Below, one piece after another: positions 1 to 41,051 of a DNA stretch of 41,051 nucleotides. The stretch is from Armatimonadia bacterium (GTDB taxonomy: Bacteria; Armatimonadota; Zipacnadia; Zipacnadales; JABUFB01). Position numbers and translations under genes: made by a program. Where the stretch lies: contig JBDKVB010000164.1 of the NCBI GenBank assembly GCA_039679385.1, positions 1 through 41,051 of the forward strand. Reading direction: 5' to 3'. Below the pieces are notes generated by a model. The model was not told the DNA's origin. It made no database searches and saw only the letters and a program-made list of their open reading frames with translations. Position 1 is the stretch's first letter. The number at the start of each line of letters is the position of its first letter.

Positions 1-1116
1 GGAGTTCCTCGCCTGATCCACTTTGGCACGAGAGGAGGCCATCTCGGCGGCCTGGTCGGGGTCGATGGTGTTCCATCGGCGTAGCGCTGCGGAGTAGCCG
101 GCCTCGGCCTCCTGTACTGCCGCCTCGACGGAACGTGTCTCGGCGCCCTGATCGCTGTCGATAGCGTCCCACTTGCGCTGTGCGGCGACCCGGGCGGCCT
201 CTGCCTGCTGAACCTGGGCTTCTGTTGCCGCCAGTTCGGCAGCCTGGTCGTCCTTGACGGTGCGCATCCGCTCCTGGGCGGTATCGAAGGAAGCCTGCGC
301 GGAGTCCCGCGTGTTCTCCTTGTCCTGGACGGTGCTCAGGGAGACGAAGCCCTTGTCGTAGAGCGCCTTGTAGCGCTTCACTTCGCGCTCTGCAGAGGTG
401 AGGTCGCTGCGGGCTTTGTCCAGGGAGGCCTGGGCATCTATGACGGCCTGGGGGTGCGTAGCCTGCTTGAGGCGTGCGAGGTTCTGCTGAGCCTGGCGCA
501 GCGCCGCGTTTGCCTGGTCAAGGCCGGAGCGCGCCTCCGCCCGTGAGACGGGATGGGTCGCAACCTTGAGCCGCGACAGGTTCTCCTTGGCCGACGTGAG
601 CGCGGCCTTCGCCTTGTCCAGGTTCGTCCTGGCATCAGCGCGGTCTCGAGGCTGGGTCGCAGACTGCAGTCGCCGCAGATCCATCTCGGCGGCCTGATAG
701 GAACCCGCAGCCTGTCCGATAGAGGCTCGCGTCATGGCGGGCTGCGCCTGTGCCTGCGCCTGAGCCGAAGTGAGCTGGGCCTGGCTGCTCTCCATCCCGG
801 CCAGGGCCTGGGTGTATGCGGTCTGCGTATCGGTCGGGTCGATCTTCGCGATGAGGTCGCCCTTCTTGACCACATCGCCTACGTCGACCGCCAACTCGAT
901 GATCTTGCCGCCGGCGTCCGACTTCACCGATACGGAAGTGAGTGCCCGGAGGGTGCCGTCGGCCGTGACCGTCTTGAGCACCTTGCCCCTGGTCACGGTG
1001 GCCATCTCCGGCCCTTCGGCCTTTGGTTTGCTTCCAGCCCGGTGTCGCACGATCCCAAAGACGAGCAACCCCAGGAGGACTACTGCGCCCACAAGAATCA
1101 GTCTGCGTCTCATCAT
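1..1116 (-). CDS. HlyD-family periplasmic adaptor (membrane fusion protein), 3' end cut by window edge
   Basis: The gene runs off the left edge, so only the first 372 codons are present. The N-terminus is a single membrane anchor (about residues 5-24), followed by the first half of a lipoyl-type domain with the motif VKSDAGGKIIELAVDVGDVV. After that comes a very long alpha-helical, Ala/Gln-rich coiled coil (about residues 100-370). Its rising arm contains about three 33-residue units sharing an 'RLK.ATHP' signature. These features are typical of adaptors that link an inner-membrane ABC or RND pump to a TolC-like channel. Two ATGs stand in tandem (1116 and 1113); a GGAG sits 5 or 8 bases upstream, so either could be used. 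The gene starts 30 bases after the marR stop and is probably co-transcribed, so a drug or metabolite efflux pump under MarR control is the likely role. The pump itself would lie beyond the edge. Confidence 0.85.
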   Translation of the reverse strand, partial: MMRRRLILVGAVVLLGLLVFGIVRHRAGSKPKAEGPEMATVTRGKVLKTVTADGTLRALTSVSVKSDAGGKIIELAVDVGDVVKKGDLIAKIDPTDTQTAYTQALAGMESSQAQLTSAQAQAQAQPAMTRASIGQAAGSYQAAEMDLRRLQSATQPRDRADARTNLDKAKAALTSAKENLSRLKVATHPVSRAEARSGLDQANAALRQAQQNLARLKQATHPQAVIDAQASLDKARSDLTSAEREVKRYKALYDKGFVSLSTVQDKENTRDSAQASFDTAQERMRTVKDDQAAELAATEAQVQQAEAARVAAQRKWDAIDSDQGAETRSVEAAVQEAEAGYSAALRRWNTIDPDQAAEMASSRAKVDQARNS

Positions 1117-1146
1117 TCTCTCTCCGCCTTCGCAACCTCTACGCGT

Positions 1147-1650
1147 TCAGGCTTCTGACCTGTCCTTCGGACCGGGGAGCGTCCTGCCGTGAGCCCGGGC
1201 GTACTCCTGCGCGGCCTTACGCAGGGTCAAGAGGCTCTCACGAAGGCGCTCCAAGTCCTCATTGCTGAGACTCGACAGCACGGCTTCCAGTTGGGCACGC
1301 GACTCAGCCATATGTCGCTGGTGGTTCTTGCGCCCCTTCGCAGTCTCCTCAACACGCACTACACGCCTGTCTGACGGATCCCCCCAGCGCCGGACCAGAC
1401 CGTGCGACACCAGGCCGTCCACCAGCACCGTGACCGTACTCGGATGTACATGCAGCTCTGCGGCGACCTCTGACATGGAGGGCTTGCCGAGGTGGGCGAT
1501 CGCGCCCAGACAGTGCATCTGTCCCATCGTAACGTTCATGTCCTGGCTCGCAGGCATCTGCGGCCTCATGCTCTGCTCCAGGAACTCCCTCAGCAGGTCA
1601 TCGATTGCGCCGATGGTCTCGTGCCGCGGCTTGTTACTAATCGGTATCAC
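1147..1650 (-). CDS. MarR-family transcriptional regulator
   Basis: The product is a 167-residue protein of normal MarR length. It has the winged-helix core: helix-turn-helix around residues 58-83 (MSEVAAELHVHPSTVTVLVD), the wing with the D-x-R-D/S-x-R-x motif (GDPSDRRVVRV, about residues 90-100), and flanking dimerisation helices at both ends. The start is GTG, preceded by AGAGGG at a 9-base spacing. A 19-bp palindrome covers this start codon, and a near-consensus sigma-70 promoter lies just upstream, so the protein probably represses its own operon. The adaptor gene follows after 30 bases. By analogy with emrR/marR-type systems, binding of a toxic small molecule would relieve repression of the efflux genes. 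The ligand cannot be told from sequence. Confidence 0.93.
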   Translation of the reverse strand: MIPISNKPRHETIGAIDDLLREFLEQSMRPQMPASQDMNVTMGQMHCLGAIAHLGKPSMSEVAAELHVHPSTVTVLVDGLVSHGLVRRWGDPSDRRVVRVEETAKGRKNHQRHMAESRAQLEAVLSSLSNEDLERLRESLLTLRKAAQEYARAHGRTLPGPKDRSEA

Positions 1651-1656
1651 CGATTA
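1638..1656. promoter_or_regulatory. Probable MarR operator (perfect inverted repeat)
   Basis: TAATCGG-TATCA-CCGATTA is a perfect 7-bp inverted repeat with a 5-bp spacer. It overlaps the GTG start of the marR gene (1648-1650) and lies 32 bases or more downstream of the -10 box. Size and symmetry fit a MarR dimer site. Binding here would block RNA polymerase escape or elongation into the operon. The assignment to this regulator is inferred from position. Confidence 0.7.
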
Positions 1657-1687
1657 TCGCCCTCTCAAATAATTGGACTCACAAAGT

Positions 1688-1715
1688 ATTATAGCACCAA
1701 GGTACCCACTGTCAA
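1688..1715 (-). promoter_or_regulatory. Near-consensus sigma-70 promoter for marR-adaptor operon
   Basis: On the minus strand, TTGACA (1710-1715) and TATAAT (1688-1693) are both perfect matches to the sigma-70 hexamers, separated by 16 bases. Transcription would start near 1681, giving a leader of about 30 bases before the marR GTG. Such a strong promoter makes sense only if it is normally repressed, in line with the palindrome at the start codon. Confidence 0.8.
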
Positions 1716-1767
1716 ACACTGGGTTCGCGGCGGAGGGTAGAGGACCCGGCTCAGGGGCGACGGCCGG

Positions 1768-2961
1768 CTAACCGTCGCCCCAGTCAGGCACCTTGAGGGT
1801 CTCGCCGTCGCGCAAGGCCGACTGATGTGCAGCTACTCCCATGGCCATGTAGCGGACGGCGTCGAAGACGGAGATGGCAGGCCTGCGGTTGTGAGCCACC
1901 GCGTCGACGAACTCATGAGCCAGGTAGGCGTGGGAGCCGCCGTGGCCTCCGTAAGCCACAGTCTCGCCGTCGGTCTGACGCCAGGCCGCAGCGACCTCCG
2001 GCGGCAGCGGATCGCGCATCTCCTCGACAGTCAATTGCCGTGTCTCAAGTGGCTTGGCGGTCAGGGGCTCGATGCGATAGTTGGTCTGCCAGAGGCCGTC
2101 GCGATAGCTGCCACGAGTCCCGAGGACGCGGAAGGTCTCGTCGGCGCTGCGACCCACTTCACGGAACTCGCAGATGCGCACCGTCGCACCGTTGGACATC
2201 AGAAAGAGTGCCGTCTCGTTAGTGAAGGCGCTACCCGCGGAGAACGGATCGTTGGTCCTGTTGGCATAGCCGTAGCAGGTCACCTTCAGCGCATGGGAGT
2301 TCATCACCGACACCGGGCCGCTGGTCGAGTGGGTCGGGTAGTGCATCGGGCCGCCGCGCAGGCCCTTTTCGCGGTACTTTCTGCTTGCCTCAATCCACTC
2401 CTGGCCGGCCCGACTGGCCAGACGGCTCTTGTTGACCTCGCGCAGATTGCAGGCGTCATCCACGTCGTGGAAGTACTCACCTTCAGCATAGACGAAGTCA
2501 CCGAAAGCGCCCGCGGCGGCCATCCGGCGACAGAACATCGTCTGCGGACGGTAGAAGGTCGTTTCGCCCAGCATGTAGTGCAGCCCGGTCCGTTGGCACG
2601 TTGACACGAGTCGGTCGCACCACTCGAGGATCTCGTCGTCGTCGGGGATCGAGATGATCGGCACCGCACTGTACACATGCTTTCCCGATTCCATGGCTTG
2701 GATGCACTGTGGGGCATGGAGCCAGGGCTGAGTGATGATGACCAGGGCATCCAGATCGGCACGACAGATGTCGTCGAGCGACTCATAGGCGTCGCGCGGG
2801 TCGAACTTGTCCTGCCAGGACTCCAGCTTGGCGAAGCGGGCGACTCTCTCCGGCTCACGGTCACACAAGGCGATGCGGTCGACCAGCGGATGGCGCTTGA
2901 ACAGCTCGGCGAAACCGGAGCCGAAGCTCCCGAGACCTACAAGTCCCAGGCTGATTCCCAT
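1768..2961 (-). CDS. Gfo/Idh/MocA-family oxidoreductase
   Basis: This 397-residue protein is the usual size for the family. The N-terminal Rossmann fold opens with ISLGLVGLGSFGSGF (GxGxxG, residues 6-15) and continues with an acidic residue at the end of beta-2 (ALCDREPERV), which suggests NAD rather than NADP. The C-terminal alpha/beta domain follows from about residue 130. The family oxidises or reduces sugars and related polyols. The normally conserved EKP motif is replaced by SAVP (GKHVYSAVPI, about residues 98-107), so the catalytic/nicotinamide-contacting lysine is absent. This variant may be a distinct subfamily. The start has AGAGG at a 6-base spacing. The substrate is unknown; neighbours suggest carbohydrate catabolism. 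Confidence 0.9.
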   Translation of the reverse strand: MGISLGLVGLGSFGSGFAELFKRHPLVDRIALCDREPERVARFAKLESWQDKFDPRDAYESLDDICRADLDALVIITQPWLHAPQCIQAMESGKHVYSAVPIISIPDDDEILEWCDRLVSTCQRTGLHYMLGETTFYRPQTMFCRRMAAAGAFGDFVYAEGEYFHDVDDACNLREVNKSRLASRAGQEWIEASRKYREKGLRGGPMHYPTHSTSGPVSVMNSHALKVTCYGYANRTNDPFSAGSAFTNETALFLMSNGATVRICEFREVGRSADETFRVLGTRGSYRDGLWQTNYRIEPLTAKPLETRQLTVEEMRDPLPPEVAAAWRQTDGETVAYGGHGGSHAYLAHEFVDAVAHNRRPAISVFDAVRYMAMGVAAHQSALRDGETLKVPDWGDG

Positions 2962-3089
2962 GGGGTACCTCTTCCTGTCTGAGAATGAGCGACGCCGGCA
3001 GCCCTCCAGGCTGACGGTCCCAATATCCGGGTAGCGTGCCGACTTCGCCCAGGCGTTGCTTTGTCCTCCTGGCGCAAGCAGGGGAGAAG

Positions 3090-3129
3090 GGAAGCCTCAG
3101 GCGCTGATCCAGCAACACCCGAGGCTTCC
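3090..3129. terminator. Stem-loop downstream of the propeller-repeat gene
   Basis: GGAAGCCTC (3090-3098) pairs perfectly with GAGGCTTCC (3121-3129) across a 22-base loop. It lies 26 bases past the stop of the gene at 3155-4858 in its direction of transcription. There is no clear T-tract, so it may be a transcript-end stabiliser rather than an intrinsic terminator. Confidence 0.4.
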
Positions 3130-3154
3130 TGAGACTCTCCAGGGAGTGACTCGA

Positions 3155-4858
3155 TCACGGCGCCGGCTGGGGGATACACTTGACGTTGTAGAGGATGCCG
3201 TCTCTCACCGCCAGGTACTCGAGCATTCCGTCCTCGTGGAAGGAGAAGTGCTCACCCCACATCTGGTCCCACGCCGGGCTGGCCATTGCATCGAGCGTCA
3301 CCACGCACTTTGGGTCCTTGCGGAAGACCAGGGCCACATGCTTGCCGTCGGGGCTGAAGAGGGGAGGGTGGTCTGCGCTACCCCAGTAAGGCGGGTCGTA
3401 GTTGGTCGCACTGACGAAGGCACCATCCACCATGAGTCCTCGTCCGTCGCCGTAGAGGGCCGCTGGATAGGCCATGCGCTTCCCATCCGGGCTGAAGGCG
3501 ATGGGGCCGACTGAGTAGAGCTTGTCGCCGGCAACGCCATCGACAACCAGGTACATTCCGTCGGGCACCTGGCCACCTGCGTAGGCCATCTTGCCGTCTG
3601 CGCCGAACTCGACTTCGCCGAAGATGTTGGGGAAAGGCGGCCCTGCCACGCCATCCACCACGGCGCACCAGCTGCCACCCTTCACGGCAGCCGCCTTGTA
3701 GGCGACGTGCTTGCTATCGCGGCTGAACACGGGGCACCGGCACATGCTCATGCAGTCGCAGGCGGGACCGGCGACGCCATCGACAACCGCGCAGAGCTTG
3801 CCCTGGAGGCTCGCCCGAAAGGCCACGTGCTTGCCGTCGGGACTGAACTGCAGGCTCCCCCCATCTACCAACCCGTAGGCGGGCCAGGGGACGCCGTCCA
3901 CAAGGAGCAACTGCTTGCCGCCAATCCACCCCGCGTAGGCCACCCGGGAGCTGTCAGGGCTGAAGAGGATCGGCCAGAGACGAGGGGCAAGGGGGTCGCG
4001 TGCTATGTCCTCCAGATTCCCGAGTTGGTTGAGGGCCGGTCCTGCAACACCGTCCAGGTAGACGTGCGTCTTGTTGTCTCCTGTCGGAGCGGCTGCATAG
4101 GCGACCCGCTTGCTATCGGGGCTGAAGACTATCGGGCTTCCCTTCTGGTCGTATCTGGGGCCTGGGACTCCGTCCACCACCGGACTCCAGCAGGGAGCAC
4201 CGAACATCCCCGTGCCGCCGCTCAGCTCGAAGGAGAACTCGACCTTCTCACCCTTGCGAAGCTTCTCAAGCGCCTCGGCCGTCTGGGCTGCTGTCAGGCC
4301 GGGAAGTGCGCTCTCGTCTTGCTTCCCGGGTTCCGGAGTCAGCTTTGCCCAGTAGGCGACGCGTTTGCCGTCGGGGCTGAACACCGGTCCCTCGAGATCG
4401 ACCTCCTCGTAGGCCGGCGAGGGAACCCCATCAAGGACCGCACAGGCTGCCGCGCCCTTGCGGGCGGCATAGGCAAGATGCTTGCTGTCGGCGCTGAAGA
4501 CCAGGCTGTCCTCTTCTACCTCGTCCCACGGCGGCCCCTCCCGGCCGTCGGCTACTACGAACCAGCGACCACCCTTCTGGGCCACGTAGGCATAGCGCGA
4601 CTCGTCCGGAGAGAAGAGAATGAGAAACGAGACCTGGTCATATGCCGGGCCTTCGACGCCGTCCACCGTCGCGGTCCACTTGCCGTTGTGCTGCGAGAAG
4701 TATCCGAAGTGCCAGCCTTTGATGCCGAAACACCACCGCGCACCCTCCGGCGGCAGTGGTCCGATGCGGGTCTCCTTGTACGTGTAGCCCCCCTGCGCCC
4801 ACACGTTGGCTATGCATGCAAAAGCGACGAGAAGCACGAGCTTCGCCGGCTTGCTCAT
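3155..4858 (-). CDS. Secreted WD40/TolB-like beta-propeller repeat protein
   Basis: The 567-residue product begins with a Sec signal peptide (about residues 1-21, cleavage after VWA). The rest is built from about eleven repeats of roughly 45-50 residues. Each repeat pairs a PD40-like strand motif, 'FSPDGKxVAYxA', with a second motif, 'VVDGVxGPAYD'. The third repeat carries an insertion of about 50 residues (near residues 175-230) that looks helical and charged. PD40 repeats form beta-propellers in TolB and related periplasmic or surface proteins that bind other proteins or glycans. No catalytic residues are evident. Several repeats carry Cys, and one has a Cys-rich stretch (CDCMSMCRC). AGGAGG lies 12 bases before the ATG, a rather long spacing. 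Function is unknown; a surface binding scaffold is an inference. Confidence 0.8.
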   Translation of the reverse strand: MSKPAKLVLLVAFACIANVWAQGGYTYKETRIGPLPPEGARWCFGIKGWHFGYFSQHNGKWTATVDGVEGPAYDQVSFLILFSPDESRYAYVAQKGGRWFVVADGREGPPWDEVEEDSLVFSADSKHLAYAARKGAAACAVLDGVPSPAYEEVDLEGPVFSPDGKRVAYWAKLTPEPGKQDESALPGLTAAQTAEALEKLRKGEKVEFSFELSGGTGMFGAPCWSPVVDGVPGPRYDQKGSPIVFSPDSKRVAYAAAPTGDNKTHVYLDGVAGPALNQLGNLEDIARDPLAPRLWPILFSPDSSRVAYAGWIGGKQLLLVDGVPWPAYGLVDGGSLQFSPDGKHVAFRASLQGKLCAVVDGVAGPACDCMSMCRCPVFSRDSKHVAYKAAAVKGGSWCAVVDGVAGPPFPNIFGEVEFGADGKMAYAGGQVPDGMYLVVDGVAGDKLYSVGPIAFSPDGKRMAYPAALYGDGRGLMVDGAFVSATNYDPPYWGSADHPPLFSPDGKHVALVFRKDPKCVVTLDAMASPAWDQMWGEHFSFHEDGMLEYLAVRDGILYNVKCIPQPAP

Positions 4859-5031
4859 AGGGAGCGCTCGCCTCCTCTACAGGGATGTTTTCGTGCCCCC
4901 CGAAGTGACGCCACCTCGTAGTTCGGCCCGGATAGGCCTTGCCACGCTCACCGCCGTTGTTCGCCATTCAGGTTCGGCTTCCTGTCGTCTATCCGCGAGG
5001 GCATCGCCGAGGGAGGCGCAGGCAGAAGGTG

Positions 5032-5054
5032 GCGGAAGGCGCAGCGCCTTCCGC
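5032..5054. terminator. Perfect 11-bp palindrome downstream of M55 gene
   Basis: GCGGAAGGCGC and GCGCCTTCCGC are perfectly complementary around a single A (a loop of at least three bases in practice). It lies 42 bases beyond the stop of the M55 peptidase gene in its direction of transcription, with no strong T-run. It is a likely transcript-end hairpin. Confidence 0.5.
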
Positions 5055-5096
5055 AGAGAGGTGTTGTCGGGGATTGGGTCAGCGCTCGGGGATCGA

Positions 5097-5954
5097 TCAG
5101 GCCCTCTCGGTCATCTCGAGGCCGGTGCCGGTGATCCACTGGGTGATGTCGCAGTGCCGTTCGACCTGGCTTCCCACGGTGTACTCATCCACTCGCTGGA
5201 CGCCGGGCCTGCCTGCGGCTGCCTCGGCCTTCTGCACCGAGGCCATTCTGAGGGTAACGTGCATGGGCAGCGCGGGCTGGAAAGGCCGGCAGTCCCCGGC
5301 GCGAAGACGGTCGAGAGCCTCCGTCAGCTTCGCCGCTGTCAGGCGGTGAGCGGTCGCCAGGTCGGGGCCCTCGCAGGTGTCGTGGTCAACAGAGCGCTTG
5401 ACCGCCGCCGTCGTGATGCCGGGGAACATGGCCTCGGCTTCCCGGCAAGCCGTCTCGTCGCCCTGGGCGAAGATCACCGGAATGCCCCAGTGGCCGGCGA
5501 AGCAGGCTTCGATGCCCATCTCTCCGACGCTTTCCCCGTTGATGCGGAAGTCGCCCCAGTCCCCGTTGCAGGTGTGAGGCAGGAAGGCTCCCGCTGTGCC
5601 CGCCATGGCGTGGTGTCCGGGGACGAGAAAGCCATCGACCGTCTCATCGAGCCCGGGCATCCACCGATACTTGCCGTCCTGATACCCCCGGGATCGCTCG
5701 AGGTAGGTGATTCGAGGGTCCTGAAGCATCTGGTCCAGCAGGATATTGCCGCCGCCACGATGGGTGTCGCACACGATCAGTTCATCGACGCCGGCCTCAA
5801 GGGCTGCGGCTGCGGCCGAGTTGATATCGGCGATGAGAAGGTGCTGGCCCTCGCTTGCAACTTCTTGCGGCACGCCCTCTTCCCAGAACCAGACTTGCTC
5901 GCGCCTGTGGATCCCGCTTACGCCCTCCATGTCCCAGTGCATGAAGATCCTCAT
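5097..5954 (-). CDS. M55-family D-aminopeptidase (DppA-like)
   Basis: DppA-type enzymes are zinc aminopeptidases that release D-amino acids such as D-Ala from short peptides. The 285-residue product has the full set of M55 signatures: MRIFMHWDMEGVSG at the N-terminus (D8 and E10), CDTHRGG (H65), PGHHAMAG (H115) and INGESVGEMG (E145). These match the metal and catalytic positions of Bacillus subtilis DppA (Asp8, Glu10, His60, His104, Glu133). The ATG at 5954 was chosen because AAGGAG lies 9 bases upstream and the conserved motif starts at residue 1; an upstream in-frame start at 6020 would add a non-conserved tail. No signal peptide, so it is probably cytosolic. Likely role: recycling of peptidoglycan-derived or environmental D-peptides. 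M24 and M19 homologues are also in the window. Confidence 0.93.
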   Translation of the reverse strand: MRIFMHWDMEGVSGIHRREQVWFWEEGVPQEVASEGQHLLIADINSAAAAALEAGVDELIVCDTHRGGGNILLDQMLQDPRITYLERSRGYQDGKYRWMPGLDETVDGFLVPGHHAMAGTAGAFLPHTCNGDWGDFRINGESVGEMGIEACFAGHWGIPVIFAQGDETACREAEAMFPGITTAAVKRSVDHDTCEGPDLATAHRLTAAKLTEALDRLRAGDCRPFQPALPMHVTLRMASVQKAEAAAGRPGVQRVDEYTVGSQVERHCDITQWITGTGLEMTERA

Positions 5955-6166
5955 GGACAGCGGCTCCTTCCGACCTCCCAGATTGGCGCCGGACAGGCCT
6001 CGGGCCATCGCGCGAACCACTTCGCCGGGAGCGAGATGAAGGCCTGCCGAGGCCTGACTCCTCCTCGGCCAGGTCCCACACGGTTGGGCCCAGATTTACA
6101 CCCGCACCTTGCACAGTGTGTTAGAATTGGCCGTCGCAAAAACGATAGTAAGGACGGTGACCTGTA

Positions 6167-6787
6167 GTGCGTCGTGGCTTTACGCTGATAGAGTTGTTGG
6201 TCGTCATCGCCATCATCGCCATCCTGGCGGCGATCCTCTTCCCGGTTTTTGCCAGGGCTCGCGAGAAGGCCCGGCAGTCTGCCTGCACGAGCAATGAGAA
6301 GCAGATTGCTCTCGGTGTCATGATGTACGTTCAGGACTACGACGAAGTGCTTCCTGCCTACTACAACTTCGAGGCCTCTGTTCCTGCCGGTGCCCGGTAC
6401 TGGCAGGAAGTCATCATGCCCTATGTGAAGAACAACCAGGTCTTCGTCTGCCCGAGCTACTCCAACCAGTCGATCACTGCCAGCTACGGCTGCAACTACA
6501 ACTGGGCCTTCTCGAACTTCGAGGAGAGCGCGTGGCCGCCGGAACACGGTGACGCTCTGGCGAACATCACCCGTCCCTCCGAGACGGTCATGTTCCTCGA
6601 CTGCACGAGCTATATCAGCACCTACGATCCGGGCGTCAAGTCCAGCTCCGGCAGCTACTACGGCAAGGTTGAGGGGCGTCACAACGAGCAGACCAACGTG
6701 GCCTTCTGCGATGGACACGTGAAGTCGTGTGTCCGGCAGGAGATCGCGAACCCCGCCAACGCGGCGAAGTACTGGAACACCCCTTAG
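6167..6787 (+). CDS. Type II/IV prepilin-like protein, DUF1559 family with H-X9-DG motif
   Basis: The 206-residue protein starts with a classic prepilin leader: MRRG followed by [19 protein letters not shown] PilD-type peptidase would cut after Gly4 and methylate Phe5; Glu9 is the conserved position +5. The next stretch ([14 protein letters not shown]) is typical of the multi-copy DUF1559 pseudopilins of Armatimonadota and Planctomycetota. Near the C-terminus [12 protein letters not shown] gives the H-X9-DG motif. Four Cys residues may form disulfides outside the cell. The start is GTG, with AGGA about 12 bases upstream, and a TAGAAT -10-like box lies at 6122-6127 without a convincing -35. 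The gene is alone, with no pilus assembly genes nearby, so its partner secretion apparatus is elsewhere. Function of this family is not established. Confidence 0.93.
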
Positions 6788-6835
6788 GTGCATCTGGCCT
6801 CGGTCTCATGACCGGGTGGAACTCAGAAGCGAAGG

Positions 6836-6863
6836 AAGCGGCAGGCCCCCGGGCCTGCCGCTT
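6836..6863. terminator. Strong GC-rich hairpin after the prepilin gene
   Basis: AAGCGGCAGGCCC (6836-6848) is perfectly complementary to GGGCCTGCCGCTT (6851-6863) with two bases between. It lies 48 bases after the prepilin stop. The stem ends in A/T pairs, giving short A and T flanks on each strand, but there is no real T-tract. It is probably the transcript end for the prepilin. Confidence 0.65.
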
Positions 6864-6981
6864 GTCGTATCCGGTGGCTGGTGAGGGGAAGGATGGAACC
6901 GCTGAAGCACGAAGTGACTGGGGCGCTTGGAGCCGAGCACCACTGTTACGCTTTTCAGGGCATCCAGCGGAGGGCTGACGC

Positions 6982-8238
6982 ATGGACGGCATGGCCAGGT
7001 TCGGTGTGCTTCCGGTTCGGCAGCAGGCGAGGATCCTGCGCGAGGTGCTTGCTGAGCGTCTGGAGATCGTGCTGCCTGCGGCGATGCGCAGCGCCGGTCT
7101 CGATATGTGGCTGGTCCTGTGTCAGGAGGATGATCTCGACCCGGTCTTCTCAACACTCCTGCCCATGGACAGCTGGTGCCCGATTCTGCAGATGCTGCTC
7201 TTCTACGATACGGGGGACCAGATCGAGCGCCTCAACCTGTCCATGACGAACACGGGTGGGCTCTACGAGGCGCCCTGGCAGGGACGCCGACACGAGGAGC
7301 AGTGGCCACTCCTGGCGCAGCTCGTCGCCGCCCGCGATCCGGCACGAATTGGGATCAACATCGGAAGCGTGCAGTGGGCTGCCGGCGGGCTCACGCACAA
7401 CCTCTACAACCAGCTCACCGAAGCGCTGGCGCCCCGGTATGTCGAGCGGCTGGAGTCCGCCGAAGCCCTCGTGACCCACTGGGCGGCGAAGCTGTGCGAT
7501 CGCGAGATCGAGCTGTACGGGCATGTGGTTTCGGTCGCGCATGGGCTGTTGGCCGAGTGCCTGAGTTCGGCCGCTATCGTTCCGGGGGTGACGACCACCG
7601 AAGACCTGGAATGGCACTACTGGCAACGGGTCGCCGATCTGGGGCTGGAGGTCGCCTTCAAGCCCTTCTTCAACACCGTCCGAAGTAAGGCCGACCGCGA
7701 CAAGTACGGCCCCGGCGACAGGGTGATTCGTGGCGGCGACATCGTCCACTCCGACGTGGGCATCCGGTACCTGGGTCTGAACAGCGACCACCAGCAACTG
7801 GCCTACGTGCTGCGACCCGGGGAGCGAGAGGCGCCACAGGGACTAGGCGAGCTCGTCGCCCAGGCGAACCGGCTGCAGGACATCTTCCTGGGCCAGTTCG
7901 GCTTGGGCTTGAGTGGTAACGAGTTGCTTCGGCGCATCCTCACCCGAGCGCGAAGCGAAGCCATCCCCGGGCCTCGCGTCTACTCACACTCGCTGGGGCA
8001 CTTCCTGCACGAGCCGGGGCCACTGATCGGGCTGCCCTGGGAGCAGACCTCGTGTCCCGGTCGTGGTGACGTGCGGCTCGAGCACAACACCAGCTTCACC
8101 ATGGAGCTGTCGGTGACGGGGCCACTGCCGGAGTGGGACGGCCAGGAAGTCACGCTCTCGATGGAGGAGGACGTGGTGTTCACCCCGGAGGGCTGTCGCG
8201 TCCTCGGCACGCGGCAGACGGAGGTGTACCTGGTGTGA
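6982..8238 (+). CDS. M24-family metallopeptidase (Xaa-Pro aminopeptidase-like)
   Basis: The 418-residue protein has a creatinase-type N-terminal domain (about 1-170) and a C-terminal pita-bread domain. All five ligands of the dinuclear metal site are visible: D258 (HSDVG), D269 (NSDHQ), H340 (HSLGH), E375 (TMELS) and E395 (MEEDVV). It should therefore be an active metal-dependent aminopeptidase or creatinase-like hydrolase; Xaa-Pro dipeptides or peptides are the commonest substrates in the family. No signal peptide. GGAGGG stands 7 bases before the ATG. It is convergent with the beta-helix gene, 65 bases apart, and has no apparent operon partner. Confidence 0.9.
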   Translation: MDGMARFGVLPVRQQARILREVLAERLEIVLPAAMRSAGLDMWLVLCQEDDLDPVFSTLLPMDSWCPILQMLLFYDTGDQIERLNLSMTNTGGLYEAPWQGRRHEEQWPLLAQLVAARDPARIGINIGSVQWAAGGLTHNLYNQLTEALAPRYVERLESAEALVTHWAAKLCDREIELYGHVVSVAHGLLAECLSSAAIVPGVTTTEDLEWHYWQRVADLGLEVAFKPFFNTVRSKADRDKYGPGDRVIRGGDIVHSDVGIRYLGLNSDHQQLAYVLRPGEREAPQGLGELVAQANRLQDIFLGQFGLGLSGNELLRRILTRARSEAIPGPRVYSHSLGHFLHEPGPLIGLPWEQTSCPGRGDVRLEHNTSFTMELSVTGPLPEWDGQEVTLSMEEDVVFTPEGCRVLGTRQTEVYLV

Positions 8239-8303
8239 CCCGCCACGGTGGAGGCCGACCTGACCTGTCCCATCTCCTTCGGTCGCGCACTCCGTTGTCT
8301 CAG

Positions 8304-11300
8304 CTACTCGGGCCGTCCGCCTCGCTGACCTCCCGGGGCAGCTTCGATCCGGAGCAGGCCGGCGTTCTCGAGCTTCCAGGTCGGGCCTTGCGTGCCGACC
8401 CAGTTGATCCACTCGCCCGGTTTGCTGCGATATACGCCCAGGTTGAAGGGCACCTCCGACTTCCCGGTGCCAAGGCCCAGCGCACTCAAGGGAATCGACC
8501 ACTGAGCGCGCCAGCCACCCTCGCCGACGGTTGCCCGGAAGGTCGACGCGGCTGCGAGAGCCTCGACCGCCGCCTTCGGAGCACCGGCCTCGGTACTGCC
8601 TTCGAGGGTCCCGTCGGCGAAGCCATGCAGGACCCAGGTGATCGGGCTGCCGTCGGTGGTCTTCCCGCCGAGACAGACCTCCGCACCGTCGCTTACCCGC
8701 CACTCAGCGCCTTTCGCGATGGCGTTCGTAGGTGTTGGGATGTCCAGGCGCACCAGCAGGTTGCGACTGTCCGTGGCAAGTCGCGCAGAGCAGGGCTTGC
8801 TGCCGAGGGGATTGCCGTCAGGGGTCTCCTGCAGGGAGATGGCAGCAGGCCAGTCGGCGTCAGCCACCGTGCCATCAGGCGCAGGAGCCGTCTTCAGCGG
8901 TGCAGCAACGGCCACAGCTTTTTCCCTTGGCGTCGCTGCGCTCTGGGGGGCACGGAATATCGCGCGACCGCCACGGGTGAGGTCCCAGGTGTCGCCGAGG
9001 CTTCCGGCCCACTGGAGGAACTGAGCATCCTCGCTGCGGTAGGCGGTGACGTTCAGGGGCAAGGTCGCTCGATCGGTCGGCTTGAACCGCAGCGCCGCCA
9101 GCGGGAGGCGCCACTCCGAGCGCCAGACAGTCTTGTCCACGGCGGCACCGTAGCCCACTGCCTTCGCGAAGGCATCGGCCTCCGCCTGCGAGGCACCACC
9201 CACCGGAAGACTGCTGAAGGTGCCGTTGGTGAAGCCCCGCAGAACATAGGTCACCGGGGTTCCGTCTTCGCGTGTGCCCTGGACAGCGATCTCGACACCC
9301 TCGTCCGTGCCCCAGGTAGTGCCGGTCCTGCGGTCCTCCGGGAACATGCTGACGACCACCACGCCCACATACAGGTTCGAGGCGTCGGCACAGAGCTTCG
9401 CGGTGACGGGCGCTCCACGGGCTTTGCGCTGGTCGGGAAGGTCACCGAGACTGATGCCGCCGGCGGGCCACTCGTCACCCTCCATCTTGCCGTCGAGAGT
9501 CGGAGGCGTGGCGAGGGTGACCACGTTGCCATAGACCGGATTCTCGCGTGGCGTCCTCGCCGGGACGGGCATCGCGTCACTGATGGCCGGAGTGGCCCTC
9601 TCGCCCTGGATCACCAGGTTACCCGACCACTCGGCGACCGCGTCCGGATCGCCCACGTTCAGCTTCCCGTTGAGCTGGAGGGTGTTGCCAAGACAGCGGA
9701 TGCCGGAGCTCCGTGCGAAGGATAGCTCCATGTCACCGTCGCAGAGAAACACGTTGTTCTGCACGGTGCAGTTGAGGGTCATATGGGTGAGAGTCGGCCG
9801 GGCGACGCCGATCGAGACATTCCCCTCGATCACGCAGTCGCGGCACTTCTCGTCGAGGTAGTAGGCCGAGACGCCGTAGCCCTCGCCCATCTTGACGACA
9901 TCCCGCACCATGTTGCGGCGGAGCACATTCCCTTTAGCCCCGCTGACGTAGATGGCAGCTCCGTCCTGAAGTTCCTGCATGCACCGGTACAGCAGGTTCT
10001 CCTCGATCACCGTTCCGTTGCCGCCGATAGCCATGCCCGAGTAGGGCGTGTCATGAATCTCGTTGCGACGGATCAGGTACTTCTCCGGGCCACCTCCGCC
10101 GGAGAGAGCAATGGCGCTGGGGTAGATCAGCCCGACGTGGTCGATATGGTTGCCCTCGATGGTGCCGTTTCCGCCACCGGAGCGCAGACCACCGGCGCCG
10201 AGGTCGTGGAGGTGACAGCCCTGGATCAGCAGACCCTTCGTGCCGTACTCACGGATTGCGTGCCCGGCCGTGTTGGTGATCTCCACGTCGACGACTTGGA
10301 GGTTCTGGCAGGAGGTTGCCTGCAGAGCGCCGCGGTAGTTCGAGGCGCCGAATCCACCTGCCGTGCAGGGCGTGGTTGTGGTCGAGAGAGTCAGCGACCG
10401 GACCGTGACATCCTTGACGGGACTGCTTGCCTTGCCCTGCAGGTCCAGGAGGGTCTCCACCGTCGGCGCAACGACCAGCGCGGTCTCCAGGTTCTCCTCC
10501 GGCAAGGGCCAGTAGACGATTCGGCCCGCGTCGCGGTCCAGGTACCACTGCCCGGGCTGGGTCATGCCTTCGCGCACGTTCCAGACCACGTAGGTCTTGA
10601 CGCCGAAGGCGCCTGGCGGATGTGCGGAGGGATTGGCGAAGGTGAGGGTGCGAGTGGTCGGGTCATGGCTTGCCAGCCCGATCATCGATTCGTCCCACAT
10701 GTGGTAGACGGTGACCTCAGCGTTGCGCAGACTCAGCCAGGGCCCGAGGTCGCCGACCTTGTACTGCATGGTCGTGAGTTCCTGCCGGGTCGGCTTGCGC
10801 TCCCAGCCACCACCGGCGCTGCTCATCCAGCGCACCGGGAAGCTGGTCTCGTGAGTGAAGCGGCCGGTCTGAGGAAGGCGTGCGCGAGGGCACAGCCTGT
10901 CGTTGACCACCAGGGCACGGAAGTCCCAGGTGCCCTCCTTGACCTGCGGCACGTCGGCTGCCCAGAAGTGGTCGCCGTCCTTGTGCCACCCGGTGATCTG
11001 GCGTCCGCCATAGATAGTCGTCTTGCCGGCGCCGGCCCCCTGGAGGGTGAGACCGGAGTCTTTGGCGTCCAGTACGATCGGCTTGTCGAGGTAGTAGCGT
11101 CCGGCGGCGATGAGAATCTGCCGGGGTTGCTCGGGGTGCTGACGACTCGCCGCAAGCGCAGCCCCGAGCGTGGCAAAGGGACCGTCGGTGCCGTCCTGGT
11201 TAGGCGCTGCCTGCTGCCCGGACCAGGTGTCCTTGCCCTCCGGAGAGACATACCAGGTCAGCGTCTGGGCGTTCGCGCACATGACGGATACCCCCAGGAT

Positions 11301-11336
11301 CAGTGTCCACAGACTCGGCTTGATGAGCGATACCAT
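8304..11336 (-). CDS. Secreted right-handed beta-helix protein with two C-terminal CBM9/DOMON-like domains
   Basis: The 1010-residue product has a Sec signal peptide (about 1-23, ending in CANAQ). Residues 25-590 show pectate-lyase-like parallel beta-helix features: an opening WYVSPEGKDTWSG (family signature for glycan-active beta-helices), then many short 'IEGNxI..' and 'IRRNEIHD' coils with Asn ladders. Two related beta-sandwich modules follow (about 610-800 and 815-1000). Each begins 'DG...DEW' or 'DG...ADW' and contains 'LYVGVVV' or 'LLVRLDI' strands, as in CBM9/DOMON-like domains of surface glycosidases. The start at 11336 has AGGAGGGG at a 9-base spacing and begins the signal peptide; the longer frame to 11606 is rejected. 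It is divergent from the lyase gene at 11579. A pectin-type or uronate-containing glycan is a plausible substrate, but catalytic residues cannot be assigned. Confidence 0.85.
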   Translation of the reverse strand: MVSLIKPSLWTLILGVSVMCANAQTLTWYVSPEGKDTWSGQQAAPNQDGTDGPFATLGAALAASRQHPEQPRQILIAAGRYYLDKPIVLDAKDSGLTLQGAGAGKTTIYGGRQITGWHKDGDHFWAADVPQVKEGTWDFRALVVNDRLCPRARLPQTGRFTHETSFPVRWMSSAGGGWERKPTRQELTTMQYKVGDLGPWLSLRNAEVTVYHMWDESMIGLASHDPTTRTLTFANPSAHPPGAFGVKTYVVWNVREGMTQPGQWYLDRDAGRIVYWPLPEENLETALVVAPTVETLLDLQGKASSPVKDVTVRSLTLSTTTTPCTAGGFGASNYRGALQATSCQNLQVVDVEITNTAGHAIREYGTKGLLIQGCHLHDLGAGGLRSGGGNGTIEGNHIDHVGLIYPSAIALSGGGGPEKYLIRRNEIHDTPYSGMAIGGNGTVIEENLLYRCMQELQDGAAIYVSGAKGNVLRRNMVRDVVKMGEGYGVSAYYLDEKCRDCVIEGNVSIGVARPTLTHMTLNCTVQNNVFLCDGDMELSFARSSGIRCLGNTLQLNGKLNVGDPDAVAEWSGNLVIQGERATPAISDAMPVPARTPRENPVYGNVVTLATPPTLDGKMEGDEWPAGGISLGDLPDQRKARGAPVTAKLCADASNLYVGVVVVSMFPEDRRTGTTWGTDEGVEIAVQGTREDGTPVTYVLRGFTNGTFSSLPVGGASQAEADAFAKAVGYGAAVDKTVWRSEWRLPLAALRFKPTDRATLPLNVTAYRSEDAQFLQWAGSLGDTWDLTRGGRAIFRAPQSAATPREKAVAVAAPLKTAPAPDGTVADADWPAAISLQETPDGNPLGSKPCSARLATDSRNLLVRLDIPTPTNAIAKGAEWRVSDGAEVCLGGKTTDGSPITWVLHGFADGTLEGSTEAGAPKAAVEALAAASTFRATVGEGGWRAQWSIPLSALGLGTGKSEVPFNLGVYRSKPGEWINWVGTQGPTWKLENAGLLRIEAAPGGQRGGRPE

Positions 11337-11578
11337 GCCAAGGGTCCCCTCCTGCAAGCTTGCGTGGGCGAAGGCAGTCTGTCGGTCGGCCTCAGTCGCC
11401 GCCTGAGAAGGGCATTCGCGCCTTGTGTCCCGACTCCTTCCACGCCCGGCGCGGTCAGAGGACCCGGGAAGGAGGCCGGCCAGCGTCGGCGAAGGAAGGA
11501 CTTCGTGACGCACAGGCCACCGGCGGGGAGACGAGGCCCCACGAAGCCTGGTAGCCCACAGAAGGGGGCACTGCCACG

Positions 11579-14500
11579 ATGGCCTTCCTCCGCCCCATGC
11601 TCGCATCCCTTTGGGTAGCCCTCTGGGTGCTCAGTGGTTTCCCCGCTGCACAGGCTCAGCCTGCGGACGATATCAAGCCCGTCGCGGCCTGGACCTTCAA
11701 CCAACCCACACTCGGCCTTGCGCGGGACGTTGCTTCGCAGACTCACCACGCACATCTTCTATCGACGCCACGGTATGAGCCTTCGCCGGGCGGCAAGGCC
11801 CTGGTGTTCGCGGGTCCTGCCTCCCGGGTGGCAGTGGCCGACCATCCGACTCTCGTCATGACCGACAGCGTCACCGTGGACGTCTGGGTCAAGATCGATG
11901 ACCTCAACCTGCCGGAGCCGCAGACCCTGGTGGACAAGGGTGGAGAGCGTTACCGTCTGCAGGTCGAGCCCGGCGGCGGCGTCCTCTTCGGACTCAAGAA
12001 TGATACGGGACGTTTCGACCTGACCGGCGGCCGCATCGAGGCCGGGAAGTGGGTTCGCCTCACCGGTGTCTTTCAGCGACCGGCTGCCCGCCTCTACATC
12101 GATGGGGTGCTGGTGAAGCAGGGGACCTGGGATCAGCAGATCGGCCCCGGCGCTGACCTCAACCTCGGCTCGAAGGGCGGCGTGACCTACTTCACCCACG
12201 GCCAGATTGATGAGGTGCGCCTCTACCGCGAAGCCCGGGAGCCTCGGGCCGACGACAAGCCGGTCACGGGCACCGGCGGTGCACAGGCAGGTGAGGCCAG
12301 GATGACGGTGACCCAGGACCAGAAGGGCCTTCTGAGCATCGACACCGGGGCAGCGACCTTCACCGTGACGGCAGAGGGCATCGTATCGGGCATCTTCATC
12401 GGCGGCAAACGCGTAGTGGAGGGCAACACCGAGCCGCTGCTGGCGGCTCAACTGCTGGAGACGAAGGGGTGGTCGGGCTGGAGCGATCTGGCCCCCGGCA
12501 AGACCATCGAGGGCATCTACCGACCGGGCCAGTTGACCCGCAAGGAGCAGGAGGGACGCCTGGAGCTGACCGCGGACGGTCGACTGGACTTCGGCGACGG
12601 CGACGCGATCCTCACCCGGATGGTGCTGAGCTTCCAGGCCGGGAGTCCCTTCCTGTCGGCGACGGTGAGCCTCGAACCTCAGGGGGCCTTCCGGGATCGA
12701 TTCCTGCGCTCGGTCGCGGTGCAGATGCCGCTGGCGCTGGACAAGCGCAAGCGGATTGTCCAGGGCGGCGACCGCGGAGTGCGCTGGAACACTCGGCACT
12801 GGTACCAGTTCATCGTCGACCCCACGGGCAAGCTGATGGAGGAGCCCGACCACAACCTCTGGCGCAACTTCGTCATCGATCAGGTCACTGACCATGACTA
12901 CCACCTCTGGCGCTCCGAGAGCGACTTCACCTCGCCCCTGTCGATGCAGAGGGGGCTTGCTGCGCCGGGGTGGATCGCCGCCTATGACCAGCGTGCCGGA
13001 CTCCTGGTGGGCTACCGTGACTTCGCCTTCAGGGCACCAAAGACGCTGTGGGTGGAAGCCGACGGTCCCGGCAAGGCCACGGTGTTCCTATGGAGTCCGA
13101 CTCGTCCGGCCTTGTCGCCTGCCTCGCCCGAGGCGGCTGCTGTGTTCGGCAAGCCCCACATCATCGACTTCGAGCCCTTCGGCGACGACTTTCGCTTCAG
13201 CCAGCCCGACCTGCTCCTGCGCGAGCAATGGGGAAGGGAGGGCCTCGCGAGTGATGAGCCACCGCGAAACGAGATCCCGGCTGACGGAGTGCCGCAGTGG
13301 TCCGAGCCTGCGGCAGATGACCGGGCGCCTCTGGTGTCCGGCGGAGTGCCCTTCCCGCGAGGCGTGTTGACCGATCCGGGCAACGTACGGCTCATGAAGG
13401 GTGAGGCCCTTGTACCGCTTCAGACCAGGGCGCTGGCCTACTGGCCCGACAAGTCGATCAAGTGGCTCCTGCTCACCTTCCCGCCGGACGGTGGGCAAGT
13501 CTCGGACTCCTCGCCCGGCGACAAGTCGCTGAGCTTCGAGCTGACGCGGCGCTCCGGACCGGCGGATTCCTACCGGCTCGAGTACGGGGGAGAGGCGAGA
13601 CCGGGTCGGGCTGAGCGGACACTCACAGCCGAGAAGTCGGGCGGCCTTGTGCGCCTCGACACCGGTCCACTCTCGGTCGAGCTCAGCACCGGCGAGGAGT
13701 GGCTCCGGAGCGTGAAGCTCGCCGGTCGTGAGATGCTGGCCGCAGGTGCCAAAAGCTACGTGGACTTCCTGCGTCCCGATAAGCCTGTGTCTTGCGGCAG
13801 GACGCACACCACCGGCCAGGTTGATCCCGGCACCTTCCTGCCGGAGAGCCTTGAACTGGAGGAAGCTGGTCCGCTGCGCGCCGTGGTGAGACTCGAGGGC
13901 ATGACGAACTCCGTAGAGCCGCAGCGGCTGATCCTCCGACTGGAAGCCTACGCCGGGCGCAGTTGTCTGCGAGTGTTCCAGACGGTCGAGTTCCTGCACA
14001 AGGACCCCCGGGTCGCCTTCGTCCGCCGCATGGGAATCGACGTGCCCCTCGTAGGATCTGCCGAGGCGACCGTCTTTGCCGGCGGTCAGGAGGGACCCGT
14101 GGAGCTCGGTCGCGGGACTCCTGCAGGCCTGCGTCAGCACAGCCACCTGGGCTATCGCGCCTGGCGGCAAGACACCGGGCAGCGCTTCACCCAGACCGTG
14201 GAAAGCAAGGCTCGCAGTCGTGGCTGGGTCGATGTGTCGGGGCCTGAGGGCGGGCTGGCCGTCTGCCTCCGCGAGATGTGGCAGCAGTTCCCCAATGAGA
14301 TCTCGGCCAACCTCCCGGCGGGCACCGTGACCCTGGGCTTCTGGCCCGAGAGTATTGCGCCGATGGACGTGCGGCGCTACTCGAACTACCCGCACCGGTC
14401 GCAGGGCGAGTCCGCCTCATCCCCGAGTTCCTGGGTGACCGACAACTGGTACCCCCAGGACTGCTTTGTGGGCGTCTCGAAGACGCACGAGGCGCTGCTG

Positions 14501-15907
14501 TACTTCCATGGCCCCGCTGAGAGTCCAACACAGGTCGGTGCTGTCATGGCCGACTTCCAGCGTCCGCCTCTCGTTTACGCGGGCAGGAAGTGGTACCACG
14601 ACACCGGCGTCGTCCAGCCCGAGTTCGCGATGGCCGAAGAGCCCTCACTCGCGCGTTGTGATGCCAACCTGTATCACTTCGCCAAGTTTTGGCTCCAGCA
14701 CCAGAAGCTCTGGGGCTGGTACGGACTGTGGGACTATGGCGACGTGGGCCACTACTTCAAGGGCGGCTATGGGAGCCTGTTCCCGCCCGACGTCCTACGC
14801 ACCCTTCTGGCTGGCGGAGAGGCAGCCAAGAGCATCGACCTGACTCGTGCGCGGTTCCTCGATTACGCTCCGAACCAGGACTGGGCCTTCGATAACGGTC
14901 GCTGGGGCTGGAGCAACACCGAGGGCCTGACGAACCTGTTCCTGCAGACCGAGTACCTGCGCACCGGCGATCGCGATATCTTCTTCTTCCTCGAGGCCAT
15001 GGCCCGGCACTTCCGGGACGTCGACATGCGCCACGACGGCAAATGGTTCGGCTATGGCACCCGCCACGGGGTGCAGCACTGGAGCGACGGCAACCACGAG
15101 GAGCGCCAGACGACCCACTCCGAGTTCCGCTACCACAGCTACCTCACCGGCGACCTGCGCAGCCGCGACTTCGCCCGCCAGCTTTACGAGCGCGTCTACA
15201 GCCGCCGGGATGTCACCATACACGCCGCCCACTCGGGGCGCATCCAGGGCCTCCTGACGCAGTGGGAGATGACGGGAAGCGACGAGGTGGCCGATATCCT
15301 CGCTCGCTACATGCCCACCTTCCACGTGCCGCAGGGGCTTGTTGAGTCTCCTCGCGTCAAGTTCCCCGAGGTCCTGCGTCTTGCTGCCGACGCCAACATC
15401 AATGAGGGCAACATGTTCTTCTGGACCTTCGGCGGCGGCCACGGGATGATCGAATACTACGAGCTGACCAAGAACGAGGACGTGCGGCAAGCGCTGATCA
15501 AGACCGCTGATGATGCTCTCGCAAGTGGCCGTATCGGGCTTCGTCTCAAGGCGGTGGCCTTCGCGGCCAGACACGCAGACAACCCCGAGCCATACCTGAA
15601 GGCAATCCGCGAGTGGGCTGCAGGCGATGGCCGTCGCTACCTGCTGCAGATCGTTCCGCACAACCCGGAGTTCTACGCCGGTCCACAGGGGCTGCTGCGG
15701 GGCTCCACGGCGGGTGCGCTGTTCACGATGAACGACCTGCCCTACGTGATCGGCCTGCTGAGCGAGGACCCGCCGATGGATGACGAGCTGCGGCGGATCG
15801 ACGCAAGTGGCGGACCCTTCTACCGCGAGCCTGTGCTCAGTTGGCAGTCGGAGTACGACCTGCCGGAGTTCGCCGAGTACCTGCGCATCAAGCACCCCCA
15901 ACCCTAA
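11579..15907 (+). CDS. Secreted LamG plus PL26/YetA-like (exo-rhamnogalacturonan lyase-type) protein
   Basis: The product has 1442 residues. A signal peptide (about 1-26) precedes a LamG/concanavalin-type domain (about 35-220, including VTVDVWVKI, WVRLTGVF and GQIDEVRLY). Residues 235-580 form an unassigned beta-rich region. From about 585 the sequence resembles PcRGLX/YetA-like lyases: the RIFT barrel opens with GGVPFPRGVLTDPGNVRL, a beta sandwich follows to about 950, and an alpha/alpha toroid runs to about 1430. The toroid has the conserved GTRHGVQHWSDGNHEERQ segment. PcRGLX (PL26) removes rhamnogalacturonan units from chain ends. The family link is from motif memory and is moderately certain; activity is an inference. 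The giant protein at 15929 follows after 21 bases, so the two are co-transcribed. AAGGGGG lies about 10 bases before the ATG. Confidence 0.8.
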   Translation: MAFLRPMLASLWVALWVLSGFPAAQAQPADDIKPVAAWTFNQPTLGLARDVASQTHHAHLLSTPRYEPSPGGKALVFAGPASRVAVADHPTLVMTDSVTVDVWVKIDDLNLPEPQTLVDKGGERYRLQVEPGGGVLFGLKNDTGRFDLTGGRIEAGKWVRLTGVFQRPAARLYIDGVLVKQGTWDQQIGPGADLNLGSKGGVTYFTHGQIDEVRLYREAREPRADDKPVTGTGGAQAGEARMTVTQDQKGLLSIDTGAATFTVTAEGIVSGIFIGGKRVVEGNTEPLLAAQLLETKGWSGWSDLAPGKTIEGIYRPGQLTRKEQEGRLELTADGRLDFGDGDAILTRMVLSFQAGSPFLSATVSLEPQGAFRDRFLRSVAVQMPLALDKRKRIVQGGDRGVRWNTRHWYQFIVDPTGKLMEEPDHNLWRNFVIDQVTDHDYHLWRSESDFTSPLSMQRGLAAPGWIAAYDQRAGLLVGYRDFAFRAPKTLWVEADGPGKATVFLWSPTRPALSPASPEAAAVFGKPHIIDFEPFGDDFRFSQPDLLLREQWGREGLASDEPPRNEIPADGVPQWSEPAADDRAPLVSGGVPFPRGVLTDPGNVRLMKGEALVPLQTRALAYWPDKSIKWLLLTFPPDGGQVSDSSPGDKSLSFELTRRSGPADSYRLEYGGEARPGRAERTLTAEKSGGLVRLDTGPLSVELSTGEEWLRSVKLAGREMLAAGAKSYVDFLRPDKPVSCGRTHTTGQVDPGTFLPESLELEEAGPLRAVVRLEGMTNSVEPQRLILRLEAYAGRSCLRVFQTVEFLHKDPRVAFVRRMGIDVPLVGSAEATVFAGGQEGPVELGRGTPAGLRQHSHLGYRAWRQDTGQRFTQTVESKARSRGWVDVSGPEGGLAVCLREMWQQFPNEISANLPAGTVTLGFWPESIAPMDVRRYSNYPHRSQGESASSPSSWVTDNWYPQDCFVGVSKTHEALLYFHGPAESPTQVGAVMADFQRPPLVYAGRKWYHDTGVVQPEFAMAEEPSLARCDANLYHFAKFWLQHQKLWGWYGLWDYGDVGHYFKGGYGSLFPPDVLRTLLAGGEAAKSIDLTRARFLDYAPNQDWAFDNGRWGWSNTEGLTNLFLQTEYLRTGDRDIFFFLEAMARHFRDVDMRHDGKWFGYGTRHGVQHWSDGNHEERQTTHSEFRYHSYLTGDLRSRDFARQLYERVYSRRDVTIHAAHSGRIQGLLTQWEMTGSDEVADILARYMPTFHVPQGLVESPRVKFPEVLRLAADANINEGNMFFWTFGGGHGMIEYYELTKNEDVRQALIKTADDALASGRIGLRLKAVAFAARHADNPEPYLKAIREWAAGDGRRYLLQIVPHNPEFYAGPQGLLRGSTAGALFTMNDLPYVIGLLSEDPPMDDELRRIDASGGPFYREPVLSWQSEYDLPEFAEYLRIKHPQP

Positions 15908-15928
15908 GGGTGCATGGAGGCGATGACG

Positions 15929-18900
15929 ATGAGCGGCCCGGTCCTATCTGTGGCGACAGTCGCGCTGGTTCTGTGCTCCCTGCCTGTTGCGGCGCAGGAG
16001 CCCTGGGTTTGTCCGGAGTGCCGCTACCGCACTCAGATCACCGCGCCCACGGTGTCGCGGGAGGCAGAGTCCAGGCAGGTCGAATGCGCCCTTGACCTGC
16101 CGCAACTGTTGCAGCAGGCCGGGGTTGAGGGCAAGTTCGACCCGGCGTCCCTCCGCCTGGTCGAGGGTGGCAAGCAGGTGCCCTTCGTCTACCGCACCGA
16201 GTACAACCCTCGCCTGCGTCACGACGAAGCGTACCTGGCCTGGACGTCCCGCTCACGTCCTGGGGAGACCTCGACCTGCGATGTCTACTGGGACACGGAG
16301 GAGGCGGGCGTGAAGGCTCTTACCTTCGCCCCGGCCGCCTTGCCCGTCGAGAACCTGCTGCGGAACCCCGGCTTCGAGCAAGCCGAGGGAAACCGGCCCG
16401 TCGGCTGGGAGGTCAGCTCACCGGCCCTGGTCAGCCTGGGCTCCTGGGCGAAGGGCACCGGGCAGCGCTCGCTCCGGATCGCAGTGGACGACACCACGCC
16501 CGCCGAGGCCGACCGGACCCTATACCTCTCGCAGACGGTCGACGTGGCACGCTTCGCGGGTCAGGAGTTTCTCTTCGAGTGTGACCTCCTGGCAGAGCGG
16601 GCGGCCTACGGATGCCCGGTCAGTGTGCGGATCGAGCAGTACCGCGCCGACGGCTCGCGACTCGGGTGGTTCGCGATTCAGCCCAGGTGGCTCACCGTCG
16701 AGCTTGCGCAGGGCCAACTGGTGCAGCTCTCTGAGCGCGGCACCCTCAGCCCGCAGACAGCGACGATCAAGGTGAGCATCGCTCTGCGTTGCTACGTGAA
16801 CGATGCCGACACCGGCCGTCGCGTTGAGGGACCGGAGTCACACTTCACGGTCCGGCTCGATCGCCTCGTTCTGCGTCCTGGTCAGCGCTGGCCCTGGCCT
16901 GGCCTGAGTCACGCCGGGTTCGTTGCGGGAGCACTTCCTTCCGCTCCGGTCAACCACGCCTTCGAGTTTCGCGGGAAGCGTCGGCTGGCTTTCAACGGGG
17001 GTTCTGAGGGCACTCGCACGAACAACCTCGAGGGTGACGCCTCCACCGTCCACTGGGGACTGGAACGCGGCACCCTTGAGCTCTGGTGTCGGCCGAACTG
17101 GGACGCTGAGGATGGCGTCGAGCGAACGCTCTTCTATGGACTCGCCTACAACCATCGCCTGCAGTCACAACTGCGCAAGCGTGGCAGTGACGGCCGGAAT
17201 GCCCTGGAGTTTGCGATCGTCGATTCGGGCGGGACCCGTCGCAGTGTGAGCGCACAGGCCGAATTCCGGGCAGGAGTCTGGAGCCACCTCGCAGCGACCT
17301 GGGACTTCCCGCGGGCACAACTCGAGCTCTTCGTCAACGGACGGCTGATCGCCTCAACGGGACCGGGCGACACGCCCTGGCCTTGCAGCCGCGAGCATAC
17401 CGTGGAGGGCATGGCTCCCGGAATCGGCATCTCAGAGACCGACACGCGCAGTCTGCCGATGCAGGCCTTCCTCGGCGGCGACCGCAACTGGGACGAGCCT
17501 GGATCGGCACAGGCTGCCATCGATGAGTTCCGCATCTCCGATAGCGTGCGCTACCAGGGAGACTTCACACCGCCACGGGAGGAGTTCGCGCTCGATGGAG
17601 CTACCCGTGCGCTGTTCCACTTCGAGGACGATGGCCAGGGCGTGCATGCTGCCGACGATGGCATCGTGGGTGGCTACCTGGGTTGCGATGTGGACCCCCA
17701 ACTTGAGCAGGCACCGCTTGAGGTGCGCAAGGGCGACACGATCACCGAGCAGAAGGTGACGGTCAGGCCGCATGCCTCCGAGGCGCTGTTCCAGTCCAAC
17801 CGTGCCGAGAACCGCATGAAGGTCACTCGGCCGGTTGAGCAACTCCCCGATCCGCGCTTCATCGACTTCCGCACCCGCAGCGTCGAGCGTGTGGTGAAAG
17901 GCAACGGCGAGGAGTTCCAGCTGAGCGTCGGCGGCGACTACCAGCCCTTGATGCGTGCGATCACCTTTGAGCACGCCGCGGCGGAACAGTCCAGGGCAAC
18001 ACTCCTGCCTCGCTGGCGGGCCAACGACAACGTGGTCCCCTTCAGCTTCCAGAGCCTTGCCCAGACGCTTGCGCCGGGGGCCAAGGACGATGCGGAGAAG
18101 GCCTTCGAGGTCTTCCGCTACGCGCTGCAGAGCACCAACTACTACGATGCCGGCTACTGCGAGACGCTCCCCACACGGCATCGCGAGCGGGTGTCCTACA
18201 CCCTCCTCAAGCACCTGAACATCTATCCCTTCGACCAGTGTGGGCCGCTCAACTTCACGATGCGCAAGCTCCTTCTGGCCGCGGGCATCTCCTCCAACGA
18301 CGCGCCCGGCACCCATCACCAGTTCGAGCAGGCCTTCTACGACGGCAGCCTGCGCCTGCTTGACCTTTCGCCACGCATGTACTGGCTGAACTGGGACAAC
18401 AGGGCCCGACTGAGCCTGAGGGGACTCGAGGAGAACCCGTACCTTAAGGTCAGGCAGGGGGGAGATGCGAACGCGTGGCTCCCGGGACGGCGCAGTCAGG
18501 CCTCCTTCGGCACCGCAGAACGGCCCCACAACATGGACTTCAACCTGCGACCGGGGGAGCGTGCCAGTGTGTCTTGGCACAACGAAGGCCGCTGGTTCGA
18601 GTTGACCGAGAAGCGTGAGCCGATCCGCCTGGAGAAGATCCCGCCCTACTTCGGCAACGGGGCACTCCTCTGCGATCTGACTGCCGACGGTGGCGCCTGC
18701 GAGCGCACCAACCTCTCCGCTGCAACGACCCCGGAAGGACCTGCCCTTTCTCTTGCCCGAACCGACGCGCCCGGCGTCCTCCTCTACAGGGCGCAGTGCC
18801 CCTACATCCTCTCAGACGGCAAGCTCACGGGCGAATACTCGGCGGCGACGGCAGGGGACATCACGGTCTCCCTCTCTTTCGATGAGGGCAGGTCCTATCA

Positions 18901-20008
18901 GCAGCTATGGTCGAACCCCGGCGCAGCGGGCGCTCTGTCAGTGGACCTGCGCGATCAGATCATGGCGCGGTATGTCTACTGGCTGAAGCTCGAGCTGCGC
19001 GCGGGAAGCAAGGCCCGCGTCCTGAGCCCGCAGGTACGCAGCGTGTTCGTGGTGTCGCCGCTATCGCTTCCCGGGAAGCTGCAACTGGGCGACAACCGTA
19101 TCCGCTTCGTGGCCGGGCCGGTGACCAGCCCCATCAAGACCTCGTGCCAATGGACCGAGCGCTACCTGACAGACCTGGGGATCGACCTCAAGGCTTTGAG
19201 CTACTACCACAACAGCGGCGAGGCGCTGCAGAATCTGTTCATCGTGCGGCCCGGCGAGACGTGCCCGGTCAAGGTGTCGCTGCTGGGACGTGAGGCGAAG
19301 GGGCAACTGTTTGTGGAGCCGCACTCGCGACTGCTTCAGGCCGGTGCGCCGCAGTCGCTATCGCCGGGCAAGCAGCAGGCCGAGTTCACGGTAAGCCTGC
19401 CGGACGCTCCCGAGGGCAGCATCGAGGCCTTCGACCTCGTGCTGCGTGAGGGAGACTCCGAGAGGCGAGTGACGGCGCAGGTGCTCGTCGCTCAGTCGGC
19501 CCTCACCTGTGAGGCCGAGGACGCCGCGAAGCTGTCTGGTGGCGCGCTCATCTCACCGCTGGCAGAGCTTGGTGGCGCGAAGGGTGTTCGGTTCGAGAGC
19601 CCGGGCGAGATGGCCTTCGAGGTAGACGCGTCGAAACAGGGGGAGTATGCGCTGTGGCTTCGTGCCCGCTGGGAGCCTGGGAGCAGGACGTCGATGACGC
19701 TGACTCTGGACGGCGGCAAGGCCCGCCAACTGCAGGCCGAGGCGATGATCGGGTTCAGCGACTGGACCTCGGAGTCCCGAGCCCACACCAAGATGTTCGC
19801 CCACTTCGGCGAGCAGTACGGGCAGTGGTCGTGGTACCGTATCGGCGGCGTCAACCTGACGCCGGGCAAGCACACGCTGGCACTCGGAGCGCAGAGTGGG
19901 GCCTTCTTCGACTGCCTGACTCTGCTCCCCGCGACTGACGCCATGGACCGGGCGGCGATGAACCTGTTCCAGAACTGGAACTTCGCGCCCTGGTGTGAGC
20001 CGCTCTAG
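15929..20008 (+). CDS. Giant secreted protein with LamG, transglutaminase-like and CBM6/35-like regions
   Basis: The 1359-residue product starts with a signal peptide (MSGPVLSVATVALVLCSLPVAAQ). Of three in-frame ATGs the one at 15929 is preferred because GGAGG lies 8 bases upstream; 15914 is the longest form. The order of regions is: a CPEC-containing N-terminus with a beta-sandwich; a carbohydrate-binding-like region near 140-310; a LamG domain near 340-540; a region near 700-830 whose Cys-His-Asp pattern (C771 in DQCGPLNFTMRKLLLAAGI, H796/H797, D812 in LLDLSP) recalls transglutaminase-like proteases; beta-sandwich regions; and a C-terminal CBM6/35-like domain (about 1190-1350, opening CEAEDAAKLSGG). 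I do not recognise the whole architecture. The lyase gene lies just upstream, so a cell-surface glycan or glycoprotein target is likely. It ends 2 bases before the convergent gene at 20011. Confidence 0.75.
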   Translation: MSGPVLSVATVALVLCSLPVAAQEPWVCPECRYRTQITAPTVSREAESRQVECALDLPQLLQQAGVEGKFDPASLRLVEGGKQVPFVYRTEYNPRLRHDEAYLAWTSRSRPGETSTCDVYWDTEEAGVKALTFAPAALPVENLLRNPGFEQAEGNRPVGWEVSSPALVSLGSWAKGTGQRSLRIAVDDTTPAEADRTLYLSQTVDVARFAGQEFLFECDLLAERAAYGCPVSVRIEQYRADGSRLGWFAIQPRWLTVELAQGQLVQLSERGTLSPQTATIKVSIALRCYVNDADTGRRVEGPESHFTVRLDRLVLRPGQRWPWPGLSHAGFVAGALPSAPVNHAFEFRGKRRLAFNGGSEGTRTNNLEGDASTVHWGLERGTLELWCRPNWDAEDGVERTLFYGLAYNHRLQSQLRKRGSDGRNALEFAIVDSGGTRRSVSAQAEFRAGVWSHLAATWDFPRAQLELFVNGRLIASTGPGDTPWPCSREHTVEGMAPGIGISETDTRSLPMQAFLGGDRNWDEPGSAQAAIDEFRISDSVRYQGDFTPPREEFALDGATRALFHFEDDGQGVHAADDGIVGGYLGCDVDPQLEQAPLEVRKGDTITEQKVTVRPHASEALFQSNRAENRMKVTRPVEQLPDPRFIDFRTRSVERVVKGNGEEFQLSVGGDYQPLMRAITFEHAAAEQSRATLLPRWRANDNVVPFSFQSLAQTLAPGAKDDAEKAFEVFRYALQSTNYYDAGYCETLPTRHRERVSYTLLKHLNIYPFDQCGPLNFTMRKLLLAAGISSNDAPGTHHQFEQAFYDGSLRLLDLSPRMYWLNWDNRARLSLRGLEENPYLKVRQGGDANAWLPGRRSQASFGTAERPHNMDFNLRPGERASVSWHNEGRWFELTEKREPIRLEKIPPYFGNGALLCDLTADGGACERTNLSAATTPEGPALSLARTDAPGVLLYRAQCPYILSDGKLTGEYSAATAGDITVSLSFDEGRSYQQLWSNPGAAGALSVDLRDQIMARYVYWLKLELRAGSKARVLSPQVRSVFVVSPLSLPGKLQLGDNRIRFVAGPVTSPIKTSCQWTERYLTDLGIDLKALSYYHNSGEALQNLFIVRPGETCPVKVSLLGREAKGQLFVEPHSRLLQAGAPQSLSPGKQQAEFTVSLPDAPEGSIEAFDLVLREGDSERRVTAQVLVAQSALTCEAEDAAKLSGGALISPLAELGGAKGVRFESPGEMAFEVDASKQGEYALWLRARWEPGSRTSMTLTLDGGKARQLQAEAMIGFSDWTSESRAHTKMFAHFGEQYGQWSWYRIGGVNLTPGKHTLALGAQSGAFFDCLTLLPATDAMDRAAMNLFQNWNFAPWCEPL

Positions 20009-20010
20009 TC

Positions 20011-20376
20011 CTAAGCCGACTTGGCGGCGGCTGCGAAGAGGCCCATCCCGAGCGCGACGGCGACGATGGCCCCATATTGCATCGGTGTGAGGCTGGACTT
20101 GAACAGCAGCGCCAGGGCGCCCTGGGCACACAGGAAACCGCCAGCGGTGCCCAGACCCAGCGCAAGATTCGGGTTCATGCACTTGTACAGCAGCATCAGG
20201 AGCCAGATGCTAGAGGCGCCGAAGACGTTGCCGAGGATGAAGCAGGGGACAAAACGCTGCGGGGCTGTGCTGCCGTAGTTGAAGATGATCTGGGCCGCGG
20301 CCTGCATGGCCCAGTAGATGACCAGCCAAAGGATGTACACGAACTGCCTCCGTGATGCGCTGCTGTTGTGATACAT
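20011..20376 (-). CDS. Small four-helix membrane protein (DMT/SMR-like)
   Basis: The 121-residue product has four hydrophobic segments: about 12-32, 48-65, 72-93 and 99-116. Motifs such as NVFGASSIWLLMLLYKCMNPNLALGLGTAGGF resemble the repeat unit of drug/metabolite (SMR/EamA) transporters, in which a half-size protein works as a dimer. The ATG at 20376 was chosen because a promoter-like TTGACG-17-TTTGAT pair lies at 20407-20435, inside the longer frame that would start at 20430; the Shine-Dalgarno match is poor for either. The gene converges on the giant secreted protein with only 2 bases between stop codons. Transport substrate is unknown. Confidence 0.65.
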   Translation of the reverse strand: MYHNSSASRRQFVYILWLVIYWAMQAAAQIIFNYGSTAPQRFVPCFILGNVFGASSIWLLMLLYKCMNPNLALGLGTAGGFLCAQGALALLFKSSLTPMQYGAIVAVALGMGLFAAAAKSA

Positions 20377-20406
20377 CGGCCGGGTCTGCGGAACCCACGG
20401 TAGCCG

Positions 20407-20435
20407 ATCAAACTGCAAACCGCCTCGCACGTCAA
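20407..20435 (-). promoter_or_regulatory. Candidate promoter for the small membrane protein
   Basis: On the minus strand TTGACG (20430-20435) and TTTGAT (20407-20412) are separated by 17 bases. The -35 matches 5 of 6 and the -10 matches 4 of 6 consensus positions. Transcription would begin around 20400, 24 bases before the ATG. Confidence 0.45.
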
Positions 20436-20521
20436 GGGGCCGAAGTGCCCTGCGTCGTGCCGAGAGGGTCGTCGGGAGCCAGTATGCCCTTGTGTCGATG
20501 TGGATCAGGAGGGAACGGACG

Positions 20522-21067
20522 GTGTGTGACCTTCGTAGCCAGGCTCAGCCCTACCTCGACTTCGTCTGCCGCGAGTACGGCCACAAGGACAGGGCACATG
20601 ACTTCCACCACATAGAGCGCATCGTGAGTCGGCTCCCCATGCTGTCCGAAGGCCTATCCCCGCAGTGGGATCGCCTCTACTTCCTGGCCTGCTTCCACGG
20701 GTTGCATGCACGGATCCAGAACGAGGAAGCCTTCCGTGAGCGCGTCGAGGCCTTTCTGGGTAGCTTGGGGTGGCAGGACACTGCTGATCTCTTGGCGAGC
20801 CTTGCGCGCCACCTGAGAGCTCCTGTGACCGTCGAAGAGCAGATCGTGCATGACGCGAACTACCTGCAGTTGCTCGGGGCCTTTGGTGTTGCCAAGGCCT
20901 TCCTCACCGGCGGGGCGCTGGGGCAGTCCTTCGAGGAGACAGCGGACATCTTCGAGCACCAATATCTCGATCGGGTGGAGTTTCTGACGCCTGTCGGCAG
21001 GAGGATGGCCGCCGACAGCCGGGCGTACACCAAGGACTTCCTGCGCCGTCTGCGCGAGGAATGGTAG
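20522..21067 (+). CDS. HD-domain phosphohydrolase homologue with altered HD dyad
   Basis: The 181-residue product resembles single-domain HD proteins of the YedJ type. It has the first His motif (AHDFHHIERI, H29/H30) and the later Asp motif (IVHDANYLQLLGAFGVAKAF, D111). The central metal-binding His-Asp dyad reads His59-Gly60 (ACFHGLHA), so the Asp is lost. A perfect AGGAGG (20507-20512) stands 9 bases before the GTG at 20522, which decides this start over the in-frame GTG at 20492. The enzyme family hydrolyses phosphate esters of nucleotides; here activity is doubtful. It is divergent from the small membrane protein and convergent with the Fpg-like gene. Confidence 0.75.
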   Translation: MCDLRSQAQPYLDFVCREYGHKDRAHDFHHIERIVSRLPMLSEGLSPQWDRLYFLACFHGLHARIQNEEAFRERVEAFLGSLGWQDTADLLASLARHLRAPVTVEEQIVHDANYLQLLGAFGVAKAFLTGGALGQSFEETADIFEHQYLDRVEFLTPVGRRMAADSRAYTKDFLRRLREEW

Positions 21068-21098
21068 AGGAGTACGCCCGTCTGCAGGTCGTGCGGGG

Positions 21099-21974
21099 TT
21101 ACCTCTCTGTCTTCTGCGTCCGTCGGTCTTGCTTCGGAGGCGCGGGCTGACACTCCGGGCATGTGTAGACTGCGCCGCCCAGGAAGCTCTCCTTGAGGAT
21201 CGCCGCCTTCCCGCAGGCGGGGCAAGGCTGACCGGCCGCTGCGGCGCTCAGCAGACGCGCATACCCACCGGTCTCGTCGAAGAGGTCATGCTCATCGGTC
21301 CGGCCTTTGAGCCCGATCGCGCGCTGGATCACTTGCACGACGGCCTTGTAGAGCGCAGTGCGCTGCGCCTTGGTCATATCTACCGCTCGGTAGCGTGGGT
21401 GAAGTCGTGCGGCCAGGAGGATGTCCTGCAGGTAGCCGTTCCCGATGCCCCAGGCGCCGGGCTCCGAGATCAGGAAGAACTTGATGGCCCGTTTGTCATC
21501 GGGCGTCAGATTCGCAAACAGGCTCTCGAAGTACTCTCGCGTGAATCCCTCATCGGTCGGCTCCAGTGACCGCTTCGCGTACCACGGGTACACCTCAAGC
21601 CCTTCCGGTGTGAAGAGCTGGCACGACCCCCAGCCCTGGACCTTGACGCTGAGGAAGGTGCCGTCGCTGAAGCTCAGCAGCAACTGGTGCTTCGCCGGCA
21701 CCGTCTCTGCCGAAGCGTGATATAGGATGCGTTCCCCACCACCGCCGAGAAGCACCACATGACCGCTGCTGACGCGGACCAGAATCAGCGAGCCGCTCGC
21801 CTCGGACCCAAGCACCGACTGGCCCTGGAGGATGCTCGCGTACTCCTCCGGCGGGCGGTTGTAGAAGGCGAACTTGTGCGGCGAGTTGCCCCGCATCGCG
21901 GACCCAATCTTCTTGCCCGCCAGCGTCTCGGTGATCTGTCCGGCAAGGGTCACGGCTTCCGGGTGCTCAATCAT
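21099..21974 (-). CDS. Fpg/Nei-family DNA glycosylase homologue lacking catalytic residues
   Basis: The 291-residue protein aligns by eye over the full Fpg fold. The N-terminus reads MIEHPEAVTLAGQI where active enzymes have M-P-E-L-P-E. The helix-two-turn-helix region is clear (AWGIGNGYLQDILLAARLHP). A C-terminal zinc finger has CPAC and CPEC pairs separated by 17 residues. However, the Schiff-base nucleophile Pro2 is Ile, and the segment matching the catalytic R-R-G-K-Y-L reads ASGSLI, so the Lys is Ser62. This subgroup, with 'MIE(I/H)PEA' N-termini, is often annotated as endonuclease VIII but probably binds rather than cuts. The start at 21974 has GGAGG at a 6-base spacing; it overlaps the upstream gene by 8 bases, which implies translational coupling. 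Confidence 0.85.
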   Translation of the reverse strand: MIEHPEAVTLAGQITETLAGKKIGSAMRGNSPHKFAFYNRPPEEYASILQGQSVLGSEASGSLILVRVSSGHVVLLGGGGERILYHASAETVPAKHQLLLSFSDGTFLSVKVQGWGSCQLFTPEGLEVYPWYAKRSLEPTDEGFTREYFESLFANLTPDDKRAIKFFLISEPGAWGIGNGYLQDILLAARLHPRYRAVDMTKAQRTALYKAVVQVIQRAIGLKGRTDEHDLFDETGGYARLLSAAAAGQPCPACGKAAILKESFLGGAVYTCPECQPAPPKQDRRTQKTER

Positions 21975-23016
21975 GACGTGCCTCCACCAGGGACTGCTCG
22001 ATATGAGAGACTGCCTGCGCATCGGAGTCGCGGATCTCAAGGAGGGTCTGCGCATACCGCTCGCGCACCTCAGGATCGAGGAGCCGTTGCTGAGCCTCCT
22101 GCGAGAAGTCGCTCTTCAGGATGTCCTCGAGCTGGTACCTCAACTCGCAGCTTCGTTCATAGCCTTCGGCGGCCAGAAGCAACTCTGTCCCGCCTCCGGG
22201 CAGCGCTTGGGCCGCATCGCGCAGGAAGGGAGCCGCCGAGGTGTGGTCGTCGAGCATCATGTTGTAGCAGAGCACACAGAGGTAGCGGAACCAGAGACCG
22301 TTGTCCTCCCGCTCCACTTCCTGGGCGAACTCCGGGTTGCGTAGGGTTGACGCCAGGACCTCATAGGCTTTGAGCCCGGCGTGGCGACCACCAATCTCCG
22401 GCGTGCGTACCAACTCCACGGCCAGTTGCAGGGCCTCGGTGTAGACGAGCGGCAAGGGCAGCGCTTCGCACTTCGCACCCAGGGTAAGGTACTCTCTCGT
22501 CTGCCCGTGCCAGTCCTTGATGACGTCATAGCCCCTGAACCTATTGGGCCCGCCGTAGGGACTCGACCCCAGGAGTATGTCGCCGCCGCTCTCATAGCCG
22601 GTGATGAGTACCCAATCGGAGGCGTCCACCACGTGCCCTCTCAGCATCACAGCAAGGCCGCGGCTGATGCTGTCGGTGATGCGCTGAAGGTCCTCGGCCC
22701 GGTTGCCCCTGGGGTGCCAGCGGTACCTGTAGCCGACCGCGTCGAAGGCACGGCGGAACAGGTCGTGCACATCGGCTGAGACGCTCTCGAACCCGTAGAA
22801 GCCAGGGTTCCACAGCTCATGGCCCATGGTGAATCGAAAGGCGACGCCGGTCACGCCCATGATGCTGTGGTACGGCACCTCCTCACCGACACACTCCACC
22901 ATGCGGGTGAGAGCCGAGGCGAACTCGCACATCTCGCCAGTGCTCCAGTCCAGGGGCCTGACGCCCTCCAGGTACGTCCTGTTGCCCTCGGTCTTGAGGC
23001 TGATGGCTCGTGACAC
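21967..23016 (-). CDS. BtrH/C39-like papain-fold protein, cytosolic
   Basis: The 349-residue protein has no signal peptide. Residues 20-190 look like the papain-like domain found in BtrH-type and C39-like proteins. The signs are a candidate nucleophile Cys30 (STGEMCEFASAL), the motif MGVTGVAFRF (residues 53-62), and GYRYRWHP near 95-102. A 'DWVLITGYESGGDILLGSSPY' segment takes the place of the usual 'H-xx-xxGY' catalytic-His strand, with Asp-Trp instead of His, so it may be inactive. Residues 195-349 are helical and unassigned. The start is GTG, with GAGAGGAG at a 9-base spacing. The middle-domain pattern recurs in the secreted protein at 23595-25736 of the same operon. The domain assignment is by eye and tentative. 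Confidence 0.65.
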   Translation of the reverse strand: MSRAISLKTEGNRTYLEGVRPLDWSTGEMCEFASALTRMVECVGEEVPYHSIMGVTGVAFRFTMGHELWNPGFYGFESVSADVHDLFRRAFDAVGYRYRWHPRGNRAEDLQRITDSISRGLAVMLRGHVVDASDWVLITGYESGGDILLGSSPYGGPNRFRGYDVIKDWHGQTREYLTLGAKCEALPLPLVYTEALQLAVELVRTPEIGGRHAGLKAYEVLASTLRNPEFAQEVEREDNGLWFRYLCVLCYNMMLDDHTSAAPFLRDAAQALPGGGTELLLAAEGYERSCELRYQLEDILKSDFSQEAQQRLLDPEVRERYAQTLLEIRDSDAQAVSHIEQSLVEARHD

Positions 23017-23077
23017 CGTGTCCCGCTCCTCTCTTGGTGTTGGGGCCTTCCCTCACAGGTGCCGTTGCCGGTGCTCC

Positions 23078-23536
23078 TCAGTGCTCCTCAGCCCGGTACT
23101 TCTCCAGGGCCTTGCGCACCCCCGTCTGCATCCAGCCGTTCTGGATCCACGGTATCGCCTCGAGCTGGCTGCGAATCGACTTCCCTCCGCTGCCGCAGTG
23201 GGGCTCGAAATCCGCCACCTCGCGGTCAAGCATCTCCGCAGGGACGCCAATCGCCTCGGCACAGGCCATGGCTGCAGCAACCAGGGCCCTCGCGATCTCT
23301 TGCGGTTGTTTCTGGTCGCATCCCAGCAGGGACCGGAGACGTATGATGTCCCGCTGGGCGCCCTCGGGGTAGTTCCAGAACCGGCTCAGGAAGTCGCCGA
23401 CACACACATCCTCCTGGTAGTCGGACCTGGCCTCATACTCGCCTGCATACAGGTCGGGCTGCAACGCCTCCATCGTCTCGCAGGCATCCAAAACGCCGTT
23501 CATCACCGTCCGGAGGAGCTTCCAGTCCGTGCTCAT
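23078..23536 (-). CDS. Hypothetical protein in papain-fold operon
   Basis: The 152-residue product is not recognised. It is soluble, acidic and predicted mainly helical, with three or four helices, two widely spaced Cys near the middle (CVGDF, LLGCDQ) and a Trp-rich C-terminal part (IPWIQNGWMQ). The gene sits 58 bases after the secreted protein gene and 61 bases before the cytosolic papain-fold gene, so it is in the same operon. GAGG lies 4 bases before the ATG. It may be an adaptor or immunity-like partner for its neighbours, but there is no evidence beyond position. Confidence 0.7.
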   Translation of the reverse strand: MSTDWKLLRTVMNGVLDACETMEALQPDLYAGEYEARSDYQEDVCVGDFLSRFWNYPEGAQRDIIRLRSLLGCDQKQPQEIARALVAAAMACAEAIGVPAEMLDREVADFEPHCGSGGKSIRSQLEAIPWIQNGWMQTGVRKALEKYRAEEH

Positions 23537-23594
23537 CTGTCCTCACTTCCTCAAAGGTACGGGGACGCCGCCATCCCGCGGTCGCTACGCCGTC

Positions 23595-25736
23595 TCACCA
23601 CGTAGCCACAGCCTGCCGCAGGGCCTCGATCCCTGCCCGTTCCTCCGCGATGCCCTGGTCCAGGAGCGGCAGCATCACCACGAGGTGCTCCGGGTCTCGC
23701 GCGAACTTGAGGACGTTGGTCTCCATGGGGTCACCGGCATGGGCTGCGACGCGGTAACGCTCATACAGCGCGAAGGCCTTCGCGTAATGCTCGGCGGCCT
23801 CAAGGAGCGGCTGTCGGGCGTCGTCGCCGAGGGTGTCGGCTGCTTGACGAAGCCACTCGGCGCAGCACTTGCGGGCACTGAGGCGTTCGAAGGTCGCCCA
23901 ACAGAACCACTCCGCGCGCTTCTCGAAGCTCTTGCTTGAATCCGCAACGTCTCTGCGGTACGCCTCCAGCGCCGCCAGGCCCTGGGCCACACCCCCATGC
24001 TCATGAGGTGAGGCCTTCTGCAAGGCCCGCTGCAGGGCCTCCCTGTAGAGCTCCTTGTGCGGCCTTGGCTTGCCGGTGCGCTCAAGAACATAGACCCAGG
24101 CCGGCTGCAGGTCGCCGAGCGCAAGCCAGCCACGCCCGACGGGTGCCTCGAACCAAACCTGCCTCACGCCGTCTTTCTCGCGGTAACCAGTGAACAGGCC
24201 GCCGTCCCACTGCTCACTGAGGACAGGAGTGCCCGCGTCCACCTGCGGCTTGACGAAGGCCCAGAGACGATCGGCCTCCTTGACCGGCACACCCTTGTAG
24301 GAGTAACCGAGACGCTGCGTAAGCCAGCGGAAGACCTCGTAGGGGCCATCGGCCTTCGGGTTTCCGCACACACCGAGGAAGGCAGTCGGCAGGCTGTCAT
24401 AGCCGTAGCCGAAGCTGAACGCCCAGCCGGTGCCCGCCGTGAACTCGGCAAAGGTGATCGGTGTTCCGGCGTGGTTGAGAGCTTGAACGTGCGCCAGTGG
24501 CACCCCGGCACCCAGATAGGGTACGCTCTCGTCCGTCAACTCACGGCCTGCGGGCGCCGACAACGCCTCGGGTCGCACCTGTCCCGGAAGCACCTCCGCA
24601 GCCGCCAGCGCCTCTTCCATACTCTCCGCGGCAGCCGCTAGCTCCTTGCGGAGGGGCACCAACACCTGCTCGGCGTGCGCCTTCTGCTTGTCGAGTCTGC
24701 CCACGAGCTGCTCCAGCCTCTCGCCACCCTCACCTGTCAGGGACGGGTGCAGAAGCGTCTGGGTTCGGTCGTAGTGCTTCGCCGTCGCCTCCAGACAGGG
24801 GCGCACAACAGCCGGGAAGCTCAGCGCTCGTTGCCGCAGGTAGGCCGAGACCGCCCGGGCACCGGCATCCATCCGGACAGCGTTGTCACGGGCATCGGTC
24901 CAGCCCTTCTGCGATCGCTGCTCACACTCGGCGCAGAATCCCGGCACCTCGGACATCTGCTTGATCCACAGGTCCATCGCCTTCAGGCCATACACCGCCT
25001 GCCGGGTGCGACCGAAGGGCCTCTCCCCACGTATCCTGGCGACAGCCAGGCGCAGCATCTCCAGGTCGGCATCGAGCGCCGGTGTCGTGGTCCGCGCCGG
25101 TGACAGCGCCCAGGCCCCCGAGACGTAGGACACCGGGTTGTCCAGGTAGCCATTGAGGCAGGCGCCGAGGAGCCTGCCCGTCTCGGGATCGGCCTCGGTG
25201 ATGATCCCGGCCCAGGCCCAGGGGACAAAGCCATGGGGCCCCTTGGTCTCCCACTCGCGCTCGATAAGTATGACGTGGCCCGCACGCATCTCCTTGTGGA
25301 ACACCGCAGCGACTGCTCGGCGATGCGCGAGCAGGGCCTTCGGGTCCGGGCTCTCTGCTTCGGGGAGACGCAGCTTGCGGGCAGTCAGCCCCAGACTCCT
25401 TGCGAGTGGGCGGATCGCAGGGGTACTCAGCCACGAGGCAACATGCCACCAGGACGTGCAGGGCTCGCAGGGGTCAAGACCGGGGCAGAAGGCACTCGCC
25501 GACCGACAGAAGACCGTCTGGTAGTCGCCGTCGCGACCAAGCAGCCTTGCGGCCGCCACGAGCGATAGCGACACGGAGTCTTGCGACATCCCTTCGCCCT
25601 TCAGGCTGAGGGAAGCGTAGTCGGGTACTGCCGATCCTCCATCACGGCAAGTCGAGTCGCCGCGAGCAGTTCCGCATACCAGGGCCAGAATGAGGACAGT
25701 GGCGAGAGCCTCGCACACCGTTACACAGGTTGTCAC
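23595..25736 (-). CDS. Secreted protein with two papain-like (BtrH/C39-type) domains
   Basis: The start is GTG at 25736, with GGAGG at a 6-base spacing, and it opens a signal peptide (about 1-25, ALATVLILALVCGTARG). The product is 713 residues. Region 1 (about 25-260) is rich in Cys at FCPGLDPCEPC and has a Trp-rich 'HGFVPWAWAGIITEADPETG' strand pair as in C39-like folds. Region 2 (about 400-600) contains GTGWAFSFGYG, PTAFLGV and LGYSYKGVP. These line up in order with GVTGVAFRFTMG, PGFYGF and VGYRYRWHP in the cytosolic operon partner. The rest is helical, and the C-terminus (600-713) holds TPR-like helices. Catalytic Cys and His could not be assigned with confidence. Probably an exported or surface-exposed peptidase-like or binding protein. 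Confidence 0.65.
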   Translation of the reverse strand: MTTCVTVCEALATVLILALVCGTARGDSTCRDGGSAVPDYASLSLKGEGMSQDSVSLSLVAAARLLGRDGDYQTVFCRSASAFCPGLDPCEPCTSWWHVASWLSTPAIRPLARSLGLTARKLRLPEAESPDPKALLAHRRAVAAVFHKEMRAGHVILIEREWETKGPHGFVPWAWAGIITEADPETGRLLGACLNGYLDNPVSYVSGAWALSPARTTTPALDADLEMLRLAVARIRGERPFGRTRQAVYGLKAMDLWIKQMSEVPGFCAECEQRSQKGWTDARDNAVRMDAGARAVSAYLRQRALSFPAVVRPCLEATAKHYDRTQTLLHPSLTGEGGERLEQLVGRLDKQKAHAEQVLVPLRKELAAAAESMEEALAAAEVLPGQVRPEALSAPAGRELTDESVPYLGAGVPLAHVQALNHAGTPITFAEFTAGTGWAFSFGYGYDSLPTAFLGVCGNPKADGPYEVFRWLTQRLGYSYKGVPVKEADRLWAFVKPQVDAGTPVLSEQWDGGLFTGYREKDGVRQVWFEAPVGRGWLALGDLQPAWVYVLERTGKPRPHKELYREALQRALQKASPHEHGGVAQGLAALEAYRRDVADSSKSFEKRAEWFCWATFERLSARKCCAEWLRQAADTLGDDARQPLLEAAEHYAKAFALYERYRVAAHAGDPMETNVLKFARDPEHLVVMLPLLDQGIAEERAGIEALRQAVATW

Positions 25737-26106
25737 ATCGCACCTCCCACTTGCGCGACACCGTGTGCCGCTTGCCCCCGCGCCTCCCTTGACGGGCGGC
25801 CAGGCAGTACCCTTCCGCGTCTGGCGTCTGCTTCCTGCCTGAGGAAGGGCCTTGCGGGGGACAGCAGGGGGCAAGGGCGTCGGAAGTGCACAAGGAAGAA
25901 GGAAGTTGAAGGACCTTCTCTCAATGTTACTCTGTATATGTGGTCAACGTAGCCCGGTGGCACTCAGCAGGTGCTGGAGTGGACGTGACCCGCTCTGTGG
26001 GCCTGACTGGGCTCTGGCCTCCGTGCGCGCTCTCGTGTTGAGGGTTCGCCTCTGTGTACATGCCTGCACAACCTCCAGCGCCAGTGCCCCTTCGGGAGTG
26101 AGAGCA
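25737..26106. other. Divergent intergenic region
   Basis: This 370-base gap separates the papain-fold operon (leftward) from the ankyrin lipoprotein gene (rightward) and must hold promoters for both. It contains a locally A+T-richer patch at about 25895-25945 and a 6-bp stem with a 5-base loop at 25831-25847 (CTTCCT/AGGAAG). I could not pick a convincing -35/-10 pair on either strand, and no small gene is evident. Confidence 0.5.
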
Positions 26107-27924
26107 ATGAGTGCCACTCGCCTTTCACTGACCCTTGTGGCCATCTTCGCTATCGCCTGGACTACCGGGTGCTCTCGCGAGGAACAGCCTCCCGGACTCC
26201 AGCCCGAGGTCGCGAGCAACGGCGCCGAATCCTCTGCCGAGACCGGCGCGTCGTCTGGAGGTGCCTTGCCCGAGCAGCTCGCGGTCCAGGCGATCGCCAG
26301 CGGCAACGAAGGCGAGTTGCGCCGTCTCCTCGCTGGCGGGCTGGACGCGAACACTCCTCTTGGGGTGCGGAAGGGGACCCTCCTACATCAGGCGGCGATG
26401 TCGGGCAAGGTTCACCTTGCCGCCGTCCTACTTCGCGCGGGCGCCGACCCGAACGCCAAGAAGACCGATGGTCAGACGCCGCTCCAGGCAGCCGTGTGGG
26501 GTGGTCATCCGGAGCTCGTGAAGCTGCTGTGTGAGAACGGAGCCAGGGCAAAGGAGCGCGGGCAGTCCGGGCAGACGGCTCTGCACACAGTGGCCCTGCG
26601 GGGCAGGCAGTTGTGCGAAGAGGAACCCACGATCGGCAGACTCGCCAAGTCGGAGAGGAGCGCTCAGCACGCGGCTGCTGTGCAGGCCAACCTGAAGTCA
26701 CTGGAGATACTGCTGGCTGCCGGCGCGGACGCCAACGCGGTCGATGCCGAGGGCAATACGCCGCTTGCCCTCGTTGAGCCCAGCAGCCCCTTGATGCGGC
26801 TGGACGCCTACACTCAGACCGTCAAGGCACTGCAGCAGTCGGGTGGCCGCAACTCCAACAAGTACAAGGACCTCAGCCCGACCGAGGCGGCCTGCGTGGC
26901 TGCAGGGACTGGCGACACCGACAAGCTCCGTGCCTTGCTTGCACAGGGCCTCGACCCAGACGCGCAGTTGCGCTCCTACTCTCAATGGGAGACCGTCCAG
27001 AGGAAGATCGATTGGCCCTCCACAGACCCTGTGCCGATGCACCCCCTTGACGCAGACAGGGAGGTCAGCCGGCCCCTGCACTGGGCCTGCGCGGCCGACC
27101 AGATCGGTGCCGTCCGCCTCTTGCTCGAGCATGGTGCGAAGGCGAAGGCCCTCGACACAGATTCCACGGCACCCCTTGGGACCGCTATCGATCACGGCAG
27201 CGTTGAGATGGTGAAGCTACTCCTCGCCCAGGGCGCCGACCCGAACACTTCCCGTACCAGTCGAGGCACTGCGCTGTGCAATGCGGCAATGGTGCGAGGA
27301 GACAAGGGCGTCGAGATGCTACGCGTGCTACTCGCCGCCGGGGCCGATCCAAACAAGCAGACCAGCGCGGGTGTGGCACCGATTCAGTTCGTCGGCGAGG
27401 GTAGATGGGGCCAGCGGAAGGCCGAGTTACTTCTGGACAAGGGGGCGCGACTGACCCTAGAGACCGCAATCGTTCTGGAGCGGACGGACGATGCACTCGA
27501 CCTGGTCGCCAAGGGACAGGGCATCAAGGAGACCGTGACCCAGGCGCCCTACCCTCTGACGATGCGCGATTTGGCGCACCTGCATCACCAGCCCCAGGTG
27601 GCCGAGGCCCTCCAGAAGCGCGGAGTGCGGATGTCCATGATCTACGCCATCATGTTCGCCGGGGACGCGACGGAGGTCGAGAGGCAACTGCGCGCCGGTG
27701 CGGTTGCCCGGGGCTCTGCAGAGATGGCGGACTACCTGCGCGGGGCGATCCTCAAGGGCCACGTGGAGATAGTGCGCGTGCTCCTCGAGTACGGGGCCAA
27801 CGTCAATGAGCCGGACCAGAACGGACGCACGCCGCTGGACTACGCTCGGCTGAGCAACAAGCCTGAGATGGTCGAGCTGCTCCGTAGCCATGGGGCCAAA
27901 GAGGGCAAGGGCCGGCGGCGCTAG
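26107..27924 (+). CDS. Ankyrin-repeat lipoprotein
   Basis: The 605-residue product begins with a lipoprotein signal (MSATRLSLTLVAIFAIAWTTGC; lipobox TTGC, Cys22). The remainder is ankyrin repeats: about nine recognisable units with 'GADPNAKKTDGQTPLQAAV', 'AAGADANAVDAEGNTPLA', 'HGAKAKALDTDSTAPLG', 'QGADPN', 'AAGADPNKQ' and, at the C-terminus, 'YGANVNEPDQNGRTPLDYA'. Spacer stretches (for example about 250-330) interrupt the array. Ankyrin repeats mediate protein-protein contact; the lipid anchor places them on a membrane, periplasmic or surface side. GGGAG lies 8 bases before the ATG at 26107, and this start opens the signal peptide, so the longer frame from 25852 is rejected. It is divergent from the papain-fold operon. 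Partner unknown. Confidence 0.9.
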   Translation: MSATRLSLTLVAIFAIAWTTGCSREEQPPGLQPEVASNGAESSAETGASSGGALPEQLAVQAIASGNEGELRRLLAGGLDANTPLGVRKGTLLHQAAMSGKVHLAAVLLRAGADPNAKKTDGQTPLQAAVWGGHPELVKLLCENGARAKERGQSGQTALHTVALRGRQLCEEEPTIGRLAKSERSAQHAAAVQANLKSLEILLAAGADANAVDAEGNTPLALVEPSSPLMRLDAYTQTVKALQQSGGRNSNKYKDLSPTEAACVAAGTGDTDKLRALLAQGLDPDAQLRSYSQWETVQRKIDWPSTDPVPMHPLDADREVSRPLHWACAADQIGAVRLLLEHGAKAKALDTDSTAPLGTAIDHGSVEMVKLLLAQGADPNTSRTSRGTALCNAAMVRGDKGVEMLRVLLAAGADPNKQTSAGVAPIQFVGEGRWGQRKAELLLDKGARLTLETAIVLERTDDALDLVAKGQGIKETVTQAPYPLTMRDLAHLHHQPQVAEALQKRGVRMSMIYAIMFAGDATEVERQLRAGAVARGSAEMADYLRGAILKGHVEIVRVLLEYGANVNEPDQNGRTPLDYARLSNKPEMVELLRSHGAKEGKGRRR

Positions 27925-28241
27925 CATCCCAGTTCCGCAAGCCGACAAAGCTCCGCCTTGGAGACACATGCGGGCCCGCTGCCAGGGCGGTCGGTTGCCG
28001 AACCGCGGGAAGTGGGCCCATGCCAGAGCGGATGCCGCGTCTGATGCCCCTGGCACCCTTTGAGGCAGTCGCCGTGACCGGCCGCGACTACGTGTGGTCG
28101 CGGAGCATCGCCCCGGACCCAACGTAGACCTGCCCCTTTCAGAACCGCAAGGGCCGCGGACACAGTCTCGGTACTCCTGCGGCCTTCCTCGCGTTGGGGG
28201 CAGCACGTGCTTGTCCTGCTTCCGCGTTCCGGTCTCGCGGT
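27925..28241. other. Convergent intergenic region with extended hairpin
   Basis: Between the ankyrin gene and the leftward gene ending at 28242 there are 317 bases without a convincing ORF. It holds a large stem-loop: GGGCCCGCT (27972-27980) pairs with AGTGGGCCC (28011-28019), with one mismatch. Within it is a hairpin, GCGGT-CGG-TTG-CCG-A-ACCGC (27987-28006), with a bulged A. A second weaker stem (28149-28157 with 28179-28186) has one bulge. These are likely transcript-end structures for the two convergent genes; no T-tract is present. Confidence 0.5.
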
Positions 28242-29210
28242 CTACTCGCTCTGCTGCTGTTCCTCCTTCTTCTTCTCGGTACCCGACAACTCTGCAGTAA
28301 CGGAGCCGAAAATGTCGGTAATGTCAAAGGTCACGCCATATCCCAAGGCCGGACTCTCGCCGCCTCCAAAGGCGCCACCGGCAGTCAGGCTGAAGCGATC
28401 AGCGATGTGGCGAGCCACCCCTAGGTAGAATGGCCTGTCCGCGCCACCCATGCCGTACCCGGCGACTAGCCCCCATGTGGGCTCGCCTGGCTCGCCGGTC
28501 ACGGTGAAGATGCCCTTGGCCGGGAGCGTGACAAAGGCCTCAACAAGGACTCGAGCCGGTGCGCCGTCACCAACGCTATACTCGGTGAAACGCCACCAGG
28601 TGGTGCAGGTGAGATCGGCCTCCGGATCCGGCGTGTAGATCGTGTGGCGCGATCGCGGTAGCCACGCGCCTATGCCGACCAAGACAGTGACGTCCTTGTC
28701 GACCACCACGGTAGCGAGCTCGAGGGGACTGTTGGGGCCAGCCAGTAGCTTAAGGAGCGAAGCACCGATCAACCCCCCGCTTCCTCCGGGGGAGGGCGCC
28801 CCCTCCCGCGTTCGGTCTGAGTAGCTGAAGGTGTAGTTGCCGCCCTTGATAGTCAGGATGCCGCCCATGTATCTCGTGGCCACGTCGACGACGTCTTTGG
28901 TCTTAGCGAGGTTTTCGCCCAGCTTTGTGACCGCCGCCGTCTTTGCGTCTCCCGTGTCGCCTCCCAGCGCGGTAAACTCATCGGGCCTGAGCGTCGGTGA
29001 CGTCTTGCCCTTGCGCACTGCCGCACGTAGCACCTTCACTCCGCTGGGACTATCGGGCCACACGACCTGACTGAACTCAACCATCCCTCCCGGCAGGTGA
29101 CGGATCACAATCGGGTTCGCGACCGGCTCCGCGACCGGCTCCGCATAGGCAGAAGCCACAAGAACAATGCAACACAGGCATACTATCAGGCAGATCCGCT
29201 CCACGACCAT
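28242..29210 (-). CDS. Secreted hypothetical protein, possible outer-membrane or surface protein
   Basis: The 322-residue product begins with a signal peptide (MVVERICLIVCLCCIVLVASAYA) and has an EPVAEPVA repeat just after it. The body is rich in Gly, Thr and beta-type residues, with a Gly/Pro-rich loop (REGAPSPGGSGG). The C-terminal part (about 240-305) shows alternating aromatic and hydrophobic strands (WGLVAGYGMGG, PFYLGVARHI, FSLTAGGAFGGG, LGYGVTFDI), suggesting beta hairpins of a membrane barrel, and it ends in a charged tail (KKKEEQQQ). I do not recognise the family. ATG at 29210 has GGAGG at a 5-base spacing. A strong promoter lies 332 bases upstream, so the transcript would carry a long leader. 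Confidence 0.65.
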   Translation of the reverse strand: MVVERICLIVCLCCIVLVASAYAEPVAEPVANPIVIRHLPGGMVEFSQVVWPDSPSGVKVLRAAVRKGKTSPTLRPDEFTALGGDTGDAKTAAVTKLGENLAKTKDVVDVATRYMGGILTIKGGNYTFSYSDRTREGAPSPGGSGGLIGASLLKLLAGPNSPLELATVVVDKDVTVLVGIGAWLPRSRHTIYTPDPEADLTCTTWWRFTEYSVGDGAPARVLVEAFVTLPAKGIFTVTGEPGEPTWGLVAGYGMGGADRPFYLGVARHIADRFSLTAGGAFGGGESPALGYGVTFDITDIFGSVTAELSGTEKKKEEQQQSE

Positions 29211-29541
29211 CACTCCCTCCAGATATGGGCCGAGCAAGGGTGTTCCGTATCTGTCCACGGGTCCGGCAGCAGGGCCTACGGCTACGACAGCACCGGGTTA
29301 GTCACTCTCGGCGGCAGGAAGGCGCAGGGCGGCAGTACCGTCGGCCGTGGTGGACCCAGGGGGCAGCAAGGTACCGGGATCTGGTCCTTCTGCTGGCCGC
29401 ATACTGCCACGAACAGCGGTCGCTAACGGACTGTGCGGGCGAATAGAGGCTGGAGACATGGAGAGGTAGGACCATGAGGACGACGGGAAGACGCACATTT
29501 GGTCCACTTCACACCAAAACTGGTTCCTTCCGTCGCCGCCT

Positions 29542-29571
29542 ATAATAGCGCAAACAAGCGCATAATGTCAA
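29542..29571 (-). promoter_or_regulatory. Near-consensus leftward promoter
   Basis: On the minus strand TTGACA (29566-29571) and TATTAT (29542-29547) are separated by 18 bases. The spacer contains two GCGC elements six bases apart (GCGCTTGTTTGCGC), a possible operator. The closest leftward gene starts at 29210, so the leader would be about 325 bases. Confidence 0.6.
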
Positions 29572-29804
29572 GATCGAGCGCACGTCGGCCGAATTGCCGT
29601 CACAAGACACTGATATACACGGAAATGCGCAGATCGCGCCCCTCGCCGTGGTGGCACTGCCTGACAACAGGCAGACATGGATGGCTGGCAGCTATCGGCC
29701 TGACGGACGGGTGCTGCGCAGACGGGCGTGAAGAAGGTGTCCCCGGCTCGGGAGGGAACACAGAGGCATGACAGCGGTTGCGATGCCGTGAGGCGCCGAC
29801 CCAA

Positions 29805-29820
29805 AGCCTTGTGCAAGGCT
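29805..29820. promoter_or_regulatory. Perfect palindrome just upstream of the M19 ribosome site
   Basis: AGCCTTG-TG-CAAGGCT is a perfect 7-bp inverted repeat. GAGGAG follows within about 5 bases and the GTG start at 29840. As RNA it would form a tight hairpin beside the Shine-Dalgarno; as DNA it could be an operator. Role unproven. Confidence 0.45.
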
Positions 29821-29839
29821 CCAGAGGAGATGACTGTTC

Positions 29840-31108
29840 GTGAACGAGTCCGTCCGACGTGCCCGAGAGGTGGCCCTGGGAATCCTGCAACCCAGCGAGC
29901 GCGACCTGGCGCACGGTCTGGAGTTGCATGCCAACTCCGTCGTTGTTGATGCCTACGGCTTCTCGCCCAGTTCCGCCGTCGACGGGGAGGCCGTGAAGGC
30001 GGCGGTTGAAGCCGGTGCCTCAGACTCCGAGCTGCAGGACTTGCTCGAGGACATGAGGATGACCCGCTGCGTGACCGATGCCCGCGAGCGCGAGGAGTTT
30101 GTCGGCGCCTGGGAGGCGGCCGGGGTCAACTGCATCGTCCAGAACTCGGGCGAGGAAGGCCAGGCCGTCGACCGCCTGCTCAAGCGCCTGGCCCGCTTCA
30201 CCTACCTCACCGACATGATGCCCGAGGTCGTGAGCAAAGCCGTGCGCCCGGCCGATATCCTTGCGACAGGCAAGGCCGGAAAGCGCTGCCTGTACTTCAC
30301 GGGCAACGGCGTGCCGCTCGCGCAGAGCTGGGAGTCGGCGGAGTCCGAGCTAAGGTACATCCGCACCTTCTTTGAGCTCGGAATCCGGATGATGCACGTT
30401 ACCTACAACCGGCGCAACATGCTCGGAGACGGCTGCGCCGAACCGGCGAATGGCGGGCTGAGTGATCTGGGGCGGATGGCCATCGCCGAGATGAACCGGG
30501 TCGGGGTCATCGTTGACGTGGCCCATTCGGGCTGGCAGACGAGCCTGGAGGCAGCGCGTGCCTCCAGCCGGCCGATGGTGGCGAGTCACTCGGGGTGCTG
30601 CGCAGTGAACGTCCACGCGCGCTTCAAGCCCGACGAGGTGATTCGGGCGATCGTCGATACCGGCGGCTACCTCGGCATCTGCTGCGTCCCCGCCTTCCTG
30701 GGGCGCAGTGGCGACATCAACGCCCTTCTCGACCACATCGACCACGTGGTGAAGACCTTCGGCGCCGACCACGTGGCCATCGGCACGGACACCGCCTACA
30801 CCTCCTCCTTCGCCGGTGCTGAGAACGCCAAGATACCGGCCAGGCGTCGTCAGCGCAGCAGGTTCGAGAACTTCTGGCCGCCGAAGGACCCGCTCTTCTC
30901 GCCGGAGTGGCAGAAGCCGCACATGTCCCAGAGCCTGGCGTGGACCAACTGGCCCCTCTTCACGGTGGGCATGGTTCAGCGGGGCTACTCGGACGAGGAT
31001 ATCCAGAAGGTACTCGGCGGCAACGTGGTGCGGGTGGCGGAGGAAGTGCTTTCGAGCGGCGCCTATGCTCCGCTTCCGGCGGGCAAGGGAAACGCTGCCT
31101 CCGCCTGA
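29840..31108 (+). CDS. M19 (renal dipeptidase)-family homologue with incomplete metal site
   Basis: The 422-residue protein is a TIM-barrel of the membrane dipeptidase family. Conserved signatures include MNRVGVIVDVAHSG, RPMVASHSG and ADHVAIGTDTAY. The two C-terminal metal His residues are present (H229 and H250, 21 apart, as in human DPEP1 His198/His219). However, the N-terminal D-G-H-N-D motif reads D37-A-Y-G-F41, so both metal ligands are lost. The bridging Glu segment (V-E-G-G-H) reads FTGNG, with Thr154 in its place. Hence no binuclear zinc site is expected. There is no signal peptide. GAGGAG is 10 bases before the GTG start. It may be a pseudoenzyme, or it may use a single metal. M55 and M24 peptidases are also in the window. 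Confidence 0.85.
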   Translation: MNESVRRAREVALGILQPSERDLAHGLELHANSVVVDAYGFSPSSAVDGEAVKAAVEAGASDSELQDLLEDMRMTRCVTDAREREEFVGAWEAAGVNCIVQNSGEEGQAVDRLLKRLARFTYLTDMMPEVVSKAVRPADILATGKAGKRCLYFTGNGVPLAQSWESAESELRYIRTFFELGIRMMHVTYNRRNMLGDGCAEPANGGLSDLGRMAIAEMNRVGVIVDVAHSGWQTSLEAARASSRPMVASHSGCCAVNVHARFKPDEVIRAIVDTGGYLGICCVPAFLGRSGDINALLDHIDHVVKTFGADHVAIGTDTAYTSSFAGAENAKIPARRRQRSRFENFWPPKDPLFSPEWQKPHMSQSLAWTNWPLFTVGMVQRGYSDEDIQKVLGGNVVRVAEEVLSSGAYAPLPAGKGNAASA

Positions 31109-31136
31109 GGTTTGCAGGGTCTGCGAAGTCGTCAAC

Positions 31137-31165
31137 CCCGGGGCCGCTGAAGAGGCGACCCCGGG
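31137..31165. terminator. Bidirectional terminator-like hairpin
   Basis: CCCGGGG (31137-31143) is perfectly complementary to CCCCGGG (31159-31165), with a 15-base loop. It lies in the 73-base gap between the convergent M19 and phosphoesterase genes, so it can serve both. There is no marked T-run. Confidence 0.55.
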
Positions 31166-31181
31166 AAGGTCTCTGTCTCTG

Positions 31182-33155
31182 CTACAACGCAAATCGCCCC
31201 GACAGGTCGCCGTCGCCCGTGGAGAGCATCCAGGACAGCGCCTTCGGGGGCTCGAAGGACTCCCTTACAAAGCCCCGGTTCCGCACCTGCCGTATCTCCC
31301 ACTCGACGCGGTCATCGTACACGCGAAGCATCCGGTACCCGTTGGGCCATTCGGCGAAGGCCGGGTTCACCAGGTGGTCCCGGTCGCCGGGCCGGTTGAA
31401 CTCGGTCCAGTGAGTGTGCCCGCAGAGCGCCCCGCGGAAGTTGGGGGCACTATTGAGAGCCTCCAGGACCTCCTTGCCGACGGCACACTTGGGAATCCGG
31501 TAGCCACAGGAAGAGACGCCGGTGTGGTTGAAGAGCGGGTAGTGCCAGACGAACAGTGTCGGGGTCTTCGTGTCCGCCGCGAGGGTGTCGCGGAGCCACT
31601 GGATCTGCTCAGGCCTGGCGCACACACCCCGTGAGGTCTTCGGGTCGTAGAAGTTGCTGATCGTGCCATCGGCCTGGTACCAGTAGGAGCCATCGAGGAC
31701 GATGAACCGCAGCGGGCCTTCCTGGAAAGTGTAGCTGGTGGCGTGACCGGGGAACATGCCCGCGCACAGTTCCAGCGCATCGTTGCGCGAGGAAGCCAGG
31801 AACCCGTCGTGGTTGCCGATGCAGCCGTACACCGGGATCCCGGCCTCGCTGCAGATGCGGCCCAGGCTCGCGAACTGGGGTTGCGTTCCGTTATCGGTCA
31901 TGTCACCGGCGATGAGGGCGAAGCGGGTCTTCTCCTCGCCCAGGTCGGCCAGGGTCTCGGCAAGCTGCACCTGCGCCGGACCGTTGAGCTTGTTGTTCAT
32001 CCAGTTCGAGCGCCCCGTGCCCAGGTGGGTGTCGCCGAGGAGTGCGAACTGGTACACCGGGTCTTGCACCGGACGGTTCAGGCTGCGCAGTTGGAGCCGC
32101 AGGAAGCGTCCCGCCGGTCGGAAGTGCGGACCGGCGACCATGATCGTGTGCCTGCCCTGGGGCATGAGCCAGGTGACGAGCTCGACGCGACTCGGTGGTC
32201 GGTCGCCGGTGCATACCGGGGCCGGTCCGGTCAGCGCATTGCCTTCGCCCTGCCAGCCGGGGGCGTAGTTGACCATCGGCGCAGCAATCACCGTATCGTC
32301 GCACAGTACCGTGGCCCGGAGACCGGGACGAAGATCGGCGTCCGGCTCAAGCTCCAGGGCACCGGTCACGTACATCGGCCGGGGTGCATCGACCGCGAAA
32401 GCCAGCATGCCGTCGGCCGGGATCGCCGGGCTCGGTTCGCCCGCCGACCAGTCCTCCGCAGACTCGAACCCCGCTGCCAGAACCCCCGACCGCCCATCCA
32501 GGGACAGCTCGCCTCCGGGCTGCAAGGTGACGGCGCGCCGGTCGGTCTGCGAGCGGAGAGTGGCGGCGATGACCGGGTAGGTCGTGATCGGCGGCTTCGG
32601 CAGACGGGTCTTGCGCAGCACCACATCGTCGAACCAGCTCTCGCCCGAAGTCACCATCGCCAGCATGACCTCGCGGTCTGTCTTCCGCCATTCCTCGCCG
32701 CGCAGGGCTCCCGTGATGAGTACCCAGCGGCCCTCGATTCCGCCGGAGGACTGGGCCTTCGTATGGCGCTGGCTGGTGCCGTCGCTCGCGGAGACGTAGA
32801 GCTGCACGCCTCCGGTCATCGCCGCCCACACCCAGGCTGAAAACACGTAGTCGGACTGACCGTCGACGATGCCGTCGAGGCGGAAGTACGCCCCGCCGGA
32901 GCCTTCGGTCGGGGTCACACGCAGGGAGTGCTCGCCGGTATGAGCGCGAATCGTGTCGCCTGCGTAGGCCGCACGGTAGGTGTGCAGGTCCGGAATCTGG
33001 CCCTCGAAGCCCTCGCTGAGGACGATGCCGGTGTCACTCTTCGTTGCGGCCTCAAGGGCGGGGTCGGCCTGGCTCAGGGCGGCCAGCAGACCGTCTCCCG
33101 TCGCGGCAAGGCCGACTACGGCGACCAGGTTCTTCCCGAAGGTTCGCCTGTCCAC
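31182..33155 (-). CDS. Tat-type secreted calcineurin-like metallophosphoesterase
   Basis: The 657-residue protein has the twin-arginine-like leader MDRRTFGKNLVAVVGLAATG. After it come an N-terminal beta-sandwich (about 40-190, resembling a CBM-like domain) and a second beta region (to about 365). The phosphoesterase domain then shows all five blocks: GDTH (about 374), GDMTDNG (about 416), GNHD (about 445), WHYP (about 536) and GHTH (about 584). A dinuclear-metal phosphoesterase acting outside the cytoplasm is therefore likely; substrate unknown. The start is GTG with GGGAGAG about 8 bases upstream. The first 80 or so bases, with the leader region, are almost identical to those of the next gene (34003-34089). 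The GDPD gene lies 66 bases upstream on the same strand, so both are probably one operon. Confidence 0.9.
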   Translation of the reverse strand: MDRRTFGKNLVAVVGLAATGDGLLAALSQADPALEAATKSDTGIVLSEGFEGQIPDLHTYRAAYAGDTIRAHTGEHSLRVTPTEGSGGAYFRLDGIVDGQSDYVFSAWVWAAMTGGVQLYVSASDGTSQRHTKAQSSGGIEGRWVLITGALRGEEWRKTDREVMLAMVTSGESWFDDVVLRKTRLPKPPITTYPVIAATLRSQTDRRAVTLQPGGELSLDGRSGVLAAGFESAEDWSAGEPSPAIPADGMLAFAVDAPRPMYVTGALELEPDADLRPGLRATVLCDDTVIAAPMVNYAPGWQGEGNALTGPAPVCTGDRPPSRVELVTWLMPQGRHTIMVAGPHFRPAGRFLRLQLRSLNRPVQDPVYQFALLGDTHLGTGRSNWMNNKLNGPAQVQLAETLADLGEEKTRFALIAGDMTDNGTQPQFASLGRICSEAGIPVYGCIGNHDGFLASSRNDALELCAGMFPGHATSYTFQEGPLRFIVLDGSYWYQADGTISNFYDPKTSRGVCARPEQIQWLRDTLAADTKTPTLFVWHYPLFNHTGVSSCGYRIPKCAVGKEVLEALNSAPNFRGALCGHTHWTEFNRPGDRDHLVNPAFAEWPNGYRMLRVYDDRVEWEIRQVRNRGFVRESFEPPKALSWMLSTGDGDLSGRFAL

Positions 33156-33168
33156 GAGCTATCTCTCC
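33082..33168 (-). repeat. Duplicated 5' cassette, copy 1 (phosphoesterase gene)
   Basis: This 87-bp block covers the ribosome site, GTG start and signal-peptide codons of the phosphoesterase. It differs from the block at 34003-34089 at only 4 positions. Similarity then fades over the next 45 bases of coding sequence. Confidence 0.9.
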
Positions 33169-33221
33169 CGTCGCCCCCGATCGGCGGGGCTTTGCGTTGC
33201 AGCACGTCGGTCTTCGGTGCC

Positions 33222-34076
33222 CTAGACCGGCATCAGATGGGGCCGGTTGGTGCAGACGATGTCCGCGCCAAGATCGACGAAGCGCGGCCACAGGGCCGGG
33301 TTGTCTACCGTCCAGACGCAGAGGCGGACACCGGCTGCACGGGCCTTCTCGACCAGTGCCGCATCCACCTGGCGGTACTCGATGTTGAAGTAGGGCAAGC
33401 CCTTGTCGATGGTGGTCTGCAGGTCGGTGGCCTTCCCTGAGATCAGGGCCAGCAGCGGGACCGTCGAGTACTTGCGGACCTCAAGCACCGCCTGGAGGCC
33501 GAAGGAGGAGATCATGCTCTGCTCGAGGACGCCGCCCTTGCGCAGGATCTCGACCACCTTCTGGGCTGTCGCGGCATTGCCCGAGGACTTGATCTCCACG
33601 TTGATGCGAAGACGCTTGCCGAGAAGAGCGACGACCTCGGCAAGGGTCGGAACACGCTCACCGACGAACTCCGGCTTGAACCAGCTCCCGGCGTCGAGGG
33701 CCTTGATCTGGGCGAGCGTCATCTTGGCTATGGGGCCCGTGCCGTCGGTGGTGCGGTCGACCGTTCCGTCGTGCATGACGACGACCTCACCGTCGGCTGT
33801 GAGGTGCACGTCGAGCTCCACCCACTGCGACTTCGTCTCCAGGGCCTTCCTGAAGGCAGCCAGCGTGTTCTCCGGTGCAAGGGAGGAGGCGCCACGGTGG
33901 GCCATGAGTGCCGGCGTCTTGGCCTGAGGGGCCTGACTGAGCGCAAGGTCGGTGCCGGTCTTCGTTGCAGTCACGCCGACCGTGTCGGCGTGACTCAAAG
34001 CTGCCAGCAGACCGTCTCCCGTCGCGGCAAGACCCACTACGGCGACCAGATTCCTCCCGAAGGTTCGCCTGTCCAC
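33222..34076 (-). CDS. Tat-type secreted glycerophosphodiester phosphodiesterase (GDPD)
   Basis: The 284-residue product has the leader MDRRTFGRNLVAVVGLAATG, then a complete GDPD TIM barrel. The motifs are AHRGASSLAPENT (H60, R61, E69), VELDVHLTADGEVVVMHD (E87, D89, H102), EIKSS and a C-terminal 'VWTVD'. This fits UgpQ-type enzymes that split glycerophosphodiesters into glycerol-3-phosphate and an alcohol. The catalytic pair would be H60 and H102. The start is GTG with AGGAGAG at about 8 bases. It is 66 bases upstream of the phosphoesterase and shares its 5' cassette. The pair could release phosphate from extracellular phospholipid or nucleic-acid derivatives. Confidence 0.93.
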   Translation of the reverse strand: MDRRTFGRNLVAVVGLAATGDGLLAALSHADTVGVTATKTGTDLALSQAPQAKTPALMAHRGASSLAPENTLAAFRKALETKSQWVELDVHLTADGEVVVMHDGTVDRTTDGTGPIAKMTLAQIKALDAGSWFKPEFVGERVPTLAEVVALLGKRLRINVEIKSSGNAATAQKVVEILRKGGVLEQSMISSFGLQAVLEVRKYSTVPLLALISGKATDLQTTIDKGLPYFNIEYRQVDAALVEKARAAGVRLCVWTVDNPALWPRFVDLGADIVCTNRPHLMPV

Positions 34077-34089
34077 GAGCTATCTCTCC
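34003..34089 (-). repeat. Duplicated 5' cassette, copy 2 (GDPD gene)
   Basis: Copy 2 of the 87-bp block at 33082-33168, with 83 of 87 positions identical. It spans the Shine-Dalgarno, GTG start and the codons of the twin-arginine leader of the GDPD gene. Confidence 0.9.
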
Positions 34090-34143
34090 TGCTCCGCTAG
34101 ACTGCGGGGTTATGTGACGTCTCGCGTCGGTTCTCGCTGCACT

Positions 34144-35667
34144 CTATCGAAGGAAGTACTCCTGGCTGGTCGGCTCCGCATCTGTCGTCATCACGATCCC
34201 CAGCTTCCGGAGTCCCAGGTTGTCGCCCGGTCCCGGCTGGTGCGTGAGATGCATCTGCAGGCCGCGCAGACGGGTAATCTGGTCAACGCCGGCCTTGGCA
34301 GCAGGGTTGGCGTCCGCGCTGATGCCCAGTGCAACCAGAAGCTCCTGGACATTCAGGCTCGCAGAACTCGAGGCCAGGCAGGTTCGCTTGAACTCGGTGA
34401 GGCTCCTTACCATGCTCTCGGGGAGCAGGTTGAGCCCCTCCGGCAGACCGGCAAGGCGCTTGATCCCGTTGAGAATCGCCGCCGAGGCCGAGTGCAGCAG
34501 GGGCGAGTTCTTGCCCGTGACCATCGTCCCGTCGGGCAACTCCAGGGCGGCGCCGCAGTAGAACCCGTCACTGCCCTTCTGGGTGCGCTCCGCCTCCTCA
34601 GCAGCATCCCGGGCCGGCTGGACCACACTCCGGTCCGTCGGGGTGAGAGACAGACGCACCATGAGCTTCTCGGCACGCTCCAGTACATGCCGCGACGCCA
34701 GGCCACGACGCGCTTCCCACAGGTGGCGGAAGTACCGGCGGATGACCTCCTGCTTCGAGGCCTCGCGGACCACCTCGTCGTCGGTGATGCCCGCTCCCGC
34801 CCGATTCACACCCATATCCGTCGGAGACTGGTACTGGAAGGTCTTGATACCGTGGGCGGTGATGCGGTCCAGAATCGCCTTCAGGATTGGGAAGGCCTCA
34901 ATGTCCCGGTTGTAGTTGGTGGTTGTCTTGCCATAGGCCTGTAGGTGGAAGGGGTCAATGAGCACCAGGTCGTCGAGGTCCACCGTCGCGGCCTCGTAGG
35001 CGATGTTGACCGGATGGTCCACCGGCAAGTCCCAGATGGGGAAGGTCTCGAACTTCGCATACCCCGAGCGCCGGCCCTGACGGCAATCGTGGTAGAGCTG
35101 CGACAGACAGGTCGCCAGCTTCCCACTCCCCGGTCCCGGAGCCGTCACCACGACCAGCGGGGCAGAGGTCTCGATGTAGGGGTTCCGCCCGTAACCCTCC
35201 TCCGACACAATGAGGTCCACGTTGTTCGGATAGCCCTGGATGACCCGCTGCGGATACACCGGAATGCCCTTGGCGGTGAGCCGGCGCATCAGTCGCTCGG
35301 TGGTAGACCCCTCCTGAAAGCGGGTGATGGCCACCGACACCCGGGTGATGCCCCACTCGCGCAGGTCATCGAGTGCCTTCAGCGTCGCCCTGTCATAGGT
35401 GATGCCGAAGTCGCCGCGGATACGGCCCTGCTCCAGATCGCCGGCATAGACGCAGAAGATCACCTCGACCTTGTCCTTGAGGCCCTGCAGGAGACGCATC
35501 TTCACGTTCGGATCGTAGCCCGGCAGGACCCTTGCGGCGTGCATGTCAAAGGTCAGCTTGCCGCCGAACTCCAGGTAGAGTTTGCCTGCCGCTCGGTCCA
35601 CACGGTCCAGGATCGCCTCGGTCTGCTGGTCAAGGTACTTCTGGTTGTCGAAGCCAACTGAGAACAT
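34144..35667 (-). CDS. DUF1846-family protein
   Basis: The 507-residue protein matches the DUF1846 type: MFSVGFDNQKYLDQQTEAIL at the start, then 'LYLEFGGKL', 'AARVLPGYDPNVK', 'TRVSVAITRF' and a P-loop-like APGPGSGKLATCLSQLYHD (about residues 165-185). The family is of unknown function, mainly known from Firmicutes and Actinobacteria. Its structure has a nucleotide-binding-like core. The ATG at 35667 was chosen because AGGAGG is 5 bases upstream and the family N-terminus starts there; the in-frame start at 35793 is rejected. No signal peptide. Divergent from the CE15-like esterase. No functional link can be drawn from neighbours. Confidence 0.9.
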   Translation of the reverse strand: MFSVGFDNQKYLDQQTEAILDRVDRAAGKLYLEFGGKLTFDMHAARVLPGYDPNVKMRLLQGLKDKVEVIFCVYAGDLEQGRIRGDFGITYDRATLKALDDLREWGITRVSVAITRFQEGSTTERLMRRLTAKGIPVYPQRVIQGYPNNVDLIVSEEGYGRNPYIETSAPLVVVTAPGPGSGKLATCLSQLYHDCRQGRRSGYAKFETFPIWDLPVDHPVNIAYEAATVDLDDLVLIDPFHLQAYGKTTTNYNRDIEAFPILKAILDRITAHGIKTFQYQSPTDMGVNRAGAGITDDEVVREASKQEVIRRYFRHLWEARRGLASRHVLERAEKLMVRLSLTPTDRSVVQPARDAAEEAERTQKGSDGFYCGAALELPDGTMVTGKNSPLLHSASAAILNGIKRLAGLPEGLNLLPESMVRSLTEFKRTCLASSSASLNVQELLVALGISADANPAAKAGVDQITRLRGLQMHLTHQPGPGDNLGLRKLGIVMTTDAEPTSQEYFLR

Positions 35668-35896
35668 CAGTTCCTCCTGCAAGGGCGTGTCTGCCCGGAG
35701 GTTCGTCCCTACGGGCGGGATACCTGCCCGACTTGCCGTCACGGCATCCTGCCTCAGATTCTCTGCGTCTTGCCGATAGGCCGGGAATGTCACTGCGGCT
35801 CGAAGGGCGAAATAGCACGGCGTGGCTACCCGGTCAGTGGTACGCCAAGCTCCCAGTATACGCTCTTTGACCAGACCACCTCATCAGGAGCCAACC

Positions 35897-37003
35897 ATGC
35901 CTATCCTCAAAGCTGAACTGCCCGACCTGTTCACCTTCGCCGACGGCACGCATCTTCAGAAGGCCGCAGACTGGCCGCAGCGTCGTGCCGAGTTGTACGA
36001 GCTCGCCGTGGGCCTCGAGTACGGTTGTATGCCTCCGACGCCGACCGCCGTCCATGCCGAGTTGCTCCACCCGAGCACCATCAAGGCGCCTGTGAAGGCC
36101 GCCCACAAACAATACCGCCTGAACGTGGAGGGTGGCAAGCGCCCCTTCTGGTTCATCCTCGATCTGCTGATCCCGGAGGTCGAGGGTGGTGGCGACCACA
36201 AGCTCCCCGTAGTCATCAACGGTGACGGCTGCTGGCGCATGATCACGGACGAGATCGTGGCGGAGGTTCTGGGCCGCGGCTACGTCCTCGCCACCTTCAA
36301 CCGCACCGAGATCGTGCCGGATGCCTACCGCAACGAGCGGGACACAGCCTTGTACCTCGTCTATCCGGACCTGGAGTTCAGTGCCCTCGCCGCCTGGGCC
36401 TGGGGCTATCACCGGGTCGTCGACTTCCTCCTCACCCAGGACTTTGTCGATCCCGCATGCCTCGCAGTGGTCGGCCATTCCCGGGGCGGCAAGACCGTGC
36501 TGCTTGCCGGGGCGACCGACGAGCGCATCGCTCTCACCGCTCCGAACGACTCCGGCTGCGGCGGGTCAGGTTCCTATCTGTGGCAGGGCGAGGGTTGCGA
36601 GAAGCTGGCCGACTTGATCCGTGCGGTGCCCTTCTGGCTTGGACCTCGCGTCGCCGAGTACGTCGACCGTGAGGAACTCCTGCCCTTCGACCAGCACTTC
36701 CTCAAGGCCCTGGTGGCGCCCCGGGCACTGCTGTCCACCGAGGCGCTCGGCGATCTGTGGGCCAATCCCTCCGGCACCTACCAGGTGCATCGGGCTGCTC
36801 GCGAGGCCTATCGTTTCCTCGGGGCAGAGGATCGCATCGGCATCTGGTATCGCGAAGGCGAGCACCGTCACGGAATCGTCGACTGGAAGGCCTTCCTCGA
36901 CTTCGCCGATCTGCAGTTCCGTGGCCTGCCGACGAGCACACCCTTCGACATGAACCCCTTCCCTGAGATGCCGGCTGCTTTCTCCTGGTCGGCGCCGCTC
37001 TGA
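35897..37003 (+). CDS. CE15-like glucuronoyl esterase / alpha-beta hydrolase
   Basis: The 368-residue protein has the alpha/beta-hydrolase fold, with the nucleophile elbow VVGHSRGGKTVLLAG (S195). The following APNDSGCGGSGS segment resembles that of CE15 glucuronoyl esterases, and the catalytic His is in REGEHRHGIVDW (H323 or H325). CE15 enzymes cut ester links between lignin and glucuronoxylan side chains. No signal peptide is evident, which is unusual for this family and may suggest a cytosolic relative acting on oligomers. The ATG at 35897 has AGGAG at a 6-base spacing; the longer frame from 35822 is rejected. A good intrinsic terminator follows at 37095. Confidence 0.8.
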   Translation: MPILKAELPDLFTFADGTHLQKAADWPQRRAELYELAVGLEYGCMPPTPTAVHAELLHPSTIKAPVKAAHKQYRLNVEGGKRPFWFILDLLIPEVEGGGDHKLPVVINGDGCWRMITDEIVAEVLGRGYVLATFNRTEIVPDAYRNERDTALYLVYPDLEFSALAAWAWGYHRVVDFLLTQDFVDPACLAVVGHSRGGKTVLLAGATDERIALTAPNDSGCGGSGSYLWQGEGCEKLADLIRAVPFWLGPRVAEYVDREELLPFDQHFLKALVAPRALLSTEALGDLWANPSGTYQVHRAAREAYRFLGAEDRIGIWYREGEHRHGIVDWKAFLDFADLQFRGLPTSTPFDMNPFPEMPAAFSWSAPL

Positions 37004-37033
37004 GGGACGAGGAACCCTTACAGTAGCGTCGGA

Positions 37034-37068
37034 TAGAGGCGAGTGGCGCAGATTGCGCCGAGCCTCTA
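37034..37068. other. Composite inverted repeat downstream of esterase gene
   Basis: TAGAGGC (37034-37040) pairs with GCCTCTA (37062-37068), and inside it GGCGCA (37045-37050) pairs with TGCGCC (37054-37059), with a GAT loop. It lies between the esterase stop and the terminator at 37095. It may stabilise the transcript 3' end. Confidence 0.45.
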
Positions 37069-37094
37069 CCTCGAGAGAAGCAGAGGAAGGAACC

Positions 37095-37127
37095 GCGGCG
37101 CATCCTTGTGGGTGCGCCGCTTCTTTT
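37095..37127 (+). terminator. Rho-independent terminator of the esterase gene
   Basis: GCGGCGCATCC (37095-37105) and GGGTGCGCCGC (37110-37120) form an 11-bp stem with one G-U pair and a TTGT loop, followed by TTCTTTT. This is the clearest intrinsic terminator in the window. Confidence 0.85.
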
Positions 37128-37130
37128 GTG

Positions 37131-37368
37131 GTGGATATAGCCCCTTCGGGAAGGTGTAGAGGTGGATCGTCACTAGACATCTTGTCAGCGAAACCACTTA
37201 TGGTAGTAGTGTGAGGGAACCTTTTCTATATCTATATCCTTCATGTATATGGTACTGTGTACATGAGGGTCTGGTGAGGTTCGACGGCGTCCTCGTGTGT
37301 GCCTCTCCGCCAGACCCAACCGGGCGAGCAAGGTCTCCCTCGTCCCCTCAAGGTTCGGAGGTGGGTAG
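37131..37368. other. A+T-richer intergenic region with inverted repeat
   Basis: From the terminator to the gene at 37369 no gene is visible. The part near 37190-37266 is clearly richer in A+T than its surroundings and contains TATATCTATATCC. It also contains an inverted repeat, TCATGTA (37241-37247) and TACATGA (37260-37266), 12 bases apart. It is likely to hold the promoter and operator of the downstream three-gene cluster, but no good -35/-10 pair stands out. Confidence 0.45.
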
Positions 37369-37884
37369 ATGCGCAAGCGCCGTCGCCTACGCATCGAGGT
37401 CATAGTCTACGTGCTCGCCCTGGTGGCCGTGGTCGGCCCGCACTGTCTCGACAACTGGTCGAGAGTGGCACGCGTCGCCGCCTTCATGGGGGTCAGTCCG
37501 ACGCAGGTCCGGCCTGACCGCCATTACGGCTGCCCGTATTACTGGCTCCTGACGCTTGCCACGCCCTTTGCGTATGAGGTGTTCAGCGAGGATGGCAGGA
37601 CGGTGGCATCCGTCGACCTGTTCAGCACCAACGATGTCCTGAGGGTGGCGTTCGAGAAGGGAGCCGGCCCGACGATGCCGATGGAGCCCACACGAGCATC
37701 GGAACGTGGGAAAGAACTCCTGGCGCGGTACTATGGTGTGGCGCCTATAGATCTTGAAATCGTCAGTACTGACGTGGGAAATGGCTACACCATCGTGCAG
37801 TACCGAAACGTGGCCACCGGAGAGAAGTACAAGGTGGAGGCCTACGGAGGCCGGGCAATCAGCTTCTACAAACCCCGTCACTGA
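37369..37884 (+). CDS. Membrane-anchored hypothetical protein (possible PepSY-like)
   Basis: The 171-residue product has a positively charged start (MRKRRRLRIE), one hydrophobic helix (about 10-24), and then an exported domain. In the domain, 'ERGKELLARYYGVAPIDLEIVSTDVGNGYTIVQYRN' has the helix-strand-strand look of a PepSY/YcdB-type unit, but the match is weak. GGAGG lies 7 bases before the ATG. The next two genes have related layouts (secretion signal, helix, then beta-rich part), so they may form a set. Confidence 0.6.
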   Translation: MRKRRRLRIEVIVYVLALVAVVGPHCLDNWSRVARVAAFMGVSPTQVRPDRHYGCPYYWLLTLATPFAYEVFSEDGRTVASVDLFSTNDVLRVAFEKGAGPTMPMEPTRASERGKELLARYYGVAPIDLEIVSTDVGNGYTIVQYRNVATGEKYKVEAYGGRAISFYKPRH

Positions 37885-37980
37885 GGGGTGCCCTGGGCCG
37901 CCAGCCAGCCCTGAGCTCCGACCGCAAGCCTGTTGAGGACGCAGTTTCGATCCTTCTACGCTGTAGGGAGCGTGAACGGT

Positions 37981-38934
37981 ATGACGAGTGCAAAGCTGGG
38001 CGTTCCTGTCGCAATAGCTCTTGTGTGTGCCCTGGGTGCCTGTCAGCCGCAGACGGGAGACCAGCCGGGACAGCCGCAAAGCCAGGCGACTGAGCCCGGC
38101 GGCGCTTCTGCGCAGCCCAACAACGAAGCGACCACGCCACAAAGCTCCACGGCAGAGCCAGCCGCGTCCGCGGCACAGGAAGGGACGCAGGCGACTTCGA
38201 CGGCGAAGCGCTCTCCCGAGCAGATCGTCGCTGACTTCCTTCAGTGCAAGCCGGAGGACCTCACCCTCAAACGCGAGGAGGGAGGGGCCAAATCTAGCCC
38301 CTCGCACGGCGCCTTCCGATTCGAACTCGGAGCTGCCACACAGCAACGCGAGACCGGATCCGTTGTCGTCGACGTCGAGCGCGGGTTCGTGACCCAACTT
38401 CGCTTTGCAAGCCGCTTCCCGAGAGAGGCCGGTATGAAGTCCACTCCGGAACTGGATGTACGGTGCAGGAAGCTGGCAGAGCCTTGGCTGGCTCGCGTCT
38501 GTCCGCTGAAGCGTGACCGGCTGGGTGACGGCGAAACCACGGTCATGGGTGGGCGAACCTATTGCATCAGGTGGGAAGAGGGGGCCGGCGAGCCCGGAGT
38601 GTGGACCGGCAGCCGGGTCCTGATGGGCTTCGACATGACCAGGGGCCAGCTCGTGTCCTACCTTCTGCGCGTCGCTCCGACGAAGGTGCCGAAGCCGAAG
38701 CTCGGAGAAGCTGAGGCGCGACGGGAGGCCGAGGCAGTCGCCAGGAAGCTCGGTGAGCAATACAGCGTCGGCCCTGATGCGAGGCTCGTGCTGTCCAGTG
38801 CCTATGCGCCTGAGGAGGGGCCCACCTGGGAGTTCACGCTCCATCACGGGACCGGGACGGACGCGGTCGTCATCGATGCCGTCAAAGGTTCGGAGGTGAA
38901 GCCCGGATGGACAGCGCCCACCGTCCCGCGGTAA
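37981..38934 (+). CDS. Lipoprotein of unknown function (possible PepSY-like repeats)
   Basis: The 317-residue product begins with a lipoprotein signal (MTSAKLGVPVAIALVCALGAC; lipobox LGAC) and then a low-complexity linker of Gln, Pro, Thr, Ala (about 22-75). Two similar units follow. The first starts 'SPEQIVADFLQCKPEDLTLKRE' and the second 'LGEAEARREAEAVARKLGEQY', and each continues with beta strands. This resembles PepSY/YcdB arrangements, which are often regulators or chaperones of secreted enzymes. The start at 37981 has AGGGAG about 10 bases upstream. It overlaps the next gene by 28 bases. Confidence 0.65.
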   Translation: MTSAKLGVPVAIALVCALGACQPQTGDQPGQPQSQATEPGGASAQPNNEATTPQSSTAEPAASAAQEGTQATSTAKRSPEQIVADFLQCKPEDLTLKREEGGAKSSPSHGAFRFELGAATQQRETGSVVVDVERGFVTQLRFASRFPREAGMKSTPELDVRCRKLAEPWLARVCPLKRDRLGDGETTVMGGRTYCIRWEEGAGEPGVWTGSRVLMGFDMTRGQLVSYLLRVAPTKVPKPKLGEAEARREAEAVARKLGEQYSVGPDARLVLSSAYAPEEGPTWEFTLHHGTGTDAVVIDAVKGSEVKPGWTAPTVPR

Positions 38935-39530
38935 GGGTGTGGTGGTGGATCTGGATGATCCCACTCTGTCTGCTGTGTTCAGGGTGCCCACATCCCCTGC
39001 TGCCTGTGGAGGAGGAGCGGCTGTCCGTCCAGGAGGAGCGACTCGCTATCAGCAAGGCGCTCAACCTACCTCCAAGCCGTCTCATCGGCACCGGGGCGGT
39101 ACTTGACGTGCCAACAGGTGGTCGCATGTGGGACATACAAGGGGTAGGGGAGAATGCCAAGCCTGTCGTCGGGACCGTCTTCACGCTGTTCTCGCAGGTC
39201 TGGAGCTACACTGTTCATCAGAGCGCGGACCCCAACAACAGGTGGCCTCTCATCGACAGCCCGCATCCTGTCAACTCTCAGACTGTGGTGCCTACCGCTC
39301 ACAAGCTGGCTTCGCGTCTATGGGGTCTGCAGCCCAGCGATATCGAGAGGGAAGCGGTGCGCACCTCTTACGGTATGGCGCAGGACGGATCGCAGGTCCC
39401 CTATCTGAGTGTGAAGATGACCTTCCGACGTGAGTCGCAGCGGTCGCCCCTGCATGTCACGATCGACTTCGATGAGAGCACTGGTGCTTGCTTCAACGTG
39501 CAAGCGCTGTTCAGCGAGAAGGGCCCCTAG
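38907..39530 (+). CDS. Lipoprotein of unknown function, overlapping its upstream neighbour
   Basis: The 207-residue product has an N-terminal lipoprotein signal (WWWIWMIPLCLLCSGC; lipobox CSGC). A short acidic helix follows, with a near-repeat (EEERLSVQEERLAISKALNL), and then a beta-rich domain with 'RLIGTGAVLDVPTGGRMWDIQG' and 'VTIDFDESTGACF'. It resembles the two proteins upstream in layout but I cannot name a family. GGAGG lies 10 bases before the ATG. The 28-base overlap with the preceding gene suggests translational coupling. It is convergent with the membrane protein gene, and the 165-base gap between them holds only weak stems. Confidence 0.65.
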   Translation: MDSAHRPAVRVWWWIWMIPLCLLCSGCPHPLLPVEEERLSVQEERLAISKALNLPPSRLIGTGAVLDVPTGGRMWDIQGVGENAKPVVGTVFTLFSQVWSYTVHQSADPNNRWPLIDSPHPVNSQTVVPTAHKLASRLWGLQPSDIEREAVRTSYGMAQDGSQVPYLSVKMTFRRESQRSPLHVTIDFDESTGACFNVQALFSEKGP

Positions 39531-39695
39531 CGTCCATAGGTATCTCGCCTGCCTTCCTTGGTATGGCCGTGACGCGCGAGTTCCCTGCAACGAATCGCAC
39601 CGCCACCACTCGCTGCGGAGCGCGAGCCAAAGGACTTGCCGGAAGCTGGGTTGTCGTGCGCTGTGCCGTGTCACAGGCCGGGAGGGCGCTGCCGT

Positions 39696-40322
39696 TCAAC
39701 GCACTCCCAGGGTGCGGCGTATTCCCATCTCTGCGATGACTGCGAGGATGAGGAAGCTCACCGCGTAGGAGAAGGCGTTAGCCACGGCGGTCGCCTTCAG
39801 AACCAGCTTCGTGTCGCGGTGCTTGCCGACGGAGAGAACCAGCACGAAGGCCTCCACACACAGAGTCACCGCATAGGACCGCAGCATGAGCAGTAGTGCC
39901 CGGCCGTACTCGTGCTTGACCATGGCGGTCTTCCAGCCACCCTCGAAGGCGCCCGCTACATACCAGGCCAGACTCACGAGCGCCGAGGCGGCGTTCGCCA
40001 GTACGGCGTAACCGAAGCCCTGGCCGGTCGTGAGCGTCAGCATGGCCTTCAACACCCAGGCCTCCAGCAGCACCGTCACGAGCACGTACAGCCCGAAGCC
40101 GATCGCCGCCGCAGCGGCAGCGACGAAGGCCAGACCGAAGACGTCGAAGCCCGAGGAGAACCACATGTCGTCGGCATAGGCGACGGTGGCCGACAGCAGA
40201 AGACCTGCACCCACGCCGACGAGGAGGGCGGACTTCCACCAGAACGCCCGGCGACTACCGCCACCAGCCTGCTCAGAACCCACCACGGCTTCCACCCCCC
40301 AGGGAAGGGCGCGTTGTTGCAT
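39696..40322 (-). CDS. Multi-pass membrane protein of unknown function
   Basis: The product has about 208 residues from the ATG at 40322 (217 from a GTG at 40349; neither has a good ribosome site). Five hydrophobic segments are visible: SALLVGVGAGLLLSATVAYA, FGLAFVAAAAAAIGFGLYVL, YAVLANAASALVSLAWYVA, SYAVTLCVEAFVLVLSV and AVANAFSYAVSFLILAVIA. The helices carry a few charged residues (ADDMW loop, LLEAWVLK) but no motif I know. It is 36 bases after the gene to its right, in the same direction, so the two are likely co-transcribed. Confidence 0.65.
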   Translation of the reverse strand: MQQRALPWGVEAVVGSEQAGGGSRRAFWWKSALLVGVGAGLLLSATVAYADDMWFSSGFDVFGLAFVAAAAAAIGFGLYVLVTVLLEAWVLKAMLTLTTGQGFGYAVLANAASALVSLAWYVAGAFEGGWKTAMVKHEYGRALLLMLRSYAVTLCVEAFVLVLSVGKHRDTKLVLKATAVANAFSYAVSFLILAVIAEMGIRRTLGVR

Positions 40323-40358
40323 CCCTACTGTCGACGCTTCCGTGCCCACCGTCTCATG

Positions 40359-41051
40359 TCATTGCCCCGGAAGGCGCAGTGGGCGCATCGGGATCGTCTT
40401 TTGGAGCGCTCCGGCGCGCACCTTCACACTCACCGGTCTGCTCTTCGTGCCGATGGTGAGGGTGCCTGATCCGTCGGCCAGACTCGGCGATCGGACCACG
40501 TAGTGCCCTTGAGCATCCGTGCGGGTGAGGAAGGTCCTGCCGGCCACCGTCAGCGTCACGTACTTGTTGCGTGCAGGGCTGCCGTCCTCGTTCTGAGCAA
40601 GGCCATCAAAGATGGAGTCGTGCCCCGGCGCACCACCAGACTGGAAGGCCCAGGTCCCGAAGGCGCGGTCATAGTAGACATGGACCACCAGCCCGGTCGC
40701 AGAAGTCAGGCTCACGGTCGTCGAGAAGGACTGACTGCGCCGGTTGTTGGTCATGTAGGTGCACTTGGAGCTGCTGCGGATCGTCTTGTTCTCGCTCTCA
40801 CCGATCCCCAGGAAAGACAGCCAGCCCTTGCTGTGCTTCTCGACGCAGGTCGTGAAGTTCGAGGAGCCAGTCCAGTCGCCATAGGTCACGGTATGGCTGG
40901 CGATTCTGCCGACGTTACCCCCGCCGACGGTGATGGGACTGTAGTTCGCCTCGACGAATCGCCCGGGCACCGTGTAGTCAAGAGGCCCGATGTTGGGCCC
41001 CCAGGTGAAGGGATCCTGCCTGACCAGCGACAGGATCGCGTCGGCCGAGAG
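40359..41051 (-). CDS. Secreted or surface hypothetical protein, 5' end cut by window edge
   Basis: The frame is open to the right edge, so the start is outside the window; the GTG at 40970 is internal to a longer frame (LSADAILSLVRQDPFTWGPN precedes it). The visible C-terminal 230 residues show an N/S/T-rich beta part (for example TYGDWTGSSNFTTC). A small beta-sandwich follows (about the last 90 residues) with 'KYVTLTVAGRTFLTRTDAQGHYVVRSPSLADG', which is the pattern of carboxypeptidase-regulatory or transthyretin-like domains. Such domains often end large secreted enzymes. No catalytic part is visible. Confidence 0.7.
   Translation of the reverse strand, partial: LSADAILSLVRQDPFTWGPNIGPLDYTVPGRFVEANYSPITVGGGNVGRIASHTVTYGDWTGSSNFTTCVEKHSKGWLSFLGIGESENKTIRSSSKCTYMTNNRRSQSFSTTVSLTSATGLVVHVYYDRAFGTWAFQSGGAPGHDSIFDGLAQNEDGSPARNKYVTLTVAGRTFLTRTDAQGHYVVRSPSLADGSGTLTIGTKSRPVSVKVRAGALQKTIPMRPLRLPGQ

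Follow-up and report, generated by a model that had tools for sequence, protein, structure and literature searches.

A probably non-excising Fpg/Nei-fold protein encoded beside predicted AziU3-fold proteins in an operon of an Armatimonadota bacterium

NEIL3 carries Val2, and loss of Pro2 by itself need not end the activity of a glycosylase of the Fpg/Nei type. The alkyltransferase-like (ATL) proteins provide an example of a dead repair fold, that of AGT, which lacks its catalytic residue and binds lesions. The Arg residue in the zinc finger of Fpg has been described as required for pinching the DNA and flipping the lesion out (PMC9266487). Of the nine listed clades of Fpg/Nei proteins, none appears to have the combination of losses reported below (PMC3188539). 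A second group of enzymes relevant to this work combines a papain-like domain with a C-terminal helical domain and comprises AziU3 of the aziridine-forming AziU3/U2 (PDB 7wuw, 8gs1), CtaG (closthioamide), CcbD (celesticetin) and BtrH_N (PF14399). CcbD uses a Cys-His-Glu triad (PMC12945683).

The window analysed here is a stretch of 41,051 nucleotides from an Armatimonadota bacterium. Four open reading frames were verified on its minus strand between positions 21099 and 25736 (Table 1), transcribed in the order 713, 152, 349 and 291 amino acids; exactly as the preliminary description had it, 58 and 61 bases lie between neighbouring genes and one pair overlaps by 8 bases (ATGATTGA). A purine-rich, Shine-Dalgarno-like stretch could be read from the sequence ahead of all four starts. 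Between positions 20900 and 26100 a sigma-70-like promoter was looked for and none was found, and terminator-like sites were not above the shuffled expectation. Comparison with homologues in the relative G016 revealed purifying selection, with dN/dS values of 0.12 for the Fpg-like gene, 0.27 for the 349-aa gene and 0.14 for the 152-aa gene. A known anti-phage defence system was rejected, since the PADLOC models gave a 12.6-bit zinc-finger match only.

Table 1. Genes of the operon, in order of transcription.
Gene	Coordinates	Strand	Start	Product
713 aa	25736-23595	(-)	GTG	Probably exported; two tandem units of predicted AziU3 fold
152 aa	23536-23078	(-)		Orphan, no known family
349 aa	23016-21967	(-)	GTG	Cytosolic; single unit of predicted AziU3 fold
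291 aa	21974-21099	(-)		Fpg/Nei-fold protein

The assignment of the 291-aa product to the Fpg/Nei fold was sustained. TIGR00577 covers residues 1–276 (88 bits, E 5.9e-25), although this falls short of the 203 bits that the curated model demands of an Fpg equivalog; PF06831 (H2TH) is above its cut-off (E 5e-12); and every strong sequence match in the PDB is to an Fpg or Nei protein. In common with Fpg (MutM) and Nei (TIGR00577, PF01149, PF06831), the protein retains the H2TH, the Cys4 zinc finger, Glu3 and GxGN. It differs from them at Pro2, replaced by Ile2, at the Lys57 equivalent (Lys in 29/29 canonical rows), replaced by Ser62, and at the DNA-pinching Arg of the zinc finger, replaced by Gly267 with all four Cys present. 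The earlier statement that both catalytic residues are gone was thus partly wrong because Glu3 is kept. An ordinary Fpg, included in our tree (L175), is also encoded by the host genome.

Proteins with these losses form a broad family of their own, which the preliminary description had missed. The clade, referred to here as dead Fpg, is monophyletic in the tree (support 100/96) and spans about ten phyla. Because the genome-contig sample of the clade was gathered with the motif patterns M[IY]E.. or GNGY..D, the residue counts at the motif positions carry a bias, and the dead rows counted include L050 and two rows without an N-terminus; on this basis, Pro was never seen at position 2 (against 29/29 in the canonical rows), where nearly every row has Ile, Phe, Leu or Tyr, and Glu3 was present in 35/37 rows. 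Members recovered by profile search or by the other motif also displayed Val, Leu, Phe or Tyr at position 2. L050 itself was rejected as a dead Fpg; in the tree it proved to be canonical, its start having been misread. The clade retains GxGN and all four Cys and has for the most part lost Lys57 and the zinc-finger Arg, the Arg column being occupied by Gly in 33/39 dead-clade rows and by Arg in 26/29 canonical rows. Residues newly conserved in the clade are His33, Lys34, Trp115, Gln183-Asp184, Arg225 and Glu228. The N-terminal Met normally stays on before Ile, Phe, Leu or Tyr, and the free N-terminal amine is therefore displaced in dead Fpg. Given these substitutions, the 291-aa protein and its clade are probably incapable of excision by the Fpg reaction, and we infer that dead Fpg may bind nucleic acid without excision; the likeness to ATL proteins is one of analogy only, the folds being unrelated. 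The family is old, widespread and, to all appearances, uncharacterised. In Chloroflexota its copies stand alone, as in most other phyla, and a search for conserved partners across phyla found none beyond small lineage-level clusters such as that of WOR-3, in which dead Fpg adjoins an AlkD-type DNA_alkylation protein, DUF3795 and GNAT.

Three copies of one papain-like domain had been proposed for the 349-aa and 713-aa proteins. A profile of the 349-aa family hit two consecutive stretches of the 713-aa protein, about residues 30–335 and 395–713 (full-sequence E 1.1e-15), and structure prediction sharpened the generic papain-like label to a full-length fold. Both models were built from four-sequence alignments, with sequences shared between the models, and reached a pLDDT of only 71–75 (70.7, with a pTM of 0.76, for the 349-aa protein); both retrieved the same solved structures over their full length, matching the papain-like and C-terminal helical domains together with Z 15–20 over 256–289 residues. 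AziU3 was the top match of both units (Z 18.5–19.6, identity 11–12%), with Z 18.5 over 283 residues for the 349-aa model and 19.5 for copy 2 of the 713-aa protein, and CtaG and CcbD, which have different chemistry, were close behind (Z 15–16; 16.2 and 15.8, respectively, for copy 2). The 349-aa protein and copy 2 are hence predicted to adopt the full AziU3/CtaG/CcbD fold. Neither the 349-aa sequence nor the family profile had a real match when searched against PDB sequences, so that the relation to AziU3 comes from predicted structure, and the matches to BtrH_N were weak (14.6 and 17.3 bits, below the gathering score of 29.7). The 713-aa protein, which unlike AziU3 carries two copies per chain, is probably exported, judging from its N-terminal hydrophobic stretch (VTTCVTVCEALATVLILALVCGTARGD) rather than from a signal-peptide predictor.

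In contrast to CcbD and CtaG, these proteins have lost the Cys-His-Glu/Asp triad. The Cys-His dyad is absent from both copies in the 713-aa protein; the 349-aa protein has Cys30, which is retained within its subclade, and Asp134 at the His position. Over 52 units of the family, the catalytic His column contained Asp in 24, Glu in 19 and His in none, i.e., an acidic residue in 43/52. A papain-like peptidase was rejected for want of the dyad. Homologues of the 349-aa protein were 67% identical in G016, 43% in G079 and 39% in G047, and a tblastn search against plasmids found nothing. Within Armatimonadota the family occupies many places per genome (61/291 genomes). GNAT, GyrI-like/Cass2 small-molecule binders and DUF3795 are among the neighbours of the fold, and fusions of this domain to ECF sigma factors occur in Aminicenantes and several Armatimonadota. 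The pairing of an exported with a cytosolic copy, pointed out in the preliminary description, recurs in other genomes, the two lying side by side in 7/10 tandem clusters; with the two forms roughly equal in frequency, this figure is not above chance. Around the operon, no AziU2-like partner was recognised and no azinomycin-like cluster was seen.

The complete set of four genes was found nowhere else, leaving the proposed conserved four-gene pathway unsupported. The 152-aa orphan scored above cut-off with no Pfam family and matched nothing in NCBIfam or PADLOC, and the PDB sequence search brought neither a convincing match nor evidence for an AziU2-like subunit. Clear homologues were present in only 2/100 relatives (77% identity in G016 C40 and 60% in G044 C202), in both cases elsewhere in the genome, away from the Fpg and AziU3-fold genes, and the orphan was never in the cluster outside the window. 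The neighbourhood search did uphold one pairing, as dead Fpg was within a few genes of the AziU3 fold in 4/11 Armatimonadota loci (about three independent events). These are G000; G101; G016, where the order is changed and a GNAT gene lies in between; and G022 C157, where the gap is 24 bases and the dead-Fpg copy also lacks Glu3 and GxGN. By a rough chance model that assumes gene counts and includes the prompting window, the probability of at least three linked loci in 11 is 2e-5 to 3e-4, or about 1e-3 to 5e-3 excluding the window. The remaining 7/11 loci are unlinked, some of them on short contigs. Neighbours in G059, G022 C189 and G044 (709, 779 and 813 aa) resembled the partner by size and were rejected, having no AziU3-fold profile match. 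Outside Armatimonadota no dead Fpg was seen beside an AziU3 fold, and 17/28 of the genomes with dead Fpg had no AziU3-fold match. At each linkage the partners came from different subfamilies. The link between dead Fpg and the AziU3 fold is real but limited to Armatimonadota.

The likeliest role of dead Fpg is to bind lesions or structures without excision, and in Armatimonadota it would have been recruited beside AziU3-fold proteins that bind ligands. In a joint model that we advance tentatively, dead Fpg would bind damaged or distorted nucleic acid and flag the site for other repair factors, and the three AziU3/CtaG/CcbD-fold domains (two exported, one cytosolic), with an acidic residue in place of the thiol dyad, would bind one small molecule on both sides of the membrane or, alternatively, would alter it chemically without a Cys thioester, like AziU3. 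The two folds would have been brought together more than once in Armatimonadota, for which the simplest reason may be a shared trigger, namely a DNA-reactive small molecule captured by the AziU3-fold proteins and causing lesions recognised by the Fpg-like protein. The ligand and the shared trigger are guesses, and so is genotoxin handling by the operon. We are distinctly doubtful of the fuller reading, a previously unrecognised module in which AziU3-fold proteins would bind or open the reactive group of such a molecule outside and inside the cell and an ancient, apparently unnamed tenth Fpg/Nei clade would pass the lesions to other repair pathways. A plausible account, albeit one that we stop short of calling probable, dispenses with a module altogether: dead Fpg would be a stand-alone housekeeping binder of damage or structure, the AziU3-fold proteins an expanded family of Armatimonadota serving some other purpose, and the operon a local and recent arrangement with little functional coupling. 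The solitary dead Fpg of Chloroflexota and most other phyla, the dead-Fpg genomes devoid of the AziU3 fold, the scattering of AziU3-fold genes, the unlinked orphan and the differing subfamilies of the pair partners all speak for it; the linkage events in excess of the rough chance model and the G016 pair, still together despite its changed gene order, speak against it.

The sigma-factor fusions and the adjacency of exported and cytosolic copies are what would be expected of a signalling module of the kind suggested in the preliminary description, with AziU3-fold ligand sensors and the Fpg-like protein as a DNA-binding output (a transcription or nucleoid factor) and not a repair protein. We consider this unlikely, as that adjacency does not rise above chance, the window operon has no sigma factor or regulator and no partner from which a regulon might be deduced is conserved with the dead-Fpg clade. 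Retention of Glu3, GxGN and the zinc finger could reflect a glycosylase still acting through another nucleophile, in what would be a repair operon, but the displaced N-terminal amine and the accompanying loss of Lys57 and the pinching Arg make this very improbable. Hardly to be expected at all is action on RNA in place of DNA, as for the related NFACT-N domain of RqcH. The Fpg fold does have RNA-acting relatives in the NFACT family and the H2TH is found in ribosomal protein S13 too; nevertheless, the TIGR00577 match is full-length, the strong PDB matches are all Fpg or Nei, and the WOR-3 neighbourhood is one of DNA alkylation repair.

The persistence of a monophyletic Fpg/Nei clade across about ten phyla without most of the excision residues raises the question of what role a non-cutting repair fold may have; the profile matches of the clade are such that automatic annotation would be inclined to label it Fpg or endonuclease VIII. 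The AziU3-fold family would represent an antibiotic-enzyme fold that has spread, minus the thiol dyad, to proteins outside and inside the cell and to fusions with sigma factors. The repeated meeting of dead Fpg with the AziU3 fold in Armatimonadota offers a concrete pair of proteins that may interact.

The four minus-strand genes of the preliminary description, with gaps of 58 and 61 bases and an 8-base overlap of the 349-aa and 291-aa genes (ATGATTGA), were confirmed with one correction (Glu3 of the Fpg-like protein), and the overlap suggests that these two genes may be translationally coupled. The source genome comprises 5.6 Mb in 184 contigs and is ~97% complete. Comparison with the homologues in G016, a genome of a different family in the same order, gave low dN/dS values (0.12 for the 291-aa, 0.27 for the 349-aa and 0.14 for the 152-aa protein), indicating that these are selected protein-coding genes. 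Clear homologues of the 152-aa orphan were found in G016 and a second Armatimonadota genome (G044) only, both on other contigs; the protein beside the G016 homologue matched the ankyrin protein of the window (E 3.7e-20), a likeness perhaps limited to the ankyrin repeats.

Features of the window and of the loci compared
Feature	Locus	Coordinates	Strand	Remark
713-aa protein gene	window	25736-23595	minus	first in transcription order
152-aa orphan gene	window	23536-23078	minus	second
349-aa protein gene	window	23016-21967	minus	third
291-aa Fpg-like gene	window	21974-21099	minus	fourth
191-aa gene, partial phosphohydrolase-model match	window	20492-21067	opposite to the four genes	likely nearest neighbour
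690-aa ankyrin-repeat protein	window	25852-27924	plus	divergent from operon; likely nearest neighbour, other side
1442-aa (PcRGLX-like + LamG) and 1364-aa (LamG) proteins	window	11579-20008	plus	very large, consecutive
549-aa DUF1846 protein	window	34144-35793	minus	both domains present
276-aa protein beside orphan homologue	L058 (G016)	9175-10005
ECF sigma (region 2 + region 4), then AziU3-fold unit	L092	18607-20316		Aminicenantes
Same fusion	L153	874-2547		Armatimonadota
Same fusion	L067	7064-8752		Armatimonadota
Same fusion	L008			Armatimonadota
Three AziU3-fold units, 1056 aa	L196	6147-9317
Three AziU3-fold units, 1094 aa	L181	4513-7797
RHH-like + Fic/Doc pair, toxin-antitoxin-like	L165 (G101)	1203-1789		between Fpg-like and AziU3-fold genes
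WOR-3 clade-gene cluster	L104	2-4167

The Pfam H2TH match of the 291-aa protein exceeded the cut-off, the Fpg equivalog model aligned to its full length yet scored 88 bits, below the cut-off of 203, and its strong PDB sequence matches were exclusively Fpg or Nei glycosylases. The claim that both catalytic residues are gone was half right: the N-terminus reads MIEHPEAV against MPELPEVE in Fpg, with Pro2 replaced by Ile and Glu3 kept. Ser62 stands at the Lys57 equivalent, and Gly267 replaces the zinc-finger Arg, which is described as pinching the DNA such that the lesion flips out (PMC9266487); the four Cys residues and the GxGN motif are retained. By these residues, the elements for holding nucleic acid persist in the protein, and those for flipping and excision have disappeared. 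Since the same genome encodes an ordinary Fpg (L175, MPELPEVET), it is a paralogue and not a decayed sole copy.

A scan of 84,980 species, one genome each, identified 33 relatives in Chloroflexi, Armatimonadetes, Poribacteria, Fermentibacterota, KSB1, Aminicenantes, Phycisphaeraceae, Bipolaricaulota, Bacillota, WOR-3 and Trueperaceae, which formed a single group apart from ordinary Fpgs (support 100/96 in a tree of 68 sequences). At position 2 this clade has Ile, Phe, Leu, Tyr or Val but in no case Pro, the residue of 29/29 canonical sequences; the zinc-finger Arg is replaced by Gly in 33/39 rows, and His33, Lys34, Trp115, Gln183, Asp184, Arg225 and Glu228 are near-invariant and new, the sample being partly motif-found and hence biased at positions 2 and 180-184. 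Two Pro2-containing sequences (L029 of G077 and L030 of G045) adjoin the clade and are perhaps intermediates toward it; their finger motif is GSTxSFIC, lacking Arg, and Pro2 is also retained in L224 and L225. A clade with these losses is not mentioned in the portion of PMC3188539 enumerating nine Fpg/Nei clades, and may be named elsewhere. It is apparently uncharacterised, widely conserved and probably non-excising. Clusters in WOR-3 (L104, L106) hold one or two clade genes with GNAT, DUF3795 and AlkD-type DNA_alkylation proteins, neighbours which hint that the role of the clade still concerns DNA damage.

For the papain-related proteins, Pfam returned weak BtrH_N matches alone (E 0.04 and 0.006); searching with a profile built on the 349-aa protein and related sequences revealed two units within the 713-aa protein (full-sequence E 1.1e-15). 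AlphaFold2 models, built from four sequences each, of the 349-aa protein (pLDDT 70.7, pTM 0.76) and the second 713-aa unit (74.8, 0.78) matched, along the full length of the models, AziU3 (Z 18.5 and 19.5-19.6, respectively), CcbD (16.4 and 15.8) and CtaG (15.2 and 16.2), which clearly outscored all other solved structures; the next matches (C39 domains, phytochelatin synthase, staphopain) spanned the papain-like half alone. The models thereby support, and make more precise, the earlier proposal of a shared papain-like fold, for which structure prediction had been the suggested check. AziU3/U2 is the enzyme forming the azinomycin-pathway aziridine. AziU3 is part of that pathway, and the aziridine arises via sulfate elimination (PMC9570651, with its reference 89). 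AziU3 shows the fold to be capable of chemistry other than thiol acyl transfer. CcbD forms an amide bond using a Cys-His-Glu triad (PMC12945683), whereas among 52 units of the family studied here the catalytic-His column holds Asp (24) or Glu (19) and never His (0), and the catalytic-Cys column holds Cys in 15/52, the 349-aa subclade included, both columns being placed by sequence pattern and not by residue-level superposition. With such columns, thiol acyl-transfer chemistry is unlikely; small-molecule binding is the most likely function of the AziU3-fold domains.

The family occurs in 61/291 Armatimonadota genomes (E 1e-8), often in multiple copies. Copies that carry an N-terminal hydrophobic stretch were seen in tandem with copies that lack it in the window, G016, G045, G288, G077, G064 and G079, and this mixed pairing accounts for 7/10 tandem clusters; because both forms are about equally common, the predicted exported and cytosolic side-by-side arrangement is recurrent but not statistically special. 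Four fusions to an ECF sigma factor possibly represent ligand-controlled sigma factors, and family neighbours include GNATs, GyrI-like/Cass2 small-molecule-binding proteins, DUF3795 and an OmdA protein.

A conserved four-gene pathway, as first envisaged, found no support: the complete set had no second instance among the genomes and loci compared, and linkage of Fpg-like and AziU3-fold genes was limited to Armatimonadota. In G016, Fpg-like, GNAT, 349-aa homologue and exported two-unit protein genes are consecutive, in an order differing from the window; in G101 the Fpg-like gene and the gene for a 321-aa AziU3-fold unit flank a small RHH-like gene and a Fic gene; and on contig C157 of G022 only 24 bases separate the gene of an exported two-unit protein from the next one, an Fpg-like gene with further degradation that leaves it without Glu3 and GxGN as well. 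At seven further Armatimonadota loci, some on short contigs, the genes were unlinked. With gene numbers assumed and the window's genome and G016 counted as one event, three linkages among 11 loci have P ~2e-5 to 3e-4, or ~1e-3 to 5e-3 once the event that prompted the search is omitted. The AziU3 fold was absent from the flanks examined at 28 non-Armatimonadota clade loci except L092 (7.8 kb away), 17 of the 28 genomes had no match, and in seven more genomes of the Chloroflexota group the Fpg-like gene was solitary (Pro2-containing in 2/7). That the two kinds of protein are mere neighbours within this lineage is at least as likely as a joint response.

Recognition without cutting would be the simplest role for the Fpg-like protein, because the holding parts are kept and the flipping and excising parts lost, and the AziU3-fold domains would bind a small molecule. 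If both served the same response, one DNA-reactive small molecule would explain their meeting, which is a guess. The components outweigh the combination in interest: an Fpg clade that is probably non-excising, and an AziU3-fold family that has expanded and appears, from its sequences, to lack the thiol dyad and to be located outside the cell, inside it and on sigma factors.
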